Positions 1 to 61,706 of a DNA stretch of 61,706 bases are shown in pieces. Under the pieces are notes generated by a model that searched no databases, was not told the origin of the DNA, and saw nothing but the letters and a program-made list of their open reading frames with translations. This stretch comes from Deltaproteobacteria bacterium HGW-Deltaproteobacteria-19 (GTDB lineage: Bacteria > Desulfobacterota > Syntrophia > Syntrophales > PHBD01), in contig PHBD01000003.1 of NCBI GenBank assembly GCA_002841865.1, positions 124,561 to 186,266 on the forward strand. Direction: 5' to 3'. Position numbers and translations under genes: made by a program. The number at the start of each line of letters is the position of its first letter. Within the stretch, counting starts at the first letter, position 1.

Positions 1-579
1 CCCCCCCGCCGAAAGGGAATAGGCCGTGGAGCCCGTCGGCGTGGCGATGATGAGGCCGTCGGCCTTGAAGGTCGTGAGAAAACGGTCATTCACCGCCGTC
101 TCCAGCTCGACGATGCGGGACAGGTCGGCCCGGTTGATGACCACGTCGTTGAGGACGTGGCTTTCCCGGACGGGGTCCCGGCCCTGGCGGCGGATAAGGA
201 CGTCGAGCATCATTCGCTTCTCCGTGGAGAAATCACCCCCGAGGATCCGCTCCAGGACATCGGTCATCTCGTTGAGGTTCACCTCTGTCAGGTATCCCAG
301 CCCGCCCGTGTTGATCCCGACGATGGGAATGTCGAATTCCGCCACCGAGCGGGCCGTCCGGAGCATGGTCCCGTCGCCGCCGAACACGACCAGGAGGTCC
401 GCCCGGGCGGCCAGTTCCTTCCTCGAACAGCCGGTGACGCCGGTCATTTTTTCGGCGATTCCCTCATCCAGGTATACCTCCAGGCCCCGACCGAGGAGCC
501 AGTCGTGCAGCTTGGCGACGTACTCCGGGGAGCGTTCCTTGTCGGTGTTGGCGATGATGCCGATTTTCCGGATGGCCAT
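1..579 (-). CDS. nadK: NAD kinase, 3' part outside window
   Basis: Phosphorylates NAD to NADP in the cytoplasm using ATP or polyphosphate. The 193 visible codons start MAIRKIGIIAN, contain the GGDGT nucleotide-binding motif (GGDGTMLR), then GINTGGLGYLTE, and reach TPTGSTAYSLSAGG at the window edge; these are the conserved motifs of the NadK family in the usual order. The reading frame is open to base 1, so roughly the C-terminal third of a normal protein of about 290 residues lies outside. It is divergent from rdgC. The family assignment is secure; only the C-terminus is unseen. Confidence 0.95.
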   Translation of the reverse strand, partial: MAIRKIGIIANTDKERSPEYVAKLHDWLLGRGLEVYLDEGIAEKMTGVTGCSRKELAARADLLVVFGGDGTMLRTARSVAEFDIPIVGINTGGLGYLTEVNLNEMTDVLERILGGDFSTEKRMMLDVLIRRQGRDPVRESHVLNDVVINRADLSRIVELETAVNDRFLTTFKADGLIIATPTGSTAYSLSAGG

Positions 580-674
580 GGGGTCTCGAACTCCGATCCT
601 ATCGGAAAGATTGGGTGAATGGCTATCATAAAAGCGGGCGGTTGTCCACGGGCATTTCGCCGGTCGCACACGCC

Positions 675-710
675 TTGACACGCCCGGGTGGGTGCGCTAC
701 AGAGGCACCC
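675..710 (+). promoter_or_regulatory. Candidate sigma-70 promoter of rdgC with inverted repeat over the -10
   Basis: TTGACA at 675-680 is followed after 17 bases by TACAGA at 698-703. A perfect 6-bp inverted repeat, GGGTGC / GCACCC at 690-695 and 705-710, encloses the -10 box, so it could be an operator or a hairpin at the 5' end of the transcript. The predicted leader to the rdgC start is about 80 bases. The -35 is perfect but the -10 is only a partial match. Confidence 0.5.
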
Positions 711-789
711 GGCCGGCCTGTCCGACCCCCCCGGGACAACCGCGGCACTCCCGCCGACCCGTCCCGGCCATTCCACTCCGGAGGTTCCC

Positions 790-1863
790 ATGCCAATCCA
801 GAAAGGTCCCCTCACCTTTTCCCTGTTCCGGCCGACCCGCGAGGCCCCGGCTCCCCCGGACCCCGAGGTCCTGACCGACCGGCTGCGGTCCTTCTCCTTC
901 CGGGAGGCCGTCTCCCGCTCTGAGGAAAAGACGATCGGCTGGACCGGCCTGGAGGACATCCTGGATCGGGATTTCAGCCATTATCCCCCTTCTCGGGGGC
1001 ACCTGGCCCTCTTCTGCCTCCGGATCGACCGGAAGCAGGTCTCCCCTGCCCTGCTCCGCTTCCGCACCCTCGAGGCCCAGAGGCGTGTGAAGGAAGAAAA
1101 CAAGCAGGAGCGCCTCAGCCGCCATCAGCAGGGGCTGCTCCGGGAGACCGTCCGCGAGGAGCTCCTGGCCGGCGCCCCGGCGGTTCCCGCCCTGTACGAG
1201 GCCTGCTGGTTCATGCCGCAGGGACGGGTCCTCTTCTGCACCCACACGGACAAGATCTGCGACGATTTCACGCTCCTCTTCCGCGACACCTTCTCCACGG
1301 TCCTCGAACCCTACAGTCCCTGGGACGAGGCCGCGGCGGCCCTCGGCCCCGAGGGACCGGCCCCCTTCACCCTGGGCCGGGAATTCCTGACCTGGCTCTG
1401 GTTCAAAAGCGAGGAGCGGGCCGGCACCATCGCACTGGACCGCAAGGAGGAAGTGGAACTGGCGTTCATCCGGCGTGTCGTTCTCGAGGGCGGTGAGGGT
1501 GACTATGCGGAAACGGTGGTCTGCCACGGCCTGAACGCGGAGCTGAAGGAAGGTCGGGAGGCCCTCCGGCGAAGCAAGAAGATCCGCGAGGCCCGACTGT
1601 CCCTGAAGCAGGACGCGGACGCCTGGGAGTTCACCTTCAAGGCCGACCGGTTCCGCTTCCAGTCCATGAAGCTCCCGGCCGATGCGGAGGGGGATACGGG
1701 GATAAAGGACGACGAGGGACGGCTCCTGGAGCGGATCCACCTGGCGGAGCGCGCCGTGTCCGTCATGGAGCGCCTATTCGCCCTCTTCTTCGCTGTCCGC
1801 CGGACCCCCGCCTGGACGGCTGACGAGATCCCCCGGATGACCCGCTGGCTCCAGCCGCAGTGA
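790..1863 (+). CDS. rdgC: RdgC-like recombination-associated protein
   Basis: RdgC is a ring-forming, non-specific double-strand DNA-binding protein that restrains RecA-mediated recombination. The 357-residue product begins MPIQKGPLTFSLFR, and has the family features GWTGLEDILD, then FCLRIDRKQVSPALLRF, followed by a charged stretch ending RETVREELL and then a segment resembling the ring body (GRVLFCTHTDKICDDF). The ATG at 790 was chosen because GGAGG lies 6 bases upstream; a longer reading frame starting at 688 has no such site. It is somewhat longer than the roughly 300-residue enterobacterial protein. It is single, divergent from nadK. RdgC was first characterised in beta/gamma-proteobacteria, so a copy in this background is a little unusual. 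Confidence 0.85.
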   Translation: MPIQKGPLTFSLFRPTREAPAPPDPEVLTDRLRSFSFREAVSRSEEKTIGWTGLEDILDRDFSHYPPSRGHLALFCLRIDRKQVSPALLRFRTLEAQRRVKEENKQERLSRHQQGLLRETVREELLAGAPAVPALYEACWFMPQGRVLFCTHTDKICDDFTLLFRDTFSTVLEPYSPWDEAAAALGPEGPAPFTLGREFLTWLWFKSEERAGTIALDRKEEVELAFIRRVVLEGGEGDYAETVVCHGLNAELKEGREALRRSKKIREARLSLKQDADAWEFTFKADRFRFQSMKLPADAEGDTGIKDDEGRLLERIHLAERAVSVMERLFALFFAVRRTPAWTADEIPRMTRWLQPQ

Positions 1864-1925
1864 ACCTGCTCACGAGCCGGAACACTCCGCCCGGCCCATT
1901 CAGGTTTCCCACCGGCCACAGGAAT

Positions 1926-2720
1926 TCAGAGCAAACCGCTCACCAGAACCAAGCCTGAGAATCCCGCCACAAAGGCCAGGGCAGCGTAGTCCGACCCGGC
2001 CATGCGCAGCTCCCGGAGGCCTGTCCGGGGCCCCCGGGCGTAGCCCCGCGCCTCCATGGCCTCCGCGAGATCGTCGGCCCGCCGGGCCGCCCCCAGAAGG
2101 AGAGGCACGACAAGGGACGCCGCGGTCTTCACCCTGTGGACAGCTCCTCCCCGCCGCCAGTCGGCCCCCCGGGCGAGGCGGGCCGTCTTCAGCTTTTCCA
2201 TTTCCTCCAGGAAGGTCGGCAGAAACCGCAGAGCCAGGGAAACCATCACCGCCAGGTCCTGGGTGGGGACGCGAAGGATTTTCAGGGGACTCAGGATTTT
2301 CTCCAAGGCGGCGACCAGGTCGGACGGTCCGGTAGTCATGGTCAGGAGAACGCCCATGGAAACCAGGGCGAAGAACTGCCAGACGACGATTCCGCCCTGC
2401 CGCAGTCCCTCCCGGGTGATCCGGAACGGACCCGCGGAAAGGGACACCGGGGCCTCCCCATCGGTAAAGAAAAGATGGATGAGGAACAGGAGCGCGGCGA
2501 AGACCATCAGGGGCCTCAGGGCGTCCAGTAGATGGCGCGGCCGCAGGCGGGAAAGGCCCGTCAGTCCTGCCAGGAGAAGCGTGATCAGGATCGCCGCCTC
2601 CGCGGACGCCTGGAACGTAAGGACGCCGAGGACGACGACGGAGAGGATCTTGACCCGCGGGTCGAGGCGGTGGAGGGGCGATTCGCCGGGGACGAAGAGA
2701 CCGAACCGGAACGGTTTCAT
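1926..2720 (-). CDS. bioN: ECF transporter transmembrane protein EcfT/BioN
   Basis: Membrane-spanning coupling component of an energy-coupling-factor importer; it transmits ATP hydrolysis from the ATPase to the substrate-binding S component. The 264-residue protein has about five to six hydrophobic helices (for example VKILSVVVLGVLTF and PLMVFAALLFLIHLFF) and, near the C-terminus, the EcfT coupling signature MEARGYARGPRTGLR. Its ATG at 2720 shares one base with the stop codon of the ATPase gene (TGATG), so translation is coupled. Because bioY and bioM lie directly upstream and a biotin synthase starts the operon, biotin is the inferred substrate. Confidence 0.9.
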   Translation of the reverse strand: MKPFRFGLFVPGESPLHRLDPRVKILSVVVLGVLTFQASAEAAILITLLLAGLTGLSRLRPRHLLDALRPLMVFAALLFLIHLFFTDGEAPVSLSAGPFRITREGLRQGGIVVWQFFALVSMGVLLTMTTGPSDLVAALEKILSPLKILRVPTQDLAVMVSLALRFLPTFLEEMEKLKTARLARGADWRRGGAVHRVKTAASLVVPLLLGAARRADDLAEAMEARGYARGPRTGLRELRMAGSDYAALAFVAGFSGLVLVSGLL

Positions 2721-3562
2721 CACGGGCGTTCTCCCGGGCGTCGGGCGAGGCACGCGTCGATCTCCCGGCAGGCCTCCCGGATGGACAGGACGTTCGGATT
2801 CACTCCCCACCCAAGGCTTTTCAGCTCCGCCATCAGGGTCGCAACGGGGGGAGCCTCCAGGCCCGGGAAGCGCCCCGAGGCCAGGGCGGCGCAGGCGGCC
2901 TCCGGCCTGTCGTCCAGGGCGATCGACCCCCGCTCCATGACCACGAGCCGGTCGGCGTCCACGATGTTGCCGATGCTGTGGGTCACGTGGAGAATGCCCA
3001 TGCCCTGGCGATGCAGCCCGACAATGAGGTCGAGGACGCGCCGCCGCGAGACGGGATCGAGGTAGGCCGTCGGCTCGTCGAGCGCGATAAAGCGGGGCTT
3101 CATGGCCAGGACCCCGGCGATGGAAACGAGCCTTTTCTCTCCGCCGGAAAGGGTGTGGGGGGCGCGCGATTCATACCCTTCCAGGCCCACCCGGGCCAGG
3201 GCCTCCCGCACGCACTCCCGGACCTCCCGGGGCGGCAGCGCCAGGTTACCCGGACCGAAGGCCACGTCTTCCTCCACGGTCATGCCCACGATCTGGTGGT
3301 CCGGGTTCTGGAAAACCATGCCCACGGCCCGGCGGATCCCGCGCTGCAAGGAGGAGTCCCGGGTATCGAGACCATCCACGGTCACAGTCCCCTCCGTCGG
3401 AACGAGCAGGGCATTCAGATGCTTCAGGAGCGTGCTCTTCCCGCAGCCGTTGTGCCCGGCCAGGGCGACGTACTCTCCCTCGCGGAGGCGGAGGTCTACC
3501 CCCCGGAGGACATCCGGCCCGTCTTCCCCGTAGCGAAACGAAACCCCATCGAGAACGATCAT
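2720..3562 (-). CDS. bioM: ECF transporter ATPase BioM
   Basis: Cytoplasmic ABC ATPase that powers biotin uptake with BioY and BioN. In the 280-residue protein I see Walker A (GHNGCGKST), Q-loop (VFQNPDHQIVG), ABC signature (LSGGEKR), Walker B (FIALDEPTA) and the switch histidine (HVTHS). The QNPDHQ Q-loop is typical of ECF ATPases. Start ATG at 3562 overlaps the bioY stop by four bases. Only one ATPase gene is present, as in BioMNY systems; group II ECF modules for several vitamins usually have two. Function is secure, biotin specificity is from context. Confidence 0.93.
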   Translation of the reverse strand: MIVLDGVSFRYGEDGPDVLRGVDLRLREGEYVALAGHNGCGKSTLLKHLNALLVPTEGTVTVDGLDTRDSSLQRGIRRAVGMVFQNPDHQIVGMTVEEDVAFGPGNLALPPREVRECVREALARVGLEGYESRAPHTLSGGEKRLVSIAGVLAMKPRFIALDEPTAYLDPVSRRRVLDLIVGLHRQGMGILHVTHSIGNIVDADRLVVMERGSIALDDRPEAACAALASGRFPGLEAPPVATLMAELKSLGWGVNPNVLSIREACREIDACLARRPGERP

Positions 3563-4116
3563 TGCCTTCCCGGACCCTTCACAAGCTTCAGACGGTCCCG
3601 GATCTTTACACAGATCAGGGCCGCCACGATCATCTTCACGACATCCCCAGGCAGCGGCGGCAGGACGCCCACAATCAGGGCCTTGCGCAGGCCAAGCTTC
3701 GCCACATACATCAGTTGAATCACACCGCACGAATAGATCACCACCAGGCTCGTGAACATGCAGACAAGAAGTACGAAGAACCCCGGCTTTATCCGGGGGT
3801 CGGCCAGGCGTCCCAGAACGTACGCGCCAAGCACGAACCCGATCAGATATCCCCCCGTCGGCCCGAGGAGGACCCCCGCCCCGGCCTTGCCTCCGGCGAA
3901 GACGGGCAGGCCGATGACGCCCAGGAGGATGTAGACCACCTGGCTCATGGCCCCCAGGTATCCTCCCAGGAGGGATCCCGCCAGGAAGACGAACAGGGTC
4001 TGCATCGTTACCGGCACCGGGGGCAGGGGAATCATGATGTAGGCCCCCAGGGCCGTCAGGGCGCCGAACATGGAGGCATAGGCCATGCCGCGGAGCGAAG
4101 TCTCGCGTTTTGCCAT
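3559..4116 (-). CDS. bioY: Biotin transporter substrate-binding protein BioY
   Basis: S component that captures biotin in the membrane. The 185-residue protein shows the BioY hallmarks: the IPLPPVPVTMQTLFVFLAG segment in the first third, LLGVIGLPVFAGG, and GPTGGYLIGF, with about six hydrophobic helices. It lies between birA (8-base gap) and bioM (4-base overlap) in the biotin operon. BioY alone can transport biotin slowly in some species; the following bioM and bioN genes suggest the high-affinity tripartite form. Confidence 0.96.
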   Translation of the reverse strand: MAKRETSLRGMAYASMFGALTALGAYIMIPLPPVPVTMQTLFVFLAGSLLGGYLGAMSQVVYILLGVIGLPVFAGGKAGAGVLLGPTGGYLIGFVLGAYVLGRLADPRIKPGFFVLLVCMFTSLVVIYSCGVIQLMYVAKLGLRKALIVGVLPPLPGDVVKMIVAALICVKIRDRLKLVKGPGRQ

Positions 4117-4123
4117 CGCAGCG

Positions 4124-5143
4124 TCATCCTTTCCCTGTCCCAGGCAGGAAGGTCACGTCCCCGGAGAAGATCCGATGGTCGAGGCCCCCGTCGTCCCGGA
4201 GCAGCAAAAATCCATTTTCATCGATGTCGGCCACCATGCCCTCGATGTCCCGGCCGGGTACGTGGACGACGATCGGTTTTCCGATCATGTTGCTCATGGC
4301 CTTCCAGCGCAAGAGGAGAGGGGCAAACCCCCCGGCCTCGTAGAGATCGAAGCAGGACTCGAAGGATTCCAGGCAGCGGCGCAGCAGCCGCACGCGGGGG
4401 AACTCCTTTCCCGTCTCGATGAGGACGCTCGTCGCCAGGGGACGGATCTCCCGGGGGAATGTCCCGGCCGGGACGTTGACGTTGATCCCCACGCCGATCA
4501 CGAGGTAGTCGACGGCGCCCATGTCCGTGGCCAGCTCCATGAGGATGCCGGCGATCTTCCGCCCCCCCGCCAGGATGTCGTTGGGCCACTTGATGGTCAC
4601 CGGGAGGCCCGTCTCCGAACGGAGGGCGTCGGCCACAGCCACCGCCGCCAGGATGGCCATGCGGGGCGCCTCGCCGGGCGGGATGGACGGCCGCAGGACC
4701 AGGGAGGCGTAGATTCCCAGGAAGGGGGGTGAAAACCAGGTTCGCTCCCTTCTTCCCCGCCCGCTGCTCTGTTCCTCCGCCACCACCAGCGTCCCCTCCG
4801 GGGCTCCCTTGGCGGCCAGTTCCCGGGCCCTTGAATTCGTGGAGTCGGTATCCCGGTAATGCCGGGCCTCCTTCCGCCCCAGGACCCGGGTCCGAAGCCC
4901 GTCCCGCACCTCCTCGATCCGGAGCAGGTCGGGAACGTCGACCAGACGGTACCCCTTGCGGGTGGACGATTCGATCACGTAGCCGTCCGCCTTCAGGGCG
5001 CCGACCTGCTTCCAGACGGCGGTCCGGGTCATGGCCATCCGCTCGCTCAGGAACTGGCCGGAGACCCAGGCCCCCCGGCCCTGCTTCAGGTGAAGCAGCA
5101 GGAGTTCCCTCCCCGAAACGGATCCGGAACCGGCTGCCGTCAC
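4124..5143 (-). CDS. birA: Biotin ligase and biotin-operon repressor BirA
   Basis: Activates biotin to biotinyl-AMP and attaches it to carrier lysines; with its DNA-binding domain it also represses biotin genes. The 339-residue protein has an N-terminal winged helix (MTRTAVWKQVGALKADGY followed by a KGYRLV wing), the catalytic biotin loop SSGRGRRERTW, the IKWPNDI motif and IGVGINVNV, then a C-terminal SH3-like domain. The start is a GTG at 5143 that overlaps the bioB stop (GTGA) and has AAAGGAG upstream. The bifunctional architecture together with the palindrome upstream of bioB implies autoregulation. A second, HTH-less ligase lies at 9130-9927. Confidence 0.93.
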   Translation of the reverse strand: MTAAGSGSVSGRELLLLHLKQGRGAWVSGQFLSERMAMTRTAVWKQVGALKADGYVIESSTRKGYRLVDVPDLLRIEEVRDGLRTRVLGRKEARHYRDTDSTNSRARELAAKGAPEGTLVVAEEQSSGRGRRERTWFSPPFLGIYASLVLRPSIPPGEAPRMAILAAVAVADALRSETGLPVTIKWPNDILAGGRKIAGILMELATDMGAVDYLVIGVGINVNVPAGTFPREIRPLATSVLIETGKEFPRVRLLRRCLESFESCFDLYEAGGFAPLLLRWKAMSNMIGKPIVVHVPGRDIEGMVADIDENGFLLLRDDGGLDHRIFSGDVTFLPGTGKG

Positions 5144-6222
5144 GCGATCCGCTCCTTTCCGGTTTTCCGGGACCGCCGGGGGGGAAAGGTCCCGCAGGAC
5201 TCGGAGGAGCATGCCTCTCCTCCCGTTCCGCAGCGGCAAAGATCCTGTTCCCGGGTCGGCCGGAGGCCGAGATCCGAGATCATCTCGTGGTCGAGGGAAC
5301 TCTCCCGCCCGGCGGTCGTCAGGTAATTCCCCGTCATCAGGGAGTTGCAGCCCGCCACGAGGCCCAGGGGAAGAAGCTGGCGCAGGTTCTTTTCCTTCCC
5401 CCCGCAGAGCTTCAAGTCCCGGTCCGGCAGGAGAAAGCGGAACACGGCAATGGTGACAAGGATCTCCAGGGGCGGAAGCGGCCGGTTGCCGCCGAGGGGC
5501 GTTCCCTTAACCGGATGAAGAATGTTGATCGGGATGGAATCCACGTCCAGGTCCCGCAGGGTGAGGGCCATCTCGATCCGGTGCGTGATGCCCTCCCCCA
5601 GGCCGATCAGCCCGCCCGAGCAGACGGACAGCCCGGCCCGTTTCGCCGTCCCGACCGTTTCCACATCTTCTTCATAGTCGTGGGTCGTACAGATCTTCGG
5701 GAAGAAGCTGCGGGACGTCTCCAGGTTGTGATGGTAGCGGTAGAGACCTGCTTCCTTAAGGTTCCGGGCCTGCCCGGCGTCGAGGAGCCCCAGGGAGGCG
5801 CAGGCTTTCAGGCCCGCTCCGTTGATTCCGCCGATTGCCTTCCGGATTTCCGCCCATTCCCGCGTGGAGTTGATTTTTTTGCCGCTCGTGACGATGCCGA
5901 ACATTTCGGCGCCGGCCCTGCGGGCCAGGTCAGCCTCAGCGACGATCTGCGGGGCCTTCTTCAGCGGATAGGCCTCCGCCTCGGTTGCATAATGGGAGGA
6001 CTGGGCGCAGAAGGCGCAGTCCTCGGGACACCGGCCGGATTTCGCGTTCGTGATGCCACAGAGACTCACGACATCGCCCTTGAAGTGCCGGCGGATCTCG
6101 GAGGCCGCCGCCATAAGGCGGAACGGGCGCCCCATGCCCTCCTCGAACAGTGACAGCCCTTCTTCCGTACCGAGGTCCCCTTTCCTGATTGCCCGCTTTT
6201 GCAGCCTGTCTATGACGTCCAC
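5140..6222 (-). CDS. bioB: Biotin synthase BioB
   Basis: Radical-SAM enzyme that inserts sulfur into dethiobiotin, the last step of biotin synthesis. The 360-residue protein carries the [4Fe-4S] SAM motif C65-x3-C69-x2-C72 (RCPEDCAFCAQS) preceded by SLCGITNAKSG, the YHHNLETS motif and NILHPVKGTPL. Start is GTG at 6222 with GGAAGGAA six bases upstream. The C-terminus carries an extra tail of about 35 residues with four cysteines (LCRCGTGGEACSSESC) not expected in the enterobacterial enzyme. It is the first gene of the biotin operon; bioA, bioD and bioF are not in the window. Confidence 0.96.
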   Translation of the reverse strand: MDVIDRLQKRAIRKGDLGTEEGLSLFEEGMGRPFRLMAAASEIRRHFKGDVVSLCGITNAKSGRCPEDCAFCAQSSHYATEAEAYPLKKAPQIVAEADLARRAGAEMFGIVTSGKKINSTREWAEIRKAIGGINGAGLKACASLGLLDAGQARNLKEAGLYRYHHNLETSRSFFPKICTTHDYEEDVETVGTAKRAGLSVCSGGLIGLGEGITHRIEMALTLRDLDVDSIPINILHPVKGTPLGGNRPLPPLEILVTIAVFRFLLPDRDLKLCGGKEKNLRQLLPLGLVAGCNSLMTGNYLTTAGRESSLDHEMISDLGLRPTREQDLCRCGTGGEACSSESCGTFPPRRSRKTGKERIA

Positions 6223-6254
6223 GCGAGGTTCCTTCCAATTTGGAGTTTGATCGC

Positions 6255-6308
6255 TTCATAGGAAACTCCACCTCAATTGTCAACCGATTCGTTCCGCATG
6301 GTTGATAA
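6255..6308 (-). promoter_or_regulatory. bioB promoter overlapped by a BirA operator
   Basis: Read on the + strand, TTGTCAACC (6277-6285), 14 bases, then GGTTGATAA (6300-6308) is a near-perfect match to the bacterial BirA box (TTGTnAACC-N14/16-GGTTnACAA). On the minus strand the promoter-proximal half-site contains a perfect -35 TTGACA (6283-6278), followed after 17 bases by TATGAA (6260-6255). Transcription would begin about 25 bases before bioB. A BirA dimer here would cover the -35 box, giving classical repression when biotin is plentiful. Confidence 0.88.
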
Positions 6309-6495
6309 TCACGCCGACCCGTTCTTCCACATGACCGGGGATCCGTTGCGGAGCGGCGTCTTTTTCCCGGGAACTCTGCCGCGGCCTGATTCCTTCAGGA
6401 CATTCGATCCCGTTGAAAAATCGCCGGAAAGATGATAAGGCACGGGAGCCTCGCGGGGCTCCGAAGACGATACCGAAATCCATCAGGAGGAAGAT

Positions 6496-6846
6496 ATGGC
6501 GGACGACAGAGAAAAGGTAAAGGTACTACTCCCCCCGGAAGGGGACTCGGAAGACGTGTTCTTCAAGGAAAACGACAGGAAGCTGATCATGGCCCTGCGG
6601 GAAAAGGCGGCAAAGGATTCTGACGCCAAGTACCGGGAGGAGCACAAGGGGCACTGCTTCCGCTGCGGGACGAAGAGCCTGGCGGAGATCAAGCGCGGAG
6701 GCGTGACCGTCGACGTCTGCATCAACAAGGGGTGCGGCGCCGTGCACCTGGACCCGGGCGAACTGGAGGCCTGCGAGCTGGAACTGAAGAAGCAGGACGG
6801 CGGCTTCTCCAAGATCACCGGCGCCCTGTCCTCGCTCTTCAAATAG
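6496..6846 (+). CDS. Small zinc-ribbon (zf-TFIIB type) protein
   Basis: A 116-residue cytoplasmic protein of unknown role. Its middle holds a zinc ribbon, CFRCG then CINKGCG about 22 residues later, followed by AVHLDPGELE, the pattern of the zf-TFIIB family found in many small bacterial proteins. The N-terminal half is highly charged. An AGGAGG ribosome site precedes the ATG. It is monocistronic, ends before a strong bidirectional terminator, and is divergent from bioB. Metal binding is probable; nothing in the context assigns a process. Confidence 0.75.
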   Translation: MADDREKVKVLLPPEGDSEDVFFKENDRKLIMALREKAAKDSDAKYREEHKGHCFRCGTKSLAEIKRGGVTVDVCINKGCGAVHLDPGELEACELELKKQDGGFSKITGALSSLFK

Positions 6847-6966
6847 CGGATCACTCCGTCCGGGGTTCGCAACGGCCCGTCACCGTATTTCTGCCGGACC
6901 GGATCCCGACCGGGAAACACATGAAGCCTCCCTGTCTCGGAGTCGGGTCGAGGCTCTCCAAAAGCA

Positions 6967-7016
6967 AAAGGCCGGAGAAGAGAGGATGATTCCCCTCTCC
7001 CACCGGCCTTTTTTCA
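6967..7016. terminator. Bidirectional rho-independent terminator
   Basis: A long imperfect stem (AAAAGGCCGGAGAAGAGAGG pairing with CCTCTCCCACCGGCCTTTTTT across a short loop) is flanked by an A-run on the left and a T-run on the right, so it can end both the zinc-ribbon transcript (+) and the carbonic anhydrase transcript (-). Confidence 0.9.
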
Positions 7017-7039
7017 TGCCTTGTTTCCGTCTGTGCCCG

Positions 7040-7654
7040 CTATTTTTTCGCCTCCCGGTAGCCCTTCGCCAAGGCGGTGTTCACGTGCACCACACCCTTG
7101 TTGAGGTCCTTCAGGGGATAATCGTCGGTGACCTCCGGCAAGTCGTCCGCCTGCTGCTGGCTCTTGACGACGGAACCGGCGGGGACGACGCGACGATCCG
7201 CGACGGTCACCCCCATCAGGATGCAGCCCGGCTCGATGACGCAGCCCCGGCCGACCTTCGCCCGGAACACCAGGGTCTTCATGCCCACGAATGTATCGTC
7301 CAGAACCGTCGCAGGCCCGTGGATCTGCACCTGGTGGGCCAGGGACACCCTGCTCCCGACGTAGACGGCATATTTTTTCCCATCCACCTCGACAAGATTC
7401 TTGTCGACGGGCTGGCCGTTCATCTCCGTCTCGAGGGCGTGGATGACCACGCCGTCCTGGACATTGGCGTTGTCGCCCACGAAGAGGGGCTGCCCCTCGT
7501 CGCCCCGAACGGCCGCGCAGGGGGAAACCATCACGTTCTTCCCCAGTGTCACATTCCCGATGACGGCGGCCAGGGGATGCACATAAGCCGTCGGATCGAT
7601 GACCGGCTCGGACACCTTGCCGCTGAAATCCGTCTTTACATTCTTCTCGATCAT
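7040..7654 (-). CDS. cam: Gamma-class carbonic anhydrase (Cam subclass)
   Basis: Left-handed beta-helix trimer that interconverts CO2 and bicarbonate. The 204-residue protein closely follows archaeal Cam rather than the shorter CamH form: MVSPCAAVRGDEG, then VQDGVVIHALE, SLAHQVQIHGP and a C-terminal helix ending VVHVNTALAKGYREAKK. The three zinc histidines (in VVIHALE, SLAHQ and QIHGP) and the catalytic glutamates of the acidic loop (DEG) and HALE are all present. No signal peptide is seen, so it is cytoplasmic. The ATG at 7654 has GGGGGAGG upstream. It may supply bicarbonate to carboxylases; that link is inference. Confidence 0.92.
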   Translation of the reverse strand: MIEKNVKTDFSGKVSEPVIDPTAYVHPLAAVIGNVTLGKNVMVSPCAAVRGDEGQPLFVGDNANVQDGVVIHALETEMNGQPVDKNLVEVDGKKYAVYVGSRVSLAHQVQIHGPATVLDDTFVGMKTLVFRAKVGRGCVIEPGCILMGVTVADRRVVPAGSVVKSQQQADDLPEVTDDYPLKDLNKGVVHVNTALAKGYREAKK

Positions 7655-7700
7655 ACCGTTAATACCTCCCCCAGGTTTCCTGTTTACGCAAGACCGGCCG

Positions 7701-8330
7701 CTATGCGGCACTACCCTGTCGTTTCTCCCTCTCCCTCTCCGTCAGCTCATACCAGATATCGTCGACCTGAATCGCCGTTTCCTCCATGGTCCCCTCGTTG
7801 TTGATGACGAAATCGGCCAGGGGAACCTTCCTGTCGATGGGCATCTGGGAGGCCAGCCGCAGGGCCGCGTCCTCGCGGGTGTAGCCGTTCCGCTTCATGA
7901 TGCGCCGGATCTGCCCCTCCGGGCTCAGGTACACCAGGACCACCAGGTCCAGCATCGTCTGCATCCCGACCTCGAACAGGAGGGGCACGTCAGCGACGAC
8001 AACGGCATCGGGCCTCTCCTTGCGGATCGCCTCCATGCGTCCGAACCACGCTTCGAAGACAGAGGGGTGAACGATCTCATTGAGACGGCGTCGCTTCACC
8101 TTGTCATGGAAGACGATGGCACCCAGCTTCTCCCGATCGAGAGTCCGGTCCGGCCGGAGGACCTCCGGTCCGAATTCGACGACGACGGCCTTCCAGGCCG
8201 TGCCGTCCGGCTCCTGGACCTCGTGGGCCACCCGGTCGAAGTCAACGATGAAGGCCCCCTTCCTTTGAAGCATCCGGGCCACCGTCGATTTTCCGCAGCC
8301 GATTCCACCGGTGAGGCCGACATTCAGCAT
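7701..8330 (-). CDS. coaE: Dephospho-CoA kinase
   Basis: Phosphorylates dephospho-CoA at the 3' position, the last step of coenzyme A synthesis. The 209-residue protein begins with the P-loop GLTGGIGCGKST, followed by DFDRVAHEVQEP and DVPLLFEVGM, all standard CoaE motifs, and has normal length. It lies 33 bases downstream of coaX, so two CoA-pathway kinases are consecutive on this strand. Confidence 0.95.
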   Translation of the reverse strand: MLNVGLTGGIGCGKSTVARMLQRKGAFIVDFDRVAHEVQEPDGTAWKAVVVEFGPEVLRPDRTLDREKLGAIVFHDKVKRRRLNEIVHPSVFEAWFGRMEAIRKERPDAVVVADVPLLFEVGMQTMLDLVVLVYLSPEGQIRRIMKRNGYTREDAALRLASQMPIDRKVPLADFVINNEGTMEETAIQVDDIWYELTEREREKRQGSAA

Positions 8331-8363
8331 GTTTCCGCATTCCTTTCCCTGTGCAGAGCCGTC

Positions 8364-9128
8364 TCAGCGGTTCCTGTCGTAGATGAGCCGGAGGCCCTGT
8401 AGGGTCAGCATGTCGTCCACCTCGTCGATGGTCTTCGCCTCCGTGGACACGACCTTTGCCAGGCCTCCCGTTGCGACGACGTACGGATCCGACTTTACCT
8501 CCGCCTTCATGCGGTTGACGAGACCGTCCACAAGCCCCGCGTACCCATACACGATCCCCGCCTGCATGCTGCTGACGGTGTCTTTGGCGACGACCGACCG
8601 GGGCTTGCTCAACTCGACGCGGGGAAGCTTGGCGGCCCGTTCGAAGAGGGCCTCGCTGGAAATCATGAGGCCCGGAGAGATGCACCCGCCCATGTACTCG
8701 CCCTTTTTCGATACGTAGTCGAAGGTCGTCGCCGTGCCGAAGTCGACGATGATCAGGTCGCGCCGGTATTTCTCGTAGGCCGCCACGGCGTTGACGATCC
8801 GGTCGGCGCCCACTTCCTTGGGATTGTCGTAGTAGATGGGCATCCCCGTCTTGATGCCCGGCCCGACGATGAGGGGCCGGACGTTGAAGTACTTGAGGCA
8901 CAGCGGTTCCAGAATGTTCAGCATGGGGGGAACCACGCAGGATATGATGATGGCCGAGATGGCCTTGGAGCTGATGCGGCTTGACTTGTACAGGTTGTAG
9001 ATCAGCATCCCGTACTCGTCCACCGTATGGTCCGTCACGGTCCGGATCCGCCAGTCGTGGACGAGCTCATCCCCGTCAAAGACCCCCAGCACCGTATTCG
9101 TATTTCCCACATCGATGACCAAGAGCAT
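8364..9128 (-). CDS. coaX: Type III pantothenate kinase
   Basis: Catalyses the first committed step of CoA synthesis; type III enzymes need a monovalent cation and are not inhibited by CoA. The 254-residue sequence has the ASKHA-fold phosphate motifs: [14 protein letters not shown] at the N-terminus, the conserved [36 protein letters not shown] and VATGGLA. It starts one base after the stop of the second biotin ligase, the birA-coaX pairing common in bacteria. Confidence 0.96.
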
Positions 9129-9129
9129 A

Positions 9130-9927
9130 TCATGACTCCTTCAAGATGGTTGCGTCTCCCGCCAGGACGCGCCTCAGGGCGCCCGGGGATTTCTCCAGGA
9201 GCAGCGCGCCGTCCGCGTCCAGCCCCACCGCCATGCCTTCCTCCACCTCATCCTGGAAAGCAACCCGGATCCTCTTCCCCGTCAGAACGGAATAGGGAAG
9301 CCATTGCGGCCGGACCGCATCGAATCCTTCCCGGATCCAGAGATCGTAGAGGCTCTCCAGTTCCTCCAGGAGGGCGGCTGCCACGGCCGTCCGGTCCGTT
9401 TCCGTCCCGGTCTCCTCCAGGAGCGACGTGGCGGCGTCCCGGAACGCCGGATCCAGCTCTTCGCGCCGGATGTTCACATTGACGCCGATTCCCACGATCA
9501 CCGAGGAGATCCCTTCGCCGGAGAGCCTGAGTTCCGTGAGGATGCCGCAGACCTTGCGATCCCGGATCAGCACGTCGTTCGGCCATTTTATGCCGACGAT
9601 GCCGGGACACCAGCGGGTCAGGGCCTTTGCAACGGCCGCTCCGGCCATGATGGTCAGCTGGGGGGCCGCCGCCGGTTCCACCGCGGGCCTCAGGATCAGC
9701 GAGAGATACAGGTTGCAGCCCGGAGGGGACTGCCAGGTCCGGTTGAGGCGCCCCCGGCCCGCCGTCTGTTCTTCGGCGATAATGGCGGTCCCTTCCGGGG
9801 CACCAGCCGCCGCAAGCTTCAGCGCCTCCAGGTTCGTGGATTCCACCGAGCCGAACAGATGAAGCGGGCGGCCGAACCTCCCGCCGGCCGGCGTGTTCCG
9901 AAGGGTTTCTCCGCTCAGCGACGTCAT
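9130..9927 (-). CDS. Biotin--[acetyl-CoA-carboxylase] ligase without HTH
   Basis: Second biotin protein ligase of the window, 265 residues. It has the catalytic motifs [34 protein letters not shown] and IGIGVNVN and the C-terminal SH3-like part, but begins right at the catalytic domain with no winged-helix region. It should therefore biotinylate carriers without regulating transcription. It sits between nadC (13-base gap) and coaX (1-base gap). I leave the symbol empty to avoid confusion with the bifunctional birA at 4124-5143. Confidence 0.92.
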
Positions 9928-9940
9928 GATCGGGACCGTG

Positions 9941-10804
9941 TCATCCTTCGGGCGGCGGCTCCGGGGAGATCAGCAGGGAAATGTCCGCCGCCCGGACCGA
10001 GTGGGTCAGGGAGCCCACGGAGATGAAGTCTACGCCCGTCCCCGCAATGGTCCTGACGTTGGCCAGCGAGACGTTCCCCGAGGCCTCGAGGGGGATCCGG
10101 CCGCCGGCCCGCAGGACGGCTTCCCGCATCGCCTCCACGTCCATGTTGTCCAGCATGACCATGTCCGCACCGGCATCCAGGGCTTCCCTCAGTTCCTCCA
10201 GGTTCCGTACCTCCACTTCCACACGAACGGTATGGGGCGCCCGCCGGCGGACCCGCTGAACGGCGCTGCCGATTCCACCGGCGGCGGCGACATGATTCTC
10301 CTTGATGAGGACCCCGTCATAGAGGGCGAAGCGGTGGTTTGTGCCGCCGCCGGCCCGGACGGCGTACTTGTCGAGGACCCGGAGCCCCGGAACGGTCTTG
10401 CGGGTATCGAGGATCCGCGTTCCGGTTCCCTTGACGGCGTCGACGAATTGGCGGGTCATGGTTGCGATGCCGCTCATGCGCTGGAGGAAGTTCAGGGCCG
10501 TCCGCTCTGCGGAGAGCAGGGCACAGAGGGATCCGGAGACAACCGCCACCGTCTGTCCCGGCCGAACCGCCGTCCCGTCGACCAGGGCTTCCCGTAGCGC
10601 GGCCGTCGGATCCAGCAGACGAAATGCCGTAATGAATACGTCGATGCCCGCCAGGACCAGGTCCGACTTGGCCAGGGCGCGCCCCTCCCCCCTTTCCTCT
10701 CCGCTGAGGATGGAGGACGTCGTCAGGTCCCCCGGGCCGATGTCCTCGGCGAGGGCCTTGCGGATGATGGGTTCCAGCACGTGGCCGGTCAGGGATTCCT
10801 TCAT
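9941..10804 (-). CDS. nadC: Nicotinate-nucleotide pyrophosphorylase (quinolinate phosphoribosyltransferase)
   Basis: Converts quinolinate and PRPP to nicotinate mononucleotide in de novo NAD synthesis. The 287-residue protein has EDIGPGDLTT near the start, RTALNFLQRMSGIAT, DTRKTVPGLR, KYAVRAGGGTNHR, LIKENH, VEVEVRNL and MLDNMD, the complete NadC motif series. The ATG at 10804 starts the family's usual N-terminus. It is 99 bases downstream of valS. nadA and nadB are not in the window. Confidence 0.96.
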   Translation of the reverse strand: MKESLTGHVLEPIIRKALAEDIGPGDLTTSSILSGEERGEGRALAKSDLVLAGIDVFITAFRLLDPTAALREALVDGTAVRPGQTVAVVSGSLCALLSAERTALNFLQRMSGIATMTRQFVDAVKGTGTRILDTRKTVPGLRVLDKYAVRAGGGTNHRFALYDGVLIKENHVAAAGGIGSAVQRVRRRAPHTVRVEVEVRNLEELREALDAGADMVMLDNMDVEAMREAVLRAGGRIPLEASGNVSLANVRTIAGTGVDFISVGSLTHSVRAADISLLISPEPPPEG

Positions 10805-10903
10805 GATGGATCGAGGATGACGAAAAACCGGGTGGGGTTTGGGGTCGCCCCACCCGGCCGGATGCATTCCGATCGGCACCGGTCCGGGACCGGCCGACGG
10901 CAT

Positions 10904-13561
10904 TTACACCAAGGCCCGGACCTTATTCAGGGCTCTCTCGAGAGCCGTCAGTTTTTCCGACAGCTCCTGCTGTTTCTGCTCTTCCTTCCGGACAACCGCT
11001 TCCGCGGCCCGCTCCCGGAAGTCGCTGCTCGCGAGCTTTCGTTGCGTCTGGGCCAGGTCCTTCTGAACCCGGGCGGCTTCCTTCTCGAGGCGGGCCTTTT
11101 CTCCCGCCCAGTCGATGGTGCCTTCCAGAAGCACGAAAACCCGGACGGCTCCGATGACGCCCGTGGCGGCCCCCTTCGGCTCATCCATGGCACCGGCGGT
11201 CTCGATGCTTTCCAGGTTGGCCAGATGGACGATCATGGTCCGTTCCTGCTCCACCACGGCCCGCTGGGAGCCATCCGGGGCGGAAACGATGACCTTGAGC
11301 TTCCGGGAGGGCGGGATGTTCATCTCGCCGCGGATGTTCCGGATCCGGCCGATGATGTCCATGATCATCCCCATCTGCTCCTCCGCCTCGGGATCCTCCT
11401 GCAGGGCGTCCGGCGCAGGGAAGCGGCTCACCATGATGGAGCCTCCGTTTCCCACGAGGGTCTCCCAGATCTCTTCCGTCACAAATGGCATGAAGGGGTG
11501 GAGAAGCTGCAGCGATGCCTTCAGCACCGCGGAGAGGGTTCTCTGGGCCGCCTGCCTCCGCTCCGGGGCATCCTTGCCGTAGAGCACCGGCTTGCCCATC
11601 TCCAGGTACCAGTCGCAGAGCTCGTGCCAGACGAACTGGTATACCACTGCCGCCGCTTCGTTGAACTTGTACTCGTCGAGGGTCCTGATAACCTCCGCCA
11701 CGGTCCGATTGAGGCGCGCCTGGATCCAGCGGTCCGCAAGCGTCTCGGCGGCCCGGTTGCGGCGCTGCTCTCCGTTCGGGGCGTCCTCCAGGTTCATCAG
11801 GGAAAACCGGGCGGCGTTCCAGAGTTTGTTGACGAAGAACTTGTATCCCTGGATCCGTTCCTCCGACATGCGCACATCGCGTCCCTGGGCGGTGAATGCC
11901 GCCAGGGTGAAACGGAATGCATCGGCGCCGAACTTGTCCACCATTTCCAGGGGGTCGATGCTGTTGCCCTTGGACTTGCTCATCTTCTCGCCGTGCTCGT
12001 CCCGTACCAGCGCGTGCAGGTACACGTCCTTGAACGGCACGTCCTTCATGATGTACAGGCCCATCATCATCATGCGGGCCACCCAGAAGAAAAGGATATC
12101 GAAGCCCGTGACAAGGAGCGACGTCGGGTAGAATGTCTTCAGCGTCGGCGTCTGGTCGGGCCAGCCGAGGGTCGAGAAGGGCCAGAGGGCGGAGCTGAAC
12201 CAGGTGTCGAGGACATCCTCTTCCTGTCGGAGGGCCGTGTTCTTGCAGGTGGGACAGCACGTGGGATCCTCGGTGGAGACGATCGTCCCGGAGCATCCGT
12301 CGCAGTACCAGACGGGGATCCGATGCCCCCACCAGATCTGCCGGGAGATGCACCAGTCGCGGATGTTGTCCATCCAGTCGAAATAGGTGGCCTCCCACAT
12401 GGAGGGGATGATTTTCGTTTTCCCCTTGATGACTGCCGCCGTCGCCGCCTTGGCGAGGGGTTTCACCTTCACGAACCACTGCTTCGAGACGTAGGGCTCG
12501 ATGTCGGTCTTGCACCGGTAGCATTTGCCCACGTTGTGGGTGTAGGGCTCCGTCTTCAGGAGGTAGCCGCCCTTCTCCAGGTCCGCAATGACGTTCTTCC
12601 GGCACTCGTAGCGGTCCTGCCCCTGGTAGACGCCGCAGTTCTCGTTCATGACGGCGCTGCCGTCCATGATCATGACGAGCCCGATGGGGTGGCGCTGGGC
12701 GATGGCGAAGTCGGCAGGGTCGCACGCGGGGGTGATCTTCACGGCGCCGGATCCGAAGTCCATGGTGACGTAATCGTCGGCGATGACGGGGATTTTTTTG
12801 TTCACCAGGGGAAGGATGACTTCTTTCCCAACCATGTCGGTGTACCGGGAGTCCTGGGGGTTGACCGCCACTGCGGTGTCGCCCAGCATCGTCTCCGGAC
12901 GGGTCGTGGCGACGACGATGTCGCCGCTCCCGTCGGCGTAAGGATAGCGGATGTCCCAGAGATGGCCCTTTTCCTCCGTGAACTCCACCTCGAGATCGGA
13001 GATGGCTGTGTGGCAGCGGGGACACCAGTTGACGATATAGTCTCCCTGATAGATGAGCCCGTCGTTGTAGAGCCGCACGAAGGCCTCCCGGACCGCCCTG
13101 GAAAGTCCCTCGTCCATGGTGAACCGCTCCCGGGGCCAATCGCAGGAACAGCCGATCCGTTTCAACTGGTTGGTGATGACGCCGCCATACTTGTGCTTCC
13201 ACTCCCAGACCCGCTCGATGAATTTTTCCCGTCCCAGGTCATGGCGGTTCTTCCCCTCCCGGGCCAGCTCCTGCTCGACCACGTTCTGGGTGGCGATGCC
13301 GGCATGGTCCGTTCCGGGCATCCACATGGCGTTGTATCCCTGCATCCGGCGGTACCGGATCATGATGTCCTGGAGGGTGTTGTTCAGGGCGTGCCCCATG
13401 TGGAGCATACCCGTCACGTTGGGCGGGGGAATGACAATGGAGAACGGAGGCCGGTCGCTCGAGTCCTTGGCATGGAAATAATTCTGGTCCAGCCAGTGCC
13501 GGTACCATTTCTCTTCTGCGGAATGCGGTTCAAACTCCTTCCCGATGGTTTTTCCTTCCAT
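10904..13561 (-). CDS. valS: Valyl-tRNA synthetase
   Basis: Charges tRNA-Val in translation. At 885 residues it is a full-length class Ia enzyme: PPPNVTGMLHMGHAL contains the HIGH-type signature, GEKMSKSKGN is the KMSKS loop, several CxxC pairs (CPRCHT, CYRCKT, CDGCSG, CPTCKN) form zinc modules, and the C-terminal about 65 residues form the charged coiled-coil arm typical of ValS. A strong hairpin lies in its leader at 13589-13619. Confidence 0.97.
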   Translation of the reverse strand: MEGKTIGKEFEPHSAEEKWYRHWLDQNYFHAKDSSDRPPFSIVIPPPNVTGMLHMGHALNNTLQDIMIRYRRMQGYNAMWMPGTDHAGIATQNVVEQELAREGKNRHDLGREKFIERVWEWKHKYGGVITNQLKRIGCSCDWPRERFTMDEGLSRAVREAFVRLYNDGLIYQGDYIVNWCPRCHTAISDLEVEFTEEKGHLWDIRYPYADGSGDIVVATTRPETMLGDTAVAVNPQDSRYTDMVGKEVILPLVNKKIPVIADDYVTMDFGSGAVKITPACDPADFAIAQRHPIGLVMIMDGSAVMNENCGVYQGQDRYECRKNVIADLEKGGYLLKTEPYTHNVGKCYRCKTDIEPYVSKQWFVKVKPLAKAATAAVIKGKTKIIPSMWEATYFDWMDNIRDWCISRQIWWGHRIPVWYCDGCSGTIVSTEDPTCCPTCKNTALRQEEDVLDTWFSSALWPFSTLGWPDQTPTLKTFYPTSLLVTGFDILFFWVARMMMMGLYIMKDVPFKDVYLHALVRDEHGEKMSKSKGNSIDPLEMVDKFGADAFRFTLAAFTAQGRDVRMSEERIQGYKFFVNKLWNAARFSLMNLEDAPNGEQRRNRAAETLADRWIQARLNRTVAEVIRTLDEYKFNEAAAVVYQFVWHELCDWYLEMGKPVLYGKDAPERRQAAQRTLSAVLKASLQLLHPFMPFVTEEIWETLVGNGGSIMVSRFPAPDALQEDPEAEEQMGMIMDIIGRIRNIRGEMNIPPSRKLKVIVSAPDGSQRAVVEQERTMIVHLANLESIETAGAMDEPKGAATGVIGAVRVFVLLEGTIDWAGEKARLEKEAARVQKDLAQTQRKLASSDFRERAAEAVVRKEEQKQQELSEKLTALERALNKVRALV

Positions 13562-13856
13562 GGCTCAGCTCTCCCAGGCAATGCGAGAGGGCGGCGGTTC
13601 TCCCGCGAACCCGCCGCCCCCTGCTCATTTTTGAATGTGATTTCGCAGGTTGCTGAAACAGTCCGTGTTACGGGCTGTACAAACATAGCCGGATGCCGGG
13701 CTCCCCGATCCCACGCTGCGAGAGGAATTTTTGGGGGATCGTCGCTCGGGGGGATGGATAAAAATCTGTCCCCGCTCGCCCCCCTTCCCCTCTTTTCCCG
13801 ATGGCAAGGGATAAGGGAAACGCCGCAGGCGGCCATATCTACGACAGCCACGACAA
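13562..13856. other. Intergenic stretch with three inverted repeats
   Basis: No gene is seen here. It holds: a very stable hairpin just upstream of valS (13589-13619); an imperfect inverted repeat, ACAG-CCGT / ACGG-CTGT, at 13658-13678, followed on the minus strand by only a short T stretch and so at best a weak terminator of the upstream lipoprotein gene; and a G6/C6 hairpin around 13748-13784 enclosing AAAATCTGTCCCC (13761-13773), a string that recalls REP-like elements associated with RAYT transposases. None is proven. Confidence 0.4.
13589..13619 (-). promoter_or_regulatory. Strong hairpin in the valS leader
   Basis: On the minus strand the bases read GGGCGGCGGGTTC, a six-base loop, then GAACCGCCGCCC: a stem of 12 pairs with one bulged G, ending about 28 bases before the valS ATG. 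No T-run follows it, so it is not a simple terminator. I see no T-box specifier or conserved T-box sequence. It may affect mRNA stability or translation of valS. Confidence 0.45.
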
Positions 13857-15011
13857 CTAGAACTTCAACTGCTCCTTGAACTCCTTGATGATCAGAAGCG
13901 CATCCACACCGGATACCGCGCCGTCCGGACTGAACTGCCCGGTCGCGAGGTTGCCCTTCATGATCCCCCGGCTCGTCACCACCATGACGGCGTTGAAATA
14001 AGGGAGATCGGACCGCAGGTCGCCGAAGGTGGATGTGCTGCCGATGAACTTGGTCGCCAGCTTCTCGTCGCCCGTAACCTTGATGAGGATATCCTCGATC
14101 ATCATGGCATAGGCCGCCCTGTTCACGAGGCCCGCGGGATCGAACGTGCCGTCTGGATAGACTTCGAGGCCGCGGACGCCATACTTCAGGAGCCCTGCGA
14201 TGTCAGGCTTCAGGGGATGATTCACAATGTCCCTCGGGGTCACGGAGCCCTTTCTCGCCCGTTTGCCGGGCTCCCGGAAGGAGGTGTCGAAGGATTTGAC
14301 TGTCCGCCGTTCATAGAGCGTGTCGATCTTCAGCTCCTCCATGAACAGGGCCGCAGCGTCGGCCCGGCTGATCTTCTCCAGGAGGGCGATCTTCTTGCCC
14401 GTGGCCGTTCCCGGCATGGCGCGCTGGATCTTGTCCATCAGCTCCCACTGGGCCGCCGCTTCCGCCGTATAGGCACCCTTCAGCTCGGCCACCTTGGCGA
14501 ACATGCCCCGCGCCTTCTCGAACTCCAGGGCCGCCCGGTAGGCCATCCCCATGAAATAATAGGCACCGGAGGACCGGGGATCGTACTGGATGGCGAAATC
14601 GAACTTTTCCCGGGCCAGGTCCAGCCAGTTCGACGGGGACTGGTTGAGGGTATAAACCCGGATGTAGGCGATATCAGCGTACGCTTTCTGGTCGTTCGTG
14701 CTGGCGTGCCCCCAGGCCGTATCCACATGTTTCAGGGCGCCATTCGGATCTTTCAGGTAGGCGGCCACGATGCCCTTGCCGGCGTAGGCCTTGGAAAACT
14801 TCGGGTCCAGCTGGAGAGCCCGGTCGAAGCTGGCTCCGGCATCCTGAATCCGCCCCTCATCCAGGGCTTTTTGACCAAGAAAGAAATGATGCTCCGGCGT
14901 ATCCATCTCACTGACCGGTTTCACCGGTGCAAGTCCGCAGGCGGCGATCCCTGCCGCCAGCAACGCGATCAAGAGCGCCGTCATCCATCTTCCCATCCGT
15001 AGGCGGTTCAT
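13857..15011 (-). CDS. TPR and SLH-like lipoprotein
   Basis: A 384-residue exported lipoprotein of unknown specific role. The N-terminal hydrophobic segment ends in a lipobox (GIAAC). Residues about 40-190 contain TPR-like helical repeats (EHHFFLGQKALDEGRIQDAG; AFDRALQLDPKFSKAYAGKG-type pairs). The C-terminal half resembles S-layer-homology domains: VNRAAYAMMIEDIL, FGDLRSDLPYFNAVMVV, and FSPDGAVSGVDALLII. In Gram-negative bacteria such SLH modules usually contact peptidoglycan, so the protein may bridge the outer membrane and cell wall. The ATG at 15011 has AAAGGAG upstream. Confidence 0.75.
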   Translation of the reverse strand: MNRLRMGRWMTALLIALLAAGIAACGLAPVKPVSEMDTPEHHFFLGQKALDEGRIQDAGASFDRALQLDPKFSKAYAGKGIVAAYLKDPNGALKHVDTAWGHASTNDQKAYADIAYIRVYTLNQSPSNWLDLAREKFDFAIQYDPRSSGAYYFMGMAYRAALEFEKARGMFAKVAELKGAYTAEAAAQWELMDKIQRAMPGTATGKKIALLEKISRADAAALFMEELKIDTLYERRTVKSFDTSFREPGKRARKGSVTPRDIVNHPLKPDIAGLLKYGVRGLEVYPDGTFDPAGLVNRAAYAMMIEDILIKVTGDEKLATKFIGSTSTFGDLRSDLPYFNAVMVVTSRGIMKGNLATGQFSPDGAVSGVDALLIIKEFKEQLKF

Positions 15012-15134
15012 GATTCCTGCTCCTTTCCAGCGCAAAGGATTCTTTTGGACCGGGGAACCCCGGTACGGCCGAACAAACAGGGGTTGTTTCTACATAGAAC
15101 CCCGCCCGAAGTCAAGGAGAATGGCGGTCGCACC

Positions 15135-16070
15135 CTACGGGACATCCCAGAATTGCGACGCTTCCGCCGAAACGGCCTCCTCCCGGCCGGGGGTGAACCA
15201 GCGGATCCCGCCGTCCGCCTTGAACCAGGTGCCCTGCCGCTTGGCAAAGGCCTTTGTTTCCCGCCGCATCTTCTCGACGGCTTCGGGAAGGCCACAACGG
15301 CCCCGGATGTAATCGACGATCTGCCGGTATCCAAGGGCCTGCATGGGCCGGAGGTCCTCGCCGAATCCCATCGCCAGGAGCCCCTCCACCTCTTCCACGA
15401 GTCCCTCCCCGAGCATGGCATCCACGCGGCGGTCGATGGCGGAAAACAGTTCTGACCGCTCCATCGCAAGGCCGATCAGAAGGGAATCGTAGGGCCGGTC
15501 GGCGAACCGGTGATCGGCCCGGATATCCACGATGGACCGGCCCGTCTGATCGAGGACTTCCAGGGCGCGGATGACCCGGACCGCGTCGGTCGGCCGGACG
15601 GTCGCGGCGGCCCGGGGATCCCGCCGGGTCAGGAGATCGTGCAGGAACTCCCTGCCCCGGTGCTCCAGCAGGTCCCGGTAATGGCAACGCAGGGTCTCGT
15701 CCGGTCCCGGTCCGTCAACCAGTCCCCCCAGAAGGACCTTCACGTAAAGGCCCGTTCCACCGGCGACCAGGATCGGCTTTCCCCGGCGGTGCAGATCCAG
15801 GATGGCCTCCCGGGCCTGTTCCCGGTACAGGGCGGCATTGAACGGCTTATCGGGGTCAACCAGATCGATCAGGTGGTGGGGAACGGCGGTGCGATCCGCC
15901 ATCGAGGGCTTGGCCGTGCCGATGTCCATGTGGCGGTAAACCTGCATGGAATCGGCGCTGACGATCTCGGCGCCCCGGCGGGACGCCAGACGAAGGGCCA
16001 GGGCGGACTTCCCGACACCCGTCGGACCGACGAGAACAACAACGCGCGGCTTTCCAGAGGGAAGGGACAT
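15135..16070 (-). CDS. miaA: tRNA dimethylallyltransferase
   Basis: Adds a dimethylallyl group to A37 of tRNAs that read UNN codons. The 311-residue protein shows the P-loop VGPTGVGKSALAL, SADSMQVYRHMDIGTAKP, HHLIDLVDPDKPFNAALY, VAGGTGLYVKVLL and ALGYRQIVDYI. Start ATG at 16070 (MSLPSGKPRVVV) lies 10 bases after the mutL stop, so miaA is co-transcribed with mutL, a pairing common in bacteria. Confidence 0.96.
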   Translation of the reverse strand: MSLPSGKPRVVVLVGPTGVGKSALALRLASRRGAEIVSADSMQVYRHMDIGTAKPSMADRTAVPHHLIDLVDPDKPFNAALYREQAREAILDLHRRGKPILVAGGTGLYVKVLLGGLVDGPGPDETLRCHYRDLLEHRGREFLHDLLTRRDPRAAATVRPTDAVRVIRALEVLDQTGRSIVDIRADHRFADRPYDSLLIGLAMERSELFSAIDRRVDAMLGEGLVEEVEGLLAMGFGEDLRPMQALGYRQIVDYIRGRCGLPEAVEKMRRETKAFAKRQGTWFKADGGIRWFTPGREEAVSAEASQFWDVP

Positions 16071-16080
16071 GAACCCGTCC

Positions 16081-17886
16081 TCAGCGGCGGCGGAACATTT
16101 TCTCCAGCTCCGCCGTTCCAAAACGGACGACCACGGGCCGACCGTGGGGACACGTGGCGGCCTGGGGATCGTCGCCCAGGGCCGTGAGGAGGGCGAGAGC
16201 CTCTTCTCGGCTCATGTCCTGGCGGGCCTTGACGGCGCCCCGGCAGGCCAGGAACACCAGCATCCGGTCCCGCAGGGGAGAGATTCCCCGGCCGGAAGGG
16301 TCGTCGCGGCCGACTTCCTCCGCCAGATCCAGCAGAAACGACCGGATGTCCCGGGCCTCCAGGAAAGCAGGGAGGGCCTTGACGACGATGGCATCGCCGC
16401 CGAAGGACTCCAGGAGAACACCCGCATCTTCCAGGGTGGCGGCATTTTCCAGGAGAAACCGGAGTTCTTTCCGGGGAAGAGCGACGACCTCCGGGATCAG
16501 GAGCCGCTGGCTTTCCGGGGGCCGATCCTGCTCACGGCGCTGGAGGCGATCGTAGAGAATCCTTTCGTGGGCGGCGTGCTGGTCGACGATCAGCAGGCCG
16601 TCGGAAGCTCCGAAGAGGAGATAGGTCCCCGCCGCCTGGCCGATATAGGCATAGGGAAGCCCGGATGCGCCGTAAGACCGGCCTTCCGTGACAGCGGGAG
16701 CGAATCCCGCCGTCCCGTCCGACTCCGTCCGGAGAAGCGGCGGTGCATACCTCGGGACTCCCCCGCCCTCCCTCCGGGAATCCTCTCCCTCGCTTCGGAT
16801 CATATAGCGGCGCAGGGCCTCCTCGACGCGGCCGGTTGCATAGGGCGGACGAAGGGCCTCGCCGGATGGGGATTCGCCGGCGGGGAAAACCGGTGAAAAA
16901 CGCGAGAGTGCCCGCTCGATGGTGTCATGGACGTGCTGAAAGACCTCCCCGGGCTTCCGGAAGCGTACCTCCATCTTGGCGGGATGAACGTTCACATCGA
17001 CCTCGGCGGGCGCCATGTCCAGGAAGAGAAGAGCGGACGGATAGCGGCGGGCCTCGATCCGCCGCCGGAAGGCCGTCATGACGGCCCGGTGGATCAGAGT
17101 GTCGCGGACGTAGCGCCCGTTGATGAAGAAGAGCATCTGCTTCGTGGAGGACCTCGTCCGCTCAGGACGGGAAATGAAACCGGTGAGTGACGAGCCGCCC
17201 GCCGTTCCCGACAGGGCGACGGCCTGCTCGGCGAAATCAGGCCCCAGGACGAGGGCGCTTCGCTCCGCCGGATCCTCCGTGGCAGGAAGGTTCAGAAGGT
17301 CCCGGCCGGACGCCGTCACCCGGATCCGGACTCTGGGATGGGCCAGGGCGATCCGGAGGACGACATCGAGACAGGCACTCTGCTCCGCGGTCTCCGACCG
17401 GAGGAATTTCTTCCGGACCGGCACGGGCTCGAAGATCCGGCTCACAAAAATGGTCGTTCCCGGCGCTCCCCCCGCCTCGGAGACCTCCACGACCTCGCCG
17501 GCCTGGACGACGATCCGGACGCCCACCGGCAGCGACCGCGTCCGGGTCGTCATCTCCACCCGGGCAATGGACGCGATGCTGGGCAGGGCCTCGCCGCGGA
17601 ACCCGAAGGAACGGACCGACCAGAGATCCTCGAACCGGGTGATCTTGCTGGTGGCGTAACGCTGGAAGGCGAGCGGCGCTTCGTCGGGATCGATGCCGAT
17701 GCCGTTGTCCGCCACGCGGATGGAGACGGTTCCCCCTCCCTCGAGAACCACCAGCAGGTCCGTCGCCCCCGCATCCAGGGCATTCTCCATCAGTTCCTTG
17801 ACAATGGAGGCGGGACGCTCGACGACTTCTCCGGCGGCGATACGGGAGGTCAGCTCTTCCGGCAGCAGTTGAATCTTTCCCGGCAC
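16081..17886 (-). CDS. mutL: DNA mismatch repair protein MutL
   Basis: Links mismatch recognition by MutS to strand incision. The 601-residue protein has the GHKL ATPase motifs LTSRIAAGEVVERPASIVKEL, DNGIGID, FGFRGEAL and the C-terminal dimerisation/endonuclease part with DQHAAHERILYD, ACRGAVKAR and CPHGRP. GTG at 17886 is preferred because GGAGG lies 5 bases upstream; reading from the in-frame TTG at 17898 would place the ribosome site inside the gene. In the endonuclease motif DQHA-x2-E-x4-E the last residue is Asp instead of Glu. Confidence 0.95.
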   Translation of the reverse strand: MPGKIQLLPEELTSRIAAGEVVERPASIVKELMENALDAGATDLLVVLEGGGTVSIRVADNGIGIDPDEAPLAFQRYATSKITRFEDLWSVRSFGFRGEALPSIASIARVEMTTRTRSLPVGVRIVVQAGEVVEVSEAGGAPGTTIFVSRIFEPVPVRKKFLRSETAEQSACLDVVLRIALAHPRVRIRVTASGRDLLNLPATEDPAERSALVLGPDFAEQAVALSGTAGGSSLTGFISRPERTRSSTKQMLFFINGRYVRDTLIHRAVMTAFRRRIEARRYPSALLFLDMAPAEVDVNVHPAKMEVRFRKPGEVFQHVHDTIERALSRFSPVFPAGESPSGEALRPPYATGRVEEALRRYMIRSEGEDSRREGGGVPRYAPPLLRTESDGTAGFAPAVTEGRSYGASGLPYAYIGQAAGTYLLFGASDGLLIVDQHAAHERILYDRLQRREQDRPPESQRLLIPEVVALPRKELRFLLENAATLEDAGVLLESFGGDAIVVKALPAFLEARDIRSFLLDLAEEVGRDDPSGRGISPLRDRMLVFLACRGAVKARQDMSREEALALLTALGDDPQAATCPHGRPVVVRFGTAELEKMFRRR

Positions 17887-17898
17887 GGGTTCCTCCAA

Positions 17899-17940
17899 AA
17901 GGAAACCGCAGCCCCCCTGATTCGGGATCGGCTGCGGCTG
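17899..17940 (-). terminator. Rho-independent terminator after the LPP20-like gene
   Basis: On the minus strand CCGCAGCC pairs with GGCTGCGG across about 16 bases and is followed by TTTCCTTTT. It separates the LPP20-like gene from mutL; its T-rich tail directly abuts the mutL ribosome-binding site. Confidence 0.7.
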
Positions 17941-18002
17941 CCTTTATCCAAGCGGTTTGCGAGCACTTTCGCGCCCGTCAGCGGGGTTCGGCCGGAACGG
18001 GA

Positions 18003-18920
18003 TCAATCCAGCACGATCATGACACGGCATTTCTGGAGAAATGCCATGTTTTCCTTGACGGCGCGCAGTTTCAGGGCATCATTGGAGGCGATCTTCAGAT
18101 CCGACTTGCCTGCCCCTTCGGCGCTCACGGCCTTGACGGTGAAGGGGTTGTTCGTCACCCGGGGATTTCCCTGGGCGGCGGAGAGATCGCGGGCATAGCC
18201 GCTGATTCCCTGCTGGATGGCGTATTCCTTGTTCACCACCAGGGTTCCGTACACTTCCTTCCCGTTCTCGTCGAAGACCTTGGGGGACATGGCAGGCCGG
18301 GCGCCGAGACCGCGGGCGTCAATGACCAGTCCTGTGAAGATGTCGTCTGCTTTTCCGGGTTTCGGCCTCATGGGCGGGGGCGGCGGGTCGGTTTTCTTGT
18401 CGTCGGCGATGGCCTTGGGCATGATCGTCCTGACGAACGAACCGGACATGTACATCCGCACGGTCACTTCCACCGTCCCGTCGGACATATACTCCCGGTT
18501 CGTCACCTTGGCGTTCTTCACGAGACCGGAGACGCTCGCCTGAATGATGTCGCTCTCGGTAACAAAATCCTTCACGGTGGTCTGCGAATCGATCTGGACC
18601 CCTTTGGTCACCTCCAGGAGGTTCCTGTATGCGTCTACCTGGGCGGCCCGGAGAGCCATCGGCCGCGCCTGGGGCTTGCCGTAATATTTCTCGGGAGGAG
18701 CCCCGATCCCAACGGCCTCGATGTAGCCTTCCTCGTAGTTGATGAGACCCTTACCGTCCGGCGTGGTCTCCGCCACCTTGGCCTCGATGATCTTATTCCA
18801 CTTGTCCAAGGTTACCTTGCCGTCTCCCGCCGCCTGCCCCTGCTGACAGAAGCCGGCGCCGGCCAGCGCAAACAGCACACACGCGAGGACTCCCGCGAAA
18901 ACCAGAACTTTCGATCTCAT
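18003..18920 (-). CDS. Secreted LPP20/FlgP-like protein
   Basis: A 305-residue exported protein with an N-terminal signal peptide (VLVFAGVLACVLFALAGAGFCQ). Residues about 85-160 (RPMALRAAQVDAYRNLLEVTKGVQID, then TVEVTVRMYMSG) match the LPP20 fold found in FlgP of Vibrio and in Helicobacter LPP20, where it builds outer-membrane-associated rings. A proline-rich linker (DPPPPPMRPKPG) leads to a second domain (LVIDARGLGARPAMSPKVFDENGKEVYGT) like those in other LPP20-family proteins. There is one Cys near the signal-peptide end but no convincing lipobox. ATG at 18920 has GGAGG upstream; a nearer GTG at 18926 is too close to it. Last gene of the envelope cluster. Confidence 0.7.
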   Translation of the reverse strand: MRSKVLVFAGVLACVLFALAGAGFCQQGQAAGDGKVTLDKWNKIIEAKVAETTPDGKGLINYEEGYIEAVGIGAPPEKYYGKPQARPMALRAAQVDAYRNLLEVTKGVQIDSQTTVKDFVTESDIIQASVSGLVKNAKVTNREYMSDGTVEVTVRMYMSGSFVRTIMPKAIADDKKTDPPPPPMRPKPGKADDIFTGLVIDARGLGARPAMSPKVFDENGKEVYGTLVVNKEYAIQQGISGYARDLSAAQGNPRVTNNPFTVKAVSAEGAGKSDLKIASNDALKLRAVKENMAFLQKCRVMIVLD

Positions 18921-19024
18921 GTCCACCTCCTGATGATGGTTAAGCCAATTTCGTTCACGTCGGGGTCGGAGGGTAGCACAAAGCTTTTTCCCAATTCAAG
19001 GAGGAAAAGCGCCCTCCTCCGGTC

Positions 19025-21796
19025 CTATTTCGGCTCCCGGAAGGCGTCCGGCTCCGGCCTCTCCAGCCAGGGCCTTATATTCACGTTCTTTTCCGGATCG
19101 CCGAAGATCATGCGCATGTCCGGCGGGCTTTTCCCCCACCAGTTCTGCCGTGCATCGATGTACAGGGAAGAGAAGCTCTGGATGGCCACCTCGTTCCGTT
19201 CAAAGTTGTTCCGCTGGATCAGGGGACGCGACGTGCCGACGCACTTGACGGCCCCCTCTCCCCGGTTTCCCGTAAAGGTGTTGTAAAAGATGCGGGGGGA
19301 GGCGTCGTTCCGGCAGTAGATCCCGCACTGGCTGTTCTCGGCCACATGGCAGTGGCTGATCTCGGGGCTGCCAAAGTGAATGTCGAAGGCCGTCTCGGCG
19401 TATTTCACGATGCACCAGGAGAAGGCGCTGTTAACCGCCGTGGGTTTCGTCATGCGGAAGGCACTGGCATAGAAGCCCGGCGAGGGAGACGCCCCGGAGG
19501 CGGTGAACAGGATCGGCAGGTCGCGCGTGCCCCGTGCGATCACCCCCCCATTCTCGGCCACGAGGGCGGTATTCTGGTCGAACCGGACGGTGACGCCCCG
19601 TTCGATGGTGAGGACGGCCCCTCCGTCAAGGATTACATCGCTGGTAACGGTGTAGGGGCTGTTCGACTGGATCAGATAGGCGTCCGACGTGATGCGTCCG
19701 CCGATCCGGGAGGACAGGACCGGCAGGTCCAGGGATTTTCCACCCGGCCAGGGGGAGCCCAGAATGCTCTGCACATCCACCTTTCCCTGGACTCCAGCCA
19801 GAACATCCAGCCCCTTGGCACTCCCCCACCAGTTGCCACGCGCCATTACGGGATCGCCGGAAGCGGGGGCCAGGGCATTGAACGGGCGGTTGTCCGAAAC
19901 GTTGTTCTCCGTAATGGACGGATTTCCTCCCGCCACCACGATCCCGGATCCGAGGTTCCGGGAGATGCTGTTCCTCTGAACCACCGGGGACGCCCGCTCC
20001 ACGAGGATGCCCGCATTCAGGTTGTCCTCGATGGCATTGTCCGCCACCAGAGGTCCCGCCCCGTCGACGGCAACGACAGCGGACTGCCGGTTCCGGGCAA
20101 CCCGGGATTTCAGGAGGCGTGGTATGGAAAAGGCCCCGGAGGCCCGGAAGGCCGTATCATTCTCCGTCAGCTCCGACGACTCCACGACGGGCGACGACGC
20201 CTCGCAGTCGACTGCCCGCCGGGCATTCCGGATCCGGACGTAGCTCAGGGCGTTCACCTTGTCCTTCACGTTCCGGAAGCGGATGCCGGGCCACATCTTC
20301 CCCTCCTGGGCGGTGTCGAAGACAATGATGTGCTCCGAGTCCCCCCGGGCCATCAACCGCCCCTCCACCGTCAGAGTCGCGTCCTTGGAGCGGATTTCCG
20401 TACCCGGCTGAATGGTCAGGACCGCCTGGTCCCGGACCGTCACCGGCCCTTCCAGGACATAGGGACTGGCGCCGGCGTGCCAGGTGGTGTCGGCCTCGAT
20501 GATTCCCGAAACCGGGGTGGGTCCCGGAGCGACGGGCATGCCGGCGACGGCGCCCTTCCTCGTGCTCTCGTTTCCCGCCAGATCGACGGCGGTTATCTGG
20601 TAGTAGTACGCGGTTCCGTTCCTGAGGGACGGGTCCCTGTCCGTAAACTCCGTAAATTCCGTCTTCGCCACCTCGACATAGCCGCTGAGCGGGGTTGCGC
20701 TCCGATAGACCCGGTATCCCGCCAGATCCGGGTCGGAGGACTTGTTCCAGCGGAGTTGAACGATGCGGTCCCTCCCCACCGTGGCAACATTCGCCGGGGC
20801 ATCGGGCGGGGTCGTCTTGAGGGAAACGGTCCCGACGGCGTCCACCCATTCGGAGAAGTTGCCGGGATCGTTCGCGAGGGCCAGCCTTCCGGTGATGATG
20901 GCCTGGCGGACATTGTCCCCCGGAACCACCCGGTAGGTCCCCAGGTACCATCCGGGCTCCGTCTCCTGCATGTCGATGTGCTTCCGGTAGTCTCCGATCG
21001 AGAAGGAAGCCATCATCTTCGGCGTGCCCTGGAGGACCACCTTGATCTCGTCGCCCGCCTTTTTCGGCAGGTTTTTCGTGTCCTGGGTCAGGAGCGTGAT
21101 GGAGGGCGGCCGCAGCGCCTCCGCCAGGCTCGGCACCGGGATCGTCTGGACCATGTCCCGGAAGAGGTCGTCACAGGCCCGGAGTAGTTGGATGTCCCGC
21201 ATGTTGAGGGACGTGGCGATGACGACGGCGACGATCCCGACGGGGTTCGTGGAGATGCCGCCCTCGTGGATCCGGGCCGTATGCTTGCCGCTCCAGAGGA
21301 AATGGCCCGTTTTCGTGTCGTACATCTTCACGTCTGCTCCCACGGAGACCTGTGAGTACAGGGCCAGGAAGAGTTTGTCGAAGTTGGAGACGGTCCCGTA
21401 GACGACCGCGTCGACCCCCAGAATCTTCCCCAGTTCCTGGGGCGTCTTCTTCGCCAGCTCCTTCGGGTCCCCCATCAGATCCGCCTTGCGGAGCAGGCTG
21501 TCCACCCGCTGGATCTGCATGTCCGCGAACGGCAGGGAGCTGAAGTGGTTGTAGAATCCACGGCGGACCTCCTCCGACCCCCTCTGGCTCTCGGCCTCGT
21601 TGACGAAGGGAAGGACGGCGACTGTTTTGGGCATGTTCTTCGCCATGAACGGATCGGCTGCGTAGGTGCCGGCAAACAGGCTCCGGATCGGCGGGGTGAT
21701 CACCGTGCTCTCCGTGACAACGGCGCAGCCCTGGCAGAGCAGCAACAACAAAACGACGGTCAGGAGTCTCCACGGCACAGGATAGTTGTCGTTCAT
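19025..21796 (-). CDS. Large putative lipoprotein: GNA1162/DUF799-like + FN3 + right-handed beta-helix
   Basis: A 923-residue exported protein of unknown function. Order: signal sequence ending LLLLLCQGC (a non-canonical lipobox); residues about 30-220 like the DUF799/GNA1162 lipoprotein family (KTVAVLPFVNEAESQRGSEEVRRGFYNHF, VDAVVYGTVSNFD); a C2-like middle part; an FN3 domain about 365-455 (DLAGYRVYRSATPLSGY); then a long beta-helix region with NosD-like repeats (NAIEDNLNAGILVERASP, NSISRNLGSGIVV, NTFTGNRGEGAV). Both copies of the NWWG box (GNWWGSAKG, QNWWGKSPP) mark the helix turns. GNA1162 folds resemble the periplasmic core of CsgG and TolB-N. ATG at 21796 has AAGGAGG upstream. Nothing in the sequence reveals a catalytic site. 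Confidence 0.75.
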   Translation of the reverse strand: MNDNYPVPWRLLTVVLLLLLCQGCAVVTESTVITPPIRSLFAGTYAADPFMAKNMPKTVAVLPFVNEAESQRGSEEVRRGFYNHFSSLPFADMQIQRVDSLLRKADLMGDPKELAKKTPQELGKILGVDAVVYGTVSNFDKLFLALYSQVSVGADVKMYDTKTGHFLWSGKHTARIHEGGISTNPVGIVAVVIATSLNMRDIQLLRACDDLFRDMVQTIPVPSLAEALRPPSITLLTQDTKNLPKKAGDEIKVVLQGTPKMMASFSIGDYRKHIDMQETEPGWYLGTYRVVPGDNVRQAIITGRLALANDPGNFSEWVDAVGTVSLKTTPPDAPANVATVGRDRIVQLRWNKSSDPDLAGYRVYRSATPLSGYVEVAKTEFTEFTDRDPSLRNGTAYYYQITAVDLAGNESTRKGAVAGMPVAPGPTPVSGIIEADTTWHAGASPYVLEGPVTVRDQAVLTIQPGTEIRSKDATLTVEGRLMARGDSEHIIVFDTAQEGKMWPGIRFRNVKDKVNALSYVRIRNARRAVDCEASSPVVESSELTENDTAFRASGAFSIPRLLKSRVARNRQSAVVAVDGAGPLVADNAIEDNLNAGILVERASPVVQRNSISRNLGSGIVVAGGNPSITENNVSDNRPFNALAPASGDPVMARGNWWGSAKGLDVLAGVQGKVDVQSILGSPWPGGKSLDLPVLSSRIGGRITSDAYLIQSNSPYTVTSDVILDGGAVLTIERGVTVRFDQNTALVAENGGVIARGTRDLPILFTASGASPSPGFYASAFRMTKPTAVNSAFSWCIVKYAETAFDIHFGSPEISHCHVAENSQCGIYCRNDASPRIFYNTFTGNRGEGAVKCVGTSRPLIQRNNFERNEVAIQSFSSLYIDARQNWWGKSPPDMRMIFGDPEKNVNIRPWLERPEPDAFREPK

Positions 21797-21906
21797 GTTT
21801 CCTCCTTGCAGAACCCGTTTCTTTTGATCCCAGCCTGATGAAAACGGGGAATCGGCGCCGGTCCGGATCCGTCCGTTCCCTCCGGGCGAAGCAACCGTTT
21901 TCCCCT

Positions 21907-22674
21907 TCAGCCCCCCCGGACGCAGGACAGGACATTTTCCCCGTTGTTCGAGTATGCCTCCCCATGCCCGGGATAGAGCACCCGGGGGGACAATTCCGCT
22001 TTCAGTCGATCGAAGGAACGATGGATCTCCTGCTTGTTCCAGCAGAAACGATTCAGTTCGGGCCCCCGTGCCGCGTCGAGATTCAGGATCGTGTCCCCGG
22101 TGAGGAGCCGTCCTTCCGCTTCCTGGTACAGGCAGATCGAGTCTTCCGTGTGCCCCGGGGTTTCCACGACGTCCCACCCCCCGAAGCCAAGGGGATAGCG
22201 CTTCCGGCCTGCCCCGTCCAGCGGAAAAATCCTGTCCGCATCCACCCCGATGTCGCAATGGTCTCTCAGGATGGGCAGCGGAATCCCTGCCAGTGAACCG
22301 AAATTCAGGTGGGAAAGGCGGCGGACATAGCCCATCGATGCCACGGCGGCGGAGAGAAAGCCCGTGCCCCACCCCTTGAGGGAGCAGAGTTTCCGCTGCC
22401 CCTGCAGATATTGGATCGCCAGGGTAGTCAGGAATACCTTCGTCCCGGGAGCACAGAATTCGAGGAAGCGGGCCACTCCCCCGATGTGGTCGACGTGAAA
22501 GTGGGTGGCCAGGACAAAGCGGACCTGGGCCATGGACAGGCCCGGCTGGCCGGTGATGAAGCGGACCGCGTCCTCCGCCGCGCCGACGCTGCCGACATCG
22601 ACCACGGCCAGACCCTCGCGGTCCGACAGGACATAACAGCGGGAGAACCCGCAGGGAGGAAGGCAATGGACCAT
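21907..22674 (-). CDS. Metallo-beta-lactamase-fold hydrolase
   Basis: A 255-residue cytoplasmic protein of the MBL superfamily. The zinc-binding motif HxHxDH is complete (THFHVDHIGG); later metal ligands are in VVETPGHTEDSICLY, LTGDTILNLD and YPGHGEAY. This set fits glyoxalase II-like or related thiol-ester hydrolases, but the substrate cannot be told. It sits between the two exported FN3 proteins on the same strand, yet has no export signal, so it may simply be a passenger in the unit. Confidence 0.82.
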   Translation of the reverse strand: MVHCLPPCGFSRCYVLSDREGLAVVDVGSVGAAEDAVRFITGQPGLSMAQVRFVLATHFHVDHIGGVARFLEFCAPGTKVFLTTLAIQYLQGQRKLCSLKGWGTGFLSAAVASMGYVRRLSHLNFGSLAGIPLPILRDHCDIGVDADRIFPLDGAGRKRYPLGFGGWDVVETPGHTEDSICLYQEAEGRLLTGDTILNLDAARGPELNRFCWNKQEIHRSFDRLKAELSPRVLYPGHGEAYSNNGENVLSCVRGG

Positions 22675-22763
22675 GTCAGCCGATCCGAACTGTCTGCATC
22701 GCCGCCAATCCGGTGGAACGTCCCTGGACGACTTGTTGCGCCGTAAACATAACTTCTCGGAGG

Positions 22764-23120
22764 CTATCGAGTTTCCCGATCCTTGCCTCCGCCGGGGGGC
22801 ATGGACACGTCGCGGACTACTTCAACATCCAGGAAAGGATTCGAACTTCTGGGAGAGACCTTGATGAATTTGTAGGGAATGGCGATCGGCTCGCGACCGG
22901 TCGCCAGGGCCCGATGCGTCAGAATCCAGACGGCACCTGTTACGGTGTCCACCAGGTAGGCCTTTTCATCGGTGCCGGCCACCACCTGATACCTTCCCTC
23001 GGCTGCTCCGGCTGTCAGGGACATCGCCAGAAACGCCGCCGCGACAAGGACGACCACGGCCAGAATCTTCAGCGCCCGGGCGGCCGGCCGCGTCCCGTTC
23101 TCATGCCTTCCTGCAATCAT
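22764..23120 (-). CDS. Small exported hypothetical protein
   Basis: 118 residues. An N-terminal membrane segment (ILAVVVLVAAAFLAMSLTAGA) is a signal peptide or anchor, followed by about 80 residues with YLVDTVTGAVWILT, a pattern seen in small proteins with a single beta-propeller-like blade, and a charged C-terminus. GGAGGAAGAAG precedes the ATG. It follows the FN3-rich gene on the same strand. No function is recognised. Confidence 0.6.
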   Translation of the reverse strand: MIAGRHENGTRPAARALKILAVVVLVAAAFLAMSLTAGAAEGRYQVVAGTDEKAYLVDTVTGAVWILTHRALATGREPIAIPYKFIKVSPRSSNPFLDVEVVRDVSMPPGGGKDRETR

Positions 23121-23159
23121 CTTCTTCCTCCTGAATCCGGAAAACAGGTTCCGTCTGGG

Positions 23160-25274
23160 CTATGGCGCGTTTACGGTGATCTCCGGGCTGGATTCGCTTT
23201 CCAGAGCATCCCGATCGACCGCTCGCACACTGAACACTCTGCTTTTCCCCTTCGCCATCTCGCCCGCCGCATGGGACGTGCCGCTTACGGCGGCGATCTT
23301 TTCGAGGCCGAAGAGGCCCCGCTCGTACAGATCGTACCGAACGATGTCGGGCTCCGAATTGGCATCCCAGCGGAGGATGGCCTTGCCGTTCGCCACCTCG
23401 CCTCGGAGCCCCGCAGGCGCCTTCGGCCGCGGCTTCGTCTGCGCCAGGACGGTGGGGGAGGGTTCGCTCTCAACATCCCGTTGATTGTAGGACGTCATTC
23501 GGTAGAAGTAAACGGATCCGTCCCCAAGGGTGCCGGGAAGACCGCCCAAGCCGAGCGCCCTTTCCGCCAGCGCGGTCACTTCTCCATAAACACCGCCTGC
23601 ATCCTCGAACTGGAAGGAGGAACGACCGGACAACTTGCCGATGGGTTCGAACGGTCCCTCCTTCTTCTGAGAACGGTAAAGCCGGTATCCCTGGACGTCT
23701 TCCCGGGTACACGCCTGCCACGTAAGAAGGATCTTTTTCACCCGGCTGCCCTCCGCTTTGAGACCCTGCGGAACGGGGGGCTTATCCCGGGTTATTGCCG
23801 ACGCGGTATCAGAGGGTGACGTTTCAGCGCCCCCTTCCTCGAAGACGGTCACCCGGTAATAATAGGTCTTCCGGTCTCCCAATCCTTCCCTGTCGACACA
23901 GGAGACCCGGCCGTCCGCCCCGGCCGGCCCCGGAATAACGTTCTGAAGCCTGGCGAAATTCCCGCTCGGGCTCTCGCTTCGGTAGATATGGTACCCACGA
24001 ACGAACGGCGAAACGATCGGTTTCCAGGACAGGGGGACCTCCCGGATCTGTTCACCCGTCGCCCGGACATCGCTGACGCGGGGCAGGGACGATCCGGCAA
24101 GGGCCCTGGAAAAATCGCTTTCCAGGTCTTTTTCGTTGCATGCCGTCACGCGGTAGAAGTAACGCTCGTCGTCTCCGATGCCGCTGTCGACGAAGATCAC
24201 CTTTCCGGATCCCGACACATCCGTGCCCTGCCCGGGACCGAGGCCCGTGACATCCTTTACCTCACGATAAGGGCCGTCCTCCCCCTTGGCCCGATACAGC
24301 TTGTAGCCTTTGAACTTGAGGGGGTCGTCTCCGGTGGTGGGGCTGGGCAGCCAGGTCAGCTGAATGCCCCGGACCCGGGAATCGGTCCTCAGGATCACCG
24401 GCGGGTTGGGCGTGGGCGCCGATTCGGCGGCGACAACCGCGGAAAAGTCGCTATAGCCGCCGCTGCTGCTGAAGGACCGGATCTTGTACTGATACGTCCT
24501 GTTTCGCTCCACCGTCTGGTCCCAGTACTCGGGGCGGTTCACCTGGGCGATCCGGGCAAAGGGTCCGGTTGCGGAGGACCCCCGGAACACTTCCCAGCCG
24601 GAGATGCCCGTTGCCCCGGGCGGACTCTCCCAGGACAGGTAGATTTTCATGTTACCCGATTTCTTTTGCACGTTGACCGGCGCCTTTGCGGTGGGCGTCT
24701 CTTCCCTCGTCTGCTTCGAGCTGGTTACGGCGCCGGCGATCCGGTCTGCGAGGACGTCCAGTTCCCGGGCCAGTCCTGCGTCTCCGAATGCAGCAAGACG
24801 GACGTCCAGGACGGGCTTTCTCTGCTCGATGTGAACAACCTTGCAGTAAAGCGTCAGCATTGTGCCTTTTCGCTCCACACTCCCGGTCACGACGATGTTC
24901 AGACCCAGGCGGCTCCCGACAAGGATGACATTGTCCATGTGGTCGTTCTGCTGCAGGTCGTTCAGCGTGAGGAAACTTTCCAGTTCCTTGCGATCCAAGA
25001 CGGAAAATCCGGGCCGGTTCTTGAGGTTGTTCAGGAGTGCGTTGGTGACGGTTGTGCCGTAGGCGGAGGCCTCCAGGTTTCGGGCGCTGAAATTGAAGAC
25101 GGCGGCCCTGACGGGAGCGGATGACTGGGCCCGGGACATCGCCACGCCGGTGATACAGAAAAACAGCACGGCCAGGACCGGGACCAGGCGGAGGGTCCGG
25201 CGACACGACAGGCGGCCCGGGGATCCTCCCGGGATGTTGATCCGTTTCGATCCGGCCATGGGTATGGAAATCAC
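23160..25274 (-). CDS. Exported CsgG/FlgO-like protein with multiple FN3 domains
   Basis: A 704-residue exported protein. After a signal anchor (LVPVLAVLFFCITGVAMSRAQ) residues about 50-190 form a CsgG/TolB-N-like domain (VRAAVFNFSARNLEASAYGTTV, FSVLDRKELESFL, LNIVVTGSVERKG). Five FN3-like repeats follow, each with a W/G-Y-x-[LIV]-YR signature (GWEVFRG, GYKLYRAKG, GYHIYRSES, GYRLYRSQK, RYDLYERG). FN3 arrays on secreted bacterial proteins usually act as spacers or adhesion modules. The first possible start, GTG at 25274, overlaps the preceding stop (GTGA); an ATG at 25259 is an alternative, as the ribosome site is very close to the GTG. Confidence 0.75.
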   Translation of the reverse strand: MISIPMAGSKRINIPGGSPGRLSCRRTLRLVPVLAVLFFCITGVAMSRAQSSAPVRAAVFNFSARNLEASAYGTTVTNALLNNLKNRPGFSVLDRKELESFLTLNDLQQNDHMDNVILVGSRLGLNIVVTGSVERKGTMLTLYCKVVHIEQRKPVLDVRLAAFGDAGLARELDVLADRIAGAVTSSKQTREETPTAKAPVNVQKKSGNMKIYLSWESPPGATGISGWEVFRGSSATGPFARIAQVNRPEYWDQTVERNRTYQYKIRSFSSSGGYSDFSAVVAAESAPTPNPPVILRTDSRVRGIQLTWLPSPTTGDDPLKFKGYKLYRAKGEDGPYREVKDVTGLGPGQGTDVSGSGKVIFVDSGIGDDERYFYRVTACNEKDLESDFSRALAGSSLPRVSDVRATGEQIREVPLSWKPIVSPFVRGYHIYRSESPSGNFARLQNVIPGPAGADGRVSCVDREGLGDRKTYYYRVTVFEEGGAETSPSDTASAITRDKPPVPQGLKAEGSRVKKILLTWQACTREDVQGYRLYRSQKKEGPFEPIGKLSGRSSFQFEDAGGVYGEVTALAERALGLGGLPGTLGDGSVYFYRMTSYNQRDVESEPSPTVLAQTKPRPKAPAGLRGEVANGKAILRWDANSEPDIVRYDLYERGLFGLEKIAAVSGTSHAAGEMAKGKSRVFSVRAVDRDALESESSPEITVNAP

Positions 25275-27253
25275 CGCTCCTTGAGGATACTGTCGATCAT
25301 TTCCTGTGCTTTCTGGGTCACCGCTGTGGAGATTCCCTTCAACTTGACATCGTAGAGGGCATCGACGTATTTTTCCACCGCGTCGTCAGACTTCCTCCGT
25401 TTCCGGTACTGCTCTCCGGCGTTGAAGTACTCGACTTCCAGGCTCTGGAAGTGCTTGAGAACGCTCTGTCCCATCTCCGAGATCTTCATGTTCGTCAGCT
25501 CGGCCAGGACCTCCGCCTCCGTGGGAAGCTGAAGCGGGTCCTGGGGGATGTTCGCCATGGGCACGCCGTCCTGGTACTTGTCTTCCTTGATCAGGCGCCC
25601 CTCGAGGGTGTTCGTGAAGATGTTCTCCCCGGTGGTGGTGTCCACGAGTTTGTAAGACACGTCGAAGAGGGAGACGATCTTGGCGCTGCCCTGTTTGTAG
25701 GTTACGAACTGGTAGTTGCGCTTCTTCGTCGTCTTCGGCGGAGCCGTCTTCAGTTCCTCTTCCGATGGCCTGGGGTGGATGAGCAGCCAGGTCTGCCACT
25801 CCGGGTTGGAAATGTCCTCCTCGTCCACCAGGACCTTCACCTGGTTGTTGCTGGACGTGTCCGCCTTGGTGGCCATGACCTTCAGGACGTTCCCCATGAT
25901 AAAGGTGTCGATGCCGCGCATCTTGATGGCCTGGGCGGACTTCACGTCAACGAGACCGGTCTGGCCGAGCTGCATCTCCCGGAGGATGTTCTGGAGGTTT
26001 TCCCTTTCGATGATCCGAAGGTCGCTGCTGGCCTTCTGGTAGAGGTAGGACACGAGCTTGTCCGCAGCCATCTTGCCGGCGTCCTTATCGTTGCTGGGGC
26101 TCGAGAAATCGAAAACGGCGATGGATTTGCGGATTCGCTTGCCGATCCGCTCCCGGGTGTCCTGGACCTTCTGGAAGAGCTCCGGGTGATTCGGACTCAG
26201 GGATTCGGCCTTCTGGTACCACATCAGGGCGTTTCCCCACATTTCCTTGTCGTTGTACCTGTCGCCCCGGGCGATGAGCCGGGTGGTCGTCCGGGCCACG
26301 AGATCCCGGAACACCTGCTCGTCCTTCATGGACGGGAGATAGGCCTTTACGGATTCGATCTTCCCGACGGCCGCCCACAGTTTTTCGTGGCTTGCCAGCT
26401 TCTCCGCTTCATCGAAGAAGATCTGGCCGACCTTGACCTTGAGGTTCTCCAGTTTTTTGGCGAGGTCCTGGTTCTCCGGCTGGTATTCCAGGGCCCGCTG
26501 GTAGCAGAAAACCGCCCGGTCCCACGATTTCGATTTCTCCGCTTTCTCACCGGCGGCGAGGAAGTAATCGGCATTGTCGTTGGCCACGGAGGTCTTATAG
26601 AGAGAGGCCGCATCGAGGAACTTCGGGTTCATCTCCATGACGGTCTTGAAGGCCTGGGCGGCCATCTTCCAGTCCTCGCTCCTGCTCAGGGCTACCCCCT
26701 GCTGGTAGAGCTGCTTCACTCCCTCCTGGTTCACGCGCGCCAGCCTGGCCCCCGTCTCCTCGTAGTTCGGGAAAAGCCGGTTGATCTGCAGGAGCTTCGC
26801 CCGGGCCGCGGCCCAGTCTTCCTTCTGGAGATCCACGTCAGCCTGAGTGTACAGGCTCTTCACTTGCGCGAGGAGGGTTTCCAGCCGGTCTTTCACGGCA
26901 CTCTGGAATGCCTTGATCTCCCGGCTGGACGGGTCCATCACGGCTGCTCCGTCAGCGTCCTTGAGAATCCGCTCCAGGGTCATCGCGTCGGGCTCCGCCA
27001 GGGTACCGTAGGCCTTCCGGATCCTTTCCAGGCGGCTTGCGGCTCCCCTCTGGCGCGCCTGCAGCAGGGCGGCCTGGTATTCAGCGCTGCCGGGGCTCTC
27101 TTTCAGGGCCGCTTCGAAGTATCCAACGGCCTCCTCCGGCCGGTTCTGGCCCATCAGATCCTGGCCCATCTTGAAGCTTTCGCTCGTGCCGCATCCCGCC
27201 AGCAGGAGCAGGAAGATCAGGAGCAGGAATGTTCTCAAGTGAGTCCGGTGCAT
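25271..27253 (-). CDS. TPR lipoprotein with CsgG-like domain
   Basis: A 660-residue lipoprotein: the signal peptide ends in a canonical lipobox (LLLAGCGTS). Residues about 25-370 are TPR-type helical repeats (EEAVGYFEAALKESPGSAEY; SWDRAVFCYQRALEYQPENQ; MWGNALMWYQKAESLSPNHP). From about 378 a CsgG-like domain follows (KSIAVFDFSSPSNDKDAGKMAAD, RIIERENLQNILREMQL, VDVKSAQAIKMRGIDTFIMG). CsgG is the curli export channel lipoprotein, but the transmembrane hairpins that make its pore were not identified here, so only the periplasmic-core resemblance is claimed. It is translationally coupled to the next gene (GTGA). Confidence 0.8.
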   Translation of the reverse strand: MHRTHLRTFLLLIFLLLLAGCGTSESFKMGQDLMGQNRPEEAVGYFEAALKESPGSAEYQAALLQARQRGAASRLERIRKAYGTLAEPDAMTLERILKDADGAAVMDPSSREIKAFQSAVKDRLETLLAQVKSLYTQADVDLQKEDWAAARAKLLQINRLFPNYEETGARLARVNQEGVKQLYQQGVALSRSEDWKMAAQAFKTVMEMNPKFLDAASLYKTSVANDNADYFLAAGEKAEKSKSWDRAVFCYQRALEYQPENQDLAKKLENLKVKVGQIFFDEAEKLASHEKLWAAVGKIESVKAYLPSMKDEQVFRDLVARTTTRLIARGDRYNDKEMWGNALMWYQKAESLSPNHPELFQKVQDTRERIGKRIRKSIAVFDFSSPSNDKDAGKMAADKLVSYLYQKASSDLRIIERENLQNILREMQLGQTGLVDVKSAQAIKMRGIDTFIMGNVLKVMATKADTSSNNQVKVLVDEEDISNPEWQTWLLIHPRPSEEELKTAPPKTTKKRNYQFVTYKQGSAKIVSLFDVSYKLVDTTTGENIFTNTLEGRLIKEDKYQDGVPMANIPQDPLQLPTEAEVLAELTNMKISEMGQSVLKHFQSLEVEYFNAGEQYRKRRKSDDAVEKYVDALYDVKLKGISTAVTQKAQEMIDSILKER

Positions 27254-27326
27254 TGCAACCTCCTTCGCGTTGATTCATCGGCCGGAAAGCGCCAAAACGC
27301 TTCCCGGTAAGGACCTGCGGGCGGTA

Positions 27327-28448
27327 TCAGGGGACCAGCTTCGCCCGAATCCGGTTTTGCGTAATTTCGAGGATCTTGACCGTGCGGGATTTGAAGGACA
27401 GTGCGGCGAGGTCGTCGGCAAATCCCTGGATGGTGCCCTTCACCTCGACGTCCAGGTCGACCTGCCCTCTGCTGAAGGAACGCTGATGCGCTTCCCGATA
27501 CCCTTTGACTTCATGAGACATCAGTTCCTTGAACAACGCCAGATCATCGTAGGAACGGAGTCCCGACAGGACGAGTTTGAACGTAGCCGCCTTCGCGAGG
27601 TCCGCGGACCACCGGTTCAGAATCCCGTCGAAGAGGGCCCGGGACAGCTTTCCCGTGGCCTCCCCGGTGATGTCCTTCCAGTCTCCTTTGACGCCCGGCT
27701 TTGAGGCGGCGGCGGAATCGGTGGCGATGACCTCTCCCGTGTCGCCATTGATGACCTTGGCCGAGACGGTCACCTTGTTGGAATGCATCTCGATGTTGCT
27801 GATGGTGAATGCACTGGTGGCCGTCTCCACCCGGCCCGCCACCAGGACTTCCGCCCCGAGTCCGCGAGCCATCCGGGAAAGTTTGCGAAGGTCTCCCCCG
27901 GCTCTATCCATCTCATCGATTTCACGGTTTTTTCTCGCGGTCTCGGCATCCACGAGGCGGAAACCCTGCTCCATAAAATACCGGGACATGACGGACTCCG
28001 CCAGGGCATCCTTCGCCTCCCGGCCGCTGAAGACGATCATCAGGCGGGGTTTTGCCTTGCGGGCCACGATGAGGCGGATCGCCTTCATCCGCTCCTGGAG
28101 GCGGCCGGTGCCGACGTCGGCGTCGATGACCACCGTGTAGGTTCTCCCGTCATGCTTCTCCGAAACGATGGAGTAGGAATTGATGAAACCCTCCGCCTCT
28201 GCCAGGATCTGATCCAGCTTGACGGTAAAATTCTCGACCTCCGTCCGGGAACTGATCATCACGCCGACGGCCTGTTCCACGGCGTTCCGCTGGGCGTTCT
28301 CAATGGCCCGGTCACGGGCGATATCTTTGAAATTCTTGTGGATTGCCGCCGAACCCTCGGCGCGGACCTTGTTCTGTGAAAAGCCGGTAGAAGCGGGGAG
28401 AATCACAAGGAGGACAGCGGTCAGGGCCACCCAGATCTTCCAGTTCAT
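27327..28448 (-). CDS. FlgT-like exported protein
   Basis: A 373-residue exported protein with a signal peptide (WVALTAVLLVILPASTGFSQ). Residues about 30-115 match the FlgT N-terminal domain: RAEGSAAI, then ARDRAIENAQRNAVEQAVGV and VVIDADVGTGRL. Residues about 125-230 resemble the TolB-N-like middle domain (RLMIVFSGREAKDALAESVM, GFRLVDAETA, AEVLVAGRVET). In Vibrio, FlgT is a periplasmic ring protein around the flagellar basal body. No flagellar genes are present. ATG at 28448 is preferred over a start 33 bases earlier because it leads straight into the signal peptide. It is the first gene after the promoter at 28518-28547. Confidence 0.75.
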   Translation of the reverse strand: MNWKIWVALTAVLLVILPASTGFSQNKVRAEGSAAIHKNFKDIARDRAIENAQRNAVEQAVGVMISSRTEVENFTVKLDQILAEAEGFINSYSIVSEKHDGRTYTVVIDADVGTGRLQERMKAIRLIVARKAKPRLMIVFSGREAKDALAESVMSRYFMEQGFRLVDAETARKNREIDEMDRAGGDLRKLSRMARGLGAEVLVAGRVETATSAFTISNIEMHSNKVTVSAKVINGDTGEVIATDSAAASKPGVKGDWKDITGEATGKLSRALFDGILNRWSADLAKAATFKLVLSGLRSYDDLALFKELMSHEVKGYREAHQRSFSRGQVDLDVEVKGTIQGFADDLAALSFKSRTVKILEITQNRIRAKLVP

Positions 28449-28517
28449 GGAACGCGCTCCGTGCCTTGGGAAAAGGGTCATCGCTCAAGGATGAGGATGG
28501 ATTGATCGATAAGCTGG

Positions 28518-28547
28518 CAAATATCGCAGGTTCCCCCATAGTGTCAA
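28518..28547 (-). promoter_or_regulatory. Candidate sigma-70 promoter of the envelope cluster
   Basis: On the minus strand TTGACA (28547-28542) is followed after 18 bases by TATTTG (28523-28518), giving a leader of about 60 bases to the FlgT-like gene. The -35 is perfect; the -10 and the 18-base spacing are less ideal. No operator-like palindrome is obvious. Confidence 0.5.
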
Positions 28548-28636
28548 GGCGAATGTCCGGTTGCGCGGGCGGATGCGGCGGGACCTCATCCGGTCAACAA
28601 GCACCCCCACGTAACAACCCGCACGCTTTGGACAGG

Positions 28637-29515
28637 TCAGTGCTTCGCGACCTTGGGATCCGCCGCATAGCAGGCGGTATGGGACAGGTATTCCGCAAGA
28701 GCCAGGTGCCAGAAACGGAGGGTCTTGCCCGTCGTCTCCAGGAATTTCCTGCCGGAGAGGACGCTGTTCCGGGGGCGGACCGCCGGCCTGGGAAAACGCT
28801 CCGTCGGCACGGGTGACACCGATACCCCGGTTTTCCCGGCCATCTCCAGGATCTTACGGGCGAAGTCGTACCAGCTCACGGACCCCCGGTTTGTCACGTG
28901 GAAGATCCCGCGGTGCCCCCCTTCCAGGAGGAGGTTGACCGCCCCGGTCAGGTCCCAGGAATACGTCGGGCAGCCGACCTGGTCGTCGACAACATCCAGA
29001 TGGTCCGTAACGGCGGTCTTCTCCAGGATGGTGCGGACGAAATTCTTCCCGCGCCGCCCGTAGAGCCAGGATGTCCGGATCAGGAGGGCGTTATCCGTCG
29101 TCTCCAGGAGCAGGCGCTCCCCCTCCAGCTTGGACTCGCCGTAGACGTTCAGCGGAGCGCAGGGATCGTCTTCAACGTAAGGTGCGCTTTTCCGCCCGTC
29201 GAAAACGTAGTCCGTGCTGAAGTGGACCACCCGGATTCCCCGGTCCCGGCATGCCAGGGCGATGTTCCCGATCCCCTGTGCGTTGACGGCAAAGCAGCCC
29301 TCCCGGTCGGATTCACAGCCGTCGACGTTCGTATACGCGGCGGCATTGACTACGGCGTCGGGTCCGGCATCCCGGACGGCATCCCGGCAGGCCTCCCGGG
29401 ACGTGATGTCGAGTTCGTCGATATCCAGGCCGGTCACGTCATGGCCCGCCATGGTAAAGCGGATCATCAGGTCGCTCCCGAGCATCCCCTTGTGGCCGAT
29501 GACCAGGATATTCAT
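28637..29515 (-). CDS. rmlD: dTDP-4-dehydrorhamnose reductase
   Basis: NAD(P)H-dependent reductase for the last step of dTDP-L-rhamnose synthesis, a precursor of O-antigen and other glycans. The 292-residue protein has the Rossmann motif GHKGMLGSDL, NAAAYTNVDGCESD, STDYVFDG, the catalytic Y-x3-K pair in YGESKLEGE, and RTSWLYG. It overlaps truA by four bases (ATGA). The other rml genes are not in the window, so an unrelated sugar reductase of the same family is possible. Confidence 0.9.
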   Translation of the reverse strand: MNILVIGHKGMLGSDLMIRFTMAGHDVTGLDIDELDITSREACRDAVRDAGPDAVVNAAAYTNVDGCESDREGCFAVNAQGIGNIALACRDRGIRVVHFSTDYVFDGRKSAPYVEDDPCAPLNVYGESKLEGERLLLETTDNALLIRTSWLYGRRGKNFVRTILEKTAVTDHLDVVDDQVGCPTYSWDLTGAVNLLLEGGHRGIFHVTNRGSVSWYDFARKILEMAGKTGVSVSPVPTERFPRPAVRPRNSVLSGRKFLETTGKTLRFWHLALAEYLSHTACYAADPKVAKH

Positions 29516-30252
29516 GCGTATCGTACCTCCTTGAGAAAAAGTCCCCGGGCAGGTGCGGTAATGCCGGCGGCGGCCCGGTCCTTCGCCGCCAGGACGGCCG
29601 GGATGTCGCCGGGTTTTCTCCGGCCCTTGCCGACCTCCACGAGGGTGCCGGCGATGATGCGGACCATGTAGCGCAGAAATCCTTCCGCTTCCACGGTGAT
29701 GCCCACGAAGTCTTCTTCGCTCCGGGTTACGGATATCTCCCGGATCGTCCGGACCCGGTGGGGGGCGTCGGAGTGAACCGTGCTGAAGGACGTGAAGTCG
29801 TGGGTGCCGACCAGGTGCGCCGCCGCTTCCCGCATCCGTGCGTCGTCCAGGGGCTGGAAAATCTCCCAGGCGAAATGCCGGTAGAGAGTGGAGCGAACGG
29901 GCCGGTTGAGAATCCGGTAGAGATAGACCTTGCCGGTGGCGCTGTGGCGGGCATGGAAGGCCTCGGGCGCCTCGTCGAGCCGGATCACCACGATGTCACG
30001 GGGCAGGAGGCTGTTGATCCCCAGGAGAAAATTCCTCGCCGGGATCATCGAAGTGGTCCGGAAATGGGCCACCTGGGCCAGGGCGTGGACCCCCGCGTCG
30101 GTTCTCCCGGAGCCGGCCACCTTCACGACCTCACCGGTCATGACGGCCAGTTTTTCCTCGAGGACCTGCTGGATCGACAGGCCGTTCTTCTGGCGCTGCC
30201 ACCCGGCGTAGGCCGTTCCGTCGTATTCCAGGACCATCCGTATGTTTCGCAT
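29512..30252 (-). CDS. truA: tRNA pseudouridine synthase A
   Basis: Isomerises uridines 38-40 in the tRNA anticodon stem-loop. The 246-residue protein has LEYDGTAYAGWQRQ, the catalytic aspartate motif GSGRTDAGVHALAQ, NSLLPRDIVV, HARHSATGKVYLY and FLRYMVRIIAGTLVEVG. Typical length. It is followed by rmlD with overlapping codons and lies downstream of the pgk terminator. Confidence 0.97.
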   Translation of the reverse strand: MRNIRMVLEYDGTAYAGWQRQKNGLSIQQVLEEKLAVMTGEVVKVAGSGRTDAGVHALAQVAHFRTTSMIPARNFLLGINSLLPRDIVVIRLDEAPEAFHARHSATGKVYLYRILNRPVRSTLYRHFAWEIFQPLDDARMREAAAHLVGTHDFTSFSTVHSDAPHRVRTIREISVTRSEEDFVGITVEAEGFLRYMVRIIAGTLVEVGKGRRKPGDIPAVLAAKDRAAAGITAPARGLFLKEVRYA

Positions 30253-30256
30253 GGGG

Positions 30257-30292
30257 ATAAAAAAAGGGGAAGGCGTTCTTGTCCTTCCCCTT
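30257..30292 (-). terminator. Rho-independent terminator after pgk
   Basis: On the minus strand AAGGGGAAGG pairs with CCTTCCCCTT across a nine-base loop and the stem runs into TTTTTTT. It ends the pgk transcript directly before truA. Confidence 0.9.
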
Positions 30293-30315
30293 GTTCATTC
30301 AACATTTACGGCCCT

Positions 30316-31521
30316 TTACGCCTGGTAACGAGTCGCCGCTCCGCATTCTTCCAAGGCCGCGATCCCCGGAAGGACTTTCCCTTCCAGGAGTTCCAGGGAG
30401 GCCCCGCCACCGGTTGAAATATACGTGATCTTGTCGCTCTCGCCGGTCTTGTGGATGGCCACGTCGGTGTCGCCTCCGCCGACGATCGTCAGGGCATAGG
30501 AATTGGCCACGCTGTGGGCCAGTGCGGCCGTTCCGCGGCCGAAGGCGTCGATCTCGAAGACCCCCATGGGGCCGTTCCAGACGATCGTCTTGGCGTTGGC
30601 CAGGGCCTCCGCAAAAAGAGTGATCGTCGCCGGCCCGATGTCGAGACCCATCCAGTGGGAGTTCATCTCCTGCACCGGAACAATCTTTGTCTCGGCCTCG
30701 GCGCTTTTCTCCTCGGCGATCACAACATCGATGGGCAGATAGAACTTGACGCCCCTCTCCTTGACCATGGCCAGGATTTCCTCGGCCTTGGGAATGAGCT
30801 CGTCCTCCACGATGGAGCGGCCGACGCTGTACCCGAGGGCCTTGAGGAACGTGAAGGCCATCCCGCCGCCGACGATCATCTTGTCGACCTTCGTCGCGAG
30901 GTTGCTCAGCGCCGCCAGCTTGTCGGAGACCTTGGAGCCGCCGACGATGAAAACGAAGGGCCGCGGCGGATTGTCGATGACCTTCTGGAAGTAGTTCAGT
31001 TCCTTCTTGATGAGAAATCCGGCCCCGCATTCGGGGACGAAACGCGTGATGGCCACGTTGGAGGCGTGGCTCCGGTGGGCGTTCCCGAAGGCATCGTCGA
31101 TGTAGACGTCCCCAAGGGTTGCCAGCTCGCGGGCGAAGGCCTCGTCGTTCTTTTCCTCCTCCGGGTGAAACCGCAGGTTCTCCAGGAGAACCACATCTCC
31201 CGGGTTCATGCCGGCAACAAGTTGCCGGACGTCATCGCCGATGCAGTCGCCGGCCATCTTCACCTGCTTTTCCAGGAGACGGGACAGGCGCTTGGCCACC
31301 GGAGCCAGGCTGTACTTGGGATCATGCTTTCCCTTGGGACGCCCCAGGTGGGACATGATGACGAGCTTCGCGCCCTCGTCGAGGGCATAATTGATGGTGG
31401 GAAGGGTGGACCGGATCCGGATGTCGTCTGTGATATTGCCCGATCCATCGAGGGGTACGTTGTAATCGAACCGGAAGAGAACCCTTTTCCCTTTGAGATC
31501 CAATGTATCGATGAATTTCAC
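30316..31521 (-). CDS. pgk: Phosphoglycerate kinase
   Basis: Glycolysis/gluconeogenesis: interconverts 1,3-bisphosphoglycerate plus ADP and 3-phosphoglycerate plus ATP. The 401-residue protein has [53 protein letters not shown] and the nucleotide-end GGGDTDVAI. The start is GTG at 31521, preceded closely by AGGAGGAG. It is divergent from the carboxyltransferase gene; gap is not adjacent. Confidence 0.97.
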
Positions 31522-31574
31522 AGCTCCTCCTTGCCCATTTCACGCAGACGTGATAAAAGACAGCCGACTTCCGC

Positions 31575-31593
31575 GGAGAATCGTTAATTCTCC
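31575..31593. promoter_or_regulatory. Perfect inverted repeat between divergent pgk and carboxyltransferase genes
   Basis: GGAGAAT (31575-31581), CGTTA, ATTCTCC (31587-31593) is a perfect 7-bp inverted repeat in the 229-base divergent intergenic region, 54 bases from pgk. Its size and position suit an operator for a dimeric repressor or activator. I could not assign a family. Confidence 0.4.
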
Positions 31594-31750
31594 ATAAAAA
31601 ATCAGCTAGTTGAATGCGATCCCGTCGATTGACCGGGACATATATATACCTCGAACCCTCCCCAGGTCAAGACGGAAGTCGCCCAAGCCCTTTGAACGGA
31701 CATTGGTGTCTGTCACCGATCCAATACGAGAGAGAAGGAGACTGCAGGCA

Positions 31751-33313
31751 ATGGAAAAGAAAAGTCTGACACAGCAGAAAATCGAGGCCTTTGAGGCCAG
31801 GCGGAGCGCCCTCTTGGCCATGGGCGGTGAGGCGCTCGTCAAGAAGCAGCACGACTTGGGCAAGCTGACGGCCCGGGAGCGGCTGGACCGGTTCTTCGAC
31901 AAAGGGACCTTCCAGGAGTCGCAGCTCTTCGTGAAGCATCGCTCAACCCTGTTCGGCCTGGACAAGAAGGAGATCAACGCCGACGGCGTCGTCACCGGCT
32001 TCGGCCAGGTGAACGGCCGCACCGTCTTCGTGGCCGCCCAGGACTTCACCAGCTCCGGCGGCAGCCTCGGGGAGATGCACGCCAAGAAGATCTGGAAGGT
32101 CATGGACATGGCCGTCGACGCCCGGAAGCCCTTCGTGGCCCTGAACGATTCCGGCGGCGCCCGGATCCAGGAAGGCGTTCCCGCCCTGGACGGCTACGGC
32201 GGCATCTTCTACCGCAACACCATCGCCTCGGGCTACATCCCCCAGATCACCGCCATCATGGGTCCCACGGCGGGCGGCGCCGTCTATTCGCCGGCCCTGA
32301 CCGACTGGGTCTTCATGGTCAAGAAGTCGAGCTACATGTACATCACCGGCCCGGACGTCATCAAGGCCGTCATCGGTGAGGAGGTCACCCACGATGATCT
32401 CGGTGGCGCCGTCGCCCACGCCACCAAGAGCGGCGTCTGCCACTTCGCCACGGAGAACGACGAGGACTGCATCGACAAGCTGAAGTTCCTCCTGTCCTTC
32501 CTCCCCGACAGCTGCCACAGCCCGCTTCCCACGGTGCCCTGCACCGACGCGCCGGACCGCCTCTGCCCCGAACTGGACGGCATCATCCCAGACCGCGGCA
32601 CCCGCGGCTACAACATGCGCAAGGTCGTCGAGGCCGTGGCGGACAACGGGATCGTCTTCGAGCCTCACGAGCTGTGGGCCAAGAACATGCTCGTGGCCTT
32701 CATCCGCATCATGGGCAAGCCCGTCGGCGTCATCGCCAACAATCCCGGCTTCGGCGCCGGCGTGCTGGACGTCAACGCCTCCGACAAGGCCTCCCGGTTT
32801 ATCCGCTTCTGCGATGCCTTCAACATCCCGCTTCTGACCTTCGCCGACGTCCCCGGCTACATGCCCGGAACGAACCAGGAGTGGTCCGGCATCATCAGCC
32901 ACGGGGCAAAGCTGCTGCACGCTTATTCCGAGGCGACGGTTCCCAAGTTCACCGTCGTGACCCGGAAGGACTATGGCGGAGCCTACATCGGCATGTGCAG
33001 CAAACTGCTGGGCGCCGACTACGTCATGGCCTGGCCGTCTGCGGAGATCGCCGTCATGGGCGCCGAGGGGGCCTGCAACATCGTCTACCGCCGGGAGATC
33101 TCCTCCGCCGAGGATCCCGCAGCCAAACGGAAGGAACTCGTCCAGGCTTACGAGACCCAGTTCAACAACCCCTACTTCGCCGCCAGCATGGGGATCATCG
33201 AGGAAGTCATCGCCCCCCGGGAGACCCGCCAGCGGGTCGCCATGCTCCTGAATGCCTATCAGGGCAAGGTTCAGACCCGGCTGGAGAAGAAGCACAACAA
33301 CATCCCCCTGTAA
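31751..33313 (+). CDS. Biotin-dependent acyl-CoA carboxylase/decarboxylase carboxyltransferase subunit
   Basis: A 520-residue cytoplasmic carboxyltransferase of the PccB/MmdA family, which moves a carboxyl group between carboxybiotin and an acyl-CoA (propionyl-CoA or methylmalonyl-CoA are typical). Visible: GKLTARERLDRFFDKGTF, the first oxyanion/CoA site SGGARIQEGV, MGPTAGGAVYSPAL, GPDVIKAVIGEEVT, and the C-terminal MAWPSAEIAVMGAEGA. ATG at 31751 has GAAGGAG upstream. No biotin carboxylase, carrier protein or sodium-pump subunit is adjacent, so the complex must be completed elsewhere; the precise substrate is open. It would depend on a biotin ligase such as those at 4124 or 9130. Confidence 0.92.
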   Translation: MEKKSLTQQKIEAFEARRSALLAMGGEALVKKQHDLGKLTARERLDRFFDKGTFQESQLFVKHRSTLFGLDKKEINADGVVTGFGQVNGRTVFVAAQDFTSSGGSLGEMHAKKIWKVMDMAVDARKPFVALNDSGGARIQEGVPALDGYGGIFYRNTIASGYIPQITAIMGPTAGGAVYSPALTDWVFMVKKSSYMYITGPDVIKAVIGEEVTHDDLGGAVAHATKSGVCHFATENDEDCIDKLKFLLSFLPDSCHSPLPTVPCTDAPDRLCPELDGIIPDRGTRGYNMRKVVEAVADNGIVFEPHELWAKNMLVAFIRIMGKPVGVIANNPGFGAGVLDVNASDKASRFIRFCDAFNIPLLTFADVPGYMPGTNQEWSGIISHGAKLLHAYSEATVPKFTVVTRKDYGGAYIGMCSKLLGADYVMAWPSAEIAVMGAEGACNIVYRREISSAEDPAAKRKELVQAYETQFNNPYFAASMGIIEEVIAPRETRQRVAMLLNAYQGKVQTRLEKKHNNIPL

Positions 33314-33342
33314 TCCGGCCCTATCGGGCAGCACGAAACAGC

Positions 33343-33382
33343 AAAGGGCGGAGGCCGACAGAGCTTCCGCCCTTTCTTTTTC
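33343..33382 (+). terminator. Rho-independent terminator after the carboxyltransferase gene
   Basis: AAAGGGCGGA pairs with TCCGCCCTTT around a short loop and is followed by CTTTTT. Confidence 0.88.
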
Positions 33383-33409
33383 ATTCCTGCTCCGATCCCT
33401 CCCCGGCCG

Positions 33410-33437
33410 TTGACACCTCCCCGAAATCCGGTATGAT
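33410..33437 (+). promoter_or_regulatory. Sigma-70 promoter of the two-component operon
   Basis: TTGACA (33410-33415), 16 bases, TATGAT (33432-33437): a near-consensus vegetative promoter about 65 bases before the sensor kinase start and just after the preceding terminator. Confidence 0.75.
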
Positions 33438-33508
33438 CACAGCACAATGTCTTTGCGAAACCGGGACGCGCAATCAGCGCCCGGTGAGGTGCCGCGATAT
33501 CTACCATC

Positions 33509-34762
33509 ATGCCGAAAAGTGAGCTTACCATCCTGAGGATCGGCCTGTTCGCCCTGCTCGGCGTCATCACCGCCGCGGCCGTCTACATCACGTTCGAGAT
33601 CACGCACTCGGCAAAGGCCCTGGCCGGACAGGCCCTCGAAAGCACGGCCCTTTCGCTCTCCTACTCGGCGGAGAACGCTCTTCAGTTCGGCGCGAAGGCG
33701 GGCGATGAAATCAAATCCGTCTTTTCCGACCGGGTGGTGGCCTATGCGCTGGTCGCATCGGAAGAGGGCCGGATCCTCTTTCACACGAACAGCCGGCTGG
33801 AGGGGCAGACGCTGGATAAAGTGGAGCTTTCCCGCTGGCACCCCGGGGAGAAAGCGTCCAGCCGGCGGATCCGCCTGGGGACGGGCATGCCGGCGGCGGA
33901 ATTCAATTTCACCATTCACTCCCCCGGGGAAGGGAAACGGCTTCTCCGGCTGGTCCTGCACACGGCAGGCGCGGACCGGATCGCGGCCGAGGCCGGCCGG
34001 CTCTGGTGGATCGTCTCCGGCGCGCTCCTGCTTCTCTGGGCCGTCGGGATCCTGCTGGAGAGAACCTTCACCCGCTATCGGACCCTCCGGGACCGGATGG
34101 AGAGGGAGGAGCGGCTGACCCTGATCGGGCAGATGACGGCCGTCCTGGCCCACGAGATCCGGAACGCCGTCGGCGGGATCAAGGGATTCAGCCAGTGGAT
34201 CGGGGAAAAAACAGAGGACGGAGACGAGCGGAAAGCGGCGATCGCGGGCGTGATCCGGGGAACGGACCGGATCGAGTCCCTGGTGAACGACCTCCTCCTG
34301 TATTCCCGCGATGAAACCTATGACCTCCGGGACCTGGCGCTACGCCCCGCCATCGAGGAGGCCCTGGAGCCATTCCGATCCCGCTGGGGAGGGCGCGTCG
34401 AACTGGAGGAAGACCGGGGAATCCTGGTCCGGGCGGACAGGGACAAGCTGGAGCGGGTCCTGACGAACGGTATCCGGAATGCGCTGGAGGCCATGGGCGC
34501 CGAGGGCTTACTGAAGATCGCCGTGCATCCGGAGGGCGGACAGGCCGTCATTGAAATCGAAGATTCGGGACCCGGCGTCCGGGATGAGGACCGGTCCCGG
34601 CTGTTCACGCCCTTTTTCACGACGAAGACCAGCGGGACCGGCCTGGGCCTGGCGTACACCCGGAAGGTCGTCGAGGGCATGGGTGGCCGCGTCGACCTGG
34701 CCAGCCGCAGCGGCGGCGCCGCGGGCGCGATCCTGACCGTCCGCCTGCCGCAGGGAAAGTGA
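33509..34762 (+). CDS. Membrane sensor histidine kinase (NtrB/ZraS-like)
   Basis: A 417-residue inner-membrane kinase. Two membrane helices (about 8-28 and 166-184) bracket a periplasmic sensor of roughly 140 residues. The HisKA H-box is AVLAHEIRNAVGGIKGFSQ with phospho-acceptor His215; N-box NGIRNALEAM, G1 DSGPGV and G2 TGLGLAYT complete the ATPase. This architecture is that of kinases paired with sigma-54 activators. It is 4 bases upstream of its response regulator. The signal is unknown; envelope location is inferred from the periplasmic sensor and the exported targets downstream. Confidence 0.93.
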   Translation: MPKSELTILRIGLFALLGVITAAAVYITFEITHSAKALAGQALESTALSLSYSAENALQFGAKAGDEIKSVFSDRVVAYALVASEEGRILFHTNSRLEGQTLDKVELSRWHPGEKASSRRIRLGTGMPAAEFNFTIHSPGEGKRLLRLVLHTAGADRIAAEAGRLWWIVSGALLLLWAVGILLERTFTRYRTLRDRMEREERLTLIGQMTAVLAHEIRNAVGGIKGFSQWIGEKTEDGDERKAAIAGVIRGTDRIESLVNDLLLYSRDETYDLRDLALRPAIEEALEPFRSRWGGRVELEEDRGILVRADRDKLERVLTNGIRNALEAMGAEGLLKIAVHPEGGQAVIEIEDSGPGVRDEDRSRLFTPFFTTKTSGTGLGLAYTRKVVEGMGGRVDLASRSGGAAGAILTVRLPQGK

Positions 34763-34766
34763 ATCC

Positions 34767-36095
34767 ATGGGAAAAGCCGTATTGATCGTAGACGACGACG
34801 AGCTGATGCTGTCCTTCCTGTCCACGGTTCTCCGGGGAGACGGCTTCCGTGTGGAGGAGGCCCGGAGCGGACAGGAGGGCCTGGCCCGTTTTCTCAAATC
34901 CGACTTCGATCTCGCCCTGACGGACCTCCGGATGCCCGATTTCTCGGGGGTCGACCTGATTCGCAAGGGCCGGGAAGCGAAGCCGGAGGTTCCATGGATC
35001 ATCATCACGGCGTTCGGCTCCATCGACAACGCCGTGACGGCCATGAAGGCCGGGGCCTCCGACTACCTGACCAAGCCCCTCTCCAGCCCGGACGAGCTGC
35101 GCCGTGTCGTCCGGCGGATCCTGGCCGAGTCGGAGAAGGAGCGGAAACTTGCCTTGATGTCCGAAGAGCTGGCGAGCCACTACCCCCCGGCGGACCTGAT
35201 CTTTCTCGGGGAGAAGATGGACGCGGTCCGCAGGCTGGTCCGGGAGGTGGCGCCGACAACCGCCACGGTGCTTGTCACGGGGCCGAGCGGGACCGGCAAG
35301 GAGCTGGTCGCCCGGTTCATCCACCAGTCCAGTCCGCGCCGGGAGAAGCCCTTTGTCGCCGTCCACTGCGCCGCGCTGACCGAGACGCTCCTGGAGAGCG
35401 AACTCTTCGGCCACGAGAAGGGGGCCTACACCGGCGCGGCAGGCATGCGGAAGGGCCGGTTCGAGCTGGCCGACGGCGGCACCCTCTTCCTGGACGAGAT
35501 CGGCGAGATCGCTCTGTCGATCCAGGTGAAGCTGCTCCGGGTGATCCAGGAGCGGGTGTTCGAGCGCGTGGGCGGGATGCAGCCCATATCCGTGGACGTT
35601 CGCATCATCGCCTCGACAAACCGGGACCTCCGGGAGGAAACCGCGGCCGGAAGGTTCCGGGAGGACCTGTTCTACCGGCTGAACGTCTTTCCCGTCACCC
35701 TACCCCCGCTCCGGGACCGGAAAGAGACGATCCTGCCGCTGGCGGAGTACTTCACCGGAAAGTTTTCCGCCCATTTCGGCAAGAAGATATCCGGCATCCG
35801 GGAGGAGGCGCAGTCTCTTCTCCTCTCGTATCCATGGCCGGGAAACATCCGGGAACTGCAGAACATCATCGAGCGGGCCGTCATCCTGGCGGCGGACCGA
35901 ATCGGAGTCGAGCACCTGAATCTCGAGGCGCCCCGGCCGGCCGATTCGGGGGAAGGACTCCTCAAGACAGGAGAAGAGGAGACGATCCGTAAGGTCCTTG
36001 CAGAGACGGGCGGAAACAGGAAGGAGGCCGCCCGGATCCTGGGGATTTCCCTCCGGACGCTGCAGTACCGGATCAAGGAATACGGCATCCGGTGA
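34767..36095 (+). CDS. Sigma-54-dependent response regulator (NtrC/ZraR type)
   Basis: A 442-residue activator: receiver domain with phospho-acceptor D53 and K103; AAA+ domain with Walker A GPSGTGKE (172-179), the sigma-54-contacting loop GAYTGA (219-224) and Walker B LFLDEIGE (240s); C-terminal Fis-type helix-turn-helix (NRKEAARILGISLRTLQYR). The loop has Tyr where most have Phe (GAFTGA); Tyr is a tolerated variant in some family members. A consensus sigma-54 promoter lies 112 bases downstream of its stop, making the next gene its likely target. Confidence 0.96.
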   Translation: MGKAVLIVDDDELMLSFLSTVLRGDGFRVEEARSGQEGLARFLKSDFDLALTDLRMPDFSGVDLIRKGREAKPEVPWIIITAFGSIDNAVTAMKAGASDYLTKPLSSPDELRRVVRRILAESEKERKLALMSEELASHYPPADLIFLGEKMDAVRRLVREVAPTTATVLVTGPSGTGKELVARFIHQSSPRREKPFVAVHCAALTETLLESELFGHEKGAYTGAAGMRKGRFELADGGTLFLDEIGEIALSIQVKLLRVIQERVFERVGGMQPISVDVRIIASTNRDLREETAAGRFREDLFYRLNVFPVTLPPLRDRKETILPLAEYFTGKFSAHFGKKISGIREEAQSLLLSYPWPGNIRELQNIIERAVILAADRIGVEHLNLEAPRPADSGEGLLKTGEEETIRKVLAETGGNRKEAARILGISLRTLQYRIKEYGIR

Positions 36096-36097
36096 GA

Positions 36098-36122
36098 TGC
36101 AGAAACTGCGCGGATTTCTGCA
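36098..36122. promoter_or_regulatory. Candidate enhancer (UAS) for the sigma-54 activator
   Basis: TGCAGAAA (36098-36105), nine bases, TTTCTGCA (36115-36122) is a perfect 8-bp inverted repeat immediately after the regulator's stop codon. Its centre lies about 120 bases upstream of the predicted start site of the sigma-54 promoter, the usual place for an NtrC-family binding site. Confidence 0.55.
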
Positions 36123-36206
36123 GCATCTGCACGCAAGGCGCCGGAAAGCGGACCAGGCTTAGATTTATATCAATTGATTCCAATGCGTTAAGAAGATTGG
36201 CGGTTC

Positions 36207-36222
36207 TGGCACCGACCTTGCT
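36207..36222 (+). promoter_or_regulatory. Sigma-54 (-24/-12) promoter
   Basis: CTGGCACCGACCTTGCT matches the consensus TGGCAC-N5-TTGCT/A with the GG and GC elements at correct spacing. Start of transcription is expected near 36233, about 27 bases before the ATG at 36260, whose ribosome site is AAAGGAG. Confidence 0.85.
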
Positions 36223-36259
36223 CCCCTGTTCGCAAAACAAACCGAAAGGAGAGCAAGTC

Positions 36260-36631
36260 ATGAACAGAATTCAGGCCATCATCGTAGCGGCGGTGTTCCT
36301 CGCCGCATCCTCCATGGCTGTCGTGGCGGACGCCAGGCAGGGAGGCGGCATGGGGGGAGGCATGGGAAGCGGGGCCGGCATCGGCAGCGCCAGCGGCCCC
36401 GGCGGCTCCGGCGGCTCCGGCGGAAAAATCGGCTCCGGTGCCCAGGTGCGGCAGCAGACCATGGAGCAGAACCGGATCCGGCAGCATGACGAGACCCTGC
36501 TGAAGAGCACCCAGGTAAAATCCGGAAGCGCGAAGAAGAAAGGAAAGACCTATGGCCCCGGCGACGGCACGGGAAACCTGCGGGATCGTCCCCTCGACGG
36601 AACCGGTTACGGTGCGCCGGACAACCGGTAA
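36260..36631 (+). CDS. Small exported Gly-rich protein with DGTG motifs
   Basis: A 123-residue protein with a signal peptide (AIIVAAVFLAASSMAVVADA), a Gly/Met/Ser-rich low-complexity stretch, a charged middle (RQQTMEQNRIRQHDETLLK) and a C-terminal pair of related motifs, GPGDGTGN and PLDGTGYGAP. Such DGTG motifs occur in small exported proteins of anaerobes and could bind a cation; this is inference. It is the first gene after the sigma-54 promoter, so it is probably induced by the two-component system upstream. Function unknown. Confidence 0.72.
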   Translation: MNRIQAIIVAAVFLAASSMAVVADARQGGGMGGGMGSGAGIGSASGPGGSGGSGGKIGSGAQVRQQTMEQNRIRQHDETLLKSTQVKSGSAKKKGKTYGPGDGTGNLRDRPLDGTGYGAPDNR

Positions 36632-37187
36632 CCAAAGAATCAAAGCAGCGGGCGGGACGGTCCTGACCGTCCTGCTCCTCGCTTTTTCCCTGCTCTTTTG
36701 CCCTTCCGGGGCCCTCGCGGCCCCGGCCGGGGAGGAGAGTGTCTCTCTGCCCAAAAGCGGCATCCCATACCCGGGAGGATTCGATCGGAACACCGTCGGG
36801 GAGATTCGGGGCAAAGTCACCCGGATCACCGTCCCCGCGAGCGGACCGGTGCAGATCCAGGTCCTGTCCGGGCGTGACCCGTACACAGTTCTCGCCTCGC
36901 CGTCCTGGTACTGGAAGGACATCGGAGCGGAGGTGACGGAGGGAACGGAACTGCGGGTCCGGGGATCGAAAGCCCTGGGCGCCGACGGGAATCTCTACAT
37001 GATCGCCCAGGAGATCCGGTTCCTGAAGACCGGACAATCCCTCGTTTTCAGAGACGAGGCGGGACGGCCATTCTGGACGGGTGCGCGGTTCGGATCCTCC
37101 GGAGGCAAAGCCGGTTTCGGGTCGCCGCTGAGAGGTCCCGGGGGTTCCGTGGGTGGTCCCGGAGGGGCCGGGCGCGGGAGACGATAA
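36612..37187 (+). CDS. Exported protein with OB-like domain and Gly-rich tail
   Basis: A 191-residue protein from the GTG at 36612, which gives a normal signal peptide (VLTVLLLAFSLLFCPSGALA); an upstream ATG at 36552 has a fair ribosome site but would add a 20-residue lead and overlap the previous gene by 80 bases. The mature part has a beta-rich domain (VGEIRGKVTRITVP, YTVLASPSWYWKDIGAEV, GTELRVRGSKAL, MIAQEIRFLKTGQSLVFRDE) resembling small OB-fold modules, then a Gly/Ser-rich C-terminus. Overlap with the preceding gene indicates one operon. Function unknown. Confidence 0.65.
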   Translation: MRRTTGNQRIKAAGGTVLTVLLLAFSLLFCPSGALAAPAGEESVSLPKSGIPYPGGFDRNTVGEIRGKVTRITVPASGPVQIQVLSGRDPYTVLASPSWYWKDIGAEVTEGTELRVRGSKALGADGNLYMIAQEIRFLKTGQSLVFRDEAGRPFWTGARFGSSGGKAGFGSPLRGPGGSVGGPGGAGRGRR

Positions 37188-37206
37188 GCGGAAGGAGGCT
37201 GGTTTC

Positions 37207-38064
37207 ATGAAAGGCAAGCAGGCATTCATCGGCATGTTTGTGGTGCTGCTTCTTCTATTCACTGCCGCCTCTTCCTGGGCGGACTGGGAAGCGGGCGCGA
37301 AGGCCGGGTACGATTCCAACGTGGACCGGGCCCTGAACGGAGGAAGGTCGGACTTTCTCCTCTCCGGGTATGCCGCATACACGCGAGTGCCGACCTTCGA
37401 TTCCCGGCTGGACTGGACCTTGTCCCTCCTCCTGGAGGGTACCGCCTATGCGCGCGTAACCGATCTCAGCAACGCAACCGTCACCTTTGCCCCGGGGCTT
37501 GCGTACGCCTTCAGCCCCGTCTGGAGCATCCACGCCGCCCCCTTCCTGCAGGCCAAGGGTGTCAACGACTCGGACCAGTCGGCATGGGCGATGGGCGCCA
37601 GGGTGAGCCTGAAGCAGCAGTGGAGAAAGGACGTCTACACAGGCCAGCATTACATGTACACGGACAGCCGCGCCCGCGAGGACGTGTATTCCTCCCGGGA
37701 GAACGCCCTGGGCGCCGTCATCGGGAAGTACTGGACACCCGCCTTCTTCATGGAAGCAACCTACGAGTATTCGCGGGGTGATGCCTTCCGGACCCTGGAA
37801 ACGACGAGCTACCTGGCGACAACCGTAGCGGCTCCGGGGGGCGCACGATTCGGTCGGGGGGGAAACCGCGTCATTTATTCGACGACTTTCAACGAGTACG
37901 TCGTAAAAGAAACGGTGGACCGCCATTCCGTCGGCCTGAGTGCGGGCTACGACCTGTCGAAGGCGCTGTCCACCATTGTCGGCTACACCTACACGACGGC
38001 CTCCGGGGATTCCGGGACCGTCTCCTACCACACGGTCTACTGCGGGCTGGGCTATCGGTTTTAG
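37207..38064 (+). CDS. Outer-membrane beta-barrel protein
   Basis: A 285-residue exported protein: signal peptide (FIGMFVVLLLLFTAASSWA), mature part of alternating hydrophobic/polar strands with many aromatic residues (SDFLLSGYAAYTRV, LDWTLSLLLEG, FFMEATYEYSRG) and a C-terminal strand ending TVYCGLGYRF, the aromatic end recognised by the BAM machinery. About twelve strands seem possible. It closes the sigma-54-controlled operon 19 bases after the previous gene. It may be a porin or a structural barrel; substrate unknown. Confidence 0.75.
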   Translation: MKGKQAFIGMFVVLLLLFTAASSWADWEAGAKAGYDSNVDRALNGGRSDFLLSGYAAYTRVPTFDSRLDWTLSLLLEGTAYARVTDLSNATVTFAPGLAYAFSPVWSIHAAPFLQAKGVNDSDQSAWAMGARVSLKQQWRKDVYTGQHYMYTDSRAREDVYSSRENALGAVIGKYWTPAFFMEATYEYSRGDAFRTLETTSYLATTVAAPGGARFGRGGNRVIYSTTFNEYVVKETVDRHSVGLSAGYDLSKALSTIVGYTYTTASGDSGTVSYHTVYCGLGYRF

Positions 38065-38158
38065 AATACGAAGACGTCGATCCGGCAATCGTCGGCCTTC
38101 CGGTTGGAAGCAGCCGCAGCCGGCGGCTGACGGGAACGGAGCCGGCGCGGCCCCGCCC

Positions 38159-38830
38159 TCACTCAGCCTCGAACTTGTAACCGATGCCGTAGACCGAGTG
38201 GATGATCCTGGCCTCCGGGTCCGCCGCCTCGATCTTTCTCCTGAGTTTCTTGATATGGCTGTCGATGGTCCGGTCGCTGACGCTGCGCGGATCCGGGTAA
38301 ATCCGCTCCATGAGCTGTCCGCGCCGGTAGATGCGCCCCGGGTGGGCGGCCAGGAGCTGAAGCAGCTTGAATTCCACGGCGGTCAGATCCAGATCGCGGC
38401 CGTTCAGGGCGGCCCGGTAGCGAAGCTCGTCGAGGACGAGCCCCGGCACGTCCTCCATCCGTCCGTCGCGGGCGCGGCGCAGGACGGCCTTGACCCTGGC
38501 CACGACTTCCCTCGGGCTGAAGGGCTTGCAGATGTAATCGTCGGCCCCCAGTTCCAGCCCCAGCAGGCGGTCGATCTCCTCGATCCGGGCCGTCACCATG
38601 ATGACCGGCACGGCGGAGAATGTGCGGATCTCCCGGCAGATCTCCATGCCGTCGCGTCCCGGCAGCATCAGGTCGAGCAGGATCAGGTCAGGTTCCCGCT
38701 CCCTGACCCAGGGGACAACTTCCAACCCGTTTCCGAGGCATGACGGCTCGAACCCCGAGGCCTTGAGGTAGTCGGCCAGCAGGCTCGCAAGTTTCGGTTC
38801 GTCCTCGACAACAAGAATCTTCCGGCTCAC
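38159..38830 (-). CDS. OmpR-family response regulator (BaeR-like)
   Basis: A 223-residue regulator: receiver with acidic pocket VVEDE and phospho-acceptor D53 (LILLDLMLPG), then a winged-helix DNA-binding domain (LTAVEFKLLQLLAAHPGRIY, DRTIDSHIKKLRRKI, VYGIGYKFE). It starts with GTG overlapping the kinase stop (GTGA). Divergent from an efflux operon, so it probably controls that operon, as BaeR and relatives do for MDR pumps. Confidence 0.93.
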   Translation of the reverse strand: MSRKILVVEDEPKLASLLADYLKASGFEPSCLGNGLEVVPWVREREPDLILLDLMLPGRDGMEICREIRTFSAVPVIMVTARIEEIDRLLGLELGADDYICKPFSPREVVARVKAVLRRARDGRMEDVPGLVLDELRYRAALNGRDLDLTAVEFKLLQLLAAHPGRIYRRGQLMERIYPDPRSVSDRTIDSHIKKLRRKIEAADPEARIIHSVYGIGYKFEAE

Positions 38831-40239
38831 GCATTCCCCCCCGCAACCGGCAGGACAACCCGCATCAGGATCCCGCCCAGAGACGATGCCTGCACCGTGA
38901 TGCTTCCCGCGTGGGCCTCGACGATGTTCTTGCAGATCGCCAGACCCAGCCCGGCGCCTCCCGACTCCCGGGCCCGGGATCCTTCCACACGGTACAGTCG
39001 GTCGAAAAGCCGGTCGATGGCGGCATCGGGCACCCCCGGGGCGGAGTCCTCAAAATCGACCGTCACCCCACCGATCCCGCCGGTCAGGCGGACGGCCAGC
39101 GTCCCCCCCGCATCGGTGTATTTCAGGGAATTGTCGAGCAGGTTGGTGAAGAGTTGGCTCAGTCGCTCCGGGTCGGCAAACACGGCTGCATCCGTCCGGT
39201 CCGGGATGTCCGTTTCGAGCCGGATGGACTTGCGGGCGAATTCCGGGCGGAAGGACTCGACGGAGTCCTTGAGGACGGCGGCCGGATCGAGGTCTTCCTT
39301 GTGGTAGCTCAGTGTGCCCAGGTCGGAGAGGGAAAGCTGGTACAGGTCGTTCACGAGGCGGTTCAGCCGCAGCGTCTCGGCGTGGAGGGAGCGGATCGTC
39401 TCCGGGGTGACGGTGCGGATTCCGTCCAGGAGCGCCTCGATCTCCCCCTGCAGGACCGTCAGGGGGGTCCTGAGCTCGTGGGAGATGTCGGCCAGCCACT
39501 GGCGGCGGGCCTTTTCGTTCATCTCGAGCGTCAGGGCCATGGCATTGAAGTCGCCGGCGAGATGGCCCAGCTCGTCCGATGAGGACACGGGCACCCGGGT
39601 CGAATAGTTGCCCGAGGCCAGGTCATGAGTGGCCGCGGCCATGGCCCTGACCGGCCGGACCAGGCGGTTTGCGAGCGGAAGGGCGACCAGGACGACGGCG
39701 AAGAGGATACCCGCGGCGGCGAGGGCCAGGGCCAGCCGCTGCTGACTGAGAAACCGGGCCTGGACCGGATGCAGGAACCGCTGGGGCGCATGCAGGCCGA
39801 CATAGCCCACAGCCCGGCCCTCGTGAACGACGGGCCGGAAGCTGATCTCTCCCTCCCCGGTGGGCGACCCGAAGACCGGTTTCCGTTCGGCATCCAGGAT
39901 CACGAGGGGACCGGACGAACCATCCTTCTCTTCACCTTCCTTCCCCCATTGCCTCATCTGCTCCCGGGTGAGCGCAAGCCCGTTCCCCGAGGCGGTGCGC
40001 AGGGTGAGCCCCATCCAGACGCCCCGGCTGTCCTTCAGGAAGCCCCAGCTCCCATGCCCGGCGTAGGCCTGTCCCAGGCTTTCGGCCATCTGCTCCACCC
40101 TGCCCTGGTCCTGCGTGGCGAGGTACTGGTAGAAGCCCCGGTCGATGTTCCACCGCATAATCCCGTACAGGATCAGGATGGCGAGGCCCGTGGCGGCCAG
40201 AATCGTGAAAAACAAGCGCTGGGTGATGCCGATCTTCAT
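38827..40239 (-). CDS. Sensor histidine kinase (BaeS-like)
   Basis: A 470-residue inner-membrane kinase with an N-terminal membrane helix (LFFTILAATGLAILILYGIM), a periplasmic sensor of about 140 residues, a second helix (LALALAAAGILFAVVLVALPL), a HAMP domain, HisKA H-box (WLADISHELRTPLTVLQGE), N-box (NLLDNSLKYTD), G1 (DSAPGV) and G2 (GLGLAICK). It is first in a two-gene operon with the response regulator. BaeS family members sense envelope stress or toxic compounds; the ligand here is unknown. Confidence 0.93.
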   Translation of the reverse strand: MKIGITQRLFFTILAATGLAILILYGIMRWNIDRGFYQYLATQDQGRVEQMAESLGQAYAGHGSWGFLKDSRGVWMGLTLRTASGNGLALTREQMRQWGKEGEEKDGSSGPLVILDAERKPVFGSPTGEGEISFRPVVHEGRAVGYVGLHAPQRFLHPVQARFLSQQRLALALAAAGILFAVVLVALPLANRLVRPVRAMAAATHDLASGNYSTRVPVSSSDELGHLAGDFNAMALTLEMNEKARRQWLADISHELRTPLTVLQGEIEALLDGIRTVTPETIRSLHAETLRLNRLVNDLYQLSLSDLGTLSYHKEDLDPAAVLKDSVESFRPEFARKSIRLETDIPDRTDAAVFADPERLSQLFTNLLDNSLKYTDAGGTLAVRLTGGIGGVTVDFEDSAPGVPDAAIDRLFDRLYRVEGSRARESGGAGLGLAICKNIVEAHAGSITVQASSLGGILMRVVLPVAGGNA

Positions 40240-40405
40240 GCGTTTTTCGCCTCCTTTTGTGTCTATGTATTGGTATTGCGGCGGGTCGTCAAGAATCAGG
40301 GCGATTTTTGGCGGATTTCCTCATTTCCTGCACATTCGTGTGCTAGCTTACCCTCAAACAACGGATGCCCCGGCGGCCAGGCGGCCCGACCGGGGCGGAG
40401 GAACC
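40240..40405. promoter_or_regulatory. Divergent control region between kinase and efflux operon
   Basis: 166 bases. Contains a direct repeat ATTTCCTC-ATTTCCTG around 40314-40330 and an inverted repeat GCACA-TTCG-TGTGC (40330-40343). OmpR-family regulators usually bind direct repeats, so this is a plausible target of the adjacent regulator. I see no convincing -35/-10 pair. Confidence 0.4.
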
Positions 40406-41875
40406 ATGCTTCGAAGCAATGAAAAAACACGACCTGGCAACCGGCGACGGCATCTGGCGATCATGGGTATCGTCCTGACGATGCTGGCGGGATGCGTGAC
40501 CGTGGGGCCCGATTACAGGCAGCCCGACCTGTCCGTGCCCGCAGCCTGGAACAATGAAACCGGGGAAGAAAACGTCGCCGGGACGGCGGACAAATGGTGG
40601 AGCACCCTGAACGACCCGGCGCTCTCCAGCCTGATCGAACGGGCCGTCGCGGGCAATCTCGACCTGAAGAAGGCCCGGGCGCGGGTCCGCGAGGCCCGGG
40701 CGCAGCGGGGCGTCGCTCAGGCCGGATACTTCCCGACCCTCGGCGCCACGGGCACGGCTACCCGGAGCCGGAGCAGCGAGGAAACAGGCTCCGGCGAAAC
40801 GGGCGTCCTGTACTCCGCCGGCTTCGACGCCGGTTGGGAGCTGGACGTCTTCGGCGGCGTCCGTCGCTCCGTGGAGGCGGCGGACGCGACCCTGCAGGCG
40901 ACGCAGGAAAGCCTTCATGACGTGCTCGTCACGCTGCTGGCCGAGGTGGCCTTGAACTACACGGAAGTCCGGACCTGGCAGGCCCGGATTGCCGCGGCGG
41001 AGGCCAACCTGAAGAGCCAGGAAGAGACCTTCCAGCTCACCTCCTGGCGGCAGCAGGCGGGGCTCAGCGACGACCTGGCGGTCCGGCAGGCCCGCTACAA
41101 CCTCGAAAGCACCCGCTCCCAGCTTCCGACCCTCCGCACCGGACTGGAAGAGGCCCGGAACCGCATCGCCGTGCTCCTGGGAGAGCAGCCGGGCAAGGTC
41201 CACGCGGAACTGGAGGAGCGGAAGCCCATCCCAGTCGCCTCCGCCGGGATCGCCCTCGGCGTGCCCGCCGAGGCCCTGCGGAACCGCCCCGACGTGCGGA
41301 AAGCCGAGCGCGAGCTGGCGGCCCAGACGGCAAAGATCGGGGTGGCTACGGCCGACCTATATCCCAAGTTCAAGCTGAACGGCTCCATCGGCGTGGATTC
41401 CACCCTCATCGGCCGGCTGTTCACCTCGGGCACCTACAGCTGGAGCTTCGGCCCCCAGATCACCTGGACGATCTTCGACGGAGGGGCGATCCGCCGGAAC
41501 ATCGAGGCGCAGACGGCCCTGCAGGAGCAGTACTGGATCGCCTATGAAGCCGCCGCGCTGGGCGCCCTGGAGGAGGCGGAGAACGCCATCCGGGCCTATG
41601 TGGAGGAGCAGATCCGCCGGAGATCCCTCAGCGAGGCGACCCAGGCAGCCGAAGAGGCCGCCCGGCTGGCAAGGCTCAAGTACCAGGCGGGACTGGCGGA
41701 TTTCAGCAGCGTCCTGGAGGCGCAGCGATCCCTCCTGGCCTTCCAGGACAGCCTGGCCCAGAGTGAGGGGGCCATCACGTCCAACCTCATCAAACTTTAC
41801 AAAGCCCTCGGCGGCGGCTGGACATCCCTGGTCCCCGACGGGACGAAAACGCCTGAGAGCGGAGAGAGCAAATGA
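40406..41875 (+). CDS. Outer-membrane efflux lipoprotein (NodT/OprM family)
   Basis: TolC-type outer-membrane channel of a tripartite exporter. The 489-residue protein has a lipobox (MLAGCVTVGPDYRQP), WWSTLNDPALSSLIERAVAGN, paired long helical repeats (ARVREARAQRGVAQAGYFPTL; LALNYTEVR-type segment), the NRPDVRKAERELA motif of the second repeat and SWSFGPQITWTIFDGG. ATG at 40406 has GGCGGAGG upstream. It overlaps the following MacA-like gene by four bases, so the whole exporter is one operon. Confidence 0.94.
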   Translation: MLRSNEKTRPGNRRRHLAIMGIVLTMLAGCVTVGPDYRQPDLSVPAAWNNETGEENVAGTADKWWSTLNDPALSSLIERAVAGNLDLKKARARVREARAQRGVAQAGYFPTLGATGTATRSRSSEETGSGETGVLYSAGFDAGWELDVFGGVRRSVEAADATLQATQESLHDVLVTLLAEVALNYTEVRTWQARIAAAEANLKSQEETFQLTSWRQQAGLSDDLAVRQARYNLESTRSQLPTLRTGLEEARNRIAVLLGEQPGKVHAELEERKPIPVASAGIALGVPAEALRNRPDVRKAERELAAQTAKIGVATADLYPKFKLNGSIGVDSTLIGRLFTSGTYSWSFGPQITWTIFDGGAIRRNIEAQTALQEQYWIAYEAAALGALEEAENAIRAYVEEQIRRRSLSEATQAAEEAARLARLKYQAGLADFSSVLEAQRSLLAFQDSLAQSEGAITSNLIKLYKALGGGWTSLVPDGTKTPESGESK

Positions 41876-43158
41876 ACGAGAACACCAATTCCATGTCGGA
41901 TGTCGAAAAGACCATCAAAGGAAGCCCGTCCAAAGGGCCGGGCAAGCACCTGAAACGGATCCTGATCGTTGCGGCCATCGCGGTCGCCGTGATTCTGGTC
42001 GTTGCATTTCTCTGGGGACGAAGCAGCCAGTCGAAGGTGACGCGATACCAGACCGAACCGGTCCGGCAGGGCGACCTCACGGTCATGGTGACCGCGACGG
42101 GCACCCTCAAGCCGACGAACACCGTCGAAGTGGGCAGTGAGCTGTCCGGCACCATCCGGAGCGTCGAGGTGGACTACAACAGCCGCGTCCGGGTCGGACA
42201 GGTGCTGGCCCGGATGGACACAACGAAGATCGAGGCCACCATCGCCCAGTTGAAGGCCGCCCTGGAGTCGGCGAAGGCCAAGGCCCTCCAGGCGAAGGCG
42301 ACCGTCCTGGAGACGCAGGCCAAGCTCGCCCAGTATCGGGAGGTGTCGAAGCTGAGCAGCGGGAAGGTGCCGTCGAAGCTGGAGATGGACGCGGCGGAGG
42401 CGGCCTTCGAGCGCGCCAGGGCCGACGCGGCGAGCGCCGACGCAGCCGTGTCCCAGGCCCGGGCCACGCTCCAGGCCAGCGAAACCGACCTCTCCAAGGC
42501 GACCATCAAGTCGCCCATCAACGGCATCGTCCTCACCCGGAGCATCGAGCCGGGACAGACCGTGGCCGCCTCGATGACGACCCCGGTGCTCTTCACGCTG
42601 GCGGAAGACCTGACCAAGATGGACCTGCACGTGAACGTGGACGAGGCGGACATCGGAAAAGTGCTGGAGGGGCAGAAGGCGACGTTCACCGTCGCCGCCT
42701 ATTCCGGCCGGACGTTCGAGGCGCGGATTACCCAGGCACGCTACGGCTCTTCCACCACCTCGGGTGTCGTCACCTACGAAACCGTCCTCAAGGTCGACAA
42801 CACGGACCTCTCTCTCCGTCCGGGCATGACGGCCACCGCGGACATCATCGTCAAGAAGATCAACAACGCCATCCTGATCCCCAGCGCCGCGCTCCGCTTC
42901 ACCCCGCCCCAGCAGCCGGAGGCAAAATCCTCCACCGGGCTGGTGGGCGCGCTGCTTCCCCGCCCGCCCAAGACCGGCGGCCAGAAGAGCGTGGAGGACA
43001 CCGGCAAGCAGCAGCGGGTCTGGATATTGAAGGACAACCAGCCGGAAGCCTTATCGGTGACGGTCGGGGCCGCGAACGGGAGCTTGACGGAGGTCACGGC
43101 CGGCGATCTCCAGCCCGGTGCGTCCGTCATTGTCGACACCCTGGGGGGAACGAAATGA
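41872..43158 (+). CDS. macA: MacA-like periplasmic membrane-fusion protein
   Basis: Periplasmic adaptor between the inner-membrane MacB-type transporter and the outer-membrane channel. The 428-residue protein has one N-terminal membrane helix (RILIVAAIAVAVILVVAFLW), a lipoyl-like half (SGTIRSVEVDYNSRVRVGQVLARMD), a long coiled-coil hairpin rich in Ala/Lys (about residues 115-200), the returning lipoyl half (TIKSPINGIVLTRSIEPGQTV) and beta-barrel domains. Overlaps both neighbours by four bases. Confidence 0.92.
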   Translation: MNENTNSMSDVEKTIKGSPSKGPGKHLKRILIVAAIAVAVILVVAFLWGRSSQSKVTRYQTEPVRQGDLTVMVTATGTLKPTNTVEVGSELSGTIRSVEVDYNSRVRVGQVLARMDTTKIEATIAQLKAALESAKAKALQAKATVLETQAKLAQYREVSKLSSGKVPSKLEMDAAEAAFERARADAASADAAVSQARATLQASETDLSKATIKSPINGIVLTRSIEPGQTVAASMTTPVLFTLAEDLTKMDLHVNVDEADIGKVLEGQKATFTVAAYSGRTFEARITQARYGSSTTSGVVTYETVLKVDNTDLSLRPGMTATADIIVKKINNAILIPSAALRFTPPQQPEAKSSTGLVGALLPRPPKTGGQKSVEDTGKQQRVWILKDNQPEALSVTVGAANGSLTEVTAGDLQPGASVIVDTLGGTK

Positions 43159-43889
43159 AGAACGGCGATTCTTCCCCGAGCCATGCGGATTCCGGGAAAC
43201 ACCTCATCTCGCTCCGGGGGGTGACGAAGATCTATGGGGAAGGTCTTGCCTCCATGCAGGCCCTCCGCGGGATCGACCTCACCATCGACGAGGGCGAGTT
43301 CGTGGCCATCATGGGACCGAGCGGATCGGGAAAATCCACCTGCATGAATATCCTGGGCTGCCTGGACACGCCGACGGCCGGGTCCTACACCTTCAAGGGC
43401 ATCGAGGTCGGGAGCCTGACCCGCAACGAGCGCGCCCTCCTCCGCCGGCACTACCAGGGCTTCGTCTTCCAGGGCTACAACCTCCTGAACCGCACGTCGG
43501 CCCTGGAAAACGTGGAGCTTCCCCTGATTTACCGCGGAACCCCCGCCCACGAACGGCGGGACCGCGCCCTCCTGGCGCTCACGACCGTGGGCCTCAAGGG
43601 ATGGGAGCACCACACCCCCGGGGAGCTGTCCGGGGGGCAGCAGCAGCGGGTCGCCATCGCCCGGGCCATCGTCACCGGCCCGTCGGTGCTCCTGGCGGAC
43701 GAGCCGACGGGGAACCTGGATTCGGAGCGCAGCATCGAGATCATGGATCTCCTCACCTCGCTGAACTCCGATCAGGGAATCACGGTGATCATGATCACCC
43801 ACGAATCGGAAATGGCGGTCTACGCGAAGCGGACGATCCATTTCCTCGACGGCCTCGTCTCCCGGGACAGGCGGAACGGAGGGAACTGA
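43155..43889 (+). CDS. MacB-type ABC transporter ATPase
   Basis: A 244-residue stand-alone nucleotide-binding subunit: Walker [11 protein letters not shown]-loop FVFQGYNLL, signature [15 protein letters not shown], Walker [13 protein letters not shown] and H-loop MITHE. This is the LolD/MacB subfamily. In enterobacterial MacB the ATPase and permease are one chain; here the permease is the next gene. Confidence 0.95.
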
Positions 43890-43891
43890 TC

Positions 43892-45097
43892 ATGCTCTGG
43901 AACACGATTCTCCTCTCCCTCCGGGCGATCCGGCGAAACGTCATGCGGTCGTTCCTGACGACCCTGGGAATCGTCATCGGCGTGGCCGCGGTCATCACGA
44001 TGGTGACCATCGGCGGCGGGGCGACCGCCCAGGTCGGCGAGCAGATCGCCAGCATGGGGAGCAATCTCCTGATGGTCACCCCCGGGAAAAGGCTCGGCCC
44101 GGGCCAGTCCTCGAGCACCGTCCTCTTCAAAGAGGCCGATGCCGAGGCCATCGCCAGGGAGGTCCCCTCGGTCACCGCCGTGGCGCCGGTCTCCTCCCAG
44201 TCGGTCAAGGCGATCTTCAGCAACCAGAACTGGACGACCCAGGTGACGGGCAGCGACAACCAGTACTTCCGGGTGACAAACCGCTCCGTCGGTGCGGGCC
44301 GGTCCTTCAACGACAGCGAAACCCGGAGCGGAGCGGCGGTCTGCGTCATCGGGGAAACGGTGAAAAAGAAGCTCTTCGGCGGGCAGGAGGCCCTGGGGGA
44401 AAAGCTCCGCCTGGAGAAGCTCTCCTGCGAGATCATCGGGGTCCTGAACGCCAAGGGCCAGAGCACCATGGGCACGGACCAGGACGACATCGTGGTCATC
44501 CCCCTCCGGACCATGCAGCGGCGCGTCTCCGGCAGCCAGGACGTCGCCATGATCCAGGTCTCGGTGCGGGACGGCGAATCCACGGAAAAGGCCCAGCAGA
44601 GCATCGTCCGCCTGATGCGGGAGAGGCGGCACCTGGCGGCGAGCGACGACGACAACTTCACCGTCATGGACATGAAGGAGATCGCCAAGATGCTGACCGG
44701 AACGACCCAGCTCCTGACGGCGCTTCTCGGGGCCGTGGCCGCCGTCAGCCTGCTGGTGGGCGGCATCGGGATCATGAACATCATGCTGGTGTCGGTCACC
44801 GAGCGCACCCGCGAGATCGGCGTCCGCCTCGCCATCGGCGCCCTGGAGCGGGAGGTCCTGCTGCAGTTCCTGGTGGAGGCGGTGGTGCTTTCCTCCCTGG
44901 GCGGCATCATCGGCATCATCCTGGCCCTTGCCGCCTCCGTCTGGCTGGCGGGGGTCCTGCACGTGCCCTTCATCTTCAACGGCACGATCGTCCTGGTCGC
45001 GTTCCTGTTCTCGGCGATGGTCGGGGTGGTCTTCGGATATTTTCCGGCCCTCAAGGCCGCCCGGATGGATCCGATCGAAGCCCTGCGCCACGAATGA
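43892..45097 (+). CDS. MacB-type ABC transporter permease
   Basis: A 401-residue inner-membrane permease of the FtsX/MacB fold: an N-terminal helix (FLTTLGIVIGVAAVITMVTI), a large periplasmic domain of about 220 residues, then three helices (LLGAVAAVSLLVGGIGIMNIM; VVLSSLGGIIGIILALAASV; FLFSAMVGVVFGYFPALKAA) and the C-terminal MDPIEALRHE. The mechanotransmission coupling loop TERTREIGVRLAIGA is present. ATG at 43892, two bases after the ATPase gene. It likely exports a drug, peptide or lipophilic metabolite. Confidence 0.95.
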   Translation: MLWNTILLSLRAIRRNVMRSFLTTLGIVIGVAAVITMVTIGGGATAQVGEQIASMGSNLLMVTPGKRLGPGQSSSTVLFKEADAEAIAREVPSVTAVAPVSSQSVKAIFSNQNWTTQVTGSDNQYFRVTNRSVGAGRSFNDSETRSGAAVCVIGETVKKKLFGGQEALGEKLRLEKLSCEIIGVLNAKGQSTMGTDQDDIVVIPLRTMQRRVSGSQDVAMIQVSVRDGESTEKAQQSIVRLMRERRHLAASDDDNFTVMDMKEIAKMLTGTTQLLTALLGAVAAVSLLVGGIGIMNIMLVSVTERTREIGVRLAIGALEREVLLQFLVEAVVLSSLGGIIGIILALAASVWLAGVLHVPFIFNGTIVLVAFLFSAMVGVVFGYFPALKAARMDPIEALRHE

Positions 45098-45164
45098 CAA
45101 TCGCCGGTAACCAATAAACTTTCCCGTGGGCGGGGGATGTGCCGGTGCTTCACCCGATTGCCGC

Positions 45165-48059
45165 CTACGGGTGCTTCTCCAGGACGTCCTGCAATGCCTT
45201 CATGGAGAAAGGTTTCTTCAGCGCCTCCACAAAGCCGTACTGTGCATAATCCTGGATGACCGGATCATCACTGTACCCGCTGAGGATGATGCCCCTGACG
45301 CCGGGATCGATCGCCCGAAGCCTTTCCATCGTCGGTTCTCCGCCCAACCCTCCCGGGACCATCAGATCGAGAATGACCATCCTGTATGGCCGTTGAGATT
45401 CGGTGGCCCTGATATACAGATCGATCGCCGCGAGGCCGTCGCTGGTTGTCTCCACCTCATAGCCCATCGCCGTCAATAGCTCCTTCAACATGTCCCGGAT
45501 CATGGCCTCGTCATCCATGACCAGGATACGCCCTTTTGCGCCCGGCAGGCCTTCCGGAGGCCGTTCATCCGGCGGAAGCGCCACGCTGACAGTCGCGGGA
45601 AGGTAAACACGGAACGTGCTCCCCCTTCCCTCCTGTGACTCCAGGGTGATGCAGCCGTTGTGCTTGGTGACCACCGAGTGGCAGACGGACAGGCCAAGCC
45701 CCATCCCCTTTTGTGCTCCCCTCTGTTTCGTCGAAAAATAGGGATCGAAAATAAGCGGCAGCTCGTCCGTCGGGATGCCTTTCCCGGTATCTTCCACGGA
45801 TATCCTGATATATGCCCCCGGCCGGATCGGCAGTTTATCCTGTACCTTGACCATCGTGTTCTCAGCCCGGATCGCCAGCCTTCCCCCTTCGGGCATCGCT
45901 TCGGCGGCGTTGATTGCCAGGTTTCTGATGACCTGGTGGATCTGCCTTTCATCGACCTCGACAGGCCAAAGATCACGATCCAGGTGGAACCTCTTTTCCA
46001 CGGGTGACGCGCCGAGAATTCTCAATACGGCGTCTTTAATGAGATCACTGACGTCAAGAACCTGCTTGACCGGCTCCCCTCCCTTGGAAAATACGAGCAG
46101 ACGATTGGTCAGTTCCGCTGCCTGGCTGATGGCCTTCTCCGTTGCCCTCAGCCTGTTTTGAACCTTCTCCCCCGGAGGGATGTCCATCTTCAACAGCTCG
46201 ATGTACCCCTGGATCACGGCCAAAAGGTTGTTGAAATCATGAGCGATTCCGGCTGCCAGCGTGCCGACCGACTCCAGCTTCTGGACTTTCAGCTGCTCGG
46301 CTTCCGCGCGTTTGCGGTCGGTGATGTCCCGCAGGTAGGCCAGATTGCACCGGTTCCCCTTATAGGTCACCCTGACCATGGAAACTTCCGCGTTGATAAA
46401 GGTGCCGTCCGGCAGAAGAACCCTTATCTCAACCTGTTTTGGTGTCGGAAGTCCTTGTGTGATCTTGTCGACATAGTCCATGAAAGCGGCCTGGTCGTCG
46501 GGATGGATAAACTTGCCCCTGGTCTTGCCCACGATTTCGTCTCTTCTCCGGCCGATCATGTCCAGAAACGGCTGATTGACATAAACGTATCGGCCTTCAT
46601 GGACAATGGCGATGCCGTCGCTGGAACTCTCCAGGGACGTCCGATAGAGTTCCTCGCTCTCCTGAAGCGCCTTCTCCATCCGCTTGCGGTCGGTGATGTC
46701 GTGAGCCACGACTCTCGCTTTTACGGGCAGACCGTCCTCGAATCCATAATCGATGCTCATGTTCATCCACAGGATGCTGCCGTCCTTCTTCCGCAGCTCG
46801 TATTCCTGGGAAGTCGGGACAACTTCGCCTTCCCCGATCCGTCTCATCCTGTCGGAATAGGTTTTCCGGCTCCATTCCGTGAACAGCCCAAATGGGTCCA
46901 TTTGCATGAGCTCTTCCCTGGAATAGCCTGTGAGGGTGGTTACGACCTCGTTAAAGCTGAGAAACCGGCGGTTCCGGTAATCCGCCTCGTAAATCGCGGC
47001 GGGTGCATTCATGAAGAGCTGGCTATACTTCGTTTCGCTCTCCTGGAGCGCCTCCTCCGCCCGCTTGCGTGCAGTGATGTCCCGGCTCACCGTGAGGATG
47101 CCGACCAGCTTGTCCTCTTTGTCGCGTAGACCGGACATGCTGCTTTCCAGCCAGATGACGGATCCGTCTTTTTTGTATTCTTCCACTTCAAAAACTCGGA
47201 TTCTCGCCGGATCGGCGTTCCCCCCGGCTTCCCGTTTCATCTCTTCCTCAAAAGCGGTCGCCAGCACCTGCATGGATTCAGGAGTCATATATTGATCCAG
47301 GGACCTGTTCATGGCCTCCTCGACGGAGAATCCGTGGGTGCGCATGACCGACGGGCTGATGTAGGTAAAGCGGAGATTCATGTCCGCAACGGTGATGAGC
47401 TCCGCCGAGTTTTCCGCAATCAGGCGGTATTTTTCTTCACTCCGGCGCAGGGCTTCTTCCGTTTTTCTATGCTCGGAAAGCTGCTGCTCCGCGATGCCGA
47501 GAGCACTGTCCCGTTCACGGAGCGCCAGATTCAGCGTGCTGGACGCCAGAACCAGGGCAAAGACCAGGATCGACCAGTCGCCGAGGGGGGTATCCACAAA
47601 GTAGTGGTAAGGGAGATAACTGAAATGGTCCAGCAGGGCCAGTACGAGGCCCGTCACGATGCCCACGCCCGCGAAAAAGGTGGCGGCCCGTGTTCCGAGG
47701 AGCAGGCCGGCAACAATCGTCATGGAAATGAAAAAACAGGCATTGATGCTGTTCAGCCCGCCATCCACCAGAACGATACAGGTAAAGGTCAGCCAGCCTA
47801 CAGCTACGGCAACGATGCTGGCCAGCCTTAACTTTCCGACCTGCATCAGCAGTTTGGCGGCAACGGTTGCCGCCAACAACACCAGGATGGCGAGGATAGC
47901 GCCCATTTTCGGCTCGAAAAAGACGAGGGCGGCAATGAATCCGATTCCCATCAGGATGGAAAAAATCAGGAGGGTGCGGTTCAGCACACTGGCCGTCCGC
48001 ATCATGCCCGCATCATCGGCGAAGCCTGGAGTTTCCTGGAACCACTTAAGAGGGAACAT
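45165..48059 (-). CDS. Hybrid sensor kinase with membrane domain, three PAS domains and receiver
   Basis: A 964-residue orphan kinase. Residues about 25-180 form six or so membrane helices; then three PAS/PAC modules (starting near SEEKYRLIAENSAELI, ESETKYSQLFMNAPAAI and ESEELYRTSLESSSDGI), each followed by DITxRKR linkers; HisKA with H-box GTLAAGIAHDFNNLLAVIQGY; HATPase (RNLAINAAEAMPEGG, DTGKGIP, GLGLSVCH); and a C-terminal receiver (ILVMDDEAMIRDMLKELL, VILDLMVPGGLGG). The internal receiver is typical of phosphorelay or self-regulating kinases. GGAGG lies 7 bases before the ATG. No partner gene is adjacent. Confidence 0.93.
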   Translation of the reverse strand: MFPLKWFQETPGFADDAGMMRTASVLNRTLLIFSILMGIGFIAALVFFEPKMGAILAILVLLAATVAAKLLMQVGKLRLASIVAVAVGWLTFTCIVLVDGGLNSINACFFISMTIVAGLLLGTRAATFFAGVGIVTGLVLALLDHFSYLPYHYFVDTPLGDWSILVFALVLASSTLNLALRERDSALGIAEQQLSEHRKTEEALRRSEEKYRLIAENSAELITVADMNLRFTYISPSVMRTHGFSVEEAMNRSLDQYMTPESMQVLATAFEEEMKREAGGNADPARIRVFEVEEYKKDGSVIWLESSMSGLRDKEDKLVGILTVSRDITARKRAEEALQESETKYSQLFMNAPAAIYEADYRNRRFLSFNEVVTTLTGYSREELMQMDPFGLFTEWSRKTYSDRMRRIGEGEVVPTSQEYELRKKDGSILWMNMSIDYGFEDGLPVKARVVAHDITDRKRMEKALQESEELYRTSLESSSDGIAIVHEGRYVYVNQPFLDMIGRRRDEIVGKTRGKFIHPDDQAAFMDYVDKITQGLPTPKQVEIRVLLPDGTFINAEVSMVRVTYKGNRCNLAYLRDITDRKRAEAEQLKVQKLESVGTLAAGIAHDFNNLLAVIQGYIELLKMDIPPGEKVQNRLRATEKAISQAAELTNRLLVFSKGGEPVKQVLDVSDLIKDAVLRILGASPVEKRFHLDRDLWPVEVDERQIHQVIRNLAINAAEAMPEGGRLAIRAENTMVKVQDKLPIRPGAYIRISVEDTGKGIPTDELPLIFDPYFSTKQRGAQKGMGLGLSVCHSVVTKHNGCITLESQEGRGSTFRVYLPATVSVALPPDERPPEGLPGAKGRILVMDDEAMIRDMLKELLTAMGYEVETTSDGLAAIDLYIRATESQRPYRMVILDLMVPGGLGGEPTMERLRAIDPGVRGIILSGYSDDPVIQDYAQYGFVEALKKPFSMKALQDVLEKHP

Positions 48060-48289
48060 TGTTCAACCTCCAAACTGGAAACGGGTACCAAATCCCAACC
48101 GCACGTTCCTGTTGAATAACAAAATGATTATGAAAAGTGGTCGTTACCTCCTTCTTGGGCCGCTCGCCCGCTTAACACATCTTTACATTTTTTGACAGGT
48201 TCTCCGGCGTTGTTGCCGGTGGCAAGGCGCATTTTCCGGGGACGGGACCGGCGGCGTTTCACCCGGCTGTTCCGCCTGACGGAGTCCGT

Positions 48290-48949
48290 TTAATCTCTGT
48301 GCTTAAACAGATCCACCAGTTCGCCCCAGCGGGAACCGGGATCGGCGCTGATCCGCCGGACCGTTTCCTCAAAGGCCTCCCACATGGCTTCCGTGGTCAT
48401 TTCGTAAGAGTGCCCCCAGAAGTAGATGACGCCGTGCGCCTTCGCTTTTTCGTAGCGCAACCGCAGGTCGGGGGCGAGAAAATGGCAGGAGGGGTGGAAC
48501 GACATGGCGTTTTCCGGGGGAAACGGATCATCGACCCCGCGGTCCGTCCTCGCGTAAACGTGCCCTGCCTCCCGGACCAGGTCCATGACCGTTTCGCTGT
48601 ACGCGCCGAAGGGATAGGCAAATCCGAGCACCGGCTGCCCGAAAAACTGTTGAAGGCGGCTGCGGCCTTCCATGATTTCGCGTCGCACGGCCTCGACCGG
48701 CATCTGGTCGAGACGCGGATGCGTCAGGCTGTGGTTGGCGATCGTGAAGCCGTCATAGGCTTCTCTCATTTCATCCCGGCCGAGCCGCCGGACTTCCGTA
48801 CCCTCGTAAACAAAGCTCAGTGTTCGGTTTTTCTCATGCAGACCGGCGTTGAGGTTGAAGGTCGCCTTCGCCCCGTGCCGCCGAAGGATGTCGGTGAGCC
48901 GCATGTCCGTCGTCACGCCGTCGTCCCAGCACTGCACCACGGTCATCAT
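48290..48949 (-). CDS. Short polysaccharide deacetylase (NodB-like)
   Basis: A 219-residue carbohydrate esterase 4-type protein. Motif 1 is present as VVQCWDDGVTTD, the metal-binding NHSLTHPRL (HSxxH) is intact, followed by FAYPFGAYS and a final GVIYFWGHSYEM. These support removal of acetyl groups from glycans. The start is uncertain: ATG at 48949 (or the next ATG at 48946) is used; a TTG at 48997 would add 16 residues. No signal peptide is seen, so the substrate may be a cytoplasmic sugar or a lipid-linked glycan. Confidence 0.82.
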   Translation of the reverse strand: MMTVVQCWDDGVTTDMRLTDILRRHGAKATFNLNAGLHEKNRTLSFVYEGTEVRRLGRDEMREAYDGFTIANHSLTHPRLDQMPVEAVRREIMEGRSRLQQFFGQPVLGFAYPFGAYSETVMDLVREAGHVYARTDRGVDDPFPPENAMSFHPSCHFLAPDLRLRYEKAKAHGVIYFWGHSYEMTTEAMWEAFEETVRRISADPGSRWGELVDLFKHRD

Positions 48950-49132
48950 TCTCTGGTTCGTCCCCTGTCCGCCATTCGACTGGAGAAATGCTGACAATTC
49001 AACCGGCTCGCATCGCCCGTTGCCGCTGGCTGCCGTTATCGACCCGGCCGGAATGTCCCAAAAGGAACGCCCGGCCTCCGCTGACGAAACCGAACGGAAG
49101 AAGACCCGCCGAAGCGGCGAATAGAGAAAGAC

Positions 49133-50455
49133 CTATTTCGATTTCCGTTTGAAGAAGATCCGCACCGGCACCTGCGTGAAGCCCATGGTCTCCCGGATCT
49201 GGTTGACCAGGAAGCGCTGGTAGGAGAAGTGGATACCCTTGGGGTCCTTGATGAAGAAGATGAACGTCGGGGGACGGACTGCCGCCTGGGTGATGTAGGC
49301 AATGGTGTTTGACCGCCCCTGGCTCATGGGCGGGGGGTTCCGGGTGATGACGGCCCGGAGGGCTTCGTTCACGAGGGCGGTGTTCACCCGGCGGGTATAC
49401 TGCTCATAGACGCTGTCCACGGCTTCAAAGATCTTCGGCACACGCTGGCCCGACAGGGCGGAGACGAAGACGATCGGGGCGAAATCCATGAACTTGAGCG
49501 TGTCATGGATCTTCTGGACGTATTCCCCCACCGTGGCGTTGTCCTTCTCGATGGCGTCCCACTTGTTCACGACAATGATGACGGCCCTCCCCTCCTCCAG
49601 GGCCAGGCCGGCGATCTTGGCGTCCTGCTCGGTGATTCCCTCGACGGCGTCGATGAGAAGAAGCGCCACGTCGCAGCGCCCCAGGGTCTTGATTGCCTGG
49701 AGGACGCTGTACTTCTCGAGGGTGAGGCTGACCCGGGCTTTCCGGCGGATGCCCGCTGTGTCGATGAGGACGTATTTCTTCTCTCCCCGCTCGAAGGCCG
49801 TATCCACGGCATCCCGGGTCGTCCCGGGAATGGGATTCACGATGGCCCGCTCGACACCGAGGATCCGGTTCACCAAAGAGGACTTTCCCACGTTAGGCTT
49901 GCCGATGACGGCGATGCGGATCCGGTCTTCCTCCTCCGGCTCGTCCCCGGCGGGCGAGAAGGGCAGCGCCTCCACCACCTCGTCCAGGAGCTCCGCCACG
50001 CCGAGCCCATGCTGGGCCGAGATGGGATAAATGGTCTCCACTCCCAGGCCGTAGAACTCGTAGGAGAGCGCCTCCTGCTTCGGGCCGTCGGTTTTGTTGG
50101 CGGCATAGAAGACGGGCTTCTCGACGGCGCGGAGCATCCGGGCGATCTCCCGGTCCGATGTGGTCAGGCCGTCCCGGACATCCAGGAGGAACACGATGGC
50201 GTCGGCCTCCTCGATGGCCAGCATCGTCTGCTCCCGCATCTGCACGAGGATCTTCTCCGTCGTGACGGGTTCGAATCCCCCCGTGTCGACCAGGAGGAAC
50301 GCCCGGCCATTCCACTCCCCTTCCCCGTAGTTCCGGTCCCGGGTTGCCCCCGGCTCGTCGATGACAATGGCCTTCTTCCTGCTCCGGACCAGCCGGTTGA
50401 AGAGGGTGGACTTGCCGACATTGGGCCGGCCGATGATGGCGATGACGGGTTTCAT
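49133..50455 (-). CDS. der: Ribosome-assembly GTPase Der (EngA)
   Basis: Double-GTPase needed for 50S subunit maturation. The 440-residue protein has two G domains in tandem: G1 motifs GRPNVGKS and GKPNVGKS, G3 DTGGF and DTAGI, G4 NKTD and NKWD, and a C-terminal KH-like domain (TQAAVRPPTFIFFIKDP, FLVNQIRETMG). Normal length. It is the last GC-rich gene before the AT-rich secretion block. Confidence 0.97.
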   Translation of the reverse strand: MKPVIAIIGRPNVGKSTLFNRLVRSRKKAIVIDEPGATRDRNYGEGEWNGRAFLLVDTGGFEPVTTEKILVQMREQTMLAIEEADAIVFLLDVRDGLTTSDREIARMLRAVEKPVFYAANKTDGPKQEALSYEFYGLGVETIYPISAQHGLGVAELLDEVVEALPFSPAGDEPEEEDRIRIAVIGKPNVGKSSLVNRILGVERAIVNPIPGTTRDAVDTAFERGEKKYVLIDTAGIRRKARVSLTLEKYSVLQAIKTLGRCDVALLLIDAVEGITEQDAKIAGLALEEGRAVIIVVNKWDAIEKDNATVGEYVQKIHDTLKFMDFAPIVFVSALSGQRVPKIFEAVDSVYEQYTRRVNTALVNEALRAVITRNPPPMSQGRSNTIAYITQAAVRPPTFIFFIKDPKGIHFSYQRFLVNQIRETMGFTQVPVRIFFKRKSK

Positions 50456-50616
50456 GGTGGATTGTCCTTTACGTGCCTGTCTATTTTCGAGGGCCCGGTG
50501 TGGTCACCTGGATGGCAATTGCCGGGAAACGGCCCGTATATACCAGATATCTGCCTGATTGTCTTGGAGAAACAATTAGATGGGCAATTACAGGAGACTA
50601 CGAGACATCTTCCAGT
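50456..50616. other. Boundary between GC-rich chromosome and AT-rich block
   Basis: 161 bases between der and the last secretion gene. Base composition changes here. It contains a small inverted repeat ATTGT / ACAAT near 50568-50587. I see no tRNA end, integrase gene or long direct repeat that would mark an insertion site, and no clear terminator for the secretion operon. Confidence 0.35.
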
Positions 50617-51249
50617 TCATCGTTTGGCCGGTACGACGGTTGGAGGGGCAGGCCTGGGAATGGATGGAATCGCAGCCGGAAAAGATCTGGAATCGGGAGT
50701 TGCTTTCCCCGGAGCGGTTTTGATTGTCATGTCTTTCATATTTCGTTCTTTCTTATCCTGAAGGAAAACAATGATCGATTCTTCTCCCCTTTCCAGTCGG
50801 ATCATATCCTCTGTAATTCGTTTAATAACGAATCCCCCGATGGAATCCCCTATCTTCACGACTTTCTGTCTTTTTCCCCTTCCAGTTGATGAAAAAGGGT
50901 TTTTTTTGTCCTCAATGTAAGCAAAAGCCGCGTCACTGGTAATGGTTGTTCCGTAAAGAACAATCTCCGGCCTTGGTATCGCTTCTATTTTGTTCTCCAC
51001 AGGTATGATCCTTTGCGGATGAAAAATGTTTTGTTCTCCTATGATCAGATAATCAGGCATGGATGGTGCCTGATACTCATCCAGTTCAATGAGGGACTCC
51101 GCCGGCACTTCTTTTTTGTCAGGAGTGACAGGCTCAATTTGCGGATAGGAAAAAGACTGGATTGTAAGGAAGATCATGCCTGCCGCCGATACAAGTAAAA
51201 TCATATTCAAGACATTGATGCTTCGCAACCAGTATTGCACCGGATTCAT
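50617..51249 (-). CDS. gspC: GspC-like type II secretion protein
   Basis: Inner-membrane clamp that links the secretin to the assembly platform. The 210-residue protein has one N-terminal helix (INVLNMILLVSAAGMIFLTI), a linker, and an HR domain (IIGEQNIFHPQR, IVLYGTTI, AFAYIEDKK, VKIGDSIGGFVIKRITEDMIRLERG). There is no PDZ domain; the C-terminus is a Pro/Lys-rich tail. It sits at the promoter-distal end of the operon, unlike classical gspC-first operons, and overlaps gspM by four bases. A PilP-like name would also fit. Confidence 0.75.
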   Translation of the reverse strand: MNPVQYWLRSINVLNMILLVSAAGMIFLTIQSFSYPQIEPVTPDKKEVPAESLIELDEYQAPSMPDYLIIGEQNIFHPQRIIPVENKIEAIPRPEIVLYGTTITSDAAFAYIEDKKNPFSSTGRGKRQKVVKIGDSIGGFVIKRITEDMIRLERGEESIIVFLQDKKERNMKDMTIKTAPGKATPDSRSFPAAIPSIPRPAPPTVVPAKR

Positions 51250-51809
51250 TTGATATTCCCGCCTGTCAGGGCTGCCACTTTCATTTTGACGACAAGTTCT
51301 CTCGGTTCCTTGATATTTCGAACTCTTGCATCGAGTTCTTGGATCACAAGAAACGGCATCTGGCTCTCAATCGCAAACAGGATGTCGCCAAGTGCCTTTG
51401 TATCCGGTACCGTCGTATCAACGCTGATGCTGACTATTTTAAATGTCCCGGCATCCTCATACTTTTCCACCCTTTCGCTGGAGATGGAACCGCCCTTTCC
51501 CGTCACGATTCCTTTCACCGTATTCTGAAGGGTTGCGGCCGCCAGAGCCGGAGTCTTTCCTGCAATGATTTTGGATTCGTCCAGTTTGCGTGCTTCTTTT
51601 AACAAAGCGATTTCTTTTTCCAGCCGGGGTTTTTGTGAAATCAAAGAAAGATATTTCTCAAGCGTTCTTTGCTTGGCAATTCGCATTTCCCTGATTGTCG
51701 ACTCTTCCTCTTGAATTCTCAGAAATCCGTACTCATAAATAAATAATCCAAGAAGGATCATCAAAACCGGTATTGATAGGAACAACAACCTGCTTTTTTT
51801 CCATGGCAT
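51246..51809 (-). CDS. gspM: GspM/PilO-like type II secretion protein
   Basis: Bitopic inner-membrane protein of the assembly platform. The 187-residue protein has one N-terminal helix (RLLFLSIPVLMILLGLFIYEYG), a coiled-coil-rich stretch (about 35-85) and a ferredoxin-like C-terminal domain (VSISVDTTVPDTKALGDILFAIE). ATG at 51809 is chosen because AAGGAG lies 11 bases upstream; a GTG at 51821 overlaps that ribosome site. Fold resembles PilO. Confidence 0.72.
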   Translation of the reverse strand: MPWKKSRLLFLSIPVLMILLGLFIYEYGFLRIQEEESTIREMRIAKQRTLEKYLSLISQKPRLEKEIALLKEARKLDESKIIAGKTPALAAATLQNTVKGIVTGKGGSISSERVEKYEDAGTFKIVSISVDTTVPDTKALGDILFAIESQMPFLVIQELDARVRNIKEPRELVVKMKVAALTGGNIK

Positions 51810-51817
51810 TGATTCAA

Positions 51818-53344
51818 TCACTCCTTCTTTTCACCATCTTCTACTTCGAGACCTTCAATTTTTGCTGTGATGACGAATTTGTCCGCGTTCATTCCCCTGT
51901 CCCTGAAGGTCGGGGATGCAAATTCAACCTTACGCAAGTACTCGGATTCTTCCATTTTTTGCAACAAATCCGCCGGCGAACTCGTCGAATAACCTTCAAT
52001 GTGAACGTTGTCTTCCGCAATGCGAATCCTGGACAACCAGGATGTCTTGGGGATAATGGACGTCAGTTCCTTCACGAACGTCAGCATCATGTAGTTACTG
52101 TCTTTGAATTCACGAATCGTTTCCACCTCTTCGTCCAGCATATCTTTCTGCTTCCTGATGGCCTCAACTTTTCCGACTTCATCCTTCAGAGTCATCATCT
52201 GCCGTTCAATTTCCCGGAGCCTTTTTTCTTCCATATTCATAGGCGCAATTACATTTGCGATTATCAAAGCAACGATCAACAGGAAAAGCATACCCGTAAC
52301 TAAGAATGGGGATTTTGGAGCGTTATGGGTTCCATTACAAAGCAAATTGGTTGTGTTTCCTGTCCGCTGCAGGGAGCCGACCAGCCCGCCTAAGGCAGTG
52401 TATGGAATGTTAATCGCTTTCTCAGAAAACTTAATTTTTTTTACAATCGCCGTCAGCTTTTTTTCAGGTATTGATATTCGTCTTCCCAAGCCAAGATCAG
52501 TAATATTGTCTCCGGATGTTATAAAATGAATCGGCTTTCCGGTATTCTTGATGATTCTCAAAATGGGATTTATTTCTTCGAGGATGGCTTCGGCAACGGA
52601 CTGACTGTCCTCCGCCCCGGATTCTCCCAGGAATAAATATACGGGCACTCCATCCATGCAGAACTCACCGGAAAATAACTTTTTCGCTCTATTTATAAAT
52701 ATATAATTTCGCTTTTTATATAAATATCGAATAAGAACATCTATTGCTGATGTACTTGGTGTGACGATTTTTACATCGATTCCTTTTCTTTTCAAGACAT
52801 CCTGATATTCATTAACCAACTTTCTTTTTGTTACATTCATAATTACATTCAATCGCCCATTCTGTTCACCGGCGACATGATAATCGTAATATGCATCTTC
52901 AGGACTCAATGGCGTCAATCGATCCAGTTCAAAACGAACGGCATCGGGGACATTCTCTTTTATGGTAATTGGAAAGTCAGCCGCCCTTTTGAAAACCCAT
53001 TCTGCCGGAATTACAATAATTGTCCTTATTGGCTGATTCGACAACTCTCTAGCGTTGGCTTGGACGGCATCAACGATCTCATCCGGCCGTGGATATCGAT
53101 CTTCTTCGACAGGATACTTCGTAAAATGCTTAACTGTGTAAACGGACAAAAATCTTGATCCGTTAACTATAGAAATGCTGCCCTTCTCAATGGATATGCA
53201 AATGCTCTTGACAGGGATCAGAAACGCATCCGTGATGTTAAAATGAAGCACCTTCCATATCCAATTATAGAGGAGTACGGTCCTGCTTGTAATCATTGAC
53301 CATGCAGGCGAAAGTTTATTATTTATAATATTATTGAATGTCAT
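51818..53344 (-). CDS. gspL: GspL-like protein (PilM-PilN fusion)
   Basis: Couples the GspE ATPase to the membrane platform. The 508-residue protein has an actin-like N-terminal domain (VKSICISIEKGSISIV, RTIIVIPAEWVFKRAADFPI, DAVRFELDRLTPL), a single membrane helix about 355-380 (FLVTGMLFLLIVALIIANVI), a coiled coil (LREIERQMMTLKDEVGKVE) and a PilN-like periplasmic domain (LTSIIPKTSWLSRIRIAEDNVHIEG). It overlaps gspK by four bases. Codon use is AT-rich like its neighbours. Confidence 0.82.
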   Translation of the reverse strand: MTFNNIINNKLSPAWSMITSRTVLLYNWIWKVLHFNITDAFLIPVKSICISIEKGSISIVNGSRFLSVYTVKHFTKYPVEEDRYPRPDEIVDAVQANARELSNQPIRTIIVIPAEWVFKRAADFPITIKENVPDAVRFELDRLTPLSPEDAYYDYHVAGEQNGRLNVIMNVTKRKLVNEYQDVLKRKGIDVKIVTPSTSAIDVLIRYLYKKRNYIFINRAKKLFSGEFCMDGVPVYLFLGESGAEDSQSVAEAILEEINPILRIIKNTGKPIHFITSGDNITDLGLGRRISIPEKKLTAIVKKIKFSEKAINIPYTALGGLVGSLQRTGNTTNLLCNGTHNAPKSPFLVTGMLFLLIVALIIANVIAPMNMEEKRLREIERQMMTLKDEVGKVEAIRKQKDMLDEEVETIREFKDSNYMMLTFVKELTSIIPKTSWLSRIRIAEDNVHIEGYSTSSPADLLQKMEESEYLRKVEFASPTFRDRGMNADKFVITAKIEGLEVEDGEKKE

Positions 53345-54330
53345 TGAGAGTAAACCGGACTTTTATAGTACAGATATCGATACATCTTGCTGCTATGAAT
53401 GGCAACCGTAGCCCTGATGCTGTAACCGCGCTTTTCATTATTTTTATATCCGCTGGAATCGATGGTAAATACATTCGACTCATCCGTACCGACATACTGT
53501 GTCATTAGAGAATTCTTTTCATTCAAATTCATATGATCAATACTAATTGATCCTGACAACTTCAGTTTTCTCTCATTCAGAATATTTACGGCATTATCAT
53601 CCGTCATTCCCGGGACGGCTATTAATAATTCCTTCGGGGCATACTTCAAATTTATCTTTCCCGTTTTCGAGTGCACGGTCAGAAATTCAACCAGACCGCG
53701 TCGTTCCTTGCTTCCATAAAGGATTTCCCGGGTTACTCCCCTCACAAGAATAAGCTCTTCCACGGAATCAAAAGGTCCGTTTTTCGCTTTGTATGGCTTT
53801 GGTAATACTTCATAATATTCGTTCTCGGCTCCGTTCAGCCGGTGAAGATCGTCCTCATCCTTCCAGTCCAGAATGGAATCGACAATTACATCCGCATTTT
53901 CTTTCGGTATTCCGAGATTGACCAACAGGTTGTTCAATATGATCCCCGACAGGTCCGATAATGCATTTATATCCAATTTCCCGGACTCGTTGATAATCCT
54001 TGTCCGGTAATAGCCATCTTCCAGTTGTTCTCTATAGACCGTGCCATCGGCTTCCCATACCCCGCTATCGTCGAGCATTACGTTCTGATGTTTATATAGA
54101 CTACGATAAAAGATCTCCATGATCGCCCTTTCGATTCCAGCCTCGGCAAAAAATTTGTTTTCAATCCTCTCCTTATTTGTATATGCCGCAAGGGATTCAG
54201 TCCTTACAGATAAAGAGAACGAAAAAACCATCACAATCAGGATGACCAACAGCCATAAGGTTATAATTAATGCAATTCCTCTCTGTGAACCACATCTATC
54301 TTGGGTTATTATTAGTCTGGGAGGCAACAT
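53341..54330 (-). CDS. gspK: Minor pseudopilin GspK
   Basis: Large minor pseudopilin that caps the pseudopilus tip with GspI and GspJ. The 329-residue protein has an N-terminal prepilin-like segment (RGIALIITLWLLVILIVMVFSF) without the Glu5 of other pseudopilins, as is normal for GspK. The inserted alpha-domain and the helix-hairpin-helix-like core (INALSDLSGIILNNLLVNLG; DSILDWKDEDD; VLPKPYKAKNGPFDSVEELILVRG; LKYAPKELLIAVPGMT) match the family. Confidence 0.88.
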   Translation of the reverse strand: MLPPRLIITQDRCGSQRGIALIITLWLLVILIVMVFSFSLSVRTESLAAYTNKERIENKFFAEAGIERAIMEIFYRSLYKHQNVMLDDSGVWEADGTVYREQLEDGYYRTRIINESGKLDINALSDLSGIILNNLLVNLGIPKENADVIVDSILDWKDEDDLHRLNGAENEYYEVLPKPYKAKNGPFDSVEELILVRGVTREILYGSKERRGLVEFLTVHSKTGKINLKYAPKELLIAVPGMTDDNAVNILNERKLKLSGSISIDHMNLNEKNSLMTQYVGTDESNVFTIDSSGYKNNEKRGYSIRATVAIHSSKMYRYLYYKSPVYSQ

Positions 54331-54336
54331 GATCTT

Positions 54337-54960
54337 CTACACGTCCGGTGAAGCAGTTGTGGAGACGGGCGATGCCTTCGAACCAAAAGATCTGACAGGA
54401 ATAATGATGGAATATTTTTCCCCTTCGAATCTCATATTAATTTTTGTTTTTTCTGGAATGTATCGATCTTCAACCCATTCATCGAGCCATTGCCCCGCTC
54501 CATCGAGATCCGTAAAGTAGTATTGAAATGCCATCTCTTCGACGTTTTCAAATAGTGTCGTCTCCCGAACATTATCGACTCCTATCAAATTTTCCGATGC
54601 TTTGAGGGTTTTATCGGATTCAACCGTGTATTTAACCAGCACATAGCCCTGTTGACCGTGCCAAATCGACTGATTTGTGGAAATTTGCAGGGAAGACCTG
54701 CTTCCCTTAAAATATAATTTCTTCTCACTTTCAATTGTGTAAGACAAAGGCATCATGGAGCCAATTTGAGCATTCAGAATCGCCCATGACACCCTGAATC
54801 TCTCCAGCCGCCCCATTCTTTTTTCTCCGGTCTCGATGGAGCGACAGGCAAGCCCCATTGAAATTCCAACAATCGAAACGATGGTCGCCATAAGAAGGAT
54901 GGCAATCAGCAATTCCAAAAGGGTAAACCCCTTATGACTTTGCTTTTCTGTCAATACCAT
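54337..54960 (-). CDS. gspJ: Minor pseudopilin GspJ
   Basis: A 207-residue pseudopilin with the type III signal SHKGFTLLELLIAILLM (cleavage after Gly, Glu5 present) and a globular domain with GQQGYVLVKYTVE and VEEMAFQYYFTD, fitting GspJ. It is 15 bases after gspI and 6 bases before gspK. Confidence 0.85.
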   Translation of the reverse strand: MVLTEKQSHKGFTLLELLIAILLMATIVSIVGISMGLACRSIETGEKRMGRLERFRVSWAILNAQIGSMMPLSYTIESEKKLYFKGSRSSLQISTNQSIWHGQQGYVLVKYTVESDKTLKASENLIGVDNVRETTLFENVEEMAFQYYFTDLDGAGQWLDEWVEDRYIPEKTKINMRFEGEKYSIIIPVRSFGSKASPVSTTASPDV

Positions 54961-54975
54961 AAAGAATATTCTTTC

Positions 54976-55458
54976 TCAGTTGACTGAAACATTCACTTTT
55001 CCTGCTGTTCCCTGTTGCAATGATTCCGATTCCATCCGATCTACAATTTTCAGTGTTCTTATTGTAATTGACTTGTTCTTCCTGCCATCTGGGCGGTAAA
55101 CGGTTAAAGCGATGGCCAGAATTTTCAGGGGGAGATTTTGCGTTCGTTCATTTAACGTTTCAGATACAATAATATCGATCTTATAGCCATCTTCGGTGAT
55201 CTCACTCCATGACTTCTCATCCAATTTATCCATACACTGGATTTGGCGCATCTTCGATTCCGCACAGAGTAAAACTTTTGTTAACTCTTCCGATTTCGTA
55301 ATAGATTTAATATTTGATGAAAACAGTTGAACAATCGTAATGATCGCAACACCTAATATAATCAACGTGACAAGTATCTCAAGAAGCGTGAAACCTTTCC
55401 GTGACTGCCAAGGCTTGTCGGAAGATCCACCGTTGCCTTTTTGATGGTTACAAATCAT
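54976..55458 (-). CDS. gspI: Minor pseudopilin GspI
   Basis: A 160-residue pseudopilin; prepilin signal SRKGFTLLEILVTLIILGVAI preceded by an 18-residue leader, then KVLLCAESKMRQIQCMDK, the GspI-like LAExK position. It begins directly after the gspH stop. Small size and position between gspH and gspJ support the assignment. Confidence 0.83.
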   Translation of the reverse strand: MICNHQKGNGGSSDKPWQSRKGFTLLEILVTLIILGVAIITIVQLFSSNIKSITKSEELTKVLLCAESKMRQIQCMDKLDEKSWSEITEDGYKIDIIVSETLNERTQNLPLKILAIALTVYRPDGRKNKSITIRTLKIVDRMESESLQQGTAGKVNVSVN

Positions 55459-55959
55459 TCAACCTCGAATGCTATCAAAGCTGCATATCATGGTATCGGT
55501 ATTGGCTATAATTGCCCCTAAAATGGGGTCCAGTTGAATACTTCTTTTTCTTTTATGATTCCACATCACAACGGTTCCACCATCGGCAACACCGCCGGCA
55601 TAAAAGTACATCAAATATTTACCTTTAAAAAGTTCCCCCCTATCCGGATCAACAATCTTGACGTTTACATCTTTTGGTATCTCCTTTACTGCCAAACCTT
55701 CTATGTTATATTTCTTATTATCAAGATCGATTGTGAGAATCGTAGTTTCATTATTAGCCTTTGCAAGATTTCTCGCATGTTTTATGGTTGACATCATTTC
55801 TCTTGTCACGGCATTGAATTTCACCGCCGGCAATAAATTTGCGTAATGCGTCGACGACAGACCGGCAATGAGAGTAATAAGAAATAGAACAATTATAATC
55901 TCAAGAAGTGTAAACCCTTTTTTCATCTTTTTAATATTATTGAATCTATCAATGGTCAT
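55459..55959 (-). CDS. gspH: Minor pseudopilin GspH
   Basis: A 166-residue pseudopilin; prepilin signal KKGFTLLEIIIVLFLITLIAG with Glu5, then REMMSTIKHARNLAKANNE and a beta-rich C-terminal part typical of GspH/FimT (ILTIDLDNKKYNI, VKIVDPDRGELF). It lacks the conserved calcium-binding core and length of the major pseudopilin GspG, so I do not call it gspG. ATG overlaps the gspF stop by four bases. Confidence 0.8.
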   Translation of the reverse strand: MTIDRFNNIKKMKKGFTLLEIIIVLFLITLIAGLSSTHYANLLPAVKFNAVTREMMSTIKHARNLAKANNETTILTIDLDNKKYNIEGLAVKEIPKDVNVKIVDPDRGELFKGKYLMYFYAGGVADGGTVVMWNHKRKRSIQLDPILGAIIANTDTMICSFDSIRG

Positions 55960-57152
55960 ATTGGTAGATCCGTTATGCTGAATATTGCCATGAGAATAGA
56001 AATAACAATAAAGCCAATCATGAACCCCATGCCCAGAATCATGATCGGTTCAAGCAAACTTACAAATCTCTTGATGGTTTCTTTAAGGTTTTTTTCGTAT
56101 ATCGAAGCAACTTTCAGAAGCATATTGTCCAGTTGTCCTGTTTCTTCTCCCACTTTGACCATCGACAATGCAAGAGATGGAAATATCTTTGTTTCTGACA
56201 GCGGCCCGGCCATCCCTTTCCCCTCCTTCACGCGTTTTGAAAGCGATTCCAAAGATTTAACTATGACTTCATTTCCAATGACATCCCTGGCATTGTGGAT
56301 TGCCTGAATCAATGGAACGCCACTTTTAAGAAGTGTACCCAACGTCCTGAAAAAGCGTTCTGTCTCGAGCTCAATGATTACATCTTTCAACACCCGAAGC
56401 TTCAATTCATCCCACCAATATCTTCCCTTTTCCGTTTTTATGTATTTCGTGAGCAGGATCCATCCAGACGCGGCAATCAGGAGAATTATCCACCAATAAG
56501 ACTGGATCGCACTGCTGACAGCCAGAAGAATCTTTGTCGGAAGGGGCAATGAGGCTCCAAGTTCGGTGAATATCGCCGAAAACCTTGGAATTACAAATAC
56601 AATCAGGACGATAATGGAAAGGATGCCCGTTGCCAAAAGAACAGCCGGATAAATCATGGCTGAGAAAATATGTTCCTTCAATTCTTTCGTTGAAGCCAGA
56701 TATTCGTTCAATTTATCAAGAACAATATGCAGGACACCGCTGACCTCGCCGGCCCTGATCATGTTGATATACAGCTTCGGAAATACATGCGGATGATTCT
56801 GCAGCGCCTCTGAAAATGATTTTCCTTCCCGGATCGACTTCAGAATCGATCGTATGACTTCTCTCATGCCTTCATTTTCAAATATGTCCGAAAGGATATT
56901 AAGGCTTCGATCAAGTGGCAGGCCGGCATCGAGCAATACGGACAGTTCACCCGTGAACAATTGAAGATTGCTTTTTAGTTGCCGAATGTTTGATTTATTA
57001 TCTCTTTTACCTTTTCTTACAGGGAGTACTTTCAGAGGTATATTCCCCGAGATTTTCAATTTCTCGATGGCTGTATTATAGTCGATGGCTTCGACGAAAC
57101 CCTCCATAATGCTGCCCTCTCTCGTTGTTACCCTGTAAGAAAAATGTTGCAC
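55956..57152 (-). CDS. gspF: Type II secretion platform protein GspF
   Basis: Polytopic inner-membrane protein of 398 residues. Two T2SF cytoplasmic domains (LQLFTGELSVLLDAGLPLDRSL; ERFFRTLGTLLKSGVPLIQAI) each end in a membrane helix (YPAVLLATGILSIIVLIVFV; EPIMILGMGFMIGFIVISIL), the duplicated GspF/PilC architecture. Starts with GTG, with AGGAGG 10 bases upstream, 5 bases after the gspE stop. Confidence 0.95.
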   Translation of the reverse strand: MQHFSYRVTTREGSIMEGFVEAIDYNTAIEKLKISGNIPLKVLPVRKGKRDNKSNIRQLKSNLQLFTGELSVLLDAGLPLDRSLNILSDIFENEGMREVIRSILKSIREGKSFSEALQNHPHVFPKLYINMIRAGEVSGVLHIVLDKLNEYLASTKELKEHIFSAMIYPAVLLATGILSIIVLIVFVIPRFSAIFTELGASLPLPTKILLAVSSAIQSYWWIILLIAASGWILLTKYIKTEKGRYWWDELKLRVLKDVIIELETERFFRTLGTLLKSGVPLIQAIHNARDVIGNEVIVKSLESLSKRVKEGKGMAGPLSETKIFPSLALSMVKVGEETGQLDNMLLKVASIYEKNLKETIKRFVSLLEPIMILGMGFMIGFIVISILMAIFSITDLPI

Positions 57153-57157
57153 TTTTT

Positions 57158-58657
57158 CTATGCCTCCTGGGTAACCCGGTAAAGTTCACTTATCGTCGTA
57201 ATTCCTTTTACAACCTTCTCTGCACCATCCTGAAGCAGGGTTTTCATACCGTTTTCTTTAGCAATTTTACGAAGGCGGTTGAGTTCAAGATCTCTTGTGA
57301 TCGAATGTCGTACCGCATCGTCAACGTACAACAACTCAAATATCCCCGTCCGACCGAAGTATCCCGTATATGCACACTTATCGCAGCCCTTCCCCTCATA
57401 CTGCTCTCTTGTAATCTCATTTCCCAGATCGGGATTTACGCCGGTTGTTTCAACGGTTTTCTCTTTACATGATGGACAAATTACCCGTACAAGTCGCTGT
57501 GCTAAAATTCCCCTGATTGTTGATGCCAGCAAGTAACTCTCTACTCCGATGTCAACCAACCTCGTTATGGCACTTGGCGCGTCATTCGTATGCAGCGTCG
57601 AAAAAACCAGATGCCCCGTAAGAGCTGATTGAATGGCTATTTCCGCCGTTTCCAGATCTCGCACTTCGCCGATCATGATGATGTCCGGGTCCTGCCTGAC
57701 GATATGCCTGAGAATATTCGGGAAATTTAACCCAATCTGCGGTTTAACCTGAATCTGGTTGATGCCCTTCAATTGATATTCGACCGGATCTTCGACAGTG
57801 ATAATTTTCTTGTCTGGTGAATTAATTTTATTCAGTGCTCCATACAGCGTCGTTGTCTTTCCGCTTCCCGTCGGCCCCGTAACAAGGATGATGCCGTTTG
57901 GTTTGGTGATCAGCTTATTAAACGCTTCAATTGTATGTGTTCCAAATCCAAGTTCGTCGAGATTGATCACGATGTTTTCACGGTCGAGAATTCTCATAAC
58001 AATGCTTTCACCATACAGCACGGGGATGCTGGACACGCGAAAGTCGATATCCCTGTCCAGAATTCTCAACTTTATACGTCCATCCTGCGGCAGCCTCCTC
58101 TCTGCAATATTCAGCTTTGCCAGGATCTTAATCCTGGACACGATTGCGGGTTGAAGCTTTGCCGGAACCGATTCGACGTTATGCAGTACGCCGTCGATAC
58201 GGAATCTTATTTTCAGCTCATCTCCAAACGGTTCGATATGAATATCGCTGGCTCTATTTTCAATAGCTCTCGAGAGCAATACGTTAACAAGCTTAATAAT
58301 CGGTGCTTCGGAGGCAAGGTCTTTCAGGTGCCCGACATCTTCTTCATCATTGACGACCTGAAAGCCTTCTTCATCGATATCTTCGATGATTGTATTGATA
58401 TCATTGGTATCGTATCCATAATACTTCGCCAGATAATCATCGATTGCCCCGCCGTTTCCTTCATATACGACAATGTCCGCAGCCACGGCCATCCGGAGTG
58501 CATTCATGACCGTCATATTCTTAGGTCTCTCCATGACAACACGGAGTACATTATTTTTGAAATCCAGGGGGATGATACGGTTTTCGCGAATAAACCTGGA
58601 AGAAATGCCCTCCATGATGAACGGTACTTTTGGAAAATCGTCTTCATTCATGAACAT
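57158..58657 (-). CDS. gspE: Type II secretion ATPase GspE
   Basis: Cytoplasmic hexameric ATPase that powers pseudopilus assembly. The 499-residue protein has Walker A GPTGSGKTTTLYG, Asp box (ASDIHIEPFGDELKIRFRIDG), Walker B IMIGEVRDLETA, His box TLHTNDA and the zinc-binding tetracysteine element (CPSCKE ... CDKCAY). The N-terminal domain is short. ATG at 58657. It lies 92 bases downstream of the CsgD-like gene. Confidence 0.96.
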   Translation of the reverse strand: MFMNEDDFPKVPFIMEGISSRFIRENRIIPLDFKNNVLRVVMERPKNMTVMNALRMAVAADIVVYEGNGGAIDDYLAKYYGYDTNDINTIIEDIDEEGFQVVNDEEDVGHLKDLASEAPIIKLVNVLLSRAIENRASDIHIEPFGDELKIRFRIDGVLHNVESVPAKLQPAIVSRIKILAKLNIAERRLPQDGRIKLRILDRDIDFRVSSIPVLYGESIVMRILDRENIVINLDELGFGTHTIEAFNKLITKPNGIILVTGPTGSGKTTTLYGALNKINSPDKKIITVEDPVEYQLKGINQIQVKPQIGLNFPNILRHIVRQDPDIIMIGEVRDLETAEIAIQSALTGHLVFSTLHTNDAPSAITRLVDIGVESYLLASTIRGILAQRLVRVICPSCKEKTVETTGVNPDLGNEITREQYEGKGCDKCAYTGYFGRTGIFELLYVDDAVRHSITRDLELNRLRKIAKENGMKTLLQDGAEKVVKGITTISELYRVTQEA

Positions 58658-58749
58658 AGTTCTTCAATCGACACTGACTTTATGTGTTGACGATTTACTT
58701 AAATAAATTAAAAGTTGCACTTTTTGCCGATTTTTTTATTGAAGCATAA

Positions 58750-59454
58750 TTATCCATGCAGATTATTGGCCGCCCATGTGGCTGCCTGAAGACGGCTGGA
58801 GACATTGATGGTCTGAAAAATACCGTACAAATGCGCCTTGACGGTATTGGGACTGATACAGAGTTTCTCTGAAATATCCTTGTTCGATGCCCCTCGGGAT
58901 AAGAGCCTGAGGACTTCTATCTGTCTTAAGGTAAGTGGTTTGTTTTCCGCTTCCGATATCCCGTGCCGGTCTTCGACCGTCAGGATATATTCAGACATGA
59001 TTGTTCTTAATACAAACAACCCGCCATCAATAATTTTGTGAATGCCTGATTGGAATTGTTCCATTGTATTATCTTCGTAAAAGAAGCCTCTTATTCCTTT
59101 CCTGATACATTTATCCTCTACACCAAATCCTGTGGGGACATTAAATAGAGCAATATAAGTCTTGTGAAAAGTGCGTTCACGATAATATTTCAAATCTGCA
59201 AACATGTTTTGTAAATTCGTACTTCGGAAATCCCATAATCCGATTCTAATCTCATTATCGTATTCATTGTTACTATTGAATAAAATATCTATTTTTGCGT
59301 TGATAACACATCTGACGCCGATCTGATTCTCAATGAAATATTGAATTATATCATTCTGCATCGTTCTCAATCCGATGATGAAAATGATACAATTATTGAT
59401 GATGTCATGATTATCCCGTTGATCGTATTTTTTATCTTCCATCGATTTACTCAC
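58750..59454 (-). CDS. CsgD-like LuxR-family regulator
   Basis: A 234-residue transcription regulator between the secretin and GspE genes. The C-terminal LuxR helix-turn-helix is clear (LTLRQIEVLRLLSRGASNKDISEKLCISPNTVKAHLYGIF, given here in two parts joined, residues about 170-210); the N-terminal domain is a receiver-like fold without a visible phospho-acceptor Asp. The stretch IALFNVPTGF ... GIRGFFYEDN ... GIHKIIDGGLFV resembles E. coli CsgD, the curli/biofilm activator. Start is GTG at 59454; an ATG at 59442 is also possible. It probably controls the surrounding secretion operon. Confidence 0.8.
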   Translation of the reverse strand: MSKSMEDKKYDQRDNHDIINNCIIFIIGLRTMQNDIIQYFIENQIGVRCVINAKIDILFNSNNEYDNEIRIGLWDFRSTNLQNMFADLKYYRERTFHKTYIALFNVPTGFGVEDKCIRKGIRGFFYEDNTMEQFQSGIHKIIDGGLFVLRTIMSEYILTVEDRHGISEAENKPLTLRQIEVLRLLSRGASNKDISEKLCISPNTVKAHLYGIFQTINVSSRLQAATWAANNLHG

Positions 59455-59630
59455 ATTAGTGATTGTCTTTATAAGCGAATTTTCATTTTCAAGTGTCTGT
59501 TAATATCCAAACATTCGGACTCATCAAGATTGTGTGAGTATTCAAATGGTTCTAATTGAAGATCGCCACCACGAATCACCGGATTTTATTAAGATCTGTA
59601 TTTTCATTCTTTTACTTTGGTTTCATCTTT

Positions 59631-61706
59631 TCACTGTCCTTTTTCATTTTGTTTATGCCGTTTCACATTCTGAAGAATCTCGTCTCGTTTCATGTCCTTT
59701 TCCTTTTCCGTCATCTTGTTGACAAATCCTTTTGTTAATTCATCCGTTTCTTTTCTTGATTTAACGACATGAGGAGTCAGAAGGATGATCAGCTCATTTC
59801 TTGATTCATCAATATCCGTATTTCCGAAAAGATATCCAAGGATGGGAATCTTGATAAGCAGCGGAATGCCTGACTTGGACTTGGAGGCGTCTTCCCGTAT
59901 AAGACCGCCGATAACGATTGTCTGTCCATCCTGAACCACCAGATTGGTGGAAACCTCCGTTTTGTTGAGGATAATCTGCTTTTCGTCGGAATATAGCAAA
60001 AGAGTGGAATAGGTGGACACCTCTTGGACAATGTCCAGAGTGACAAGGCCGCTGTCGTTGATCATCGGCTTCACCTTCAGAATGATTCCGATGTCTTTAT
60101 ATTGAATCGTCCTCTGTGCCGGCACGCTGGCGCTCGCAATTGTTTCCGACGTCGGGATCGGAACCGACTGCCCTACCTGGATTCTTGCTTCCCGATTGTC
60201 CGACACCAGGATATGAGGAGAGGCAAGGAGTTTGGCTTTCGACTCCGAAGCCAGTGCGGATATGACGGCTTTGATGGTTCCCGCAGCATCCATCGCCACA
60301 TATGAAAAGCCGCTGCCGGGAAGGCTATCACTGTTCAGGCTACCCGGATTCAATGCAATCTGACTTCCGAGCCCGCCGGCATTCATGGACCACGCCAAGC
60401 CCATGCTCATATTGTCCTTCAGTGATATCTGAGCAACGACCCCTTCGATCATCACCTGCCGTGGAACAATGTCCATTTTCCTGATGGTTTCTTTTATGGT
60501 TTCATAGTCTTCCGGAGTTCCGACAATAATCACCGCGTTGATGGATTCATTGGCATATATCCTTGCGATGTCTGACAACAATGCCTCATTGCTCGTCGAA
60601 CCCTGTTTACTCTGTACGGATCCGTGGGTATCCGCTGTTGTCTGTGATGTCCGCCCCGACTGCGTATATGATGTCTTTGCTGCTGCTTTCTCCGACCCCG
60701 GACTTGCACCGAGAAATATTTGCTGCAGCATGGTCACGATGTCTTTCGCCTTGCTGTTTTGAACATGATAGACAAAGACCTGTGGTCCATGCTGCTTCTG
60801 CTGCTCACTGTCAAAGATATTGACCAGTTGAATGAGGCGTTTGACGTTTGCATCGGTATCCACAACCACGATCTGGTTCGTTCTCGGGACATCGACGAGA
60901 GCGGCGTTTGTCGAAAGAAAGGGACTGATAAGTTTCACAATTTCCGAAGATAGCGTGTACCGAATCGGGATCACTTGAAGCAGGGCAGTTCCCTGCAGTT
61001 TCACGTTCTTTTCCGTCCGCCCGATACCGATCGCCGCCGGCTCCCGGGCGATCTCGCTGATTGGAATGATCCGGTACAATCCACTATCTTCGACAACAGC
61101 CACCCCATTGAGCCTCAGGATGACCTCCATCAGCGGCAGGACGTTTTCTTGAGCGATCGGCGCTACGGACCGGAATGTAACGCGCCCCTTCACGCGCGGA
61201 TCGATGATGTAGTTGACCTTCAACACGTTCCCGAAAAGGGTATGAACCACCTCGTATACGTCCGCATCGTCAAAATTGAGGCTTACCTGTCCTTTGCTTA
61301 TGGTGTGCTTCGATGAAGATACGGGGCCGCCGGGGAAAGTAGGAGCAGAGGACGGCACCCCTTGCGTCGTCGGGGGATGCGGCGGTATCCCCGGCACAGG
61401 CGAACCGGCCGACGGCTTCTGAGGCAACACAGTCGCAGGTTTGCCCTGGGTTGTTTTCTGCGGGAGCACGGCTGCGGGTGATCCTTGGACCTGGTTGGCC
61501 GTTCGTTTTGCTTCCTCCTGTGAAGGTGGTTTCGACTGTTTTTTCGCCTCCGGACTTTGCTGGCCGGGAAGCGGGCTTGTATTTTTTCCACCCTGTTGCG
61601 GGATCTGCGTTGATGATGGTTTAGCCTTTGTTTCCTGGGCCTTTGTTTCCTGGGCCTTTGTTTCCTGGGCCTTTGTTTCCTGGGCCTTTGTTTCCTGTGC
61701 CTTTGT
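59631..61706 (-). CDS. gspD: Type II secretin GspD, 5' end outside window
   Basis: Outer-membrane channel of the secretion system. In the visible 691 codons: a low-complexity N-terminal region with ETKAQ repeats and Pro/Gln-rich sequence; an N0 domain (VSLNFDDADVYEVVHTLFG); N1-N3 KH-like domains (IPIRYTLSSEIVKLISPFL; VYHVQNSKAKDIVTML; IYANESINAVIIVGTPEDYE); the secretin core (SVPIPTSETIAS; LVVQDGQTIVIGGLIREDAS; IPLLIKIPILGYLFGNTD; NELIILLTPHVV). The frame is open to base 61706 with no start codon supported inside, so the gene continues. The C-terminus ends without an obvious S-domain. Confidence 0.93.
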   Translation of the reverse strand, partial: TKAQETKAQETKAQETKAQETKAQETKAKPSSTQIPQQGGKNTSPLPGQQSPEAKKQSKPPSQEEAKRTANQVQGSPAAVLPQKTTQGKPATVLPQKPSAGSPVPGIPPHPPTTQGVPSSAPTFPGGPVSSSKHTISKGQVSLNFDDADVYEVVHTLFGNVLKVNYIIDPRVKGRVTFRSVAPIAQENVLPLMEVILRLNGVAVVEDSGLYRIIPISEIAREPAAIGIGRTEKNVKLQGTALLQVIPIRYTLSSEIVKLISPFLSTNAALVDVPRTNQIVVVDTDANVKRLIQLVNIFDSEQQKQHGPQVFVYHVQNSKAKDIVTMLQQIFLGASPGSEKAAAKTSYTQSGRTSQTTADTHGSVQSKQGSTSNEALLSDIARIYANESINAVIIVGTPEDYETIKETIRKMDIVPRQVMIEGVVAQISLKDNMSMGLAWSMNAGGLGSQIALNPGSLNSDSLPGSGFSYVAMDAAGTIKAVISALASESKAKLLASPHILVSDNREARIQVGQSVPIPTSETIASASVPAQRTIQYKDIGIILKVKPMINDSGLVTLDIVQEVSTYSTLLLYSDEKQIILNKTEVSTNLVVQDGQTIVIGGLIREDASKSKSGIPLLIKIPILGYLFGNTDIDESRNELIILLTPHVVKSRKETDELTKGFVNKMTEKEKDMKRDEILQNVKRHKQNEKGQ
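61625..61706 (-). repeat. 15-bp tandem repeat in gspD coding ETKAQ
   Basis: Five full copies of a 15-base unit (CCTTTGTTTCCTGGG on the + strand) and a partial sixth run to the window edge; four are identical and the fifth has one base change (CTGTG). Being 15 bases long it stays in frame and encodes the pentapeptide ETKAQ. The array may continue past the edge. Confidence 0.95.

Follow-up and report, generated by a model that had tools for sequence, protein, structure and literature searches.

A conserved gene cluster of Syntrophales with FlgT-, FlgP- and PelC/CsgG-like proteins probably encodes an outer-membrane ring

A gene cluster in a 61,706-nucleotide stretch of contig PHBD01000003.1 (hereafter the window) from the Syntrophales genome HGW-Deltaproteobacteria-19 is conserved in syntrophic and some marine bacteria. 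It has no link to flagella and in some genomes lies beside a lipid transporter, so its products probably form a ring, as yet unstudied, on the periplasmic side of the outer membrane. Our tentative best explanation is a flagellum-independent envelope complex with one or more outer-membrane-tethered rings, which in some lineages might dock an MCE lipid transporter. No account of this cluster was found among the open-access papers listed for combinations of FlgT, LPP20, CsgG, GNA1162 and MCE or for FlgP and FlgT without flagella; of the ten papers listed on MCE with these families, PMC11756786 alone has both FlgT and MlaD, and it treats a Helicobacter motor ring.

The five genes named in the original prediction are all present on the minus strand between 28448 and 18003, as seen from open reading frames and Pfam matches. 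They encode a FlgT-like periplasmic protein of 373 aa with a signal peptide (27327-28448), a TPR-CsgG/PelC-like lipoprotein of 660 aa (25271-27253), a secreted protein with a weakly matching N-terminal CsgG-like domain and an FN3 array (23160-25274), a lipoprotein of 923 aa that joins a GNA1162-like domain of the TolB-N fold to FN3 and a right-handed beta-helix (19025-21796), and an LPP20/FlgP-like secreted protein with a conserved C-terminal domain (18003-18920). Two further genes on the same strand had been overlooked, namely those for a small secreted protein of 118 aa without a Pfam family (22764-23120) and for an accessory MBL-fold hydrolase (21907-22674; Pfam Lactamase_B). A protein similar to the former occupies the same position in many loci (by eye only in L210, L217 and L218), and the hydrolase occurs in nine of the 22 relatives' loci that have both GNA1162 and LPP20-like genes, a count that leaves out the decayed cluster of L085. 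A TPR-SLH lipoprotein (13857-15011, minus strand; Pfam SLH and TPR) is counted as part of the system despite the intervening mutL and miaA genes; it adjoins LPP20-like or FlgT-like genes in L105, L125-L127, L137, L217 and L218. By eye, the likely starts of the GNA1162 protein (21796) and the LPP20-like gene (18920) each lie directly 3' of an AGGAGG-type site. The single leading promoter proposed earlier corresponds to a candidate sigma-70 promoter at 28520-28547 (minus strand) upstream of the FlgT-like gene. In a site scan it is one of four such sites in 14 kb, where 2.4 are expected, but it lies inside a block that by eye is kept in a sister species while much of the gap is not.

The FlgT-like protein matches Pfam FlgT_N with 39.7 bits (cut-off 28.8). 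Its AlphaFold model (pLDDT 82.9, only about 45-55 in the hairpin insert) contains an SHS2-like domain with a beta-hairpin insert (residues 27-114), a TolB-N-like middle domain (about 130-285) and a C-terminal domain. The closest PDB structures are those of FlgT, 8z5n and 3w1e; the middle domain aligns with 8z5n_0 (Z 12.3, 2.7 A over 146 residues) and also with 2iqi (Z 11.1). The protein thus resembles Vibrio FlgT of the H-ring in its FlgT_N domain, middle domain and hairpin insert; FlgT_C gave no Pfam match in it at E 0.01, and the structure matches do not extend over its C-terminal part. The hairpin, which sits where PMC12222027 links an insert with ring formation, would fit a ring-forming role.

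In the TPR-CsgG lipoprotein, the CsgG domain scores 31.8 bits in Pfam (cut-off 20.8), and alignments show an invariant Cys21. A TPR/helical region (residues 25-374) precedes a PelC/CsgG-like domain (374-605) with one long hairpin, and the AlphaFold model has a pLDDT of 88.9. TPR and other helical-repeat proteins fill the 50 matches listed by Foldseek for the whole model. A second search of the CsgG-like domain returned PelC as the best structural match (5t11, Z 14.6, 2.2 A over 117 residues; 5t0z, Z 13.8), and LpoB structures match it with Z 10.4; FlgT, TolB and CsgG are likewise among the structures matched by the AlphaFold models. The two models therefore bear out the expectation of FlgT and CsgG/TolB-N/PelC folds. 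The PelC ring lipoprotein is a dodecamer. Unlike PelC, the window protein has its CsgG-like domain fused to a long TPR arm and carries an extra long hairpin with a helical tip. The FN3 protein remains just under the Pfam CsgG cut-off (20.3 against 20.8 bits) and contains an fn3 array; within its family, CsgG is found at E <=0.01 in six of 16 members (best 0.00037) and FlgO in one of 16.

The GNA1162-like domain (51.5 bits, cut-off 25.9), preceded by a lipobox identified by eye in the translation, resembles Neisseria GNA1162 in its Pfam family and in matching PDB 4hrv (E 1.6e-7), but the window protein also carries FN3 and a beta-helix part of about 480 residues (Beta_helix 81.6 and NosD 47.7 bits). 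Although the LPP20-like protein itself falls below the Pfam LPP20 cut-off (23.2 against 25.9 bits), 11 of the 19 members of its family match LPP20 at E 0.01. A profile of these 19 relatives matches the Campylobacter motor lipoprotein 9hmf_C (E 1.4e-13), chains labelled FlgP (8z5n_2, E 7.3e-8) and 9yfg, 9yec and 9yds, a FlgP-type likeness to the Vibrio protein; its residues 177-300 match 5jir, and the C-terminal domain resembles part of Treponema Tp0624. Among the 119 relatives, the GNA1162 protein was found in 54 and the LPP20-like protein in 64.

The order FlgT-TPR-CsgG-FN3 is common to Syntrophales, other Desulfobacterota and Catenovulum/Colwellia, with FlgT upstream of TPR-CsgG in 46 of 50 loci and FN3 downstream in 49 of 54. 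The flanking pgk-truA-rmlD-...-mutL-miaA region is itself conserved across Syntrophales, so that unconnected lipoproteins might simply have been held together by a stable region. This is very improbable, since the same order recurs without these flanks in other families and Gammaproteobacteria: in loci with at least 3 kb upstream and no pgk, truA, rmlD, mutL or miaA, FlgT lies upstream in 23 of 27 and FN3 downstream in 22 of 26. In addition, G040 and G030 have the sub-modules in separate places, each still a unit, and a near-full colinear set exists outside Syntrophales (L217). For the three core genes, their independent contexts refute mere synteny, and the predicted co-conservation in related genomes is confirmed, including loci without the housekeeping flanks. 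Since the 119 genomes are relatives, plain Fisher p values are too strong, and co-occurrence was tested within families, leaving out five of the 119 genomes without a family label; TPR-CsgG tracks FlgT (p 1.5e-7) and GNA1162 tracks LPP20 (p 2.2e-10). Presence sets and family labels were compiled by hand, at E limits of about 1e-57 for FlgT (33 genomes kept out of 87 that had a match), 1e-60 for TPR-CsgG (39 of 47), 1e-40 for LPP20-like (60 of 64), 1e-30 for GNA1162 (54 of 54) and 1e-20 for the MlaD subfamily (66 of 66).

The absence of flagellar genes noted originally is true only locally, because the source genome encodes FlgI on another contig. This FlgI, together with the FlgT_N and FlgP homology, would suit a motor accessory ring encoded apart from the flagellar genes. 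Such a role is close to refuted by the distribution of FlgI, which is present in 18 and absent in 21 of the 39 TPR-CsgG genomes and shows no association with the cluster in the 119 genomes (within families p 0.86); on this ground a flagellar accessory was rejected. Unlike Vibrio FlgT and FlgP, the window proteins are encoded together with CsgG-, GNA1162-, FN3-, beta-helix and SLH proteins.

The original prediction of a ring-type assembly or export system stands as regards the ring, which is plausible by homology with the FlgT, FlgP, PelC and PqiC rings, and is not supported as regards export or display. A ring that passes FN3/beta-helix proteins or polysaccharide to the surface, as CsgG or PelBC do, could account for the CsgG domain with its TolB-N-type core, for PelC as the best structural match and for the surface-type FN3 and beta-helix domains; the TPR fused to a PelC-like domain also recalls PelB, whose TPR works with PelC according to PMC12141448. 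We consider it unlikely, as no Pfam family matched in the set is an outer-membrane barrel, no PelB-like barrel was recognised among the cluster and neighbour genes scanned with Pfam, and of the conserved neighbours only rmlD was identified as a polysaccharide-type gene, seen next to the cluster only in Syntrophales-type loci. CsgG has two transmembrane hairpins per subunit. Both are absent from TPR-CsgG in the monomer model and alignment, where the single hairpin (450-482/508-538) has a helical tip and a polar middle. CsgF was found in none of the 119 relatives, with the E. coli control detected; a curli-like channel was rejected on the single polar hairpin and the missing CsgF.

The adjacency of the cluster to MCE (MlaE/MlaD) genes is a new observation, made in Catenovulum, a gammaproteobacterial MAG and one Desulfobacterota genome (L134-L136, L143 and L218, a minority of loci). 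By the sequence pattern used in our scripts, the ATPase of this transporter lacks a normal Walker A motif. MCE genes adjoin the cluster neither in the window nor in the Syntrophales cluster loci read. A related, unlinked MCE operon of Syntrophales tracks the GNA1162/LPP20 half: it is present in 49 of 54 GNA1162 genomes versus 17 of 65 others (within families p 6.7e-5), the mismatches being five GNA1162 genomes without it and 17 genomes with it that lack GNA1162. TPR-CsgG does not track this operon within families (p 0.15). The Colwellia L140 genome yielded no such MCE protein, the best MlaD match in the L105, L109, L132 and L133 genomes has a neighbouring ATPase whose Walker A is normal, and the MlaD of the C. 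sediminis cluster was missed by the Syntrophales profile. In L129, a distance of about 8 kb separates MCE-like genes from a broken TPR-CsgG gene, and this locus was not counted as adjacency. The original prediction anticipated neither the SLH lipoprotein nor the link to MCE genes, nor an MltC-like enzyme.

Catenovulum and Colwellia encode this MltC-like lytic transglycosylase inside the cluster (Pfam), as does NORP105 (tblastn). Together with the LpoB matches, which extend to the CsgG protein of a sister module, the SLH lipoprotein and the Tp0624-like C-terminus of the LPP20-like protein, it is consistent with a complex that serves the cell wall and has no part in transport. The TolB-N/LpoB-type, SLH and FlgP/Tp0624-type proteins would then link outer membrane and peptidoglycan or regulate how peptidoglycan is made and cut. 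We regard this as doubtful, though worth serious consideration: it leaves the MCE genes in three lineages unexplained, and a trans-envelope machine would also use a lytic enzyme.

In the ring complex that we favour, the TPR-CsgG, GNA1162-beta-helix and probably TPR-SLH lipoproteins would serve as outer-membrane anchors, the SHS2-type (FlgT-like, FlgP-like) and TolB-N/PelC-type modules would form oligomeric rings or collars at the periplasmic face, and the FN3, beta-helix and SLH parts would touch peptidoglycan or a polysaccharide. An MCE (MlaE/MlaD) lipid transporter with a long, probably helical MlaD tail and an ATPase subunit without a normal Walker A would dock onto the ring at the outer membrane in some lineages, probably including Syntrophales. 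Docking might possibly proceed as in PqiC, whose lipoprotein ring accommodates PqiB, an MCE protein (PMC10897342). The cluster shares with the PqiC/XCC0632 rings a fold group (2iqi against the FlgT-like middle domain) and, in some lineages, MCE neighbours. It differs in that the scanned proteins lack a match to the ABC auxiliary lipoprotein family, the components are many more and the ATPase has no normal Walker A.

A bolder and improbable interpretation is a new class of trans-envelope lipid transport, in which a collar of SHS2 (FlgT/FlgP) and CsgG/PelC modules from an older, general ring kit joins an MCE transporter whose ATPase, its Walker A lost or degenerated, would not be driven by ordinary ATP hydrolysis. 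The H-ring of flagella and the basal disk would then represent a specialised application of this kit. If the ring complex that we favour is right, FlgT and FlgP have a wide set of non-flagellar relatives, which bears on the origin of H-ring and basal disk, and diderm bacteria possess one more outer-membrane partner of MCE lipid transporters beyond those described. Catenovulum strains with the cluster make both ideas, the ring-protein origin and the MCE partner, testable.

The minus-strand gene cluster of the original prediction is real, and all of its genes were found present in order by gene reading and Pfam. Transcription order starts with a FlgT-like gene (28448-27327), followed by genes for a TPR-CsgG lipoprotein (27253-25271) and a CsgG-like protein with FN3 domains (25274-23160). 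Next come genes for a secreted protein of 118 aa (23120-22764) and a hydrolase with the MBL fold (22674-21907); the last two encode a lipoprotein that combines GNA1162, FN3 and beta-helix parts (21796-19025) and a protein resembling LPP20/FlgP (18920-18003), all on the minus strand. The start of the FN3 gene overlaps the TPR-CsgG stop by 4 bases, and the LPP20-like gene is followed by mutL, miaA and a TPR-SLH lipoprotein gene (15011-13857). Among the members of the FN3 protein family, 6 of 16 matched CsgG at E 0.01 or better and one of 16 matched FlgO. The window also holds an OEP-HlyD-MacB efflux set (40145-45097) and a Type II secretion operon (GspD, E, F, J, K, M-like; 50617-61469). Elsewhere in this genome, which has 14 CsgG matches altogether, there are a paralogous CsgG - FlgT-like - CsgG trio (contig C34, locus L161, 5368-8911) and three tandem CsgG-domain genes (contig C31, locus L160, 9421-12323).

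Searches of 119 relatives, including the genome itself, gave E 1e-5 matches to the FlgT-like protein in 87 genomes (many of these matches remote), to TPR-CsgG in 47 and to the LPP20-like protein in 64; GNA1162 was found in 54 at E 1e-30. Forty loci were fetched from relatives on the strength of such matches, and in 26 of them a FlgT gene is followed by TPR-CsgG and then by FN3; GNA1162 and LPP20-like genes are also present in 21 of these 26, and one of the remaining five breaks off inside the GNA1162 gene. The distribution is patchy, since TPR-CsgG at E 1e-30 occurs in only 25 of 395 genomes of the phylum and in 4 of 394 genomes of the Catenovulum agarivorans order, three of them remote. At these remote loci (L204-L206) no FlgT or FN3 neighbour was seen, two of the contigs being cut at the gene; phosphatase-like and kinase-like genes, by sequence reading only, adjoin it in L204 and L206. 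In other Desulfobacterota, three loci with TPR-CsgG relatives (L213-L215) have no FlgT match, and other long proteins follow the relative in L213 and L214. A divergent Syntrophus-type version (L074, L075, L139) has three tandem LPP20-like genes beside the FlgT-like gene, with TPR-CsgG ~7-12 kb off. In L085 (genome G031), the cluster is decaying in place: a FlgT-like remnant with a stop and the MBL, GNA1162 and LPP20-like genes are kept, with no TPR-CsgG or FN3 gene found between the remnant and the latter part.

The Syntrophales flanks are stable, with pgk-truA-rmlD before the cluster and mutL-miaA after it, and therefore co-conservation there alone is weak evidence: the genes might hitchhike on a housekeeping region. 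The TPR-CsgG profile identified 56 loci; where enough sequence was available to judge, 46 of 50 have FlgT upstream and 49 of 54 have the FN3 gene downstream. Flank genes are not visible in 32 loci, some merely owing to short contigs. The co-conservation on which the original prediction depended holds here too: FlgT is upstream in 23 of the 27 flank-free loci with at least 3 kb of upstream sequence, and FN3 downstream in 22/26, although these loci are partly non-independent (e.g., three Catenovulum loci and two contigs of one genome). Thus, the linkage is not hitchhiking. A colinear locus from another family of the phylum (L217) reads FlgT', CsgG', SLH, LPP20-like, transglutaminase-like, FlgT, TPR-CsgG, FN3, small protein, GNA1162-NosD-TPR, FecR; its LPP20-like protein scores 119 bits with the cluster-derived profile and has no match to Pfam LPP20. 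A sister module, LPP20-SLH-FlgT'-GNA'-CsgG'-PEGA-FecR, precedes FlgT-TPR-CsgG-FN3 in locus L105, as does its part from FlgT' onward in L109. Within families, TPR-CsgG is associated with FlgT (p 1.5e-7) and GNA1162 with the LPP20-like gene (p 2.2e-10). These are two sub-modules, GNA1162/LPP20 being the wider one (GNA1162 in 54 and LPP20-like in 60 of 119 genomes vs. TPR-CsgG in 39); in genomes G040 and G030 the FlgT-TPR-CsgG-FN3 part and GNA1162 are on separate contigs.

A flagellar link was rejected, as TPR-CsgG presence is independent of FlgI (18 of 39 TPR-CsgG genomes vs. 55 of 119 overall; within families p 0.86); the genome itself has FlgI on another contig. A curli link was likewise rejected because CsgF was found in none of the 119 relatives, the E. 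coli positive control being found.

In the FlgT-like predicted model (pLDDT 82.9), a helix (41-61) leads into a hairpin (63-85), after which the next long strand begins. In SHS2-family proteins, ring oligomerisation accompanies an insert placed after that helix and before the second strand, according to a Campylobacter motor paper (PMC12222027); the hairpin here has pLDDT of about 45-55, so that its shape is uncertain. The model's best PDB matches are FlgT structures 8z5n (E 1.5e-10) and 3w1e (7.5e-10), both with a low overall TM-score of about 0.3. By VIA, it aligns with 3w1e over 209 residues (Z 12.5, 9.9 A across two domains) and with 8z5n over 146 (Z 12.3, 2.7 A), these FlgT scores being tied with PelC, CsgG and TolB; XCC0632 (2iqi) matches the middle domain (Z 11.1). 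The LPP20-like profile matches 9hmf_C (E 1.4e-13), listed as a 'putative lipoprotein' in the Campylobacter motor scaffold and inferred here to be FlgP, as well as chains labelled FlgP (8z5n_2, E 7.3e-8; 9yds, E 1.9e-6), and its C-terminal part matches Tp0624 (5jir, E 1e-6; PMC5104382, PMC7716261). In the TPR-CsgG model (pLDDT 88.9), domain 374-605 is closest to PelC (Z 14.6, 117 residues, 2.2 A), followed by FlgT (14.1), TolB (12.5), CsgG (12.3) and GNA1162 (11.6). A single long hairpin (450-482, 508-538) projects from this domain; its middle is polar and its helical tip carries the invariant N483 and W489. CsgG has two hairpins, and therefore TPR-CsgG is not called a CsgG pore here, although the structure modelled as a monomer may rearrange.

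MCE genes adjoin the cluster in several lineages. Three Catenovulum loci share the order LPP20, MltC-like lytic transglycosylase, LPP20, TPR, lipoprotein, MlaE, ABC ATPase, MlaD, FlgT, TPR-CsgG, FN3. In NORP105, a gammaproteobacterial MAG, the same gene kinds form a block divergent from FlgT-TPR-CsgG-FN3, with GNA1162, its start uncertain, abutting or overlapping MlaD. In L218 (Desulfobacterota), genes for MlaE, an ABC-like protein, MlaD and a lipoprotein with TPR repeats lie upstream of FlgT and divergent from it, separated by one gene. The Catenovulum and NORP105 ATPases lack the Walker A lysine, and no Walker A was seen in those of L218 or of L177, L182, L184 and L185 (from the genomes of L115, L137, L127 and L125, respectively). 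MlaD members are 283-318 aa long and match the MlaD family in 11/11 cases, along with coiled-coil-type families such as DUF948 (7/11) and Laminin_II (6/11).

Syntrophales carry an operon unlinked to the cluster, with the gene order MlaE - short ABC - MlaD - lipoprotein; this genome has it too, split over contig ends (L225, 1-258, 224-700 and 697-1485; L224, 5912-7305). Such operons are conserved across many Syntrophales families, and both here and in relatives (L148-L164, L170-L175) their ABC subunit is encoded by a reading frame of ~110-170 aa that lacks the Walker A half. The MlaE-MlaD gap is 439-552 bases in 13 Syntrophales-type loci measured, and in the single such protein scanned the Pfam ABC_tran match starts no earlier than position 39. 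In Syntrophales the operon occurs in 49 of 54 GNA1162 genomes vs. 17 of 65 others, and within families it co-occurs with GNA1162 (p 6.7e-5) and LPP20-like genes (p 8.9e-4), but not with TPR-CsgG (p 0.15). The best match of the Syntrophales MlaD profile is the cluster's own MlaD in both C. agarivorans genomes and NORP105. Counting against the MCE link, this profile matches neither the Colwellia genome nor the cluster MlaD of C. sediminis, and the best MlaD match adjoins an ordinary ATPase in the genomes of L105, L109, L132 and L133.

Known ring systems offer an analogy for the proposed complex. PqiC, an outer-membrane lipoprotein structurally related to PelC, assembles as an octameric ring that receives the MCE protein PqiB, and the same paper points to operons in which mlaFE and an MCE gene occur with the PqiC relative XCC0632 (PMC10897342). 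PelC itself forms a dodecameric ring and acts together with a TPR arm (PMC12141448). The folds themselves are already known, and no paper on this cluster was among the matches listed from the open PMC literature; a new class of lipid-transport machine seems unlikely. Beyond the observed families, folds, linkage and MCE adjacency, we infer the assembly, place and cargo of the complex by analogy: TPR-CsgG and the SHS2 proteins may assemble into a collar located at the outer membrane, the FN3, beta-helix, SLH and MltC-like components would handle polymers of the wall or surface, and the collar would receive the MlaD tail in those lineages that have the MCE operon.
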